Both the position numbers and the translations under genes were made by a program. The notes beneath the pieces are model-generated. The model saw only the letters and a list, made by a program, of their open reading frames with translations, was not told where the DNA came from and did not search any database. A stretch of DNA of 42,097 bases, from NCBI GenBank assembly GCA_947460255.1, contig CANHIS010000022.1, positions 1 to 42,097 on the forward strand, in the 5' to 3' direction. The stretch comes from Bacteroidota bacterium. GTDB lineage: Bacteria; Bacteroidota; Bacteroidia; M30B66. Shown here in pieces: positions 1 through 42,097 of this stretch; the stretch's first letter is position 1, and the number at the start of each line of letters is the position of its first letter.

Positions 1-1395
1 ACCACCTGCATTTAGGATAGTGTAGCCAAATGGAGGAGAAGTAGTTACACCACCAGTAAAGCCCATTCCATCACCATAACTATCAAACATTTTGAATGAA
101 TAACATTTGTTTGTTGCAAGTGTAACTTGATGCGTCTTAGTAGTTGTTGCATCAGGACCTCCACCACCAAATTGGTCTGCAGTACCAGCAACATATTGCT
201 GAGAAGTTACAAGAGTTCCATTGTCTTCACGAATTTCCCATCTAGTTTCACCAGGATAGTAATCTGTTCTAATTTGAACTGTAATGTTCAATGATGCATA
301 AGCTGCAAGACCAACTTCAACCGCTCTTGCGTCGTTAGAAGTATTCTCATCTGTACTTCCGTTAGGATTAGAAGTAGTAACGTTCAAGATGTTAGAAGCA
401 TCAGGTGTAAAGTTAATTGAACCTAGACTTACGTTAGCAGTTTCATAGAAACCTAGATTACCAGTCCATGGAATTGAACCAGTTGTACCGTTAATTTCGT
501 AACCAACATTCAAAGAAGTTAATGCTGCAGAACCATAGTTTTGGATCGTAACAGAAGGAGTAATTGAACCTTCGCAGCTAAATCCGTCAACTCCAGATAC
601 AACTGATGCTAAAGCGTCAGTTGTGAAAGCAGCAGTCACAGGAAGACCTGATGCTAATTTCGCTTGCATCACTTCTTTGTTCGCATCGTTTTGGATGAAT
701 GCTACAACAGCAATTTCGTTGATGTCGTAAACGTTCTCAAGATCCCAAGTTTGTGTTGTAGTAAATGTTTCACCTACTGCATATGAAGAAGCCATTGCAA
801 CTCCATCAGCATTTGGAAGAAACTTCTTCATTACATTGTAGAAATCTGTTTCTCCGTTTGATCCCGGTGCAGATGCAAATGAAATTTGTTCTTCGATAAC
901 CGCAATACGCAGTTTGAAATTACCTGAGGTAGCTTCAGAACAAGTAGTTGTTGCAGTAACTGTAATCGTTTCAGGTGTAAGTGAATAAGTTAATTCAATG
1001 TCAAAAGGAGATGTTACAGCGTGGCGAGTATCGATCAAGCCTTGTGTAAAACCTGCTGGTGCTCCATCGTAAGGGGTTCCACCAAAAGAAGGAATTGTTC
1101 CATCAATCATTGCGGTAGGCACACCATTTTGACCGTAGTAAGTTTCAAAACGACCATTTGCCTCAGCTGGATTGTGGTTGTGCATTGGATCGAAGCCAGG
1201 GAAATACCACTGATACTTTAATGATACAGCTTTAGCAGTATTGGCATCCAAAAGAACTTTGAATGCAGGATTTTGCGCCGCGCATGGGCCACAAGATGCG
1301 TTTGAACCTTCTTCAATCAGCACCGTTCGCTGTGATTGCGAAAATGCTGAGAATCCGATGCAAAGTGTCAAGAAAGATGTAAATATTCTTTTCAT
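1..1395 (-). CDS. Omp28-like exported protein with thioredoxin fold, C-terminus cut off by the window edge
   Basis: The start is the ATG at 1395-1393, and the frame stays open to base 1, giving 465 residues with no stop, so the 3' end is missing. The N-terminus (MKRIFTSFLTLCIGFSAFSQ) is a signal peptide cut near residue 20. A thioredoxin-type CGPC motif is at residues 35-38 in the context EEGSNASCGPCAAQNP, followed by a fold resembling Omp28-related outer-membrane proteins. Further on are a CARDB/Ig-like stretch (around residues 290-390) and an acidic, glycine-rich module containing YGDGMGF. Proteins of this type in Bacteroidota often end in a T9SS sorting domain, which would lie outside the window, so that is inference. 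The role is unknown: either a secreted redox-active protein or an adhesin-like cargo protein. Divergently transcribed from the gene at 1680. Confidence 0.8.
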   Translation of the reverse strand, partial: MKRIFTSFLTLCIGFSAFSQSQRTVLIEEGSNASCGPCAAQNPAFKVLLDANTAKAVSLKYQWYFPGFDPMHNHNPAEANGRFETYYGQNGVPTAMIDGTIPSFGGTPYDGAPAGFTQGLIDTRHAVTSPFDIELTYSLTPETITVTATTTCSEATSGNFKLRIAVIEEQISFASAPGSNGETDFYNVMKKFLPNADGVAMASSYAVGETFTTTQTWDLENVYDINEIAVVAFIQNDANKEVMQAKLASGLPVTAAFTTDALASVVSGVDGFSCEGSITPSVTIQNYGSAALTSLNVGYEINGTTGSIPWTGNLGFYETANVSLGSINFTPDASNILNVTTSNPNGSTDENTSNDARAVEVGLAAYASLNITVQIRTDYYPGETRWEIREDNGTLVTSQQYVAGTADQFGGGGPDATTTKTHQVTLATNKCYSFKMFDSYGDGMGFTGGVTTSPPFGYTILNAGG

Positions 1396-1437
1396 GTAAA
1401 CTTTTTTTGAAGAATTCTGATTGTGTGTTGTAAGCCA

Positions 1438-1445
1438 CAAATATA
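1438..1445 (-). promoter_or_regulatory. Putative -7 box (TATATTTG) for the Omp28-like gene
   Basis: Reads TATATTTG on the minus strand, a match to the Bacteroidetes -7 consensus TAnnTTTG, 42 nt upstream of the ATG. No TTG is visible at the ideal distance upstream, so only half of the promoter is supported. The 284-nt divergent region 1396-1679 holds this box and the one at 1656, and nothing else I can identify. Confidence 0.45.
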
Positions 1446-1655
1446 ACATTTTTATAATCCAACCGTAAAAGGTTCTTTTTTCAAAACAATATTTTTCCTT
1501 ACCATTGTTCACACTTCATTACGAAATCTGCAAAAAGTTTGGATGCAATCTGAATGATCTTCATTTTTTCTGCTCAATTCTTCCATTCCAGAATTCATTG
1601 TTGTTTTCCCGATAATCACCTAAAAAAGTTCTCGCATTTCAAAAAATGCTTTTAT

Positions 1656-1663
1656 TATATTTG
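1656..1663 (+). promoter_or_regulatory. Putative -7 box (TATATTTG) for the T9SS cargo gene
   Basis: TATATTTG matches TAnnTTTG and ends 16 nt before the ATG at 1680, implying a 5' leader of only about 10 nt. It also argues for the start at 1680 rather than at an ATG 126 nt further upstream, which would precede the promoter. Confidence 0.45.
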
Positions 1664-1679
1664 TGTCAAAGTTAAAATC

Positions 1680-2378
1680 ATGAAAAACAATCTACTCGCT
1701 TTCGCACTCTCTATTGTTTGTTCAGCATCTGCCTTTGGTCAGACGCTACAAATTGAAGGAGTCTCCAGCAATTATTATGATCCGTTGCAAGATGCATTGG
1801 CTATTAGTTGCGATATCAGAAACCTTGGAAGTACCTCAGAAAACATCCTTGTAAAAAGCGCTTTGCAATCTGCTCCAAGCGGATCAATCAATTTTTTATG
1901 TTGGGCACAATGCTACGGGCCAGCAATAACGCTATCGCCTGCTCCAATGAATGCAGAACCCAATGGCGTAATTGATGCATTTCATGGTTATTACAGAAGC
2001 AATGGGGCACAAGGGGAAGCAAACATCAGATATACATTTTTCCTTCAAAATAATCCGAACGATTCTATTGTGCTCAATGCCATTTTTGATCCTGCTACAG
2101 TTGGCATTTCAAATGCATCTTCGCCTTTACTTATTAGTGCATCGCCCAACCCTGCTAATGATCAATTTGCTATCACCTATGCTAACATTAAGGATCCAAG
2201 CACTGCTGTGGTTGAAGTGTACAATATGTTAGGTTCAGTAGTTTACAGCACAAAGTTAAATTCAGCAAACGGCCGGATCGAAATTCCTTCAAATAATTTC
2301 AAATCAGGATTGTACTTATATACCATTCGCCAAAATGGCAAAGCTGCTTTTACAGGTAAAATTGTTGTAAAGCATTAA
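1680..2378 (+). CDS. Small secreted protein with T9SS type A sorting domain
   Basis: 232 residues from the ATG at 1680, chosen because it opens a clean signal peptide (MKNNLLAFALSIVCSASAFGQ) and follows a TAnnTTTG box. An in-frame ATG at 1554 would add 42 residues with no signal-peptide character. The middle (about residues 22-145) is an Ig-like or beta-rich domain with several cysteines (CDIRN, CWAQC) and no family I recognise. The last 80 residues form a T9SS type A sorting domain: SASPNPANDQF, then VEVYNMLGSVVYS, then SGLYLYTIRQNGK, ending KIVVKH. This predicts export through the outer membrane by the type IX system and attachment or release at the surface. The gene is single, followed by its own terminator. 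Confidence 0.85.
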   Translation: MKNNLLAFALSIVCSASAFGQTLQIEGVSSNYYDPLQDALAISCDIRNLGSTSENILVKSALQSAPSGSINFLCWAQCYGPAITLSPAPMNAEPNGVIDAFHGYYRSNGAQGEANIRYTFFLQNNPNDSIVLNAIFDPATVGISNASSPLLISASPNPANDQFAITYANIKDPSTAVVEVYNMLGSVVYSTKLNSANGRIEIPSNNFKSGLYLYTIRQNGKAAFTGKIVVKH

Positions 2379-2400
2379 ACGATTAAAGTTCGACTTTCAT

Positions 2401-2424
2401 AAGGCCGGTTCTCCGGCCTTTTTT
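2401..2424 (+). terminator. Intrinsic terminator after the T9SS cargo gene
   Basis: Perfect 8-bp stem AAGGCCGG / CCGGCCTT with a TTCT loop, followed directly by a run of T. It lies 22 nt after the stop codon of the gene ending at 2378. Confidence 0.9.
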
Positions 2425-2436
2425 ATGCAATAACAT

Positions 2437-2637
2437 ATGGATATCACTCCCGGACATTGGATTTTCGCAGGCCTGTTTTTGCTAAGCTTTATCGGTATTC
2501 TTACTTGGTCGTTCATGAAAGATAAAAAAATAAATAGCCGTCAATTTGGTAATGTAGGCCTCGTCGCACTAATCATAGGCGGATCAATCATCATGTTGAT
2601 AATTATAAAGTTTGCACTAAGAAATATCAATCACTAA
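2437..2637 (+). CDS. Small two-helix membrane protein, unknown function
   Basis: 66 residues. Two hydrophobic segments are clear: about residues 8-27 (WIFAGLFLLSFIGILTWSFM) and 41-60 (GLVALIIGGSIIMLIIIKFA), joined by a basic loop (MKDKKINSRQF). It begins 13 nt after the terminator T-run, so it may depend on read-through or a weak promoter of its own. The last 21 nt overlap the 3' end of the convergent Nudix gene. I do not recognise a family; size, topology and codon use look like a genuine small inner-membrane protein. Confidence 0.65.
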   Translation: MDITPGHWIFAGLFLLSFIGILTWSFMKDKKINSRQFGNVGLVALIIGGSIIMLIIIKFALRNINH

Positions 2638-3258
2638 ATCAGGATACAACATAGCCAAAAGCTCGCTAATCATCATTGCTGTGGCTCCCCAAATTACAGA
2701 ACCTCCCAAGTCAAAGGCTGGCACATTCATTTGGTAATTACCTTGAACTTTCACTGTTACATTTTTAATGTTCAATGGGTTAGCTAAATAATGAATCGGT
2801 ATTTCCAATACATCGCCTACCTCTCTAAGATCTGGAGTGTAAGGAGTTTCGCGTGAAACCTTCGCTAAAATTGGTTGAACACGCATTCTACTCACTGGAA
2901 TTGTAAGTGGCGACAGTCTTCCAACAATTTCTATTTCCAAAGGATGAATCCCTAATTCTTCTCCTGCTTCCCTCACCGCTACTTGCTCTGCGTGTGTTTC
3001 GCCTTCCTCAAATTTCCCTCCGGGGAAGGAGATCTGCGCACTGTGAACTCCATCATAAGTGCTACGCATGGTTAATAAAAGACTCCAGCCTGATTCACGC
3101 AAAACAAATGGAACCAAAACGGCCGACTCTTTAAAACCTAAAATGCTCAACGATTCATCTTGAACTTTAACTCTTCCCAAAGGAGCCATTCTCCATTGAG
3201 CAGTTTCTCCAGGAAGTTTATGCTTAATTCTTTCCGTTATTTCTTCCCATGTTAGCAT
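2617..3258 (-). CDS. Nudix hydrolase, probable coenzyme A pyrophosphatase type (NudL/YeaB-like)
   Basis: 213 residues. The Nudix box begins at residue 80 (GGKFEEGE, then REAGEELGI near residues 96-104) and supplies the Glu metal ligands. There is one extra residue between the first glycines and the RE motif compared with MutT; this and the upstream stretch LLTMRSTYDGVHSAQISFPGG resemble the CoA-pyrophosphatase branch, which cleaves CoA to 3',5'-ADP and phosphopantetheine. The substrate is inferred from family resemblance only. The start at 3258 abuts a 14-bp perfect palindrome, so expression may be controlled there. The gene is convergent with the small membrane protein at 2437. Confidence 0.85.
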   Translation of the reverse strand: MLTWEEITERIKHKLPGETAQWRMAPLGRVKVQDESLSILGFKESAVLVPFVLRESGWSLLLTMRSTYDGVHSAQISFPGGKFEEGETHAEQVAVREAGEELGIHPLEIEIVGRLSPLTIPVSRMRVQPILAKVSRETPYTPDLREVGDVLEIPIHYLANPLNIKNVTVKVQGNYQMNVPAFDLGGSVIWGATAMMISELLAMLYPDLVIDIS

Positions 3259-3272
3259 AATGTTCGAACATT
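3259..3272. promoter_or_regulatory. 14-bp perfect palindrome at the Nudix gene start
   Basis: AATGTTCGAACATT is its own reverse complement and sits immediately upstream of the Nudix start codon. Its position between the coding region and any promoter is typical of a repressor operator, but the binding protein is unknown and no -7 box could be placed for this gene. Confidence 0.4.
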
Positions 3273-3386
3273 CTCGTTTTGAAGTGCGATAAAATTACAA
3301 CTTAGTGCGTTGATTTAATATTTCAGAAGATTCGATAAAATGCTTCACAAGGAAATAAGTGCAGATGGTTGGATGAAAATTGAGTG

Positions 3387-3394
3387 TATATTTG
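3387..3394 (+). promoter_or_regulatory. Putative -7 box (TATATTTG) for the BatA-like operon
   Basis: TATATTTG ends 7 nt before the ATG at 3402, so the transcript would be almost leaderless. A TTG at 3369-3371 is present but the spacer of 15 nt is shorter than usual. Confidence 0.45.
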
Positions 3395-3401
3395 ACCTCC
3401 G

Positions 3402-5444
3402 ATGAAATTTGCGAATCCGGTATTCTTTTGGGCACTGCTCAGCCTTGCCATCCCTATTGTAATTCACTTATTTCACTTCCGTAGATTCCGAACGGTTTAT
3501 TTTACCAATGTTCGGTTTCTCAAGGCCTTACAAGAAGAAACACAAAGTCGTTCGCGCCTCAAACACCTGCTCGTATTACTCGCTCGATGCCTCGCATTAG
3601 CGGCATTGGTGTTTGCCTTCGCACAACCTTTTATACCGTCCGACAGAAAATCAACTGGAGCCAATCGTGCTATCAGTATCTATATTGACAATTCATTTTC
3701 GATGGATTCGCGAGGGGAAAGCTCAAGCTTGATAGAACTTGCAAAAAAACATGCCGCTGAAATTGCTGCCTCATACAAAGCAACGGATCGTTTCAACTTG
3801 ATTACGAACGATTTCGAAGGTAAGCATCAACGTCTTGTTACCAAAGATCAATTCATCGAATTACTCGAAGAAGTAGATTCAAGTCCTGCAAGCAGAAAAG
3901 TCTCTGAAGTTGTTGGTCGCCAGAAAGATATATTGAAGCAGAGCGCAACCAGTCAGCCGATTGTGTACCTGATAAGCGATTTTCAGAAAAATACTTTCGA
4001 TCTAAACGCGATAAAACCCGACACTTCGATTTCTTTAAATTGTGTGCATATTAAGCCCCAACTTGCCGACAATATTTCGATCGACTCAGTTTGGTTCGAA
4101 TCTCCTTACCGCGAAAAAGGCAAATCGGATAACATCCAATTGAGCATCCGAAATTTTTCAAGTGGTCGCGTTGAAAATCTGCCTGTAAAACTTACTGTTG
4201 ATGGAGCACAGCGTGGCTTGGGTTCTGCTACAACTGGACCCGATTCAACGCTTAACACTTCAATTTCATTTACGGCAAGTGGTTCAGGATACCACAGCGG
4301 ATCCTTAAAAATCACTGACTATCCGGTGGTTTTCGACGACGAATTTTTCTTCAGTTACAGAATTCCTGAAAAAATCAATATTCTCACTATCCACGGAAGT
4401 GGCGAAAACCAGTACCTCAACAGATTGTTTCAATCGAATGCCGCATTCGAATATTTGAATACATCAGATCTTCAAGTAGATTATGCTGGATTTTCGAACA
4501 AGCATTTGATTATTCTGAATGGATTGAAAACGGTTTCCTCAGGATTAATCCAGGAACTTAAGAAATTTGCCCAACAAGGTGGAAGTGTTTTAATATTCCC
4601 CTCTCTGCAGAGTGATATTGGAAGTTACCAATTACTGAGCAAGGAGTTGAATGCAGGTGAATATCAAGGAGTCCAGCAGGTTGCTCAAAAAGTGGCAAAA
4701 CTGAATGATGCACACCGAATTTATGATGATGTTTTCGAGAAAAAGCCCGAAGGCATTGATCTTCCGACGGTAAAAACATATTTATCATTTAAACCTGGGA
4801 AAGATTCGAGGCAGGAAGAAATCATGCGTTTGCAAAACAGTGATCTATTTCTTGCCGACTATGATTCTTGGAAAGGACATACTTATTTGTGCGCTGTTCC
4901 GCTTGAAGAAGCTGCCGGAAACTTTCAATTACATGCGTTATTCATCCCCACGATCTATAAAGTTGCCTTGTATTCTATTCCACAAACGAGCCTATTTTAC
5001 ACGATCGGGAAAGATGAAGCCATCGAAATTCAAGGCCTCCGCCTGAAAGGCGACCAACCACTGAAAATTGCAGCTGCCGATGGAACTTTTGAAATTATTC
5101 CAGAGCAACAGGCCGACGAAGGCAAAATGCGCCTTTTTGTGCGTGACCAGATTGCGAAATCAGGCATTTACAAGGTGAAGCAAGCTGATAGTACATTGGC
5201 AATTTTGGCATTCAATTATAATAGAACAGAATCGCCCAATAACTACGAAGCGGCCGACGAGCTTAAAGAGTTACTCGAAACAACAGGCTGGAATAATGCT
5301 GCAGTGCTTGATGGCAGCGTGAAAGAACTTCGGCAAGCCGTGATGCAACTCGACGAAGGCCAACCGCTTTGGAAAATATTCATCATTCTAGCACTACTTT
5401 TCCTTTTGGCCGAAGTGCTGCTGATCAGATTACTCAAATCATGA
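3402..5444 (+). CDS. BatA-like membrane protein with von Willebrand A domain
   Basis: 680 residues. The N-terminal 80 residues match the BatA-type membrane region: helix one FANPVFFWALLSLAIPIVIH, a basic loop with FRRFRTVYFTNVRFL, then helix two around residues 54-76. A vWA-like domain follows, with a MIDAS-type DNSFS at residues 96-100. The long remainder is beta-rich and presumably periplasmic, ending in a single C-terminal helix (IFIILALLFLLAEVLLIRLL). Proteins of this kind are common in Bacteroidota and are thought to scaffold envelope complexes; the exact role is not known. The stop codon overlaps the next gene's start (ATGA at 5441-5444), so the two are translationally coupled. Confidence 0.85.
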   Translation: MKFANPVFFWALLSLAIPIVIHLFHFRRFRTVYFTNVRFLKALQEETQSRSRLKHLLVLLARCLALAALVFAFAQPFIPSDRKSTGANRAISIYIDNSFSMDSRGESSSLIELAKKHAAEIAASYKATDRFNLITNDFEGKHQRLVTKDQFIELLEEVDSSPASRKVSEVVGRQKDILKQSATSQPIVYLISDFQKNTFDLNAIKPDTSISLNCVHIKPQLADNISIDSVWFESPYREKGKSDNIQLSIRNFSSGRVENLPVKLTVDGAQRGLGSATTGPDSTLNTSISFTASGSGYHSGSLKITDYPVVFDDEFFFSYRIPEKINILTIHGSGENQYLNRLFQSNAAFEYLNTSDLQVDYAGFSNKHLIILNGLKTVSSGLIQELKKFAQQGGSVLIFPSLQSDIGSYQLLSKELNAGEYQGVQQVAQKVAKLNDAHRIYDDVFEKKPEGIDLPTVKTYLSFKPGKDSRQEEIMRLQNSDLFLADYDSWKGHTYLCAVPLEEAAGNFQLHALFIPTIYKVALYSIPQTSLFYTIGKDEAIEIQGLRLKGDQPLKIAAADGTFEIIPEQQADEGKMRLFVRDQIAKSGIYKVKQADSTLAILAFNYNRTESPNNYEAADELKELLETTGWNNAAVLDGSVKELRQAVMQLDEGQPLWKIFIILALLFLLAEVLLIRLLKS

Positions 5445-6712
5445 CAAAAGACCCTGTTCTGATTAAAAACGTGCTGGTGATCGACCCAAAAAGTCGCTTC
5501 AACAAACAAAGAATTGATTTAGAAGTTGCGGATGGAAAGATCCTTATCAATCAACCTTCAGATAATTCTAAAGAAATTGACGGAACGCAATTAGCCGTTT
5601 CACCTGGATTGTTCGACTTTCAAGTTTCCTGCGGAGAACCTGGCCAAGAAGAAAAGGAAACTGTTGCTACACTTGCGCAAGCAGCAATCAATGGAGGAGT
5701 CACAGGATTGCAATTAATGCCAGCATTGTCGCCTGTTACAGATAACCGAGGCTCGGTTGAATACTTGAAATCAATGGCAGCAAAAACATCAGTTGCCATG
5801 ATTCCAGCTGGTGCACTTTCGGTGAATTTAGAAGGTAAAGACATGGCCGAACTAGCCGATATGTTTGCTGGTGGATGCAGAGGATTTACCGACGACAAGA
5901 AAGCCGTAAAGAATCCGGTACTGTTGCATTTAGCCCTTCAATACGCCAAAATATCGGGCGGATTAATCATGACACATGCCGAAGAAAGCGCTATGAGCTT
6001 GGGCGGAAAAATGAATGAAGGCCTGATGAGTGTTCAATTAGGAATGAAGGGCGCGCCATCAGTGAGTGAGGAAATTGGTATCATGAGAAACTTGGCCTTG
6101 GCCGAATACCACGCAGCGCCGATACATATACTAGGTGTAAGTTCAAAAAGGTCTGTTCAGCTTATCCGCCAAGCGAAAGAAAAAGGAATAGCAGTAACCT
6201 GCAGCGTTTACGCACATCATTTGTATTTCTGCGACCAAGATTTGGCTGGATTTAATTCGAATCTCAAAGTTTGGCCTCCTTTGAGAAGTACAGAAGACCG
6301 CACTGCATTAATTGATGCTGTTAGAACGGGTATTATCGATGTGATTTCTTCGGATCATCGACCAGAAACAATAGAAAACAAAGCGGTTGAATTCGGTTTT
6401 GCTGCAAATGGTATTTCGGGAATTGAAACTTTGTTCGGTGCTTCCCGATTCGCATTAGCCAAAACAGAAGATTTAGAAGTGCTGATTCAAAAAATGGCAA
6501 TTACACCAAGAGAGTTGCTTAGACTTCCAGTTCCAACGATCGACAATGAATTAGTTGCTGATTTGTTTTTCTACAATCCTGACGAGGAATTTACGTTCAG
6601 CAAAGAGCAGATTCTTTCTAAATCGAAAAACAGCCCATTTCCAGGCAATAGGTTAAAAGGCAAAGTCTACGGTGTTTCTACAAGTTCAGGATGCAAATTT
6701 TCAAACATTTAA
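5441..6712 (+). CDS. Dihydroorotase-family protein with a degenerate metal site
   Basis: 423 residues from the ATG at 5441, which overlaps the previous stop codon. The amidohydrolase fold and dihydroorotase features are clear: EPGQEEKET at residues 66-74, GGVTGLQLMPALSPVTD at 85-101, MTHAEE at 178-182 and SSDHRPE at 303-309. However, the metal-binding HxH and substrate arginine that normally precede EPG are replaced by Q61, S63 and G65, and the second histidine of the usual HxxH before VSS is G232. It is therefore probably unable to bind two metals or to act as a standard dihydroorotase. In known systems inactive homologues serve as partners of aspartate transcarbamoylase; that role here is inference. 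The next gene overlaps its end by 22 nt. Confidence 0.8.
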   Translation: MTKDPVLIKNVLVIDPKSRFNKQRIDLEVADGKILINQPSDNSKEIDGTQLAVSPGLFDFQVSCGEPGQEEKETVATLAQAAINGGVTGLQLMPALSPVTDNRGSVEYLKSMAAKTSVAMIPAGALSVNLEGKDMAELADMFAGGCRGFTDDKKAVKNPVLLHLALQYAKISGGLIMTHAEESAMSLGGKMNEGLMSVQLGMKGAPSVSEEIGIMRNLALAEYHAAPIHILGVSSKRSVQLIRQAKEKGIAVTCSVYAHHLYFCDQDLAGFNSNLKVWPPLRSTEDRTALIDAVRTGIIDVISSDHRPETIENKAVEFGFAANGISGIETLFGASRFALAKTEDLEVLIQKMAITPRELLRLPVPTIDNELVADLFFYNPDEEFTFSKEQILSKSKNSPFPGNRLKGKVYGVSTSSGCKFSNI

Positions 6713-7563
6713 CCTTACTTTATTTTTTCATTTTATCTATTTCGACCTTCAGTTTTGCGCAATCTGAATTGTGGAAGGAATCGAAGGTGATGTTATATGA
6801 TACGTCAGAAGTAACTAGAAACACTGCACAAGTTCGTGTTTCAAGAATTGTTGATTCGTTGCTTCAAGTTCCCTCAGGATGGGATTATCCACTCGATACT
6901 ATTCGATTTATTTCTGCTCTTCGGGCTTCGGATGGTGCATTTCGAATCATCACATGGAACGTTCCTCAGGCAGATGGAACTTATCGTTTCTTTGGTCGTG
7001 TGCGTATGAAAAACAATGGTAAAATTGCTGGTAAAACCATTGTTTTAAATGATGCATCAGCTTCAATTACCAAAGCTGGAAGTAAGCAAATTGGCTCGGA
7101 AGAATGGTTCGGTGCACTTTATTATCAAATCATAAAAACCAAATACAAGAAATCGATTTACTACACATTGTTAGGCTGGGATGGCAATACAGCGTTCAGC
7201 AATAAAAAGTTGGTAGATGTGATGATGATCCAAGCCGATGGTACTTTGAAATTTGGGGCTCCAATTTTCGATGATGGAAAGCGCACACGACACCGTTTTT
7301 TTTTCGAGCATGCAGAAAGAGCCGTAATGTCGCTGAAATACCAAGAAAAAACAGGACTCATTATTTTCGACCACCTTGCTCCATCTCAGCCGAGCTTGGA
7401 AGGCCAATATGAGTTTTATGCGCCCGATTTTACGACCGATGCATTCAAGTTTGAAAAAGGGAAATGGGTTTATATTAAGAACTATGAAGCACGAAATGAG
7501 GATGAAGTGCAACCCATCAACCGAAAAAAACCTGAGAAAGGTTTAACACCTCAAAAACAATAA
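6691..7563 (+). CDS. Exported protein of unknown function
   Basis: 290 residues with a signal peptide (MQIFKHLTLLYFFILSISTFSFAQ). The body is a soluble, beta-rich domain with motifs FRIITWNVPQADGTYRFFG, YYTLLGWDGN and FFFEHAERAVMSLKY, and a charged lysine-rich tail. The start overlaps the dihydroorotase-like gene by 22 nt, so the two are likely co-translated. I know of no function; the pattern resembles conserved exported proteins of Bacteroidota, in keeping with the envelope character of the upstream BatA-like gene. Confidence 0.75.
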   Translation: MQIFKHLTLLYFFILSISTFSFAQSELWKESKVMLYDTSEVTRNTAQVRVSRIVDSLLQVPSGWDYPLDTIRFISALRASDGAFRIITWNVPQADGTYRFFGRVRMKNNGKIAGKTIVLNDASASITKAGSKQIGSEEWFGALYYQIIKTKYKKSIYYTLLGWDGNTAFSNKKLVDVMMIQADGTLKFGAPIFDDGKRTRHRFFFEHAERAVMSLKYQEKTGLIIFDHLAPSQPSLEGQYEFYAPDFTTDAFKFEKGKWVYIKNYEARNEDEVQPINRKKPEKGLTPQKQ

Positions 7564-7571
7564 TTATCGAT

Positions 7572-9380
7572 TTAGAACTGTGCGGCAGCTTCCTCCAAGA
7601 GCTGTTTCCTATTTAGTTCTGCGTATATGCCGTCTTTGTTTATGAGGTCTTGATGAGAGCCTTGTTCAACAATAGATCCATGGTCGAGCACAATGATTTG
7701 GTCGCAATGCTTAACGGTAGAAATTCGGTGGGCAATAATCACAGATGTTCGACCTTTCATGATTCTTCGGAGGTTGCTAAGAACTTCTTCCTCCGTGGCA
7801 GTATCAACTGCACTCAAACAATCATCAAAAATCAATATTTCAGGCTTTCGGATAATGGCTCTTGCAATTGAAATTCGCTGTTTTTGTCCGCCAGATAAAG
7901 TAACTCCACGCTCACCTACTCTCGTATTGAACCCTTCGGGAAATTGGCTTACACTATCGAATATGGCAGCATCTTTTGCCGCTTGCTCAATCGATTCTTG
8001 GTCGGATTCACTGGCAATATGGCTTGGCTTAAACCCAAAAGCAATGTTATTGGAGATCGTTTCAGAGAAAAGAAAAACCTCCTGAGGCACATAGCCGATT
8101 GCGCTTCTAAGACTGTTTAAGTTGACTTTGTGAAGTGGCATGTTATCAACAAAGATCTGCCCTGAAGTAACGTCGTATTGTCGTGAAATGAGCGCTGCCA
8201 AAGTAGATTTTCCAGAACCAGTTCGCCCAATTACAGCGAGTGATTGACCTGCTTTAACTGAAAAGCTGATCTTATTGATTGCTACTATTCCTGAATCTGG
8301 ATAAACGAAAGAAACATGATCGAAACGCAAATCTCCAATAATCGGTGTTGCAGCTGATGTATGATTTACTACACTTGGCTCATAGCTAAGAAATTCATTT
8401 ATCCTTGTTTGAGATGCCGCTGCTCGCTGTACAATAGAAGTTACCCATCCAATGGAAGCAACGGGCCAAGTAAGCATATTTACGTACATGATAAATTCGG
8501 CAATGGTTCCAGTGGTGATTTCCCCAGAAAACACTTTTATCCCTCCGGCATAAATGGTGATCAGTGTACTTAAACCGATAAGCAAAATAATCATCGGAAA
8601 AAAAAGAGCATTCACTTTAACAAGCTCTACGTTTTTGTCTTTGTATAGATTAGCTTCTTCGGCAAATTTGTTTTGATTAAACTGTTCTCTATTGTAAGCC
8701 TTCACCACCCTAATCCCGGAGAAACTTTCTTGCACCCAAGAAGAAATTGTGGAAAGCTGTTTTTGAACTGCTGCGCTTTTCTTTATTACCCGGCTGTTGA
8801 CGTAATAGATTGTAAAAGCCAATATTGGTAGCGGGGAAAGAACATAAAAAGTAAGTTCTGCATTAATCGTAAGCATTCTTAAAGTAACTAAGAGAACTAA
8901 GGTAATTGTTCCGATAGCATACATAATTGCTGGCCCAACATACATGCGCACTTGGCTAACATCCTCGCTGATGCGGGCCATAAGATCGCCTGTTTTGTTT
9001 TTTTTGTAAAATGCTAGATCAAGCTTTTGGTACTGTTTGTAGATGTCGTTTTTAAGATCAAACTCAATCAATCTTGACATAACAATAATTGTTTGACGCA
9101 TGAAAAACATGAAGAGACCTTTCAAGAGCGCAGTGATGATCACAATAATCCCAAAGAAAAGAAGGATATTAAAAAAATCGGACCTTAACTCGTTTTCCAT
9201 CGGAAGCCCCTTGAAGAGATCGTAGACATGAATGCCATCTTGCACCATGTCGATTCCTTTGCGGAGCACCTCAGCGGGATAAATAGCAAAGATGTTAGAG
9301 ATCGTAATAAACAATGTGCCCAGTATTAACCTGGTACGATAGCGAAAGAGATACGGATTAAGAAATTTTAACGATTTCAT
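7572..9380 (-). CDS. ABC exporter half-transporter (fused membrane and ATPase domains)
   Basis: 602 residues in the MsbA/multidrug exporter layout: six membrane segments over about residues 15-320, then the ATPase. Walker A GRTGSGKST is at 385-393, the Q-loop near 433 (VPQEVFLF), signature LSGGQ at 495-499, Walker B LIFDD at 516-520, and the switch histidine at 551. The residue after the Walker B aspartate, normally the catalytic glutamate, is D520. This change is seen in the weak site of heterodimeric exporters such as the YheI/BmrC type, which suggests a partner subunit elsewhere or slow hydrolysis. The substrate (lipid, drug or peptide) cannot be told. Transcribed toward the exported protein at 6691, with an 8-nt gap between stop codons. 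Confidence 0.9.
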   Translation of the reverse strand: MKSLKFLNPYLFRYRTRLILGTLFITISNIFAIYPAEVLRKGIDMVQDGIHVYDLFKGLPMENELRSDFFNILLFFGIIVIITALLKGLFMFFMRQTIIVMSRLIEFDLKNDIYKQYQKLDLAFYKKNKTGDLMARISEDVSQVRMYVGPAIMYAIGTITLVLLVTLRMLTINAELTFYVLSPLPILAFTIYYVNSRVIKKSAAVQKQLSTISSWVQESFSGIRVVKAYNREQFNQNKFAEEANLYKDKNVELVKVNALFFPMIILLIGLSTLITIYAGGIKVFSGEITTGTIAEFIMYVNMLTWPVASIGWVTSIVQRAAASQTRINEFLSYEPSVVNHTSAATPIIGDLRFDHVSFVYPDSGIVAINKISFSVKAGQSLAVIGRTGSGKSTLAALISRQYDVTSGQIFVDNMPLHKVNLNSLRSAIGYVPQEVFLFSETISNNIAFGFKPSHIASESDQESIEQAAKDAAIFDSVSQFPEGFNTRVGERGVTLSGGQKQRISIARAIIRKPEILIFDDCLSAVDTATEEEVLSNLRRIMKGRTSVIIAHRISTVKHCDQIIVLDHGSIVEQGSHQDLINKDGIYAELNRKQLLEEAAAQF

Positions 9381-9402
9381 GAACGGCCTGAAATGCCAAA
9401 TT

Positions 9403-9432
9403 TTGCGGGGTTTCGAAAAACATCTACTTTTG
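9403..9432 (+). promoter_or_regulatory. Bacteroidetes-type promoter (TTG-N19-TACTTTTG) for the dehydrogenase gene
   Basis: TTG at 9403-9405 and TACTTTTG at 9425-9432 with a 19-nt spacer fit the -33/-7 consensus closely. Transcription would start near 9438, leaving a leader of about 98 nt before the ATG at 9536. I see no clear structured element in the leader. Confidence 0.65.
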
Positions 9433-9535
9433 TGCCCCGCTATAGAAACGCGGTATTAAAACGGCATTGCAAAATTACCGATTTTCTTCTGCACTTTTCC
9501 CAAAAAGTATTTTCCCAAAATCAATCTAAAGAATT

Positions 9536-10648
9536 ATGTCAAACACAACTGATCTCGCAACAGCTGCCGCCAGTGAAGTAGCTTCTGCACTCAGCGGAAT
9601 GCAAACAGGTGGCCATGAACAAGTCGTTCATTTCTACGATCATGCGACAGGACTGAAGGCTATCGTAGCCATACACAACACACATCTTGGTCCGGCTTTA
9701 GGAGGAACCAGAATGTGGGCATACAAATCTGAATCAGAGGCCTTAACCGATGTACTCCGCCTTTCACGAGGGATGACTTACAAGGCTGCCATCACTGGCT
9801 TGAATTTAGGCGGTGGAAAAGCTGTTATTATTGGTGACGCTAGAACACAGAAATCAGAAGCGCTTCTTCGTCGTTTCGGGAAATTCGTGAACGGCTTAGC
9901 TGGTCGTTATATCACTGCTGAAGATGTGAACATCAGCACACGCGATATTGAGTACATCGCTATGGAAACAAAGCATGTTACAGGGTTACCGGAAATTCTT
10001 GGAGGTGGAGGAGACCCTTCGCCTGTTACAGCTTATGGAGTATTCCTAGGCATGAAAGCGTCTGCTAAAGAAGCTTATGGCAGCGATAGTTTACAAGGAA
10101 AAAAGGTATTGGTTCAAGGAGTGGGTAAAGTAGGTCAAAGCCTCGTTGAGCATCTTACAAAAGAAGGCGCTAAAGTTTGGGTGAATGACATCAACCAAGA
10201 AAACTTAAAAGCAATTACTAGCAAAGTTTCGGGCGTTGAGATTGCAGATGCATCAACAATGTTCGACCTCGACATCGACATTTATGCACCATGTGCTCTT
10301 GGTGCAACTGTAAATTCAGATACACTTTCTCGTTTGCGTTGTTCAATTATCGCTGGTGCAGCAAACAATCAATTGGCAGATGAAGATATTCATGGCTCGA
10401 TGGTACAAGAAAAAGGTATCCTTTACGCTCCAGATTTCTTGATCAATGCCGGCGGTTTGATCAATGTGTCGGTTGAATTGGACGGGTATAACCGCCAACG
10501 TGCACTATTAAAAACAGAAAATATTTACGATGCAACCATGAACGTGTTTAGCATCGCAAAAGCTCAAAATATCCCAACCATTCAAGCAGCGAAACATCTT
10601 GCTGAACAGAGAATTGATGGTGTGGGACGAATTCGTTTATCATACTAA
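9536..10648 (+). CDS. Leucine-type amino acid dehydrogenase (Glu/Leu/Phe/Val family)
   Basis: 370 residues. It carries the leucine/phenylalanine dehydrogenase hallmarks: GPALGGTRMW at 52-61, RLSRGMTYKAA at 75-85, and GGGK with the catalytic lysine at 95. YITAEDVN lies near 125, and a Rossmann NAD-binding loop VQGVGKVGQSL follows near 190. The expected reaction is reversible oxidative deamination of branched-chain amino acids with NAD+ to give branched 2-oxo acids, which feed branched fatty acid synthesis or catabolism. Substrate choice among Leu, Val and Phe is not certain from sequence. nusB follows 7 nt downstream and is probably co-transcribed. Confidence 0.9.
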   Translation: MSNTTDLATAAASEVASALSGMQTGGHEQVVHFYDHATGLKAIVAIHNTHLGPALGGTRMWAYKSESEALTDVLRLSRGMTYKAAITGLNLGGGKAVIIGDARTQKSEALLRRFGKFVNGLAGRYITAEDVNISTRDIEYIAMETKHVTGLPEILGGGGDPSPVTAYGVFLGMKASAKEAYGSDSLQGKKVLVQGVGKVGQSLVEHLTKEGAKVWVNDINQENLKAITSKVSGVEIADASTMFDLDIDIYAPCALGATVNSDTLSRLRCSIIAGAANNQLADEDIHGSMVQEKGILYAPDFLINAGGLINVSVELDGYNRQRALLKTENIYDATMNVFSIAKAQNIPTIQAAKHLAEQRIDGVGRIRLSY

Positions 10649-10655
10649 GCCCAAC

Positions 10656-11603
10656 ATGCTCAACAGAAGGCACATCAGAGAAAAAGTATTAAAAACACTT
10701 TACGCATACTTTCAATCGGATCACACCGAAATTAAGGTAGGTGAGAAAGAGTTGTTTCACAGCATCGACAAGGTCTATGAAATTTATCTGATGTATCTAT
10801 CTTTGGCTGCAGAGTTAAAGGATATAGCTGATAATCAAATCAATGAACGAAAGCTAAAAAGACTTCCTACTGAGGAAGATCTTGACCCGAGCATGAATTT
10901 TGTGAATAATAGGTTGATTGATGCTTTCGAGAGACATTCCGACTTATCGGGAAAACTCAGCAAAGCAAAAATCAACTGGGTTGGTCATCAAGAAATGATT
11001 CGCAAGATCTTCATGCAGTTTAGAAACGATGAAGTATTTACGACCTATTTGCGAAATCCTGCACCAACTTTTGAGGACGACCAGAAAATCCTTCAGTGGA
11101 TTTACGAGGAACATATTTTCACTTCCGAAATCCTTGAACAACTTTTTGAAGAGCGAAGTATTTATTGGCTTGATGAAATTGGTTTGATGCAGGCTGGCGT
11201 TTTGAAAACTATCAAATCTTTGAAGGCTGATAATCCGATCGATTTCAGACTGCTGCCTTTGCACAAGGAGGAAGAAGAGGATCGAAAATTTGCAACCGAT
11301 TTATTTCGACAAACCGTTGCGCACAATGAGCAATTCGAAAAAGAAATTGCATCCAAAACTCAAAATTGGGAAATCGAACGTGTGGCAAAAATGGATGTGA
11401 TTCTCATGAAGATGGCGATTTGCGAACTCACACGTTTCCCATCTATTCCGGTAAAAGTAACCCTCGACGAATACATCGAATTGTCGAAAGATTATTCTAG
11501 TCCTCAGAGCAAAAACTTCATCAATGGTATTCTCGACAAAATCGTTGTAGAATATCGTCGAGATAACAAAATTGTTAAGGCTGGAAGAGGATTGGTCGAA
11601 TAA
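10656..11603 (+). CDS. nusB: Transcription antitermination factor NusB (long Bacteroidota form)
   Basis: 315 residues from the ATG at 10656; an upstream in-frame ATG at 10599 lies inside the dehydrogenase gene and would add unrelated residues. It opens MLNRRHIREKVLKTLYAY, as Bacteroidota NusB proteins do. The helical NusB RNA-binding fold lies in the C-terminal half, with RVAKMDVILMKMAICELTRF near 250 and SSPQSKNFINGILDKI near the end. It is about twice the length of E. coli NusB because of an N-terminal extension. It binds boxA RNA with NusE (S10) in rRNA antitermination. Its terminator lies within the convergent aminotransferase gene. Confidence 0.9.
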   Translation: MLNRRHIREKVLKTLYAYFQSDHTEIKVGEKELFHSIDKVYEIYLMYLSLAAELKDIADNQINERKLKRLPTEEDLDPSMNFVNNRLIDAFERHSDLSGKLSKAKINWVGHQEMIRKIFMQFRNDEVFTTYLRNPAPTFEDDQKILQWIYEEHIFTSEILEQLFEERSIYWLDEIGLMQAGVLKTIKSLKADNPIDFRLLPLHKEEEEDRKFATDLFRQTVAHNEQFEKEIASKTQNWEIERVAKMDVILMKMAICELTRFPSIPVKVTLDEYIELSKDYSSPQSKNFINGILDKIVVEYRRDNKIVKAGRGLVE

Positions 11604-12815
11604 CTAATCCTTGAAAGATTTCAAAGCCTGTTCAATCGACATTAAAATGATTGAACAGGCTTTTTTGATTTCATCTTCCGAGATTGTGAGTGGTGGAGCT
11701 ATTCGTAAACAATTGTCGGCAAACAAAAACCAATCTGTTATTAAACCATTGTTATAGCAGCACTCCATTGTTCTGAGCACCAAGGCATTGTCGCGCATTT
11801 CTGCGGCAAGAAGTAAGCCTTTTCCGTGAATACTAATAATTTCAGGATGCACCAATAAACTTCTGATCAGCGATTCCTTTTCGGGTATAGCTTGTATAAA
11901 TCCGGGTTCGAGAATCACTTCCAAACTGGCTGCTGCTGCTGCACATGCAAGTGCATTTCCACCAAAAGTGGTGATATGGCCCAAAAGCGGATTGAAGCTC
12001 AATTGCCGCATTAGGTCGTTAGAAGCCGCAAAGGCGCCAATGGGAATTCCGCCTCCCATTCCTTTGGCCATCAGCACAATATCTGGCACAACGCCAAAAT
12101 GACGAAAAGCAAAACAGGCACCTGTTCTTCCAAATCCCGTTTGAATTTCATCCAAGATCAGTAGAGTGCCTGTTTCGGTGCAGCGCCTTTTGAGTGCAAT
12201 TAGCCAATCACGATTGGGGAGCTTCGCGCCTGCTTCACCTTGAATGGATTCGGCAATTACACAGGCTGTTTTTGTGGTGATCTTTGATAAATCGGAGAAA
12301 TCGTTGTATTGCAAAAAGCCAACATCTGGAAGCAACGGCCCGTAACCTTTCTTGAAAAAATCGGAGCCCATTACGCTCAAAGCTCCATGTGTGCTTCCAT
12401 GGTATGCGTTGTGAAATGCCAGAATCTCGGAACGACCAGTTGCCCGCTTCGCTAATTTGAGTGCACCTTCAGTGGCCTCGGCTCCCGAATTCACGAAATA
12501 AATGGTATCGATTGGATTAGGAAGAATATCAGCCAGCATTTTGGCCAATTTCACTTGAGGCCCTTGCACGAACTCGCCATACACCATTACGTGTAGATAT
12601 TTATCCACCTGATTTTTGATGGCTTCCACCACTTTTGGATGCCGATGCCCTATGTTGCAAACCGAAATCCCGGAAATGAAATCTATGTATTGTTTTCCAG
12701 ATGTATCGGTGATAAACACACCCTTTGCCCGATCGATTTCTAACATCGGCGGAAATTGGGTAGTTTGAGCAACATGCTGCAGAAACAGCGATCGCAAGGA
12801 AAGGCTGCTTCCCAT
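11604..12815 (-). CDS. Class III PLP aminotransferase (acetylornithine/ornithine-type)
   Basis: 403 residues. Class III features are clear: FINGISGISV-like DFISGISVCNIGHRHP near residues 44-59, NSGAEATEGALKLAKRATGR for PLP phosphate binding, ILDEIQTGFGRTG with the PLP-pyridine aspartate, and the Schiff-base lysine in LMAKGMGGG. It resembles acetylornithine, ornithine or related omega-aminotransferases; which substrate it uses cannot be decided. There is no arginine-biosynthesis gene nearby. It starts 9 nt after the universal stress gene at 12825 ends and is likely in the same transcript. Its stop codon directly abuts the stop of nusB, and its last codons contain nusB's terminator hairpin. Confidence 0.85.
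   Translation of the reverse strand: MGSSLSLRSLFLQHVAQTTQFPPMLEIDRAKGVFITDTSGKQYIDFISGISVCNIGHRHPKVVEAIKNQVDKYLHVMVYGEFVQGPQVKLAKMLADILPNPIDTIYFVNSGAEATEGALKLAKRATGRSEILAFHNAYHGSTHGALSVMGSDFFKKGYGPLLPDVGFLQYNDFSDLSKITTKTACVIAESIQGEAGAKLPNRDWLIALKRRCTETGTLLILDEIQTGFGRTGACFAFRHFGVVPDIVLMAKGMGGGIPIGAFAASNDLMRQLSFNPLLGHITTFGGNALACAAAAASLEVILEPGFIQAIPEKESLIRSLLVHPEIISIHGKGLLLAAEMRDNALVLRTMECCYNNGLITDWFLFADNCLRIAPPLTISEDEIKKACSIILMSIEQALKSFKD
11623..11666 (+). terminator. nusB intrinsic terminator embedded in the aminotransferase coding end
   Basis: Perfect 15-bp stem: AAAGCCTGTTCAATC (11623-11637) and GATTGAACAGGCTTT (11649-11663), an 11-nt loop, then a run of six T ending at 11666. It acts on the plus strand, 20 nt after the nusB stop. 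The same bases encode the last helix of the convergent aminotransferase. Confidence 0.85.
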
Positions 12816-12824
12816 GGTTTTGAA

Positions 12825-13712
12825 TTAGTAAGGTGTTACAGAATTTACGAATCCTGAAGTTGGACGGATACTTAAAACTGGAATGGTTGAATGGTTTACA
12901 ATCTGTTGAGCATATGGCCCCATAAAGAAACCAGTGGTATTGATTTCTTGTTCGTTCATAATGATAATCAAATCGGCTTCCTTCTCGATACCGAAATCCA
13001 TGGTGGCGCGTGCAATGTTCGAGCAGAAGACGGTGGTTGCAGTATAATTGACTTCTCTTTCCTTGAGGAAATCTTCTACTTGCTTCATCTTCATTCGGAA
13101 TTTGGCGTTTATCTCTTCATCATTGTGGTCGTGTGAGCGAAGTCCACAAATGTGAATAGTGGAATCATAAGTTGCAGCCATTCTAACAGCGATGCCCAAT
13201 TTTTCTCTCGAATGAAACGAATTATCGATTGGAACGACAATATGATTGAATCCAACTTGTTGTGCCGACTGTTGAACAGAAAGCACTGGGCAAGAAGCTT
13301 CAGATACGATCCGAAAAGCATTGCTTCCCATAAAAAACTCGCGAATTCCACTAACGCCGTGGGTTCCAAGAATAATCATATCGGCATCTGTCTCTTCCGC
13401 TACTCTCACCACCTCTTCTCTAATTCTGCCGTAAGTGATCATTGTGTTCACTTTAACTCCATGGACTCGCTTGATATCTTCGGCACATTCGGCCAAGCGG
13501 GCGCCAATAGCCCCAGATAATTTGGCATTTTGAGCTTCATCTAAATCAATTTCTGGAAGATTAACACGAAACGAAAAAGTTGAAACTACATGCAGCAGTG
13601 TAATCTCTGAATCTAGAAGTTTCGCCATTTTCACTGCATGTTCAAGCGCTAAATTGGCTGTATCTGAAAAGTCGGTAGGGATTAAAATCCGTTGTACCTC
13701 GAGCTTACCCAT
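12825..13712 (-). CDS. Universal stress protein, two UspA domains
   Basis: 295 residues with two UspA domains (about 1-150 and 155-285). Domain one begins KLEVQRILIPTDFSDTAN and keeps the ATP-binding pattern G-x2-G-x9-G-S (GTHG followed by GSNAFRIV). Domain two lacks this pattern (NEQEINTTGFFMGPYAQ), so only the first half is likely to bind ATP. The protein is cytoplasmic and probably a stress or energy-status responder. It is a paralogue of the next gene upstream at 13822 and is followed after 9 nt by the aminotransferase. Confidence 0.9.
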   Translation of the reverse strand: MGKLEVQRILIPTDFSDTANLALEHAVKMAKLLDSEITLLHVVSTFSFRVNLPEIDLDEAQNAKLSGAIGARLAECAEDIKRVHGVKVNTMITYGRIREEVVRVAEETDADMIILGTHGVSGIREFFMGSNAFRIVSEASCPVLSVQQSAQQVGFNHIVVPIDNSFHSREKLGIAVRMAATYDSTIHICGLRSHDHNDEEINAKFRMKMKQVEDFLKEREVNYTATTVFCSNIARATMDFGIEKEADLIIIMNEQEINTTGFFMGPYAQQIVNHSTIPVLSIRPTSGFVNSVTPY

Positions 13713-13821
13713 AATAGTGAAGAGTTAAATTTAGAATTGGGAAGCTAAGAAACTCATTGCATAGAAACAACAACGGCCCGCCACTCTTCTGAATAACAGG
13801 CCATTGAAATTATCGCATCAA

Positions 13822-14703
13822 TTAGTAGGGTAAGAAAACAGTAGTGTCTTTCTTTACGTTTGGAACGATGCTACATACAGGAATTGCAGCATTGTTAATG
13901 ACTTCTTGCGCGGCCGAACCGATAAAGAGTTCTGTGAAGTTGGTTTCTTGCTGGGTCATGATCATGATGAGATCACCATCGTTGTTATTCGCATAATTCA
14001 CCACTTCTTCACCCAAATTATCTTTGCCTTCGGGCGCATTGATAAGTTCGGCGGTATATTTAACTTCTGCTCTTTCGAGGAAGTTTCGAACTTGGTTCAT
14101 TTGAAGCTGTAGCTTATTGACTACCTCTTCATCGTCGGTCATTAAAATAGATACAACTTTTACTTGTGCATTGAAGTTACGGGAAAGTTCAATGGCCTTA
14201 TTTACCTTTTCGCGTGTTTCTTTCGTTAAATCTAAAGGAAGAATGATATTTCTGAACCCAACATGCTCAGGCTTTCCTTTGATGGAGATCACGGGAACAC
14301 GACTTTCGCGCACAACGCGCAGCGCATTTGATCCAATGAAACGCTTGCGGATAGTTTCAGAGCCGTTTGTGCCCATCACGATGAAAGTTGCTCCAGTGAT
14401 TTCTGCAAGGCGCACAACTTCTTCATAAACTTTTCCTTTTGCTACGAGCGGACTTGTTCTAATTCCTGAACGTTGCTCTACTTCATCGCAGAGTGTGTTC
14501 ATTCGTGCCCAAATCTCTTGGGTTACTTTATCGTCTTCCTCGGCAGAGAAAAAACTTGTTATCAAACCTTGCTCAATCTGAACATGCAATAAAAGCAAGG
14601 TTCCTTTGAGTGTTTTTGCCATCTCTTCAGCATGGCTCAGTGCGATCAAACTTTGTTCTGAAAAGTCGACCGGAACAAGTATGATTTTTTTTGTGGTATT
14701 CAT
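13822..14703 (-). CDS. Universal stress protein, two UspA domains (paralogue)
   Basis: 293 residues, with the same two-domain layout as its neighbour at 12825. Domain one (KKIILVPVDFSEQSLIALSHAEEMAK) holds the ATP motif GTNG and GSNALRVV. Domain two has MTQQETNFTELFIGSAAQEV and lacks the first glycine of the motif, though a GS is kept. The pair probably arose by tandem duplication. The gap to the next stress gene (109 nt, 13713-13821) has a weak GC-rich hairpin on the minus strand but no convincing promoter. Divergent from the nucleoside phosphorylase at 14747 with only 43 nt between start codons. Confidence 0.9.
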   Translation of the reverse strand: MNTTKKIILVPVDFSEQSLIALSHAEEMAKTLKGTLLLLHVQIEQGLITSFFSAEEDDKVTQEIWARMNTLCDEVEQRSGIRTSPLVAKGKVYEEVVRLAEITGATFIVMGTNGSETIRKRFIGSNALRVVRESRVPVISIKGKPEHVGFRNIILPLDLTKETREKVNKAIELSRNFNAQVKVVSILMTDDEEVVNKLQLQMNQVRNFLERAEVKYTAELINAPEGKDNLGEEVVNYANNNDGDLIMIMTQQETNFTELFIGSAAQEVINNAAIPVCSIVPNVKKDTTVFLPY

Positions 14704-14728
14704 TCCCTTTGTTTACTTTGAGTTGGTG

Positions 14729-14736
14729 CAAAAATA
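14729..14736 (-). promoter_or_regulatory. Putative -7 box (TATTTTTG) for the stress-protein genes
   Basis: TATTTTTG on the minus strand, 25 nt upstream of the ATG at 14703. A TTG (CAA on the plus strand at 14760-14762) lies 23 nt upstream, at the long end of the accepted spacing. Confidence 0.4.
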
Positions 14737-14746
14737 CACATTCCGC

Positions 14747-15619
14747 ATGAAGCCTATTCCAAGTTCTGAGCTAGTTCTTAACCCTGATGGGAGTATTTAT
14801 CATTTAAAGTTACATCCAGATCAAATATCTGATAATGTGATAGTTGTTGGCGATCAAGGAAGGGTAGAAACTATTTCAGCTCACTTTGACCACATTGAAC
14901 ACAAGGTTCAGAATCGTGAATTTGTAACACATACAGGCACTTACAAAGGCAAAAGATTTACAGCTTTATCCACCGGAATCGGCACCGACAATATCGATAT
15001 TGTTGTAAACGAACTCGATGCACTTGTGAATATCGATCTCCAAAATCGGGTTTTGAAAGCAGAACATCACGCCCTGAATATTATAAGGATTGGAACTTCG
15101 GGAACCTTAATGAAAGATATTCCTGTTGATTCGGTGGTAATTTCTAAACATGGATTGGGCTTCGACGGCTTGATGCATTTTTACGGATTTGAAGAAAATG
15201 CGGCAGAAAAAACCATCCTCCAGGCAATCGATCAGCAACTGAAACTGCCCAGCATACTGAACAAGCCATATTTGGTTGAAGCTGATGAAACACTTTTCAA
15301 CATTCTCAAGCCTGATTACTTTGAAGGAATAACGGCAACTGCATCTGGTTTTTATGGGCCACAAGGCCGAACTTTGCGACTTACGCCGGCAGTGGCAGAT
15401 TTAAATGAGCGAATGATGGAGTTTGCCTTTCAGGGAAATAAAATTACAAATTTCGAGATGGAAACATCCGCCTTGTATGGCTTATCACGGATGCTTGGCC
15501 ACCGAGCATGCACTGTTTGTGCAATTATAGCCAACCGTGCCACGTTAGAATACAGCAAAAATTATAAACCTGTAATTGAGAACCTTGTTAAATCTGTGCT
15601 CGACAGGCTAAGTGCTTAA
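14747..15619 (+). CDS. Nucleoside phosphorylase, uridine phosphorylase-like
   Basis: 290 residues from the ATG at 14747 (MKPIPSSELVLN). In-frame codons upstream overlap the divergent stress gene and are unlikely to be used. PNP/UDP family features are visible: VVGDQGRVETIS for phosphate, IRIGTSGTL near residue 108, and NFEMETSALYGLS, whose Glu and Met bind ribose. Expected reaction: phosphorolysis of uridine or a related nucleoside to base plus ribose 1-phosphate in pyrimidine salvage. The base preference is inferred. The stop codon is followed with no gap by the next start (TAAATG). Confidence 0.85.
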   Translation: MKPIPSSELVLNPDGSIYHLKLHPDQISDNVIVVGDQGRVETISAHFDHIEHKVQNREFVTHTGTYKGKRFTALSTGIGTDNIDIVVNELDALVNIDLQNRVLKAEHHALNIIRIGTSGTLMKDIPVDSVVISKHGLGFDGLMHFYGFEENAAEKTILQAIDQQLKLPSILNKPYLVEADETLFNILKPDYFEGITATASGFYGPQGRTLRLTPAVADLNERMMEFAFQGNKITNFEMETSALYGLSRMLGHRACTVCAIIANRATLEYSKNYKPVIENLVKSVLDRLSA

Positions 15620-16498
15620 ATGGAAAATATCAAAGACAACGAATTAATAGCGCTCATAAATCTTCTGGAAGATCCAGATGAAGAGATATTTAGCACCATT
15701 CGAGAGCGCATTCTATCGATGGGGGAAGAAGTGATTCCTGCTTTAGAAAATGTGTGGGAAAACACCTTCAACAACGTACTTCAAACCCGCATCGAAGACG
15801 TCATTCAAACAATTCAGTTCAACAACGTACTGGAAGAATTGAAGCTTTGGGCTGATACAGGTGGTGTTGACCTTTTGGCTGGGACTATGCTGGTTTCAAA
15901 ATACCAATATCCAGATTTGGATGAAGATCATGTACGAAAGCAAATAGAATTAATTCGACGTGATGTTTGGCTAGAACTTAACTCGAATCTCACTGCTTAT
16001 GAGAAAGTTAGGGTGATCAACCACATCCTATTTGATGTTTACACCTTTACAGGAAATACGACCAATTATCACGCACCACAAAATTCCTACATCAACAACG
16101 TAATTGAAAGCAAGCGTGGTAACCCATTGCTTTTGAGTATTCTGTATTCGATTATTGCACAAGGATTAAACATTCCAATTTACGGAGTGAATTTGCCCGA
16201 ACATTTTATTTTAGCCTACCGGGATGAATTTACGATACAACACGAAGAAGAAGAAGAGCCTATCTTATTTTATATAAATCCGTTTAGCCGTGGAGCTGTT
16301 TTCAGCAGAAGAGAAATAGATACATTTCTAAAACAATTAAAATTGGAGCAGAATCGGATTTTTTACGAAAGCTGTTCTAATGTCGATATAGTTTGTAGGC
16401 AGCTGAGAAATCTCATTGTAGCCTACGAAAAACTAGGCTATCCAAACAAGGTAGACGATTTGAAAAAGCTACTTAATGTTCTCAGTTACTCTGGTTGA
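15620..16498 (+). CDS. SirB1/transglutaminase-like protein
   Basis: 292 residues. The N-terminal third is helical and acidic (LEDPDEEIFSTIRERILSMGEEVIPALENVW), like a HEAT-type helical pair. The middle and C-terminal part matches the SirB1 family: YHAPQNSYINNVIESKRGNPLLLSILY, then IPIYGVNLPEHFILAYRDE, as in transglutaminase-like folds. The catalytic cysteine of true transglutaminases is not visible (the position is in NPLLLS), so it is probably non-enzymatic. Its function in Bacteroidota is unknown. Starts directly after the nucleoside phosphorylase and is presumably co-transcribed; overlaps the convergent gene at 16486 by 13 nt. Confidence 0.75.
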   Translation: MENIKDNELIALINLLEDPDEEIFSTIRERILSMGEEVIPALENVWENTFNNVLQTRIEDVIQTIQFNNVLEELKLWADTGGVDLLAGTMLVSKYQYPDLDEDHVRKQIELIRRDVWLELNSNLTAYEKVRVINHILFDVYTFTGNTTNYHAPQNSYINNVIESKRGNPLLLSILYSIIAQGLNIPIYGVNLPEHFILAYRDEFTIQHEEEEEPILFYINPFSRGAVFSRREIDTFLKQLKLEQNRIFYESCSNVDIVCRQLRNLIVAYEKLGYPNKVDDLKKLLNVLSYSG

Positions 16499-17190
16499 TT
16501 CCTTTTTGATTTTCTCCTAACATATTGAGGAAGTCGGATTTTTTTTCCTCTAGTTGGATATTTTTTAAGGATCAATTTCGAGACTTCATCCGGCGCTTCA
16601 GAGCACTTCCTTTGCCAACCATCCGTGGGATTTAACTTACGGTAAAAGAAAAACGACCCAGTTTGGAGTGCGTCCACTGGAGCTAATATTAAGGTGAAAA
16701 TTTCTGTATACAAGGTGGTATATCCGAAACTTTCAAAATCACTCCAAGCATAAAATATCCGCTCGGTTTTTCGATTGATTCTTCTTTCCAATTGAACCGA
16801 ATCACAATTAATTTCAGTGATTTTTCCTTTAGAAGGCATGGCTGTAGTATCGCCCTTTAGCCTAAACAACAAAGTGTTCCTCAATCGAAAAATGGGTTTC
16901 CGCTTAATAGTTGGGTGGAAGAACTCCATTTGGTAAATGGTTGATTTTAATTGTTCTCTTGCTGGATCATCGAGCAGAAAGCCATATACATCGGAAGTGG
17001 AAATTTCATATTCATGGGTATCGCTTAAATCCAACACCCTGAAAACAATCATACTGTCGTTTGAAGAAAGTATAATACAATCGATTACTTGGTTGTCTTC
17101 ACGCAAAAAAATATGGTCCTGAGCCATCAATTCTCCATGAAGAAAAAGCGGTCCAACAATTAAAAACAGATATCTAAAAAATACTGGCAT
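16486..17190 (-). CDS. Exported protein of unknown function
   Basis: 234 residues from the ATG at 17190, preferred over a TTG at 17202 that lies on the putative -7 box. Signal peptide MPVFFRYLFLIVGPLFLHGELMAQ. The mature protein has two similar beta segments: DNQVIDCIILSSNDSMIVFRVLD and GKITEINCDSVQLERRI, a pattern seen in exported proteins that carry SH3-like repeats. The C-terminus is very basic (KKYPTRGKKIRLPQYVRRKSKRNQ). No family recognised. Confidence 0.7.
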   Translation of the reverse strand: MPVFFRYLFLIVGPLFLHGELMAQDHIFLREDNQVIDCIILSSNDSMIVFRVLDLSDTHEYEISTSDVYGFLLDDPAREQLKSTIYQMEFFHPTIKRKPIFRLRNTLLFRLKGDTTAMPSKGKITEINCDSVQLERRINRKTERIFYAWSDFESFGYTTLYTEIFTLILAPVDALQTGSFFFYRKLNPTDGWQRKCSEAPDEVSKLILKKYPTRGKKIRLPQYVRRKSKRNQPE

Positions 17191-17199
17191 CAAGAATTG

Positions 17200-17207
17200 C
17201 AAATTTA
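17200..17207 (-). promoter_or_regulatory. Putative -7 box (TAAATTTG) for the exported unknown
   Basis: TAAATTTG on the minus strand, ending 9 nt before the ATG at 17190, which would give an almost leaderless message. No TTG found at the right distance. Confidence 0.35.
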
Positions 17208-17246
17208 CGTTGAAAGAGGCTCAGGACTTTGTAAATTCGGGACCTG

Positions 17247-17744
17247 ATGAAAGGCAGATTAATTTTAGATTCCCGCAAAGTTAAACAGAAGCTTCAGCGG
17301 ATGGCGCTTCAGATTCATGAACGCAATCATGATCAACGTATTATCTTGGTTGGAATTCAAGGTGGAGGTTTTCAATTAACCGATATGTTAGCCACTTATC
17401 TAGAAGAATTTAGTGGGAAAAGCCACGCCACCCAAGCAATTTCGATCAATAAGTTAAACCCATTAGAAATTGTTCCTCAAACAGATTTATCTGCTGAAAC
17501 ACTGAAGGGCGCTGTGGTGATTTTGATTGATGATGTACAAAATTCTGGTCGCACAATGATGTATGCGATTAGGCATTTCTTGCAATTCGAAGTGCAATCA
17601 ATCCAAACTTGTGTCTTAGTTGATCGTGGGCACAATCAATTTCCAGTGCATTCGGATTTCGTAGGATTGTCGTTATCGACCACTTTACAGAACCATGTAT
17701 CGGTCGAATTTTCTGCCAATGAAGCAGAAGTTTATTTAGGTTGA
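17247..17744 (+). CDS. Phosphoribosyltransferase, PyrR-like
   Basis: 165 residues. The type I phosphoribosyltransferase PRPP loop VILIDDVQNSGRT spans 91-103, and VGIQGGGFQLTDML near 35-48 is the pyrophosphate loop region. CVLVDRGHNQFPVHSDFVGLSL near the C-terminus resembles PyrR, the pyrimidine-operon regulator with uracil phosphoribosyltransferase activity. Whether it binds RNA, makes UMP, or does both cannot be judged; no pyr genes are adjacent. The 3' end overlaps the convergent shikimate kinase by 13 nt. Confidence 0.8.
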   Translation: MKGRLILDSRKVKQKLQRMALQIHERNHDQRIILVGIQGGGFQLTDMLATYLEEFSGKSHATQAISINKLNPLEIVPQTDLSAETLKGAVVILIDDVQNSGRTMMYAIRHFLQFEVQSIQTCVLVDRGHNQFPVHSDFVGLSLSTTLQNHVSVEFSANEAEVYLG

Positions 17745-18256
17745 TCGGCAGGTAAAATCCGCTTCATTTCGACAATTATTTCTTCAAAGCTCAATCGATG
17801 CGGCTCAATTCTATGTGGAATTTTATCATAACAAGATTTCCTAGATTCAATAAGTGATCGTAGCGATTCAACCATATTGTTTTCGTTGATCAGAGGACGC
17901 GCTCCAAGCTCAGCTTGCTCTAAACGCCGAAGAATCATGCCTTCTAGAACATCTAAAAAAACACAAGTTCCATGTTGAAGCATCCAAGTTAAGTTGTCTT
18001 CAAAACAAGGTGTTCCTCCTCCACAAGACACAACGGTATCATCCTCAAAATTGATCTTTCTCAATGATTCAGCCTCCTTTTTCCGAAAAACCTCGTCGGA
18101 ATGCGCTGAAATCCAATGTGCAGGAGAATTTCCTGTATCATCCAAAATCTGAATATCTAGATCTATAAACTTGAATTTCAACTTGTTGGCAATCTTTTTT
18201 CCAAGTGTACTTTTACCACTGCCAGGTAAACCGCAAATGAAAAGAGTACGTGGCAC
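17732..18256 (-). CDS. aroK: Shikimate kinase
   Basis: 174 residues from the GTG at 18256. The open frame runs back to 18358, but that region is the tRNA-Leu gene on the other strand, so a longer start is unlikely; a TTG at 18268 is the only close alternative. P-loop GLPGSGKST sits at residues 9-17, the shikimate-binding aspartate in FIDLDIQIL, the GGGT motif in CGGGTPCFED, and the lid arginine in ARPLI. It phosphorylates shikimate with ATP in the chorismate pathway. Length fits AroK. The non-ATG start may keep translation low. Confidence 0.85.
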   Translation of the reverse strand: MPRTLFICGLPGSGKSTLGKKIANKLKFKFIDLDIQILDDTGNSPAHWISAHSDEVFRKKEAESLRKINFEDDTVVSCGGGTPCFEDNLTWMLQHGTCVFLDVLEGMILRRLEQAELGARPLINENNMVESLRSLIESRKSCYDKIPHRIEPHRLSFEEIIVEMKRILPADQPK

Positions 18257-18284
18257 TTGTCGATTCAATTTTTTTCTATTTTTG
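18257..18284 (+). promoter_or_regulatory. tRNA-Leu promoter (TTG-N17-TATTTTTG)
   Basis: TTG at 18257-18259, TATTTTTG at 18277-18284 with a 17-nt spacer; the tRNA begins 13 nt after the -7 box. The TTG directly abuts the start codon of the divergent shikimate kinase. Confidence 0.6.
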
Positions 18285-18296
18285 CCATCCCTAAAT

Positions 18297-18379
18297 GCCC
18301 AGGTGGTGAAATTGGTAGACACGCTACTTTGAGGGGGTAGTGAGCTCAGCTTGTGCAAGTTCGAGTCTTGTTCTGGGCA
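18297..18379 (+). tRNA. tRNA-Leu (GAG anticodon)
   Basis: The cloverleaf can be folded by hand: acceptor GCCCAGG pairs with TCTGGGC (one G-T), D stem GTG/CAC, anticodon stem CTACT/GGTAG around loop TTGAGGG (anticodon GAG), long variable arm with GAGC/GCTT stem, T stem GCAAG/CTTGT with TTCGAGT loop, and discriminator A at 18379. The long variable arm is typical of tRNA-Leu. CCA is not encoded. It reads CUC and CUU codons. The tRNA lies between the divergent shikimate kinase start and the convergent ompH end. Confidence 0.95.
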
Positions 18380-18386
18380 CTTGGTT

Positions 18387-18423
18387 AACAGCCGGAGATT
18401 TATTTTCCGGCTGTTTTGTTTTT
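18387..18423. terminator. Bidirectional terminator shared by tRNA-Leu and ompH
   Basis: A 10-bp perfect stem AACAGCCGGA / TCCGGCTGTT with a 9-nt loop and T-rich flank (TTGTTTTT, to 18423) on the plus strand. The left arm and loop start the 3' side of the ompH gene: its stop codon (18402-18400) lies in the loop, and its final codons (TAGK) form the right arm. On the minus strand the tract after the stem is TAACC, poor in T, so it acts best for the tRNA. Confidence 0.8.
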
Positions 18424-19002
18424 AGCGTAATCTGCATTTAAAGCGTCAAGCATATCCTTAGAAATGTCGAGCGCTGGATTGGTGTACCAGATTTGTCCAC
18501 CTGGAATATAGGAAATGACGTAACTGAAGTTGTTCTTTTTTGCGTAATCCTTTAGAAATGCCTCTACATTATCGAAAATTCTCTTGTTAACTCCAGCTTC
18601 TTTCGACTGAAGATCGTCGGTAAGTTGTTGCTCAAGCTGCATTAATTCCTGCTGCCTTCTTCCAAGTTTTTGTTCGCGAGATTCGCGCTCGGTAATGGTC
18701 AAAAATTCGGCACGTTGCTGGAATTCTTGGACATCTTTCTGGAATTTCTTCTGCTCTCCAACTAATCTGTCTTCAGCATTTTTCATTTCGGCCTCGATGG
18801 CAATTTTCTCCACTTTAAACAGTTCGTAATTCTCGCGTACAGTATCGGAATTGAAGTAGGCTATTCTAAGGTTTGAGCTTGCTTCGGCTACATTGTCAGC
18901 AGCAGATTTACCACCTCCCGATTTTCCGGAAAAGTGCAAAGCGAATAAAACGACAACTGCCATGGTGAGCAGTACATTGAAGATCAGATTGATATTTTTC
19001 AT
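18400..19002 (-). CDS. OmpH/Skp family periplasmic chaperone
   Basis: 200 residues. An N-terminal hydrophobic segment (LIFNVLLTMAVVVLFALHFS) acts as signal anchor or signal peptide, followed by a Ser/Gly-rich linker. The OmpH domain begins LRIAYFNSDTVRENYELFKV (about residue 46) and continues as a long coiled coil of charged heptads (about residues 65-130). It ends with the beta strand pattern FSYVISYIPGGQIWYTNPALDISKDML, as in Skp proteins. Role: holding outer-membrane proteins in the periplasm. The retained membrane segment without a clear cleavage site suggests an anchored form. Confidence 0.85.
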   Translation of the reverse strand: MKNINLIFNVLLTMAVVVLFALHFSGKSGGGKSAADNVAEASSNLRIAYFNSDTVRENYELFKVEKIAIEAEMKNAEDRLVGEQKKFQKDVQEFQQRAEFLTITERESREQKLGRRQQELMQLEQQLTDDLQSKEAGVNKRIFDNVEAFLKDYAKKNNFSYVISYIPGGQIWYTNPALDISKDMLDALNADYAKNKTAGK

Positions 19003-19018
19003 AGCGATTAACAGTTGC

Positions 19019-19026
19019 CAAATATA
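19019..19026 (-). promoter_or_regulatory. Putative -7 box (TATATTTG) for ompH
   Basis: TATATTTG on the minus strand, 16 nt upstream of the ATG at 19002; no TTG at the ideal position. Confidence 0.45.
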
Positions 19027-19087
19027 GACAAAGCCTTTATCTGTCCATCTCTGGTATTTTCATATTCTTAGGTCACGTTGCTTCCTT

Positions 19088-19095
19088 TACATTTG
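19088..19095 (+). promoter_or_regulatory. Putative -7 box (TACATTTG) for the ECF sigma/FecR operon
   Basis: TACATTTG ends 8 nt before the ATG at 19104; nearly leaderless. No good TTG upstream, which may mean an alternative sigma factor or activator is involved. Confidence 0.45.
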
Positions 19096-19103
19096 CAAGT
19101 GAA

Positions 19104-19712
19104 ATGGAAGAACCAGATCTGATTCGAAAAATCCGCACAGGAGATGAGATGGCCTTCGAAAAGTTGTTTCGACTTTTCTATGAAGCTCTTTGTCGATATG
19201 CGCAAAGCATGGTGAATGAGCCTGAATTGGCGGAGGAAATCGTTCAAGATATGTTCGTTCAGCTTTGGGAAAAACGCCAAAGCTTAGATCTCCACACAGG
19301 TATTCGTCCTTACCTGTATAAGGCAGTTCACAACCGCTGCCTCAATCAGATTCAGCATAAAAAAGTACGTGTACTTCATCAACAGGAAGTCTTAAAAACT
19401 TTCTCAGATATAACGCAGCCTGCATCTAGAGCCGAATTCGGCGAGTTAAAAGGGAGATTCAACAAAGCCCTTTTAAAACTTCCCGAAGAATGCAGAAAGG
19501 TGTTCAAGCTCAGTCGAGAAAATGAGTTTTCCTACCGCGAAATTGCTGATTTCTTAGGTATTTCGATCAAAACAGTAGAGAACCAAATGGGAAAAGCCTT
19601 GCGTATTATGAGAGATGAATTGAGAGACTTTCTTCCATTGATTTCCATTGTGGTTGGCTCTACATTTTTTTTCATATCCCACGTAGGGGTAATTATCATG
19701 TTAACGGTCTAA
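19104..19712 (+). CDS. ECF RNA polymerase sigma factor with hydrophobic C-terminal tail
   Basis: 202 residues. Region 2 is clear (AFEKLFRLFYEALCRYAQSMV, then AEEIVQDMFVQLWEKR), and region 4 has LLKLPEECRKVFKLSRENEFSYREIADFLGIS followed by KTVENQMGKALRIMRDEL. This is the Bacteroidota sigma-70-like ECF type that pairs with FecR. The last 27 residues after region 4 (FLPLISIVV..., ending MLTV) are strongly hydrophobic and long enough to cross a membrane. The FecR anti-sigma gene begins 10 nt downstream. Target promoters are unknown; the operon and the 23.7-kb repeat gene are natural candidates. Confidence 0.9.
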   Translation: MEEPDLIRKIRTGDEMAFEKLFRLFYEALCRYAQSMVNEPELAEEIVQDMFVQLWEKRQSLDLHTGIRPYLYKAVHNRCLNQIQHKKVRVLHQQEVLKTFSDITQPASRAEFGELKGRFNKALLKLPEECRKVFKLSRENEFSYREIADFLGISIKTVENQMGKALRIMRDELRDFLPLISIVVGSTFFFISHVGVIIMLTV

Positions 19713-19722
19713 TTGAAACAAG

Positions 19723-20742
19723 ATGCAATCAAATCAACAACCTTCTGATGAGCTGATCGCCCGATATTTGGCCGGTGAAGCATCCGCAAACGAACGGACG
19801 GAGGTTGAATTATGGGCAAATGACAGTGAAGAAAATGCGACAGAACTCAAAAGATTACAGCAAATCTTCCATACGCCTTCAAAAGCTGAAACTCAAACCT
19901 ACAATACAGATGCAGCGTGGAAGAAAGTTAAACCGCGGCTAACGCCGGATGAAGTTCCAGTTGTTCAACTCCATCCAAAGAAATCAAATAAACGTTGGAT
20001 TGCACTTGCAGCAGCTTCCATTGCCATTTTCGCTGGATTATCTGTGATTTTCAACAAAGGAAACACCCCTGAAATAGCCTACAATCAGACCATTGAAAGC
20101 GGAAACTCACCGAAAGAAGTTGTACTTCCCGACAGCTCTATTGTGATGTTGAAACCACAATCTACTTTAAGTTATGTTGAAGGATTTGAAGGTGATGAGC
20201 GACGATTAAGGTTAGAAGGAAGCGCTCGATTTGTAGTGAGAAAAAATCCAGCTAAACCTTTTATCGTTGAAAGCCGTGGTGCTTATGTTCGCGTTTTAGG
20301 AACAACGTTCTTGATCGAAAATTCTCGCAGTAAAAATGAAACAGTAGTTCGCGTAGAAGAAGGGAAAGTTCTGCTTTCTGATGAACTAACAAATCAAGCG
20401 AAAGATGATTCTTCGGCGGTAGTCTTGGTAGCCGGAAAATCAGGAAGCATCAGCGATGAACATCAAGTTCAGGTAAAATCGATCGATCCAATAGAAGCCG
20501 CATTTTCTTTCGATCAAACCATCGTATTCGAAAATACTGACCTAAAAAGCGCCGTAGGACTACTGTCCAAATTCTTTGGAAAGGAAATCCAATTAGGTTC
20601 TGAAAATATTGCAAACTGTCGACTTACGGCTACTTTCCGTCATCAAAGCCTTCAGGAAATCTTGCAAATCATTGCGACAACTTTCAATTTGGAAGTGAAG
20701 GAAGAAAATGGAGTGCGCATCATTTCAGGAAATGGATGTTAG
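19723..20742 (+). CDS. FecR-type anti-sigma factor
   Basis: 339 residues. A cytoplasmic N-terminal part (about 1-88) is expected to bind the sigma factor, followed by one membrane helix at 91-110 (WIALAAASIAIFAGLSVIF). The periplasmic FecR domain spans about 118-215 (SPKEVVLPDSSIVMLKPQSTL, then RVLGTTFLI). A C-terminal DUF4974/STN-like domain spans about 265-339 (ENTDLKSAVGLLSKFFGKEI, ending LQEILQIIATTFNLEV). In FecAIR-type systems FecR contacts the STN domain of an outer-membrane transducer. Here the only STN domain is on the next gene, whose start overlaps this stop by 11 nt, so coupled translation and direct contact are likely. Confidence 0.9.
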   Translation: MQSNQQPSDELIARYLAGEASANERTEVELWANDSEENATELKRLQQIFHTPSKAETQTYNTDAAWKKVKPRLTPDEVPVVQLHPKKSNKRWIALAAASIAIFAGLSVIFNKGNTPEIAYNQTIESGNSPKEVVLPDSSIVMLKPQSTLSYVEGFEGDERRLRLEGSARFVVRKNPAKPFIVESRGAYVRVLGTTFLIENSRSKNETVVRVEEGKVLLSDELTNQAKDDSSAVVLVAGKSGSISDEHQVQVKSIDPIEAAFSFDQTIVFENTDLKSAVGLLSKFFGKEIQLGSENIANCRLTATFRHQSLQEILQIIATTFNLEVKEENGVRIISGNGC

Positions 20743-22651
20743 AAAACTTTTGATTTTTCTTTTGCTCCTGAGCCCATCCTTGAGCGCTCAAGACAATCCG
20801 TTGAACCGCAGAATTTCAATTCAACTGCAAAATGTTACCCTGCAAGATGCGCTCAAGGAAATTTCGATCAAGGGCCGACTTCTATATTCGTACAACACTG
20901 GAGCAATCGACCTCAACAAAAGAATTAGTATCAATGCAAGCAGGAAATCGGTTGAGTATTGTTTACAGAGCATCCTTGGAAAGGATTTTAAATTGAGGTC
21001 CGGAGGAAATCATGTGATTATTGTTCCTCAAAAAATCCCAGTCAACAAAGAATCTACTGAAAGTTACGTGCTAGAAGGTGTGGTAACCGATGCCATCACT
21101 GGGAAAGCAGTGAAATATGCGTCCGTGTATGAAGCGGGGAGACTCAAAAGTGCACTCACAGATCAAAATGGGAAATACGCCATCAACTTAGGCAGAGAGC
21201 CCGAATACGTTCAATTGTTGGTGAGCAGAAAAAGTTATCGGGATACAGTGATCACCATTCGTCCGAAAAAATCTGCACAAGTAAATGTGAGGATTCGGCC
21301 TGCCACCATTGCGGAACTAGCGATTCTTCCAGCGGAAATTCCGGATCAATTGGCATCAAATGGATTGTTCAAGGCTGTAATTTCTGATGAACAATTACGC
21401 GTTACCGAAAATCTCGCTTGGTTTGAAGAAAGGGTTTTTCAAATCGGATTTTTACCCACACTGGGCACCAATCGCAAGTTCGGCGGATTGATCGAAAACC
21501 ACTTTTCTTTCAATGTATTGGGAGGATATTCGATGGCATTAAGTGGGGCCGAGATGGCTGGAATTTTTAACATCACCAGACGAAATGTGAAGGGCTTCCA
21601 ACTGGCAGGATTCATGAATATCACAGGAGGTTCTACCTCAGGATTTCAGTTTGCCGGATTCATGAACAATAACATCGGTGCAGTGCGCGGAGTTCAAACT
21701 GCCGGATTTTACAATTTATCGCTCGACTCCCTCAACGGAGTTCAAACTGCAGGCTTCTTTAATATGGCAAGAGGACGAGTGAAGGGTATTCAAACAGCTG
21801 GTTTTGCTAACATTTCGGGGAAGGAATTGGATGGTGTTCAGTTGGCAGGTTTCCTGAATGTGAGCGGTAAAGAAGTTGATGGTGTGCAAGTTTCAGGCTT
21901 CGCCAATGTGGCATCGGGCGACTTCCGCGGAGCGCAGATTGGAGGATTTTTCAACCTCAATACCGGCGACATGAAAGGCGCACAGATCAGCGGTGGGATA
22001 AATATTGTTGCCGACAGTTCTCAAACAATCCAGATCGGAACCATTGCGAATTTTGCAGGCACAATTAAAGGTTCGCAAATTTCCTCTCTTTTTAATATTG
22101 CCGGAGAAGTGGGTGGATCTCAAATTGGATTGATCAACATCTGCGATACTGTTAGCGGTTTCACATTTGGCTTGATCAGCTTAGTAAGAAAAGGATACCA
22201 CAAACTTGAGTTTTCGACCGGAGATGCTAACCAGCTATTGGTGAACTTCAGAACTGGAACCTATCGGTTCTATAATATCCTTAGCGCGGGAATGTTTAAG
22301 GTTACCGACCCAAGTTTCGCCACTTTTGGTTACGGAATTGGAACAGAATTTCGAGCCCGAAAAAAATTCTTCTTCGGATTAGATGTGGTGGCTTCCACAG
22401 TTTTCAATGAAGCATTTCAAATTAATGTAATCCCCGACTTATGGGGAAAAAGCAACTTATATGTTGGTTGGCGGCCTTGGAAAGGTGTTCAACTTTTTGC
22501 TGGTCCAACATTTCACGCTTACCGAGTCGATCAGAAAAATCTTCAAGGTTTAAGACCTGGAATCGAACGAGATGATTTGTTTTTCTACAATGAACCCACA
22601 GCTCAATATTTTGGCTGGATGGGTTGGCAGGCAGGAATTCGACTCTTTTAA
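20732..22651 (+). CDS. STN + carboxypeptidase-regulatory protein with sixteen-residue GxQxAGFxN repeats
   Basis: 639 residues from the ATG at 20732 inside the FecR 3' end; this gives the signal peptide MDVRKLLIFLLLLSPSLSAQ. Domains in order: STN secretin/TonB signalling domain (about 27-100), carboxypeptidase-regulatory beta-sandwich (about 112-190), a linker with RVFQIGFLPTLGTN (about 234-246), then sixteen-residue repeats from 272 to 431, then shorter 15- and 14-residue units to about 476. A C-terminal beta-strand-rich domain of about 160 residues ends in GWQAGIRLF, an aromatic end like those of outer-membrane barrels. STN plus carboxypeptidase-regulatory domains normally precede a TonB plug and barrel; none is present here. 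Likely the outer-membrane partner of FecR, with the repeats acting as sensor or scaffold (inference). Confidence 0.85.
   Translation: MDVRKLLIFLLLLSPSLSAQDNPLNRRISIQLQNVTLQDALKEISIKGRLLYSYNTGAIDLNKRISINASRKSVEYCLQSILGKDFKLRSGGNHVIIVPQKIPVNKESTESYVLEGVVTDAITGKAVKYASVYEAGRLKSALTDQNGKYAINLGREPEYVQLLVSRKSYRDTVITIRPKKSAQVNVRIRPATIAELAILPAEIPDQLASNGLFKAVISDEQLRVTENLAWFEERVFQIGFLPTLGTNRKFGGLIENHFSFNVLGGYSMALSGAEMAGIFNITRRNVKGFQLAGFMNITGGSTSGFQFAGFMNNNIGAVRGVQTAGFYNLSLDSLNGVQTAGFFNMARGRVKGIQTAGFANISGKELDGVQLAGFLNVSGKEVDGVQVSGFANVASGDFRGAQIGGFFNLNTGDMKGAQISGGINIVADSSQTIQIGTIANFAGTIKGSQISSLFNIAGEVGGSQIGLINICDTVSGFTFGLISLVRKGYHKLEFSTGDANQLLVNFRTGTYRFYNILSAGMFKVTDPSFATFGYGIGTEFRARKKFFFGLDVVASTVFNEAFQINVIPDLWGKSNLYVGWRPWKGVQLFAGPTFHAYRVDQKNLQGLRPGIERDDLFFYNEPTAQYFGWMGWQAGIRLF
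21545..22024 (+). repeat. Ten exact 48-bp (16-residue) units in the STN-repeat protein
   Basis: Residues 272-431 divide into ten consecutive units of exactly 16 residues. Consensus: G-[VIFA]-Q-x-[AS]-G-F-x-N followed by seven variable residues with a small or polar core. Units begin at residues 272, 288, 304, 320, 336, 352, 368, 384, 400 and 416. The units after 431 become 15, 15 and 14 long and change to GxQIGLxN. Such short glycine- and Asn-rich, strictly periodic units usually stack as a beta-solenoid. DNA identity between units is low, so they are old rather than recently expanded. Confidence 0.9.
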
Positions 22652-22718
22652 AAACTTAATTCAAGAAATCTTCACACATCAATCACATTATCAAAGGATT
22701 TAGAATCATCTAAACATG

Positions 22719-22732
22719 TATGTAGGTACATA
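22719..22732. promoter_or_regulatory. Palindrome TATGTAGGTACATA upstream of the pirin gene
   Basis: TATGTA and TACATA are perfect inverted 6-bp arms separated by GG. The site sits 10 nt upstream of the -7 box at 22742, in the region where a regulator could overlap the -33 element. Binding protein unknown. Confidence 0.35.
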
Positions 22733-22741
22733 TATATTGAA

Positions 22742-22749
22742 TACTTTTG
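22742..22749 (+). promoter_or_regulatory. Putative -7 box (TACTTTTG) for the pirin gene
   Basis: TACTTTTG matches TAnnTTTG and ends 8 nt before the ATG at 22757, so the message would be nearly leaderless. The presence of an own promoter suggests that pirin is not only read from the sigma-factor operon, whose last gene ends 105 nt upstream. Confidence 0.5.
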
Positions 22750-22756
22750 TTCAACT

Positions 22757-23635
22757 ATGGAAACAAATAAACCCCGCAGCGTTCAAGCTTTGCTTCACGC
22801 TAAGGAATACCCGATGGGAAAACTTCGGGTTCGTCAGCCATTCCCTTCACATTATGTTGATTATCCGGATCCATTCATCCTTTTGCATCATGCAGACATG
22901 AAGATTTCGGAGTTTTTCGATCCCAAAAACGATGGTGTTGGCCCGCATCCTCACCGCGGTTTCTCGCCTGTTACGTTCATCTTCAAAGGTGGAGTTCATC
23001 ACCGCGATAGTTTCGGTAACTCATCTGTCGTACTCGAAGGTGGTGTGCAATGGATGAATGCAGGAAGAGGAATCATCCACAGCGAGCGCCCACCAGAGAA
23101 TATCCACGATTTGGGCGGCAGGCAAGAAATCATCCAACTTTGGGTGAATATGCCTGCAGAAAACAAAATGGACACTCCTGCCTATTATCCACTAAGTGCA
23201 GAAGAAATGCCTGTGATTGAAGACCCAAATGGGAAGTATATTATTCGTGTTGTTACAGGAAACCTTGGTGACAAAAAAGGGAAGATCCCTACCCTATCGC
23301 CTGTAAACTCTGCTACAATCGAAGCACAAGCAGGCGCTGAAGTAAATGTCGATCTTCCAGAAAATCATACTTCTATCCTGTATTTGTTGGATGGTGAAAT
23401 TGAAATTCCGGGATATGGACCGGCAGAAATGCACCATGCAGTTCTGTTCAAAAACGACGGCAACAGCATCACTTTCACTGCAAAGAAAAACACACGAATG
23501 CTCCTGCTGAGCGGACTTCCACTCAATGAACCAATGGCATCTCATGGTCCTTTTGTGATGAACAATGAAACCCAATTGCTCGAAGCGATGCGGGATTATC
23601 AATTGGGAAAAATGGGAATTTTGATTGAAGAATAA
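22757..23635 (+). CDS. Pirin family protein
   Basis: 292 residues, bicupin fold. The N-terminal cupin has all four metal ligands: H64 and H66 in HPHRGF, and H108 and E110 in IIHSERP. The C-terminal cupin (about 180-285) lacks such ligands, as in other pirins. Bacterial pirins bind iron and some have quercetin dioxygenase activity; others act as redox-sensitive protein partners. The role here is undecided. It lies inside the signalling and TonB region between the two repeat proteins but has its own -7 box, so it could be a bystander. Confidence 0.9.
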   Translation: METNKPRSVQALLHAKEYPMGKLRVRQPFPSHYVDYPDPFILLHHADMKISEFFDPKNDGVGPHPHRGFSPVTFIFKGGVHHRDSFGNSSVVLEGGVQWMNAGRGIIHSERPPENIHDLGGRQEIIQLWVNMPAENKMDTPAYYPLSAEEMPVIEDPNGKYIIRVVTGNLGDKKGKIPTLSPVNSATIEAQAGAEVNVDLPENHTSILYLLDGEIEIPGYGPAEMHHAVLFKNDGNSITFTAKKNTRMLLLSGLPLNEPMASHGPFVMNNETQLLEAMRDYQLGKMGILIEE

Positions 23636-23672
23636 TTTTTTCAATCAGGCATAGGGGTAAATCTATGCTAGC

Positions 23673-23723
23673 ATGTCAAAAGGGAAACATACACCATGAA
23701 AACTGTATTTTCCCTTTTGACAT
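23673..23723 (+). promoter_or_regulatory. Perfect 15-bp inverted repeat around the start codon of the second repeat protein
   Basis: ATGTCAAAAGGGAAA (23673-23687) and TTTCCCTTTTGACAT (23709-23723) are exact reverse complements separated by 21 nt. The loop (23688-23708) holds the ATG at 23696, so in mRNA the initiation site would sit in the loop of a strong hairpin. The right arm lies in the signal-peptide codons. Possible meanings are translational control, an RNA-binding protein site, or, if read as DNA, a pair of operator half-sites. No -7 box was found just upstream. Confidence 0.6.
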
Positions 23724-24910
23724 TTTTGTTTTTGTGCACATCATTAGAGGCACAAACCGATTCCATAAAATCAACCACGCAGCCATTCCAAATGAGCTTC
23801 ATTCCGCCCATGAGTACCAACGGAATAGCCAATCAAAATAGCACCAACAATTTATCAATCAATATTATAGCAGGTTATTCGGGCGGATTGGAAGGCATCG
23901 AAATGGGCGGATTAGCCAATGTGATAAAGCACGATGCGAAAGGTGTTCAACTTTCAGGGTTCACCAATGTAGTGGGAGGCAAAGTGGAAGGCGTTCAGTT
24001 AAGTGGTTTTGCCAACATTAACAAAGGATCAACCAAAGGAATTCAAATGGCGGGCTTCCTTAACATGGTGAACGACTCCAGCTCAGGAATTCAATCAGCA
24101 GGATTTGCGAATATCAACAATGGAAGCTTCTCAGGCTGGCAAAATGCTGGGTTCGTGAACTTGAACCAAGGGAAACTTCAAGGTGTGCAAACAGCTGGTT
24201 TCACTAATGTGACTGCTGATAGCATCGAGGGCGTGCAAGCAGCAGGTTTTTACAATCAAACCAATGGCAGCTTAAATGGTGTGCAAGCAGCAGGCTTCAT
24301 GAACCTGTGCAATGAAACAGTAGAAGGCATTCAAGCTTCAGGATTTTTGAATGTGACAAAACGCTTGAGAGGCTTGCAAATTGGTTTTATCAACTTCGCC
24401 GACACCTTAGAAAAAGGCACTCCAATCGGCTTCCTAAGTTTCATCAGAAAAGGTGGATTTAAAGCTGTAGAACTCACAGCCAATGAGACATTCCCAATGG
24501 GCATTCAACTCAAAACAGGTTCAGACATTTTCTACAACATCTTCGCACTTTCAGCCAAAACAGGCAACGATTTTTACTGGGCTTGGGGAACTGGCTTCGG
24601 CTCGAACCTAAAAAGCAAAGGAAAATTCAGGATTAACCTCGACTTTACTGCAATGCATGTAAATGATGGAACGGTTTATACCGATCACCTGAACATTCAC
24701 GGGAAAACCCAATTAGGCTTCACTTGGCAAGCAGCCAAACATTTTGCTATATCAGCAGGCCCAAGCTTTAACTGCTTGGTAGTAAACAAGATGAACAGTG
24801 AAGGCATCCAAAATGACGCATCCGTTGCGCCATACTCAGTACTAGATAAGATGTATAACGATACACGAGTAGTGCTTTGGCCTGGCGCATTCGTGAGCGT
24901 AAGATTCTAA
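23696..24910 (+). CDS. Exported sixteen-residue-repeat protein (paralogue of the repeat half of the STN protein)
   Basis: 404 residues with signal peptide MKTVFSLLTFLFLCTSLEAQ. Directly after the mature N-terminus come FQMSFIPPMSTNG and SINIIAGYSGGLEGIEMGG, which line up with FQIGFLPTLGTN and SFNVLGGYSMALSGAEMAG in the STN-repeat protein. Repeats run from residue 67 to 210 and change at about 226 to GLQIGFINFAD, followed by a C-terminal beta domain of about 150 residues that ends in ARVVLWPGAFVSVRF-like aromatic strands. It has neither STN nor carboxypeptidase-regulatory domain. Probably an outer-membrane or surface partner. Its start codon sits in a hairpin loop (see the inverted repeat at 23673). 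Confidence 0.8.
   Translation: MKTVFSLLTFLFLCTSLEAQTDSIKSTTQPFQMSFIPPMSTNGIANQNSTNNLSINIIAGYSGGLEGIEMGGLANVIKHDAKGVQLSGFTNVVGGKVEGVQLSGFANINKGSTKGIQMAGFLNMVNDSSSGIQSAGFANINNGSFSGWQNAGFVNLNQGKLQGVQTAGFTNVTADSIEGVQAAGFYNQTNGSLNGVQAAGFMNLCNETVEGIQASGFLNVTKRLRGLQIGFINFADTLEKGTPIGFLSFIRKGGFKAVELTANETFPMGIQLKTGSDIFYNIFALSAKTGNDFYWAWGTGFGSNLKSKGKFRINLDFTAMHVNDGTVYTDHLNIHGKTQLGFTWQAAKHFAISAGPSFNCLVVNKMNSEGIQNDASVAPYSVLDKMYNDTRVVLWPGAFVSVRF
23894..24325 (+). repeat. Nine exact 48-bp (16-residue) units in the second repeat protein
   Basis: Residues 67-210 split into nine units of exactly 16 residues starting at 67, 83, 99, 115, 131, 147, 163, 179 and 195, with the pattern G-[VIW]-Q-x-[AS]-G-F-x-N (first unit G-I-E-M-G-G-L-A-N). 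The next unit (211-225) is 15 long. The unit length and consensus equal those in the STN-repeat protein. Confidence 0.9.
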
Positions 24911-24990
24911 ACTTCTAAAATCATCATTTTCAATTGGCAGCCTAATGGCTGATAGGAAACATATTGCCCAATTTCAAATCATAAAACAAC

Positions 24991-27324
24991 ATGAAAAACT
25001 TCCTTTTTCTAATCTCCTTCTATTTAATATTCAGCACCTTACAAGCTCAGTCGCTCACCCAAACTTTGCGAGGCGAAATACGTGATCAAATCTCAGAAGC
25101 CCCAATTCCAGGTGCAACTGTTGTGCTTCAACCGAGCGAACCCTTGATCGGAACAGTTTCTAATTTGGATGGTCAATTTCGACTCAATGCTGTCCCCATC
25201 GGTCGCTATACATTGTTGGTAAAGATGCTTGGTTATCAGGATTTTAATTTACCAAACGTAGTGATTGGATCAGGAAAAGAAGTGGTCCTTCAAATTTCAC
25301 TTTCGGAGACTACAGTTGAGATTTCTACCGTCGAAATATCAGCCGAAGGCACGAATAAGGCAGAAGCCATTAATGAACTTGCCACCGTGAGTGCTCGTCA
25401 ATTTTCGGTGGAAGAAACCAAAAGATATGCAGGTGCATTGAACGACCCAGGAAGAATGGCGCAAAGCTTCGCTGGGGTAACCGTAAACTCCGACGGTAGC
25501 AATGAAATCGTTGTGCGAGGAAATTCTCCGCGAGGCCTACTTTGGCGGATGGAAGGCATCGAAATTCCGAATCCAAATCACTTTTCCAATCAAGGTTCGT
25601 CTGGTGGCGCGATATCAATGCTGAGCAACAACATGATGGCCAATTCGGATTTCTTTACTGGTGCATTTCCAGCCGATTATGGAAATGCTGCTTCTGGTGT
25701 GTTCGACATCCGCTTGCGAAAAGGCAACAACGAAAAACGCGAATATGCGATTCAGGCGGGAGTAATTGGAAGTGACATAGCCCTCGAAGGGCCTTTCAAG
25801 AAAGGAAAAGCAGGATCTTACTTGGTAAATTATCGCTACTCATCTCTGTCGTTGCTGCAAAAACTCGGCGTTGAAATCGTGGGCGATGCCATTCCTGTGT
25901 TTCAGGATTTGTCGTTTAACATAAATCTTCCTACAGAAAAAGCTGGGCAGTTTGGGCTCTTTGGGATTGGTGGAATCAGCAGCATCAACCAAGAATACTT
26001 CGGGAAACAGAGCAATTACAAAGACCGATTCAGAACTTACTTAGGCGTTGCTGGACTCACACATAGCTACATGTTCAATGACAAAACTTGGTTGAAAACG
26101 ATCGTTGCAGCCACCGGAACAGCCAATCAGTACAAAGGGATTAGTCTCGACACCAACGATGTAGTTCAACATACTGCAGTGGATGAAGGACACCAAAACT
26201 ATGCGCATCGTGTTGCAAGCACTTTGAATCACAAGATCAACCGAAAGAACAGCATCAGGACTGGATTCATTGGAAGCTTGCTGAATTTCAATCTAAAAAC
26301 CATCGTTTTCGACAATGAATCGGATCAATACCGCACTGATATTGATCAAGTAGGCACCACCGGACTTCTTCAGGGATTCTTTAATTGGCAACACCGAATT
26401 AATGAAACAACAACTTTAAATACAGGTCTTCATTACAGCAGATTTTTGCTCAATGGCCAACAATCGCTCGAGCCAAGAGCAGGAATTAAATGGAATTTCA
26501 ACGGTTCTCAAATTCTAAGTGCTGGGTTTGGCGTGCATTCAAGATTGGAAGATCCTGCAGTATATTTCGCTAGAATTTCTGCTGCAAATAATCAAGTTTC
26601 CACGCCGAATACAAACCTCGGATTTTCAAAAGCGAGACATTATGTGGTTGGGTACGAAACTATGCTTTCAAAACACTTGCATTTGAAAACGGAATTATAC
26701 TACCAAGACTTGTACGATGTACCGGTGGAAGCTGGCCAAAAAAGCGCAAGATCAACCATCAATATGAGCCAAGGCTTTTCAATGTTTGCAGCCGAAAACT
26801 CAGGTGCAGGTCGCAATTACGGAGTCGAGATCACCTTCGAGAAGTATTTTTCAAACCAATACTACTTTCTGATAACGAATTCATTCTTTGATTCCCGTTA
26901 CCGCGGATCAGATCAGGTTTGGCGAAATACAGCATTCAACAACGGTTACGCTGGAAGTTTCTTGGCAGGAAAAGAATTTGAGATTCGGAAAAAGAATACG
27001 CTAAGCTTAAACGTGAGAGTAATTTATTCTGGTGGAAGGAAATATACACCAGTTTTACTGGAAGAGTCAGTGGCTTCTGGCGAAGGCGTTTACGATGACC
27101 AAAATGCATTTTCAGCTTCAGCCGCCGATTATTTTCGAACCGATTTAGGCATTAGCTACACGATCAACCGAAAAAAGACTGCCAGCGTATGGAAAATAGA
27201 CATTCAAAACGTGAGCAATAGACTCAACGAATTCAACCGCTATTTCAACACCGACAGCCAACAGGAAGAAATTCAAACTATGACTGGAATTATCCCGACG
27301 CTGAGCTACAGAATCGAATTTTAA
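24991..27324 (+). CDS. TonB-dependent receptor without STN domain
   Basis: 777 residues. Signal peptide MKNFLFLISFYLIFSTLQAQ, then a carboxypeptidase-regulatory domain (about 25-110: GEIRDQISEAPIPGATVVL), a TonB plug (about 130-235: NEIVVRGNSPRGLLWRMEGIEIPNPNHF), and a long outer-membrane barrel to the end. It finishes with SYRIEF, an aromatic C-terminal residue typical of barrel proteins. The ligand is unknown, and no SusD homologue is adjacent. The 80-nt gap upstream contains a small CAGCC/GGCTG hairpin without a T-run. It lies after the sigma/FecR/repeat cluster and may supply the TonB-gated transport part that the STN-repeat protein lacks (inference). Confidence 0.85.
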   Translation: MKNFLFLISFYLIFSTLQAQSLTQTLRGEIRDQISEAPIPGATVVLQPSEPLIGTVSNLDGQFRLNAVPIGRYTLLVKMLGYQDFNLPNVVIGSGKEVVLQISLSETTVEISTVEISAEGTNKAEAINELATVSARQFSVEETKRYAGALNDPGRMAQSFAGVTVNSDGSNEIVVRGNSPRGLLWRMEGIEIPNPNHFSNQGSSGGAISMLSNNMMANSDFFTGAFPADYGNAASGVFDIRLRKGNNEKREYAIQAGVIGSDIALEGPFKKGKAGSYLVNYRYSSLSLLQKLGVEIVGDAIPVFQDLSFNINLPTEKAGQFGLFGIGGISSINQEYFGKQSNYKDRFRTYLGVAGLTHSYMFNDKTWLKTIVAATGTANQYKGISLDTNDVVQHTAVDEGHQNYAHRVASTLNHKINRKNSIRTGFIGSLLNFNLKTIVFDNESDQYRTDIDQVGTTGLLQGFFNWQHRINETTTLNTGLHYSRFLLNGQQSLEPRAGIKWNFNGSQILSAGFGVHSRLEDPAVYFARISAANNQVSTPNTNLGFSKARHYVVGYETMLSKHLHLKTELYYQDLYDVPVEAGQKSARSTINMSQGFSMFAAENSGAGRNYGVEITFEKYFSNQYYFLITNSFFDSRYRGSDQVWRNTAFNNGYAGSFLAGKEFEIRKKNTLSLNVRVIYSGGRKYTPVLLEESVASGEGVYDDQNAFSASAADYFRTDLGISYTINRKKTASVWKIDIQNVSNRLNEFNRYFNTDSQQEEIQTMTGIIPTLSYRIEF

Positions 27325-27383
27325 TTTTCTTCGAGGGATTGAATTTTCTTAGTCTGGATGCGTAAGAATTCCAAACAATACCT

Positions 27384-27413
27384 TTGTAATGAGGATTTGT
27401 TAGCTTAGATTTG
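27384..27413 (+). promoter_or_regulatory. Bacteroidetes-type promoter (TTG-N19-TAGATTTG) for the CotH operon
   Basis: TTG at 27384-27386 and TAGATTTG at 27406-27413 with a 19-nt spacer. Predicted start near 27419 gives a leader of about 29 nt. A second TACCTTTG at 27379-27386 overlaps the TTG but lacks its own -33 element. Confidence 0.65.
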
Positions 27414-27447
27414 ACATTCGGTTCATTTTGAGTTTTATTAATCTGCT

Positions 27448-30400
27448 ATGAAAATCACATTACTCACTTGCTTCACAGCCCTGCTGCTTTTGCTGGGAAG
27501 CAAATCGTCGGCACAGGTGCTGATTAACGAAGTTTCGGCATCAAACCGAACCAACATGGCAGACGATTTTGGTGAATTTGAAGATTGGGTTGAACTTTAC
27601 AATGCCGGAGCAGCAACGGTAGATATCAGCAACTTTTTTTTAAGTGATAATCCTACCAATCCTACAAAATGGCAAATTCCAGCGGGAACTTCCATTACAC
27701 CAGGTCAGCACCGTTTGTTCTTCTGTTCAGGAAGAGATCTAGACAATGGATTGGCGATGCACACCAATTTTAAACTCACGCAAGGCAACGGTGAAACGGT
27801 ATTGTTTTCAGATAATGGAGGCGCTTTGGTAGATCAAATTGTACTGCAACCAACATTGGTAAATCATAGCCGTGGGCGTTTCCCAGATGGCGGAGCTTGG
27901 AGAGTTTACACCACACCAACCGCAGGAACAGCCAATGGCGCAACGGCCTACACCGATTATGCCGAAAAACCACAAATGAATTTGGCTGCAGGATTCTACG
28001 GTGGAGCGCAATCAGTTACCATTTCAGCTACCGATAATGGTGCAACCATTCGATACACGCTCAACGGCGCCGAACCAACTGCCACATCACCGGCTTACAC
28101 AGGCCCAATTGCGGTGAACAACTCAACTGTAATTCGCGCAAAGGCTTTTCCTCCAGCTGGGTCACCTTTAACCGCAAGTTTCACAGAATCAAATTCATAC
28201 TTGATCAACATTAACCACACAATGCCTGTTGCATCATTGATTTCGGATCAATACGATGAGTTGTTTGCAGGTGGTGGTTGGGGCGAAATCACTTCAGCAA
28301 TTGAATACTTTACTGAAGATGGCGTGCAACGTTTCGAAGCGTACGGAGAAGCCGATCCACACGGAAATGACAGCTGGGCATACGATCAAAAAGGGGTGGA
28401 TTTTGTTGTGAGAGATCAATACGGTTATGGCGACGAGGTGGATTACCAGATATTTCCAACGAAACCTCGTCAAGAATTTCAACGCTTCATGTTTAAAGCT
28501 GGAGCTTCAGACAATTATCCATTTAACAACGGTGGCCCAGGCGGAAGTTGTCACTTGCGCGATGCGTTTATTCAATCATTGGGAGAACGTGCCAACCTAA
28601 ATGTAGATTTCAGAACCAACGATCATTGCGTGGTTTATATCAATGGAGAATATTGGGGATTGTATGAAATCCGTGAAAAGGTAAATGATCCAGATTTTAC
28701 AGACTATTATTACAACCAAGAAGAGGAAGACCTTGATTTTCTTTCTTACTGGGGAGGATTAAATGTACGTTATGGCTCACCGGACGATTGGAACGACCTG
28801 TATGCTTACATCATGGCAAACGATTTATCACAACCTGCCAATTACAATGCTGTAGATGCTCGATTGGACATTGCTTCCGTTATCGATTACATGATCATTA
28901 ACACCTGGTCGGTGAACTCAGATTGGATCAACTGGAACACCATGTGGTGGAGAGGACGTGGCACTCCTGCTGTAAAATGGAAGTACGTGCTTTGGGATAT
29001 GGACAATACGTTCAATCTTGGACAGAATTTCTCAGGTTGGGAAACCACCGATTTCAATGCCGATCCTTGTGATTTAGAAGACAATCCAGGATTCGTGAAT
29101 GCTGGCCCTAATGAAGGTCACTTGGATATGTTTGGAAGATTGATGGCCAATCCTGATTTCAAACAGCGTTTTGTAAACCGCTACTCAGAACTCACAAACA
29201 CTTACTTATCATGCGATTATGCCTTAGCGCATTTAGATAGCATTGTAAACCACATTACACCAGAAATGCCAGCGCAAATTGCTCGTTGGGGTGGTTCCGT
29301 AGCTGATTGGGAAGGAAATCTTGATTATATCAGAGGTCAAATCACAGGTCGATGCCAATTCCTTGAAGAGTCTGGTATTGAAGATTGTTATGAAGTGAAT
29401 GGTCCTTGGGACTTAGCTTTTAATGTTTCGCCAGCAGGCGCAGGAACCATCCGATTCAATGAGCTAACAATTCCCACTTATCCATGGTCGGGCTCATATT
29501 TTGGCGGTGTAGAAGGAGATTTAAATGCAACTCCTGCAACTTCTGCTTATGAATTTTGGTATTGGGAAGTTTTTTATTCGGACCTCAACTCCGACAGTAC
29601 AAATGCGCTCAACAGTTTCATGATTGAAGCAGCCGACAGTATTGTGGCGCATTTCAGATTGATTGAAACCCATGAAATTGTATTCTTGGTTGATCCTCCC
29701 AATTCAGGAAATATCTCCATCAATGGAGTTACACCCGGCAGTTACCCGTACGCTCAGATCTACAATGCAGATTTCAATATTTTCATGACTGCCACACCGG
29801 CAACAAATTTCGATTTCATCAATTTCACCACTGTAGGCCACACCCTTACACCAGATCCCAACCTACCTACCAATTCATTTTTGGTTGATGTTCCTGATAC
29901 GATCATAGCTCACTTCAAGCCATTTCAAACTTGGTTCTTAACAGTAAAAACCGAGCCTCAATTAGCAGGTAAAGTGATGATTAATGGCGATTGGGTTGAT
30001 ATTTATCCAACAACAACTGAGTTTTTCGAAGGGGAGGCGATAACAACAGATGCCTTCCCATTTGAGAAATACCTATTCTCGCATTACACCTTGAATTACG
30101 GCACTTTGGACTTTGATTCAAGTCTTACCATAAACGGATTCTCGCTAGATACGACAGATACTTTGACTGCGCACTTCCTACTTAAAGAAGTGATTCCTCA
30201 AACAATGTATGTACCGTCAGGATTCACTCCAAATGGAGATGGTATCAACGATGTCTTCAAACCTTACCATACTGAAACGGTTGTTAATGGTAATGTGAGA
30301 ATTTTCAATCGTTGGGGAGAAGAAGTTTTTGTTTCAGAGAAGCTCGATTTCGAATGGGATGGCACCAAAAATGGCAAAATCATGCCTGATGATGTGTACT

Positions 30401-30474
30401 ATTTTGTACTCAACTATTACCTCGATTCCGATTACTTTGAAACCGTTCAAGGTAGAATTTCAATTTCACGATAA
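27448..30474 (+). CDS. T9SS-exported CotH-kinase protein with lamin-tail domain
   Basis: 1008 residues. Signal peptide to about residue 23. A lamin-tail domain follows (about 24-135: VLINEVSASN, FEDWVELYNAG), then a chitobiase C-terminal-like Ig domain (about 175-250: VTISATDNGATIRYTLNG). The CotH kinase domain spans about 255-640 (VVYINGEYWGLYEIREKV, and YVLWDMDNTFNLGQ with metal aspartates). Three InlB-type repeats of about 85-90 residues follow (about 650-915), each ending in D-[ST]-x3-AHF or similar. A type B T9SS sorting domain closes the protein (about 918-1008: YVPSGFTPNGDGINDVF, RIFNRWGEEVF). CotH proteins phosphorylate other secreted proteins in spore coats and eukaryotes; here surface phosphorylation or adhesion is inferred. 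Confidence 0.9.
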   Translation: MKITLLTCFTALLLLLGSKSSAQVLINEVSASNRTNMADDFGEFEDWVELYNAGAATVDISNFFLSDNPTNPTKWQIPAGTSITPGQHRLFFCSGRDLDNGLAMHTNFKLTQGNGETVLFSDNGGALVDQIVLQPTLVNHSRGRFPDGGAWRVYTTPTAGTANGATAYTDYAEKPQMNLAAGFYGGAQSVTISATDNGATIRYTLNGAEPTATSPAYTGPIAVNNSTVIRAKAFPPAGSPLTASFTESNSYLININHTMPVASLISDQYDELFAGGGWGEITSAIEYFTEDGVQRFEAYGEADPHGNDSWAYDQKGVDFVVRDQYGYGDEVDYQIFPTKPRQEFQRFMFKAGASDNYPFNNGGPGGSCHLRDAFIQSLGERANLNVDFRTNDHCVVYINGEYWGLYEIREKVNDPDFTDYYYNQEEEDLDFLSYWGGLNVRYGSPDDWNDLYAYIMANDLSQPANYNAVDARLDIASVIDYMIINTWSVNSDWINWNTMWWRGRGTPAVKWKYVLWDMDNTFNLGQNFSGWETTDFNADPCDLEDNPGFVNAGPNEGHLDMFGRLMANPDFKQRFVNRYSELTNTYLSCDYALAHLDSIVNHITPEMPAQIARWGGSVADWEGNLDYIRGQITGRCQFLEESGIEDCYEVNGPWDLAFNVSPAGAGTIRFNELTIPTYPWSGSYFGGVEGDLNATPATSAYEFWYWEVFYSDLNSDSTNALNSFMIEAADSIVAHFRLIETHEIVFLVDPPNSGNISINGVTPGSYPYAQIYNADFNIFMTATPATNFDFINFTTVGHTLTPDPNLPTNSFLVDVPDTIIAHFKPFQTWFLTVKTEPQLAGKVMINGDWVDIYPTTTEFFEGEAITTDAFPFEKYLFSHYTLNYGTLDFDSSLTINGFSLDTTDTLTAHFLLKEVIPQTMYVPSGFTPNGDGINDVFKPYHTETVVNGNVRIFNRWGEEVFVSEKLDFEWDGTKNGKIMPDDVYYFVLNYYLDSDYFETVQGRISISR

Positions 30475-30482
30475 TCAATTGT

Positions 30483-31448
30483 ATGTCACGTTTTTTCAAG
30501 TTTTTCTCTGCGTTTATTGTGTGTTTGAATGTAAACTCATTAAATGCACAATTGCTCTTAAACGAACTTTATGTGAATTCGCCTGGGGCTGATGAACCAT
30601 TTGAATTTATTGAGCTTAAAGGCACACCCGGAAGTACCTTAAATAACATTTATGTGGTAGTGTTTGAAAGCGACTCAGGATCAGCTGGAAATGCAGACGT
30701 TGTAATTCCTCTGAACGGCGTTACTTTAGGTTCGAATGGATTGTTGTTCATCGGAACATCTTTAGGTTACCAAAACATTCCATCAGAAACTGTTTACAAA
30801 GACACATTGCTATTTGGTCTTCCATTGTTGGAAAACGGAAGCATCAGCTTCACTGTTATGTTTAGCCCTATTCCAATGTTGAAAGACGTTGACTACGACA
30901 CGAACAATGATGGCGTTCTTGATTTACCGAATGGAGCACAATTGCAAGATGCAGTTGGCTGGACCAATGGAGACCTTACAGCATTGATCTATGGAGGTGT
31001 GATTCTTACACAATCGGCTGGAACACCAGATGCTGCAGTTCGCTTTTTTGATAACAATACGCCATTTTCAGCTGCGGCATGGTACAACGGAGATTTAGTT
31101 GACGCCGATAGCTTCGATCCTTTGGAAGTGAGCTCAAACATGCCTCTAGGCTCAGGAGTTACTCCAGGGAACATCAATATTCCGAACAATGGAACTGGAA
31201 TTAACGACTTGATCGTTTCTAACTTAACGATCTACCCAAACCCAAGCGAAGGTGTGATTAACATTGGAAGTTTGAACCTCGATGAATTAGCGTTATTGAG
31301 TGTTTATTCGGTTGATGGAAGATTGGTTCGTCAATTAGAATTAACCAATTCAACTGTTGACCTCACGAACCTTGATTCTGGTTTGTACTGGGTAGAACTT
31401 CGTACAAAACGTGAAGTGAAGCGCGCTCAGCTTGTACTTTCTTATTGA
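30483..31448 (+). CDS. T9SS cargo protein with lamin-tail-like domain
   Basis: 321 residues, signal peptide MSRFFKFFSAFIVCLNVNSLNAQ. The mature N-terminus (LLLNELYVNSPGADEPFEFIELKG) is a lamin-tail-like beta-sandwich, similar in kind to that of the CotH protein upstream. The last 75 residues form a type A T9SS sorting domain (NLTIYPNPSEGVINIG, LSVYSVDGRLVRQ, LDSGLYWVELRT). It starts 8 nt after the CotH stop codon, so the two are one transcription unit and probably act together outside the cell. The 3' end overlaps the convergent yggS gene by 7 nt. Confidence 0.85.
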   Translation: MSRFFKFFSAFIVCLNVNSLNAQLLLNELYVNSPGADEPFEFIELKGTPGSTLNNIYVVVFESDSGSAGNADVVIPLNGVTLGSNGLLFIGTSLGYQNIPSETVYKDTLLFGLPLLENGSISFTVMFSPIPMLKDVDYDTNNDGVLDLPNGAQLQDAVGWTNGDLTALIYGGVILTQSAGTPDAAVRFFDNNTPFSAAAWYNGDLVDADSFDPLEVSSNMPLGSGVTPGNINIPNNGTGINDLIVSNLTIYPNPSEGVINIGSLNLDELALLSVYSVDGRLVRQLELTNSTVDLTNLDSGLYWVELRTKREVKRAQLVLSY

Positions 31449-32110
31449 TTGTAGCTCCTCGAGCCGAAAATAGAAGAACCAACTCTTACCATATTGCTTC
31501 CACAAGCAATTGCAAGTTGGTAATCACCACTCATGCCCATTGAAAGAACTGGGAGTAGAATTGAATGGTTTGTTTGAATCTTATCTCTAAATCTCGTAAG
31601 TGATTCAAATTCACGTTTCACTTGCAGTTGATCCTCTGTAAAGGAAGCCATTCCCATTAGCCCGCAAATGCGGATATGATCAAACTGCGTCGAGTAATCT
31701 GATTGGAATAGTGCTTCTGCTTCCTCGAAACTGAATCCATGTTTTGTTTCTTCGGTAGCAATAAAAACTTGAATCAAACAGTTGATGATTCTTTGATTCT
31801 TCTTGGCTTCCTTGTTGATTTCCTTCAACAATTCAAGGTTATCTGCAGAGTGAATCATCGAAACAAAAGGTGCTATGTATTTCACCTTATTCCGCTGCAG
31901 TGTGCCGATCAAATGCCATTGAATATCTTTAGGCATCCCTTCAAACTTAGGCACTAACTCTTGTACTCTGTTTTCGCCAAATATCCGCTGTTCAGCATCA
32001 TAAGCTTCTTGAATTACTTCAATTGGATGCGTTTTTGAAACAGCCACCAAGGTTACATCCGAAGGAATGGATGCACGAATTTTATTTAGATTTTCTGAAA
32101 CTATCGACAT
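31442..32110 (-). CDS. PLP-homeostasis protein, YggS/PROSC family
   Basis: 222 residues, alanine-racemase-like barrel without the second domain. PLP lysine is K26 in LVAVSKTHP, with FGENRVQEL, HLIGTLQRNK, GLMGMASF and LSMGMSGDYQLAI as family signatures, and RVGSSIFGSR near the end. Members buffer free pyridoxal phosphate and protect against its toxicity. Fits the context: the operon encodes a PLP aminotransferase (serC). Start codon overlaps the DUF1015 stop by one base (TAATG). Confidence 0.9.
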   Translation of the reverse strand: MSIVSENLNKIRASIPSDVTLVAVSKTHPIEVIQEAYDAEQRIFGENRVQELVPKFEGMPKDIQWHLIGTLQRNKVKYIAPFVSMIHSADNLELLKEINKEAKKNQRIINCLIQVFIATEETKHGFSFEEAEALFQSDYSTQFDHIRICGLMGMASFTEDQLQVKREFESLTRFRDKIQTNHSILLPVLSMGMSGDYQLAIACGSNMVRVGSSIFGSRSYNQ

Positions 32111-33339
32111 TATCCTTCCAATTCAAGGTCGTAAATAACCAATCCATTGAGGAGTTTAGGCTCAAACCATGTAGTCTTTGGAGGCATCATTTTCCCCCGG
32201 TCACTGAAATCAAAAAACTGCTCAAAACTCACAGGAAACAAACCAAATGCAACGGCAAACTTCCCTGAATCAACAAGCCTTTTCAGCTCATCAGTACCAT
32301 TTAAGCCTGACAGAAAATCAATACGGCTGTCGTTACGCAAATCTGCAATCCCAAATATTGGTGCTAAGATCCGCTGACTCAAAATATTGGCATCTAGTTT
32401 ATCGCCCAATTGATTGTTAATTTGGTCATGCCGGAGTTTAAGGCTGTACCATTCAGAATCGATATACATCGAAAACTCGTGCAATCGAGCAGGTTGAAAA
32501 TGCGCACCAGCTTGCAATGAGACATCAAAATCCTCACCCAATTGAGAGATGATTTCCTCTTTTGACAATCCTCCGGTATTCTTCACCAAGCGATTAAATT
32601 CAAAGAGTTGCAAATTGTGGTCGGGAATAAATATCCCCATAAATCTTGAAGCACCGGGATGTTGATCTGACATTTCATCTGACAACAAAACAGATGATGC
32701 TGAACGATGATGACCATCAGCAACATACACCTTATCTATAGGCTCAAATGCAGCAATCACAGCATCTACATCACTTGGCGTTGAAACTTGCCATAGCAGG
32801 TGCTGTTTACCATCAAAATGAAAATCCGCATAAGGCTCATTGGCAGTGAGTCGATTCATCAACTCATCAATTTCATGTCGATGCGGATAGGTGAACATCA
32901 CAGGCTCTGCATTGATCCCAACCACTTTCAAATAATCCTTCAGCTTGCCTTCTTTGGGTGCTAAAGTTTGTTCATGAATCTTGATTCTACCATCACGATA
33001 TGCAGCTGCATCGATGGTAGCCAACAATCCAGTGTACACGAAATTAGGCTTCACCTGTCGGTAGATGAAATAGCTATCCGAATCAACTTTGTGCAGCACG
33101 TTCTGTTGGAGAAACTCCAAAAACTTTAAACGACTTTTCTTCAGCGCTTCTGGATTATCAGGCTTTGTGCGTTTCCCTGAAGCCAATTCTGGCTTGATGA
33201 CATGGAGAAAAGAATCTGGATTGGATTGTACAATTTCCTTCACTTCCGACAATGGATATTTGTCGTAAGGTTTTGAAATCACTTGGGAAACCTTCTCCTT
33301 CAGGGGAAGCACTCCCCGAAAGGGATGAATCAGGCTCAT
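32110..33339 (-). CDS. DUF1015 family protein
   Basis: 409 residues. It begins IHPFRGVLPLKEKVSQVISKPYDKYPLSEV, the usual opening of DUF1015, and contains YVADGHHRSASSVLLSDEM, a conserved histidine-rich motif of the family, and PHRHEIDELMNRL. The domain family lacks an established biochemical role but is consistently encoded beside serA and serC in Bacteroidota, as here, so a link to serine metabolism is inferred. It lies 5 nt after serA and overlaps yggS by one base. Confidence 0.9.
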   Translation of the reverse strand: MSLIHPFRGVLPLKEKVSQVISKPYDKYPLSEVKEIVQSNPDSFLHVIKPELASGKRTKPDNPEALKKSRLKFLEFLQQNVLHKVDSDSYFIYRQVKPNFVYTGLLATIDAAAYRDGRIKIHEQTLAPKEGKLKDYLKVVGINAEPVMFTYPHRHEIDELMNRLTANEPYADFHFDGKQHLLWQVSTPSDVDAVIAAFEPIDKVYVADGHHRSASSVLLSDEMSDQHPGASRFMGIFIPDHNLQLFEFNRLVKNTGGLSKEEIISQLGEDFDVSLQAGAHFQPARLHEFSMYIDSEWYSLKLRHDQINNQLGDKLDANILSQRILAPIFGIADLRNDSRIDFLSGLNGTDELKRLVDSGKFAVAFGLFPVSFEQFFDFSDRGKMMPPKTTWFEPKLLNGLVIYDLELEG

Positions 33340-33344
33340 TGAAA

Positions 33345-34310
33345 TTAATTTCCGTAGTAACTGATGATGAACCCAGCCAATTCGGCCGCAATCCTCTCTT
33401 GCGCTTCAGCGGTTGAGGCGCCAATGTGTGGAGTCACACTAATTTTAGGGTGTTTCAACAAATCAGTTCTGGGAGTTGGTTCGTTTTCGAACACATCCAA
33501 TCCGCAAAACGCAAGTTTGCCTTGGTCGAGAGCGTTCAAAAGAGCATCTTCATCGATGACTCCACCGCGGGCAGCGTTCACCAATCCTGCACCTGTTTTC
33601 ATTTTGCTGATTTCGTTAGCACCAATTACCGATTTCCCATCAATCTTCCCTGGAACGTGTAAACTAATAAAGTCACTTTGTACCAGTAATTCATCCACGG
33701 AAGTGGTCTTGATCAGAACAGGAATTTCTTGATTTGTTTGAGCTAGTTGAAGTGTTAACGTAACCTCCGAAATAAATGGATCGCTGGCAACTACTTTCAT
33801 TCCCATACCAATTGCCATTCGAGCTACGGCTTGCCCAATCCTGCCAAAACCAATAATCCCCAATGTTTTCCCTTGGAGTTCGATTCCGGCACTGTAGTTT
33901 TTCTTGAGCTCATTGAAACGCGTTTCTCCTGCAATTCGCATTTGATAATTTGAATCTTGTAAAAATCGAACACCCGAAAAAAGATGCGCAAACACAAGCT
34001 CAGCAACAGATTGAGAAGAAGCTGCAGGCGTGTTAAACACTTTCATGCCTTTAGATTCGGCATGACGAACGTCGATATTGTCAAGTCCAACACCTGCTCT
34101 GCCAATCAATTTAATTCCTGGACAAGCATCCATGATTGCAGCGGTAATTTTGGTTGCACTGCGAACAAGAATTACTTCATATCCTTCACGATTGATGGCC
34201 TCAGCCAATTGATCTTGTGCAACTTTATTGGTTTCAATTGAAAAACCTGCTGCTTTGAGCATTGATTTTCCAAGCGCATCAATTCCGTCGTTTGCTAAAA
34301 TTTTAACCAT
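33345..34310 (-). CDS. serA: D-3-phosphoglycerate dehydrogenase (short form)
   Basis: 321 residues. The NAD-binding loop GFGRIG is at 154-159, and the catalytic residues are R248 (NAARGG), E277 (FENEP) and H295 (HIGAST). The substrate-binding stretch is GRAGVGLDNID at 70-80. It lacks the C-terminal ACT regulatory domain of longer forms, so serine feedback would need another means. It oxidises 3-phosphoglycerate to 3-phosphohydroxypyruvate, the substrate of serC upstream. The 12-nt gap to serC and 5-nt gap to DUF1015 mark one operon. Confidence 0.92.
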   Translation of the reverse strand: MVKILANDGIDALGKSMLKAAGFSIETNKVAQDQLAEAINREGYEVILVRSATKITAAIMDACPGIKLIGRAGVGLDNIDVRHAESKGMKVFNTPAASSQSVAELVFAHLFSGVRFLQDSNYQMRIAGETRFNELKKNYSAGIELQGKTLGIIGFGRIGQAVARMAIGMGMKVVASDPFISEVTLTLQLAQTNQEIPVLIKTTSVDELLVQSDFISLHVPGKIDGKSVIGANEISKMKTGAGLVNAARGGVIDEDALLNALDQGKLAFCGLDVFENEPTPRTDLLKHPKISVTPHIGASTAEAQERIAAELAGFIISYYGN

Positions 34311-34322
34311 AGTTTTTCTGGA

Positions 34323-35384
34323 TTAGCCTTGAGTTTTTTCGAATGTCTGCATTACATTAACAAGCGCTTGAACACTTTCCAATCCCATTGCATTGTACAT
34401 AGATGCGCGATAGCCACCAACTGAACGATGTCCTGCCAATCCACTGATATTTGCTTGCTTTAACAATTCGTTAAATGAAGCTTCTTTGGATGGATCTTCC
34501 ATGATAAAATTTGCATTCATCCATGAACGATCTTCTACAGCTACAGTGCCTTTAAATTTTGAATTGCGATCGAGTTCGTCGTAAAACAGTTTCGCTTTAG
34601 CTGCATTGCGCTTTTCGATTTCACCTACACCACCAAAGTTGTCGAGCCACTCCAAAGTCAGCATCGTAACATACACTGCAAATACTGGTGGTGTGTTGTA
34701 CATTGATTCACCATCCACATGAATTTTGTAGTTGAGCATGGTTGGCATCTGGCGCTGGATTCTCTCCAACATCGATTTCTTGATAATCACCATTGTTGCT
34801 CCAGCAGGCCCCATGTTTTTTTGAGCACCAGCATAGATCAGGTCGAATTTTGAAGCATCAAATTCGTAGGAAAAAATATCCGACGACATATCGCAAATCA
34901 AAGGAACTGGCGAATCAGGAACTGTTCTAATCTGCGTTCCGTAGATGGTATTGTTAGAAGTATAGTGGAAATAATCTGCATCCGTTGGAATCACAAACCC
35001 TTTCGGGATGTACGAAAAATTCTTGTCTTCGGAAGACGCAACAACAGCTGTATCGCCGTAATGCTGAGCTTCTTTAACTGCGCGGGATGCCCAAACTCCA
35101 GTATTTAAATAGGCAGCTTTTTTCCCAAGGAAATTGTGCGGCACCATGGCGAATTGTGTCGATGCACCGCCTTGAACAAAGATTACTGCATAATCGTCGT
35201 TGAGTTTGAGTAACTTCTTGGTAAGTTCAACTGCCCGATCGAATATAGCAATTACGTTTTTACCACGGTGAGAGACTTCGAGCAACGAAAGCCCAGAATT
35301 ATTAAAGTCTATACAAGCTTGTGAAGCTTTTTGGAGCACTTCTTTAGGAAGAATTGCGGGCCCAGCACTGAAATTATGAATCAT
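34323..35384 (-). CDS. serC: Phosphoserine aminotransferase
   Basis: 353 residues. Opens HNFSAGPAILPKEV, typical of SerC, with the PLP-binding lysine K189 in YAGAQKNMGPAG, the phosphate-binding SHRGK at 39-42, and GGYRASMYNAMG near the C-terminus with the substrate-binding arginine. It converts 3-phosphohydroxypyruvate plus glutamate to phosphoserine plus 2-oxoglutarate. First gene of the serC-serA-DUF1015-yggS operon. The phosphatase serB is not in the window. Confidence 0.95.
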   Translation of the reverse strand: MIHNFSAGPAILPKEVLQKASQACIDFNNSGLSLLEVSHRGKNVIAIFDRAVELTKKLLKLNDDYAVIFVQGGASTQFAMVPHNFLGKKAAYLNTGVWASRAVKEAQHYGDTAVVASSEDKNFSYIPKGFVIPTDADYFHYTSNNTIYGTQIRTVPDSPVPLICDMSSDIFSYEFDASKFDLIYAGAQKNMGPAGATMVIIKKSMLERIQRQMPTMLNYKIHVDGESMYNTPPVFAVYVTMLTLEWLDNFGGVGEIEKRNAAKAKLFYDELDRNSKFKGTVAVEDRSWMNANFIMEDPSKEASFNELLKQANISGLAGHRSVGGYRASMYNAMGLESVQALVNVMQTFEKTQG

Positions 35385-35407
35385 ATCGGATAAGCATATT
35401 TTGCAGT

Positions 35408-35415
35408 CAAATTTA
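35408..35415 (-). promoter_or_regulatory. Putative -7 box (TAAATTTG) for the serC operon
   Basis: TAAATTTG on the minus strand, 23 nt upstream of the serC ATG. No clear TTG at the ideal distance. Confidence 0.4.
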
Positions 35416-35452
35416 GGAATTCAGTGAAGTAGTGCGGGATTATTTAAAATAA

Positions 35453-35482
35453 AAAACCCCGGCCGAATTGACCAGGGTTTTC
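35453..35482 (-). terminator. Intrinsic terminator after the MORN-repeat gene
   Basis: On the minus strand: AAAACCCTGG, a 9-nt loop, CCGGGGTTTT, a 10-bp stem with one mismatch, then a T-rich run. Lies about 20-47 nt after the stop of the gene at 35500 and before serC. Confidence 0.75.
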
Positions 35483-35499
35483 AATAAGGATTTAATTGC

Positions 35500-35901
35500 T
35501 TATCGCGGTGTTGTTTCTGCAAGATTTTGACCATTTGCATCTAAACTGATGGCATTTACTATACGGTCGTTTTGATACGTGATTTTGTACTTCAACATTC
35601 CCGTGAGATCGTAAACTTTCCAATCGCCAGTTTTCACACCATTAGAATAGAAAGCCTCGCCAGCACGCTGACCGTTTTCTGAGTAGTTAATCCAAACGCC
35701 GTCCATTTTAGCATTTACAAAACGCCCCGTTTCCATCAGATTTCCATTTTCAAAGAAATTCTGTACTGTATAGTTTGCCGCATCTTGATAGTTGTAAGTA
35801 CTTTTAAGCTTCCCATTATCAAAATACGTCTTTAGTTCTTTGGTCTGAGCGTTCAACACAAGTCCAGCAATCAGACAAACAAGCGAAAGGATATATTTCA
35901 T
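35500..35901 (-). CDS. Exported MORN-repeat protein (YwqK-type)
   Basis: 133 residues with signal peptide MKYILSLVCLIAGLVLNAQ. The mature part holds about four MORN-like units of about 22-24 residues: KTYFDNGKLKSTYNY, NFFENGNLMETGRF, INYSENGQRAGEAFY and YDLTGMLKYKITY. Each has the pattern aromatic-x2-NG-x-x-x. Such proteins are often labelled YwqK antitoxins by homology, but nothing here suggests a toxin; a structural or surface role is more likely. Monocistronic with its own terminator. Confidence 0.8.
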   Translation of the reverse strand: MKYILSLVCLIAGLVLNAQTKELKTYFDNGKLKSTYNYQDAANYTVQNFFENGNLMETGRFVNAKMDGVWINYSENGQRAGEAFYSNGVKTGDWKVYDLTGMLKYKITYQNDRIVNAISLDANGQNLAETTPR

Positions 35902-35938
35902 GGCTTTAATTTTAAGATGTAAACGAATTTCAATAACA

Positions 35939-35946
35939 CAAAGTTA
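35939..35946 (-). promoter_or_regulatory. Putative -7 box (TAACTTTG) for the MORN-repeat gene
   Basis: TAACTTTG on the minus strand, 37 nt upstream of the ATG; matches TAnnTTTG. No good TTG seen. Confidence 0.4.
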
Positions 35947-35976
35947 CAAATAAAAACACATTGAAGTCACTTTTGC

Positions 35977-36077
35977 TTAACATTGGCTTAACATTTATTA
36001 ATTAAAAACTAAAATATGATTTCATTTGCCTGTATTTCAAATGATTAAGAATTTAACATTGGCGCAAAACTTAACAT
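35977..36077. repeat. Four TTAACAT boxes upstream of the potassium transporter
   Basis: TTAACATTGGC occurs at 35977-35987 and 36053-36063, and shorter TTAACATT or TTAACAT at 35988-35995 and 36071-36077. Two are 11 bp apart and the other two 18 bp apart. They lie in the 331-nt intergenic region 35902-36232 between the divergent MORN gene and the potassium transporter. The rest of that region holds the two -7 boxes, a 6-bp GCTGAC/GTCAGC arm pair near 36167-36207 in the probable leader, and otherwise AT-rich sequence in which I see no gene. Confidence 0.45.
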
Positions 36078-36141
36078 AGCAGCAAAATGGACAAGGTGTT
36101 AAATAATGATTCACAAAAGGTCGTATGATGCTTCAATTTAA

Positions 36142-36149
36142 TAATTTTG
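36142..36149 (+). promoter_or_regulatory. Putative -7 box (TAATTTTG) for the potassium transporter
   Basis: TAATTTTG matches the consensus and would give a leader of about 78 nt that includes the GCTGAC (36167-36172) and GTCAGC (36202-36207) arms. No TTG in the right place. Confidence 0.4.
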
Positions 36150-36232
36150 CAGACTTACTTCTAAACGCTGACCGCGGAGATTAACTATTTAAACCTTGTT
36201 AGTCAGCATTTTAACAAAGAACAATTTTCACC

Positions 36233-38182
36233 ATGGGTGATCACTCACACCAATCGCACATTCCGAAATTCGGTATTGCAGGGCTATTAGTTACACTGGG
36301 AATCATTTACGGCGATATCGGAACTTCACCGCTCTATGTAATGAAAGCCATCGTTGGGGAGCGAGTAATCGATCGCGATTTGATTTTGGGTGGCATGTCT
36401 TGCATTCTCTGGACGCTAACACTGCAAACTACTATAAAATACATTCTGCTCATCCTTCGGGCTGATAACAAGGGTGAGGGTGGGATTTTCGCCCTATATG
36501 CTCTTGTGCGCAGAACCAAAGTGAAATGGCTTTTGTTTCCGGCTATTATTGGAGGAGCTGCTCTATTAGGCGAAGGAATCATCACCCCTGCAATCTCTGT
36601 TTCTTCGGCTATTGAAGGCTTACGTCAAAGTTATCCGAACATACAAACTATCCCAATTATTATAGGAATACTCTTCTCTCTTTTTGCCATTCAGCAATTT
36701 GGCACGAAATCGATTGGGAAATTTTTCGGACCTGTAATGCTTACTTGGTTCTTAATGCTCAGTAGTTTAGGAATCTATTTCCTTGCACAGGATTTCTCGG
36801 TGCTGGCAGCAATCAATCCATACTATGCGATCAATCTATTAACTGCATACCCTGAAGGATTCTGGATTCTTGGCGCTGTATTTCTTTGCACAACAGGAGC
36901 CGAAGCGCTTTACTCGGATCTTGGCCATTGTGGGAAGCGCAATATTCGAGCATCCTGGATCTTCGTAAAAACATCTTTGCTTTTAAATTATTTCGGCCAA
37001 TCGGCTTGGTTGCTGCAACATGAAGGTAGCTTACTGAATGGTCAAAATCCCTTTTATGAATTGATGCCGGCTTGGTTCTTTATTCCAGGCTTTATTATTA
37101 CTACAATCGCAACAATTGTTGCCAGTCAGGCCTTAATTTCAGGCTCATTCACCTTAATTAACGAGGCGATTCGATTAAATCTTTGGCCGAAAGTGCGCAT
37201 TGCATATCCAACTTTGATGAAAGGCCAATTATATATTCCATCAATCAACTGGCTGTTATTCTTAGGTTGTGCAAGTGTGGTACTCTTTTTCAAGGAATCG
37301 AGTGCCATGGAGGCCGCTTACGGATTAACGATAATTATCGGAATGATGATGTCGTCGACTTTGCTAGTGTTCTACATGGGAATGAAACGCTTCAATAAAT
37401 GGGTAATCAACTCTTTTATAATAGTTTACCTTACTGTTGAAAGTAGCTTCCTCGTCGCTAATATTGAAAAGATACCCGACGGTGGATACATTTCATTGAT
37501 CATCGCATCAATCATCGCGTTGATTATGTGGATTTGGTACGATGCTCGCAAAATCAGGAATTCATACGTGGAATTTGTTGATTTGAACGAATACTTAGAT
37601 CTGCTTTGCGAATTGAAGCGTGACCTAACTGTTCCTAAATATGCCACTCATTTGGTATTTCTCACGAGTGCTAACCAAGATGAACAAGTTGAGTCGAAAA
37701 TCATCTATTCAATCCTCCAAAAGCAGCCCAAACGCGCTGATATTTATTGGTTCCTCCACGTTGATGTGGTAGATGAGCCGTACAGAATGGAGTACCGAGT
37801 GAATGAAATCGTGAACGATTCTGTTATTCGTGTAGACTTCATGCTTGGATTCCGAGTTGCACCTCGAATCAATTTAATGTTCCGCAAAGTGGTTCAGGAT
37901 CTTGTAAAGTGCCAAGAAGTGGATATCGTTTCTAGGTATGAATCGCTTAACAAAAATCAAGTGATTGGTGATTTCAGATTTATTGTCTTGGAGAAATTCC
38001 TATCCAACGAAAACGACTTGCCTTTCTATGAGAAAATCGTTCTTGATGTGTATTTCATGTTGAAGAACATTAGCTTATCGGAAGAAAAAGCTTTCGGACT
38101 AGATACAAGCTCAGTTCATGTAGAAAAAGTACCATTGATTATCGCTCCAGCAAGAGAGATGCACCTCAAAAGAATTAAGTAA
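36233..38182 (+). CDS. kup: KUP/HAK family potassium uptake transporter
   Basis: 649 residues. The signature GIIYGDIGTSPLYVMKA is at residues 23-39, and ALYALVRR, GEGIITPAISVSSAIEGL and ALISGSFTLINEAIRLN follow, all typical of KUP. About twelve membrane helices occupy residues 15-445, then a hydrophilic C-terminal domain of about 200 residues that includes LVFLTSANQDEQVE and other features of KUP cytoplasmic tails. Takes up potassium in symport with protons. Regulated perhaps through the repeated boxes in the intergenic region upstream. Followed by a strong bidirectional terminator. Confidence 0.92.
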   Translation: MGDHSHQSHIPKFGIAGLLVTLGIIYGDIGTSPLYVMKAIVGERVIDRDLILGGMSCILWTLTLQTTIKYILLILRADNKGEGGIFALYALVRRTKVKWLLFPAIIGGAALLGEGIITPAISVSSAIEGLRQSYPNIQTIPIIIGILFSLFAIQQFGTKSIGKFFGPVMLTWFLMLSSLGIYFLAQDFSVLAAINPYYAINLLTAYPEGFWILGAVFLCTTGAEALYSDLGHCGKRNIRASWIFVKTSLLLNYFGQSAWLLQHEGSLLNGQNPFYELMPAWFFIPGFIITTIATIVASQALISGSFTLINEAIRLNLWPKVRIAYPTLMKGQLYIPSINWLLFLGCASVVLFFKESSAMEAAYGLTIIIGMMMSSTLLVFYMGMKRFNKWVINSFIIVYLTVESSFLVANIEKIPDGGYISLIIASIIALIMWIWYDARKIRNSYVEFVDLNEYLDLLCELKRDLTVPKYATHLVFLTSANQDEQVESKIIYSILQKQPKRADIYWFLHVDVVDEPYRMEYRVNEIVNDSVIRVDFMLGFRVAPRINLMFRKVVQDLVKCQEVDIVSRYESLNKNQVIGDFRFIVLEKFLSNENDLPFYEKIVLDVYFMLKNISLSEEKAFGLDTSSVHVEKVPLIIAPAREMHLKRIK

Positions 38183-38199
38183 TAGCTTATCAATAAACG

Positions 38200-38244
38200 A
38201 AAGGATCGGTCTACAGAACAATGTTTCTGCGGACCGATCCTTTT
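38200..38244. terminator. Bidirectional terminator between kup and the acyl-CoA ligase
   Basis: Perfect 12-bp stem AAAGGATCGGTC (38200-38211) and GACCGATCCTTT (38232-38243), with a nested CAGAAC / GTTTCTG arm inside the 20-nt loop. T-rich on both sides (TTTTGCATTT on plus, CGTTTATT on minus), so it can serve both convergent genes. Confidence 0.85.
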
Positions 38245-38258
38245 GCATTTAACTTATT

Positions 38259-40019
38259 TTAATCTTGATAGATCTTTTCGATTTCGGTGCTGTATTTTTC
38301 CAAAATCACTCTTCGTTTTAGCGATAATTTCGGAGTGAGTTCATTTCCAGCTACCGACCATTCAACTGGAAGCAACGCGAATTTCTTCACCTTCTCATAG
38401 TTGCTAAATCCAGCATTAAGTTGATCGATCTCAGCTTGAATAATTTCAATTGTTCTTGGAAGATTAACCAATCGTGAAGGATCCTTTTCGGAAACTCCTT
38501 CTTGTTCCAATTTAACGATCAATGCCGCAAAAGAAGGAACAATCAGTGCTGCTGGATGCTTCCTATTCTCACCAATAACCATGACTTGCTCAATAAATGA
38601 AGATTCTTTGAATTTGTTTTCCATCATTTGTGGGGCAATATATTTCCCACCTGATGTTTTAAAAATCTCCTTTTTCCTATCGGTGATGTAAAGCAATCCG
38701 TTTTCGAATTTTCCGATATCTCCAGTGTATAGCCAACCATCCTTCAGCACTTCAGCGGTTGCATCCGGGCGTTTGTAATAACCCTTCATCACGTTAGGCC
38801 CTTTACAAAGCACCTCGCCATCTTCTGCAATTTTCACTTCTACATCTTTTATCGCTGGACCCACAGATCCAAAACCACGCATCCCTTTATCCAATCGGTT
38901 AACGGTAATTACTGGAGAAGTTTCGGTAAGACCGTATCCTTCTAAGACATTAATTTGCGCAGCTGTAAACACTCGAGCAAGTCGCGGTTGTAAAGCTGCA
39001 GCACCCGAAACAATAACACCAACATTCCCACCAAGTGCTTCACGCCATTTACTGAAGATCAACTTATTGGCAATTTTTAATTGAAATTCATACCAAGCAC
39101 CATTTTTTCCATCAAGCTCATATTTGTGACCAAGTGCGAGTGCCCAGAAAAACAGTTTTCTTTTTACACCCGTAAGCTCTTCACCTTTGGCAACGATTTT
39201 ATCGTACACTTTTTCCAACAATCTTGGAACGGTTGAAAATGCGAATGGCTTTACTTCTTTGAGATTCTCACCAATGGTTTCCAAACTTTCAGCATAATAA
39301 ACGCCTGCACCAACATACAAATACAAATAAGTGAGCATTCTTTCGAAAATGTGAGAAAGTGGAAGGAAGCTAAGCACTTTATGCTCAAATGTTACTGGAC
39401 AAACAGGCTGAGCCGCAGTTACATTTGAAATAAGGTTGCTGTGCGTAAGCATTACTCCTTTCGGCGTGCCTGTAGTACCTGATGTATAAATAAGCGTGAG
39501 CAAATCATCGGGTTTTACTCGGGCTTTGTATTCCTTTAATTGCTCTACCTGCGGATTGTCTTTTCCTAATTTGATCAGCTTGCTGAGATGGTCAGCATTT
39601 TGAATCTCATTAAACGTAAAAACATGCGTTAAGCTAGGGACATTGGCGCGAATCGAGTCGATTTTGTCTTTCAATTCGGCATCCGCTAACAGAATAATTT
39701 TTACGCCAGCATCATTAAGGATAAATTCAGTATCAGCCGAACCCATTGTAGGATAAACAGGGACACTCACTGCTCCAATTTGGGCAATTCCAAAATCAGC
39801 AAGAATCCATTCGGGACGATTGGGAGATATAATTGCAACTTTATCGTCGGGAGAAATCCCGAGGTTCATCAAACCATAGCTGATATTGTCTGATAAATCG
39901 CAAATATCATCAATACTCCAACTTTGCCATTTCCCTTCTACTTTCGCATTAAGCACGTCATTCCGATGATATTTATTTCGGATGTACGGCAAAATATCAA
40001 TGATTCTGGTGAGATCCAT
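38259..40019 (-). CDS. Long-chain fatty acid-CoA ligase (AMP-dependent synthetase)
   Basis: 586 residues. AMP-forming ligase motifs: LIYTSGTTGTPKGVMLTHSN (nucleotide loop), GYGLTETSPVI, and YTGDIGKFENGLLYITDRKKEIFKTSGGKYIAP, with the hinge aspartate and the A10-type lysine. Of the FadD/ACSL branch with the longer linker of long-chain enzymes. Makes acyl-CoA from free fatty acid, ATP and CoA for lipid synthesis or oxidation. Single gene with the shared terminator at its 3' end. No -7 box was found in the 55 nt upstream. Confidence 0.9.
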   Translation of the reverse strand: MDLTRIIDILPYIRNKYHRNDVLNAKVEGKWQSWSIDDICDLSDNISYGLMNLGISPDDKVAIISPNRPEWILADFGIAQIGAVSVPVYPTMGSADTEFILNDAGVKIILLADAELKDKIDSIRANVPSLTHVFTFNEIQNADHLSKLIKLGKDNPQVEQLKEYKARVKPDDLLTLIYTSGTTGTPKGVMLTHSNLISNVTAAQPVCPVTFEHKVLSFLPLSHIFERMLTYLYLYVGAGVYYAESLETIGENLKEVKPFAFSTVPRLLEKVYDKIVAKGEELTGVKRKLFFWALALGHKYELDGKNGAWYEFQLKIANKLIFSKWREALGGNVGVIVSGAAALQPRLARVFTAAQINVLEGYGLTETSPVITVNRLDKGMRGFGSVGPAIKDVEVKIAEDGEVLCKGPNVMKGYYKRPDATAEVLKDGWLYTGDIGKFENGLLYITDRKKEIFKTSGGKYIAPQMMENKFKESSFIEQVMVIGENRKHPAALIVPSFAALIVKLEQEGVSEKDPSRLVNLPRTIEIIQAEIDQLNAGFSNYEKVKKFALLPVEWSVAGNELTPKLSLKRRVILEKYSTEIEKIYQD

Positions 40020-40074
40020 AGGCTGATTTTCTCAAGGTTAAAAATGCAATTTCAAATTTCAGCAATATATTGAG

Positions 40075-40992
40075 TTATTGAACATGTTCGTCTTGAATTG
40101 CCCAATATGGAAGCCGATGGGTTATTTTCCCATTATCAACCAAGTAAATTTTAGGCACGCTACCGCCTGTTATCTTATTAAACAATGGCGTATTGAGCAA
40201 CATTCTTGGTACATTCTCGCAGGATGTTCGTTGTTCAAAAAGCTTGAGAATACTTGGATCTCCGGTCAATATCATGTAACATTGAGCTTCTGGATTCCTC
40301 TTCTTGAGCACATGTAATTTATATGCGGCGCGGATGCAAAAAGGACAGGTTAAACTTGCAAAACAGATTAATTTTTTGCCTGATTTCAAGTCTGCAGGAT
40401 TCATTAAATGCAAGTAATCGCTCTTTACATTCACCAAACTATCAACCATCAGATCACTTTGAGATTCTGTAATTCCTTTTTCGCCGTAAACGGCCCACTG
40501 CGGGGGATAATTTAAAATGAACGGCATTGAGAGTCCTACAATTAACAGTACAATATGCACCCAATTTGGTGCATTCAAGTAATTTTCTTTGTCGGCTCTT
40601 TTAATCAACAAGGAAGTTATTATGGCACTAAACCACAGCAATGGACCTTGCCAAACATTCCATTTGAACAACTCCCACAAACCAAAATAAATTCGATTCA
40701 ATGGAAGAACTGTTACTTGTAATAATGCAATGATCAGCATAACTGACGATAAACCTAAATACCATGTGAGCAATTTTTGGTTTCGTTTCCCAGAGAACAA
40801 AATCGCCACACCAATTCCAATTAAGCCACCAAGCAGAATTCTAGAAAAGTATGAAACCAGATTCCAAGATGGGAATCCAAGTTCTACTATGGCATAATCA
40901 AAATAATCGAAATTCTCTGCACCATAAATCAAGGCGATTGCTGGCACAACGGCTAAAAAAAGTCTAAAACAGACAGATAGAATTATTTTCAT
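40075..40992 (-). CDS. Membrane protein with DoxX/MauE-like helices and a thioredoxin-like CPFC domain
   Basis: 305 residues from the ATG at 40992 (a TTG at 40998 would add two residues). Four or five membrane helices (about residues 5-24, 48-67, 76-98, 112-130, 145-161) precede a soluble domain in which CFASLTCPFCIRAAYKLHVL carries a CxxC at 216-219, and NKITGGSVPKIYLVD resembles the cis-proline loop of thioredoxins. Predicted: an inner-membrane thiol-disulfide carrier with the CPFC domain in the periplasm. Begins just after the terminator of the upstream small lipoprotein gene and lacks an obvious promoter, so it may be read by partial read-through. Confidence 0.75.
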   Translation of the reverse strand: MKIILSVCFRLFLAVVPAIALIYGAENFDYFDYAIVELGFPSWNLVSYFSRILLGGLIGIGVAILFSGKRNQKLLTWYLGLSSVMLIIALLQVTVLPLNRIYFGLWELFKWNVWQGPLLWFSAIITSLLIKRADKENYLNAPNWVHIVLLIVGLSMPFILNYPPQWAVYGEKGITESQSDLMVDSLVNVKSDYLHLMNPADLKSGKKLICFASLTCPFCIRAAYKLHVLKKRNPEAQCYMILTGDPSILKLFEQRTSCENVPRMLLNTPLFNKITGGSVPKIYLVDNGKITHRLPYWAIQDEHVQ

Positions 40993-40996
40993 GGGC

Positions 40997-41029
40997 AAAA
41001 AAAAAGCTGGTTCATATGAACCAGCTCTT
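40997..41029 (-). terminator. Strong terminator after the five-cysteine lipoprotein genes
   Basis: A 22-bp perfect palindrome (41005-41026; arms AGCTGGTTC and GAACCAGCT, ATAT centre) followed on the minus strand by nine to ten T. It lies about 20 nt after the stop of the lipoprotein gene at 41048 and ends within 5 nt of the start codon of the CPFC membrane protein. Confidence 0.9.
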
Positions 41030-41047
41030 TCGATATTTTAAATTGGA

Positions 41048-41245
41048 TTAGTTCAAAGTGCAAGAACCACCGCCTAATGCGTTAAGCACATTAAGGGCAT
41101 CACAAGCTTCTTCAGCATCAGCTTTCTTTGCATCGTTAATTGGAGTAGAAGTTGTTACAGTTCCTACAGTACAATCACAAGTGTAATCTTTTTTGCAAGA
41201 TGCGAAAAGCGCAACGATTGCAACAGCAGCGAAAATCTTTTTCAT
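41048..41245 (-). CDS. Tiny five-cysteine lipoprotein (copy 1)
   Basis: 65 residues. Type II signal peptide with lipobox LFASC, lipidated cysteine C17. The mature 49 residues hold four more cysteines at 23, 25, 48 and 62 (CKKDYTCDC, EEACDAL, GGGSCTLN). It is a tandem paralogue of the gene at 41283, with all five cysteines at identical positions. Four free cysteines could form two disulfides or bind a metal. No known family. Probably co-transcribed with copy 2 from the promoter at 41503. Confidence 0.8.
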   Translation of the reverse strand: MKKIFAAVAIVALFASCKKDYTCDCTVGTVTTSTPINDAKKADAEEACDALNVLNALGGGSCTLN

Positions 41246-41282
41246 AGAAAAAAGTTTAGGGTTGTTTAAGTTTATTAGTTGT

Positions 41283-41480
41283 TTATTTTAATTCGCAAGA
41301 GCCTCCAAAAAGGGTCACTAAAGCATTTGCTGCATCGCAAGAATCTTTAGCTTCAGACTTTTTAACATCCTTAAATGTAGTTGATTCTTTTGCACCAAGC
41401 ACTGTGCATTCACAAGTGTAGTCTTTCTTACATGCAGCAAAAAGAGCTACAACAGCCAATAAAGCAAATATTTTTTTCAT
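41283..41480 (-). CDS. Tiny five-cysteine lipoprotein (copy 2)
   Basis: 65 residues, lipobox LFAAC, lipidated C17, further cysteines at 23, 25, 48 and 62, the same as copy 1. Sequence is roughly half identical to copy 1, so the duplication is old, while the cysteine spacing is fixed. The gene lies 37 nt upstream of copy 1 on the minus strand. Function unknown; a role in metal or redox handling at the outer membrane is possible. Confidence 0.8.
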   Translation of the reverse strand: MKKIFALLAVVALFAACKKDYTCECTVLGAKESTTFKDVKKSEAKDSCDAANALVTLFGGSCELK

Positions 41481-41502
41481 CTTTTGGGTTTAATTGTTCA
41501 CG

Positions 41503-41531
41503 CAAATATATTAGTATTATCAATTTAACAA
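41503..41531 (-). promoter_or_regulatory. Bacteroidetes-type promoter (TTG-N18-TATATTTG) for the lipoprotein pair
   Basis: On the minus strand: TTG at 41531-41529, an 18-nt spacer, and TATATTTG at 41510-41503. The start would be near 41497, about 17 nt before the ATG at 41480. Confidence 0.6.
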
Positions 41532-41637
41532 ACAATTCTCTTATTTTCTTTGGACAATTCAACAAAAACACCTCAAATACCTAAAAAACCAACAGTTATC
41601 GGCATCTTGCAGTACTGAAACGTTAAAAATCTATACA

Positions 41638-41853
41638 ATGAAAAAGCTTGTGTTTTATTCAATCCTGTTATTCACAACGTTTGTAAGCGCTTGTGAAAAG
41701 TGCATGGTTTGTCAAACAACCTCAAATAATACCGGAGCTGTGATTGATTCATATCCCGAAATTTGTGGAAGAAAAGCAACCTTAGATGCCCAAGAACTAA
41801 CTTACCGACTAAATTTGCCAGATTCTCTCGAACTAACGTGCCCTAGAGACTAG
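41638..41853 (+). CDS. Tiny five-cysteine lipoprotein (copy 3)
   Basis: 71 residues. Signal peptide MKKLVFYSILLFTTFVSAC with lipidated C19; other cysteines at 22, 25, 43 and 68 (CEKCMVCQT, EICGRK, LTCPRD). The close-set start CxxCxxC differs from the CxxxxxCxC of copies 1 and 2, but the count (five) and the pattern of one middle and one near-terminal cysteine are the same. Divergent from copies 1-2; the next gene follows after 3 nt. No clear promoter box in the 157 nt between. Confidence 0.8.
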   Translation: MKKLVFYSILLFTTFVSACEKCMVCQTTSNNTGAVIDSYPEICGRKATLDAQELTYRLNLPDSLELTCPRD

Positions 41854-41856
41854 TTT

Positions 41857-42075
41857 ATGAAAAACATGCTCAAAATTTTCAGCCTTCTCCTTTCGCTTGG
41901 ATACTTTTCATCTTGTAAAAAATGTACAACCTGCGAAGTAAAAGACGGTTCTGGCAACGTGGTCTCCGCTGCAGAAGAAACCTGCGGAAACGCTAGTCAA
42001 ATCGAGGATGCTAAAGACATCAGCAACACAAGAGCCATAATCATTGGTGGAACATCCACTTGTACAGATGATTAA
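41857..42075 (+). CDS. Tiny five-cysteine lipoprotein (copy 4)
   Basis: 72 residues, lipobox YFSSC with lipidated C20, then cysteines at 23, 26, 43 and 69 (CKKCTTCEV, EETCGNA, TSTCTDD). Closest to copy 3, with the same cysteine spacing at the start. Lies 3 nt after copy 3, so translation is probably coupled. Rich in Asp, Glu and Gly, hence acidic. Function unknown. Confidence 0.8.
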   Translation: MKNMLKIFSLLLSLGYFSSCKKCTTCEVKDGSGNVVSAAEETCGNASQIEDAKDISNTRAIIIGGTSTCTDD

Positions 42076-42097
42076 TTAACTAACGATCAACTTCGAA

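Follow-up and report, generated by a model that had tools for sequence, protein, structure and literature searches.

A predicted ECF sigma/FecR surface-signalling locus of Bacteroidota with the STN domain on a repeat protein

The window analysed here is a stretch of 42,097 nucleotides comprising positions 1-42,097 (forward strand) of contig CANHIS010000022.1 from a Bacteroidota bacterium (Bacteroidia; M30B66; assembly GCA_947460255.1). The open reading frames listed between positions 19104 and 27324 encode, in order, an ECF sigma factor, a FecR anti-sigma factor, a repeat protein with an STN domain (STN-REP), a pirin, a second repeat protein (REP2) and a TonB-dependent receptor (Table 1). This is the arrangement given by the first-pass annotation, in which the sigma and FecR genes are followed by the STN protein, and the domain search agreed that the pirin and an STN-free REP2 lie between STN-REP and the receptor. 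The 11-nt overlap reported for FecR and STN-REP holds if STN-REP starts at the ATG at 20732, a start with the signal peptide MDVRKLLIFLLLL; the longest open reading frame begins at 20708 and makes the overlap 35 nt. Both domains of FecR scored above their Pfam cut-offs (PF04773, 4e-16; PF16344, 2e-12), related solved structures are 4m0n and 4m0h, and this FecR is the only match to the FecR_C domain in its own genome. The sigma gene adjoins a gene for a FecR-type inner-membrane regulator, and an STN domain is encoded within the same locus, as is characteristic of FecIR-type systems.

Table 1. Features of the locus, in positions of the window
Feature	Position	Strand	Basis or remarks
ECF sigma factor, 202 aa	19104..19712	+	TIGR02985, 171.8 bits against a cut-off of 126.4; Sigma70_r2, r4_2
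Predicted sigma promoter before FecR, TAGGGGTA-N13-CGGTC, 11/13	19684..19709	+	within the final codons of the sigma gene
FecR anti-sigma factor, 339 aa	19723..20742	+	FecR domain, FecR_C domain, one predicted TM helix
STN-REP, 639 aa, proposed transducer	20732..22651	+	domain searches, AF2 model
STN domain, residues ~22-106	20795..21049	+	Pfam STN in relatives; fold match to PupB signalling domain
Carboxypeptidase-regulatory (transthyretin-like) domain, residues ~113-190	21068..21301	+	PF13715, 9e-9; 5aq0, E 5e-4
Nine perfect 16-residue repeats, residues 288-431	21593..22024	+	inside an array of ~residues 272-486
C-terminal domain, residues 489-638, eight predicted strands, last residue Phe	22196..22645	+	AF2 model
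Predicted sigma promoter before REP2, TAGGGGTA-N13-ATGTC, 12/13	23652..23677	+	conserved in L022, L024, L025
REP2, 404 aa	23696..24910	+	signal peptide, nine perfect repeats, C-terminal domain of the STN-REP type, no STN
TonB-dependent receptor, 777 aa	24991..27324	+	carboxypeptidase-regulatory domain, plug, barrel, no STN

Domain searches and repeat counts bore out the description of STN-REP as a protein that combines STN and carboxypeptidase-regulatory domains with a strict 16-residue repeat array. The STN domain of the window's protein is sub-threshold in Pfam (23.1 bits against a cut-off of 28.4, E 7e-5), which is why a search of its own genome with the STN profile gave no match. The same domain is matched in 28 of 44 STN-REP relatives, with a best value of 7e-12, and the AF2 model of STN-REP matches the PupB signalling domain (9cuv) with a probability of 1.00 and a TM score of 0.65 on the target. 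The repeat unit, G.Q..G..N in 16 residues, occurs in nine consecutive perfect copies in STN-REP and nine in REP2, compared with a mean of 0.03 and a maximum of 2 in shuffled sequences; in the model of STN-REP each unit forms two short predicted strands (pLDDT ~97). With 38 bits against a cut-off of 25, STN-REP belongs to the LA_2272 repeat family (NF047436), while REP2 scores 16.8 bits, under that cut-off; the repeat shared by the two proteins is that of this known surface-repeat family. A structure search of the array of STN-REP against solved structures returned no confident match, and sequence matches to Vtc1 were set aside as chance-like.

The earlier description of a terminal beta domain in place of plug and barrel can be refined. 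Pfam listed a plug for none of the 44 STN-REP relatives, in keeping with that description. The eight predicted strands of the C-terminal domain weakly resemble small outer-membrane barrels, with fold matches to NspA, OprF, OmpX and PagP (E 0.015-0.09 for the first three, the best being 0.015). On the model, then, this domain is probably a small outer-membrane barrel and not a plug and barrel of the TonB type.

The receptor was annotated as having a plug and barrel and no STN, and this description stands. Its plug falls marginally below the cut-off (E 1e-4) and is matched in 25 of 25 relatives; a PDB sequence search with the receptor returned nothing, but the structure search matched its AF2 model to FepA, FpvA and BtuB with E values of ~1e-22 to 1e-24, as expected for a plug with a large barrel, and the domain search found no STN in it. 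The 80-nt gap between REP2 and the receptor suggests that the two are probably co-transcribed. An STN domain as an N-terminal extension of a TonB receptor, absent from the window, was found only in four relatives (L154, L156, L157, L164), in which a receptor of the same subfamily carries a fused STN and its gene immediately follows sigma and FecR. No locus carries both STN-REP and such a fusion.

Gene order in relatives identifies sigma-FecR-STN-REP as a conserved trio. In 71 of 73 loci FecR immediately precedes STN-REP in the same orientation, with the sigma gene inside the fetched locus for 65 of these 71; at one locus (L059) no FecR was recognised next to STN-REP. In every locus read, FecR and STN-REP are encoded by two genes and never form one chain. 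REP2 and the receptor often accompany the trio but are mobile: among 40 loci picked by STN-REP alone, the receptor subfamily lies near the trio in 24, and in the other 16 the fetched stretch contains none. Genome contigs were scanned with the receptor alignment, the STN-REP alignment being too diverged, and receptors resembling the linked ones therefore come first in the ranking. STN-REP is present in 37 of 43 genomes with a receptor orthologue versus 17 of 253, a contrast that is inflated because linked receptors were the source of the profile. In a congener (G003), sigma-FecR-STN-REP and REP2-receptor are gone in two separate gaps, and OmpH, the pirin and CotH are retained. Linkage, a common promoter element (below) and this co-loss uphold the placing of REP2 and the receptor in the same module. 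The pirin and CotH were rejected as parts of the system, being almost confined to the window's family and retained in G003 despite loss of the module.

A promoter-like element, TAGGGGTA-N13-TTGTC, is strongly conserved; it emerged without a seed from the upstream regions and is new here. Copies precede the sigma or FecR gene, REP2, the receptor gene and genes for DUF2807 proteins. Its occurrence depends on the trio: the exact element is found in 31 of 54 trio genomes and in none of 31 genomes that lack the trio (Fisher p ~3e-8, computed on nearly the same counts). An exact copy is missing from about half of the genomes with the trio, so that reading the motif there relies on weaker matches or fails. 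Of the sites of at least 11/13 in STN-REP loci, 112 of 143 precede module genes; with the pattern reversed, only 4 of 58 do. Distal copies lie mostly ahead of envelope genes; they precede genes for DUF2807/DUF4097 lipoproteins, for small proteins resembling barrels and for a REP protein, and one of the four STN-receptor fusion loci carries the same element.

The window holds two sites of at least 11/13, only slightly above shuffled sequences (mean <1); their weight derives from position and conservation. The position before FecR is also used in 19 relatives, the site being conserved in L023 and reaching 13/13 in L026. One-mismatch sites elsewhere in the same genome (C50, C53, C100) were discarded, as they show no excess over the reversed control (4 versus 4) and no convincing targets downstream. 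The receptor is at least a predicted member of the regulon, and the case for it as a predicted sigma-factor target is stronger than that for it as an obligatory half of a transducer.

In the textbook system the transporter itself is the sensor. In the locus described here the bearer of STN is a repeat protein, probably anchored in the outer membrane, in place of the nutrient transporter. The domains, the gene order, the conservation of the motif, its dependence on the trio and the co-loss are read directly from sequence. We consider it fairly probable that the locus encodes cell-surface signalling of the FecI/FecR type with STN-REP as transducer and a predicted TAGGGGTA-N13-TTGTC regulon, and we infer the following membrane topology, STN-FecR contact, reading of the motif by this sigma factor and direction of signalling. 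The small C-terminal barrel would anchor STN-REP in the outer membrane; its beta array of 16-residue repeats is probably a solenoid and probably lies on the periplasmic side, and its STN domain would be offered to FecR at the periplasmic end of the latter. FecR would hold the ECF sigma factor. A change of state in STN-REP, which may sense by itself, would cause FecR to be released or degraded. The sigma factor, which appears to activate a limited group of genes for outer-membrane proteins via a single, highly specific promoter sequence, would then transcribe its own operon together with genes for REP2, the linked STN-less receptor, DUF2807 lipoproteins and barrels of ~200-235 aa. In the window, one site would serve FecR-STN-REP and the other REP2-receptor.

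The first-pass annotation proposed that one transducer is divided into a sensor and a transporter. On this reading the STN-less receptor would bind and import the ligand and signal by contact to STN-REP and thence to FecR, the two proteins together corresponding to FecA. This agrees with the linkage of the receptor subfamily to the trio, with the (inflated) excess of STN-REP in genomes with a receptor orthologue, with the co-loss in G003 and with the four fusions of STN to the same receptor subfamily, which never co-occur with the separate form. However, the 16 of 40 trio loci with no receptor nearby indicate that a transducer does not need the receptor as its other half, membership of the regulon would account equally well for linkage and co-loss, and STN-REP appears to be anchored in the outer membrane by itself. 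We regard a divided transducer as unlikely. The element could also belong to another regulator, with STN-REP merely lying beside sigma and FecR, but this is very improbable given the absence of the motif from the 31 genomes without the trio, its location at the trio operon itself, the co-loss in G003 and the binding of FecR by STN in known cell-surface signalling systems (PMC7186176).

The input to STN-REP may, tentatively, be the state of the outer membrane or surface (envelope status, surface contact or OMP assembly) and not a transported ligand, with REP2, DUF2807 proteins, barrels and the receptor as a surface-remodelling output comparable to that of Dma proteins. The predicted targets are all surface or envelope proteins, none of them catabolic, and in the same phylum Dma proteins join an outer-membrane barrel directly to an anti-sigma domain (PMC13088901); on the other hand, the receptor and its STN fusions hint that the input could be ligand uptake. 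This proposal refines the signalling scheme with STN-REP as transducer and does not contradict it. With less than even confidence we would go further and suggest an undescribed, Bacteroidota-wide class of ECF signalling, in which a rigid repeat solenoid tipped with STN reaches FecR from the outer membrane. A private surface regulon marked by TAGGGGTA-N13-TTGTC would then be governed by the state of a small barrel at the surface and not by a TonB receptor transporting its ligand.

Many Bacteroidota apparently carry an undescribed form of surface-to-gene signalling in which the domain that would contact the anti-sigma factor is on a repeat protein. In the open-licence literature we found no description of STN-repeat proteins, of LA_2272, of DUF2807 with sigma factors, or of the motif. 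STN and receptor are separate here and fused in a few relatives, so the same chain can be compared joined and apart; the element is specific enough, given that exact copies are absent from the 31 genomes without the trio, for a regulon to be read from sequence and for reporters to be built; and the LA_2272 repeat family and the DUF2807 neighbours, annotated as hypothetical, acquire a testable role.

The FecAIR, FoxAIR and PupBIR systems (PMC11637429, PMC7186176) share with this locus an ECF sigma factor, a FecR with an STN-like C-terminal domain, an STN borne by a partner and predicted autoregulation, but here a repeat protein with a probable small barrel bears the STN, which the receptor of the locus lacks. 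Those sigma-FecR-SusC loci of Bacteroidota whose receptor bears STN use the same sigma and FecR families, and the four fusion loci resemble them; in the window STN is apart from the receptor, and the neighbouring proteins scanned include no SusD-type lipoprotein or glycan enzymes such as a SusC/SusD PUL would have next to the receptor. PUMA3 (VreA-VreI-VreR) of Pseudomonas aeruginosa (PMC2729926) likewise has STN on a protein other than a TonB receptor, beside an ECF sigma and an anti-sigma factor. STN-REP resembles VreA in having STN without a TonB plug and 22-strand barrel; VreA, however, is small, mostly soluble and periplasmic, with no repeats or barrel and a TolA/TonB-like C-terminal domain that STN-REP lacks, and the target sets are not homologous. 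The Dma anti-sigma factors of Bacteroides (PMC13088901) are also from Bacteroidota and have an ECF sigma factor controlled by an outer-membrane barrel and a surface-related output, but unite anti-sigma domain, tether and barrel in one chain, whereas here FecR is separate and would be contacted by STN-REP. The LA_2272 family (NF047436) has the same type of 16-residue repeat; its model covers the repeat only, and STN-REP adds an STN domain, a carboxypeptidase-regulatory domain and a FecR partner.

The open reading frames of the first-pass annotation were found at its coordinates, and the 11-nt overlap it reported between FecR and STN-REP (the repeat protein that carries the STN domain) holds with 20732 as the best STN-REP start. 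By its TIGR02985 match the sigma factor belongs to the Bacteroidota ECF type. Domain searches identified the next gene as FecR from its FecR and FecR_C domains, and the genome has no second FecR_C match; solved structures of putative anti-sigma factors (4m0n, 4m0h) cover the periplasmic part of this FecR. In the window STN-REP alone the Pfam match to STN is weak. The presence of STN and carboxypeptidase-regulatory domains on the repeat protein was confirmed by structure prediction and by the Pfam matches of 44 relatives, of which 28 matched STN, all 44 the carboxypeptidase-regulatory domain and none Plug. The AF2 model (mean pLDDT 89.6, pTM 0.68) orders the chain as STN, a transthyretin-like domain, the repeat array, in which every 16 residues form two short strands (pLDDT about 97), and then eight longer strands. 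Foldseek matched this model to carboxypeptidase D transthyretin domains and the PupB signalling domain, and weakly to small outer-membrane barrels. The 16-residue repeats, described as strict, form an unbroken run of nine perfect units both in STN-REP, where they correspond to the known LA_2272 repeat, and in REP2, the second repeat protein. The TonB-dependent receptor was annotated as lacking STN, and indeed only a carboxypeptidase-regulatory domain, plug and barrel were found.

STN-REP homologues are widespread in the class, and named carriers include Spirosoma, Algoriphagus, Hymenobacter, Cnuella, Marinifilum and Shiella. At 40 loci from other families, chosen solely for encoding STN-REP, sigma factor and FecR genes almost always precede it, a conserved trio in the gene order of relatives. 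FecR is the gene immediately before STN-REP, in the same orientation, in 71 of 73 loci, three of which are the same place counted twice. The receptor subfamily occurs within the fetched stretch at 24 of the 40 loci, a second repeat protein at 14, and one or both at 33. The position of the receptor varies, being downstream of the trio or divergent upstream; in two genomes (G266 and G041) it lies with a repeat gene on a contig other than that of the trio. DUF2807 (head GIN) lipoprotein genes are near 25 of the 73 loci, versus 3 of 51 receptor loci that lack STN-REP. In family f8 (L062, L071, L073, L077, L078) a very large same-strand ORF (1444-1715 aa) precedes the trio. On a Hymenobacter volaticus plasmid (L177) the short ORF annotated as DUF4974 is the STN-carboxypeptidase-regulatory part and the repeat protein is in a different frame; STN-REP there is either frameshifted or truly split. 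The repeat protein on a Bacteroides ovatus plasmid (L178) sits alone, flanked by genes for an AMP-binding protein and a fructose-bisphosphatase, and neither sigma nor FecR is nearby.

When 80 loci in named genomes were selected by receptor instead, STN-REP lay within 10 kb in 29. In four others (Pedobacter, L154; Cyclobacteriaceae, L156 and L157; Fulvivirga, L164) the receptor itself begins with STN, directly behind sigma-FecR. These fused receptors occupy two places in the receptor tree, and in no locus were a fused receptor and STN-REP found together. The subfamily has further paralogues besides the window member, and linkage must therefore be judged among orthologues. One paralogue that lacks an STN-REP, located elsewhere in the window's own genome, scores 909 bits against 1149 for the window receptor. 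A full STN-REP is present in 37 of 43 genomes whose best receptor exceeds about 985 bits versus 17 of 253 others, a difference inflated by a cut set after the fact and by a profile derived from linked receptors.

The limits of the module, that is, the trio and its companions, are marked by gaps in a congener (G003) that aligns to the window at 79-84% DNA identity. One gap takes sigma-FecR-STN-REP and a separate one takes REP2-receptor. All that is left of STN-REP is 56 residues of its end, and the predicted REP2 promoter is without its TAGGGGTA half. OmpH, pirin and CotH are retained at 90-93% protein identity, which argues against pirin and CotH as module members. The CotH-kinase/LTD and Por_Secre_tail proteins that follow the receptor are type IX secretion cargo, apparently unrelated to the sigma module.

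An unseeded search for spaced word pairs recovered the identical pair from the upstream regions of sigma, receptor and repeat-protein (REP) genes. The consensus of this predicted promoter element is TAGGGGTA-N13-TTGTC; almost every site has the spacing of 13, and many lie 20-55 nt 5' of the start codon. At STN-REP loci, 112 of 143 sites matching at least 11 of 13 positions precede module genes (sigma 34, receptor 24, REP 20, FecR 19, DUF2807 13, STN-REP 2), versus 4 of 58 for the reversed pattern. Genome-wide, 31 of 54 trio genomes hold 53 exact sites (reversed control, 8), and exact sites were absent from all 31 genomes without the trio (G086 is a genome of this kind), in a scan that misses orthologues with diverged promoters. 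Thirty-seven of the 53 are at the trio locus and 16 elsewhere; the 15 of these that were read precede lipoprotein genes (DUF2807, 4; DUF4097, 1), barrel-like proteins of about 206-235 aa (5), a REP gene adjoining a receptor (1) and a secreted protein of no known type (1), and 3 are apparently incidental. Elements before FecR (13/13) and the receptor (12/13) of a family member, L026, and before FecR of the Pedobacter fused locus (12/13) connect the fused and the separate arrangement through a common promoter type. The element also precedes the receptor in about one fifth of the receptor loci that have no STN-REP nearby. Barrel-like genes between REP and receptor in L117, L128 and L144 carry exact or near-exact elements, and the L117 protein has a weak PagL match (E 5e-5).

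Coordinates of features in the window and in related loci
Feature	Location	Coordinates	Remark
STN-REP	window	20732..22651, +	639 aa
REP2	window	23696..24910
TonB-dependent receptor	window	24991..27324
Predicted promoter element	window	19684-19709	before FecR
Predicted promoter element	window	23652-23677	before REP2
CotH-kinase/LTD protein with CHU_C tail, then Por_Secre_tail protein	window	27448-31448	after receptor
Segments aligned to G003	window	11659-19132, 22666-23731, 27360-32501
Region of the two deletions	G003, L028	7345-8904
Receptor paralogue	G000:C31	17936-20287	own genome
Sigma, head GIN, FecR, short ORF, repeat protein	L177	1799-6221
Repeat protein without STN	L178	4986-6134	annotated hypothetical
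Barrel-like protein, about 200 aa	L117	9181-9786
Barrel-like protein, about 200 aa	L128	9272-9877
Barrel-like protein, about 200 aa	L144	9131-9847

In known systems the receptor STN is bound by FecR-type regulators before the signal arrives (PMC7186176), and this contact can keep the anti-sigma factor from being proteolysed (PMC11637429). On the simplest analogy, the STN of STN-REP would take the role of the receptor STN toward FecR. Long loops lie on one side of the predicted strands and tight turns on the other, and the final residue is aromatic. This pattern suggests that a small barrel may carry the repeats on its periplasmic side. The presence of the receptor, and of relatives in which it is fused to STN, makes a transport-coupled signal a possible alternative. 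Because the predicted targets are surface proteins, the predicted regulon is more in keeping with surface remodelling or envelope status than with uptake of one nutrient.

A search of the open-licence literature and family libraries found no description of the STN-REP combination, its breadth or its promoter element. There is precedent for an STN away from the TonB receptor in VreA of Pseudomonas aeruginosa, a mostly soluble protein with a TolA/TonB-like partner domain (PMC2729926). The Dma proteins of Bacteroides are a precedent for coupling an outer-membrane barrel with an anti-sigma factor, but in these proteins the barrel and the anti-sigma factor are in one chain (PMC13088901).
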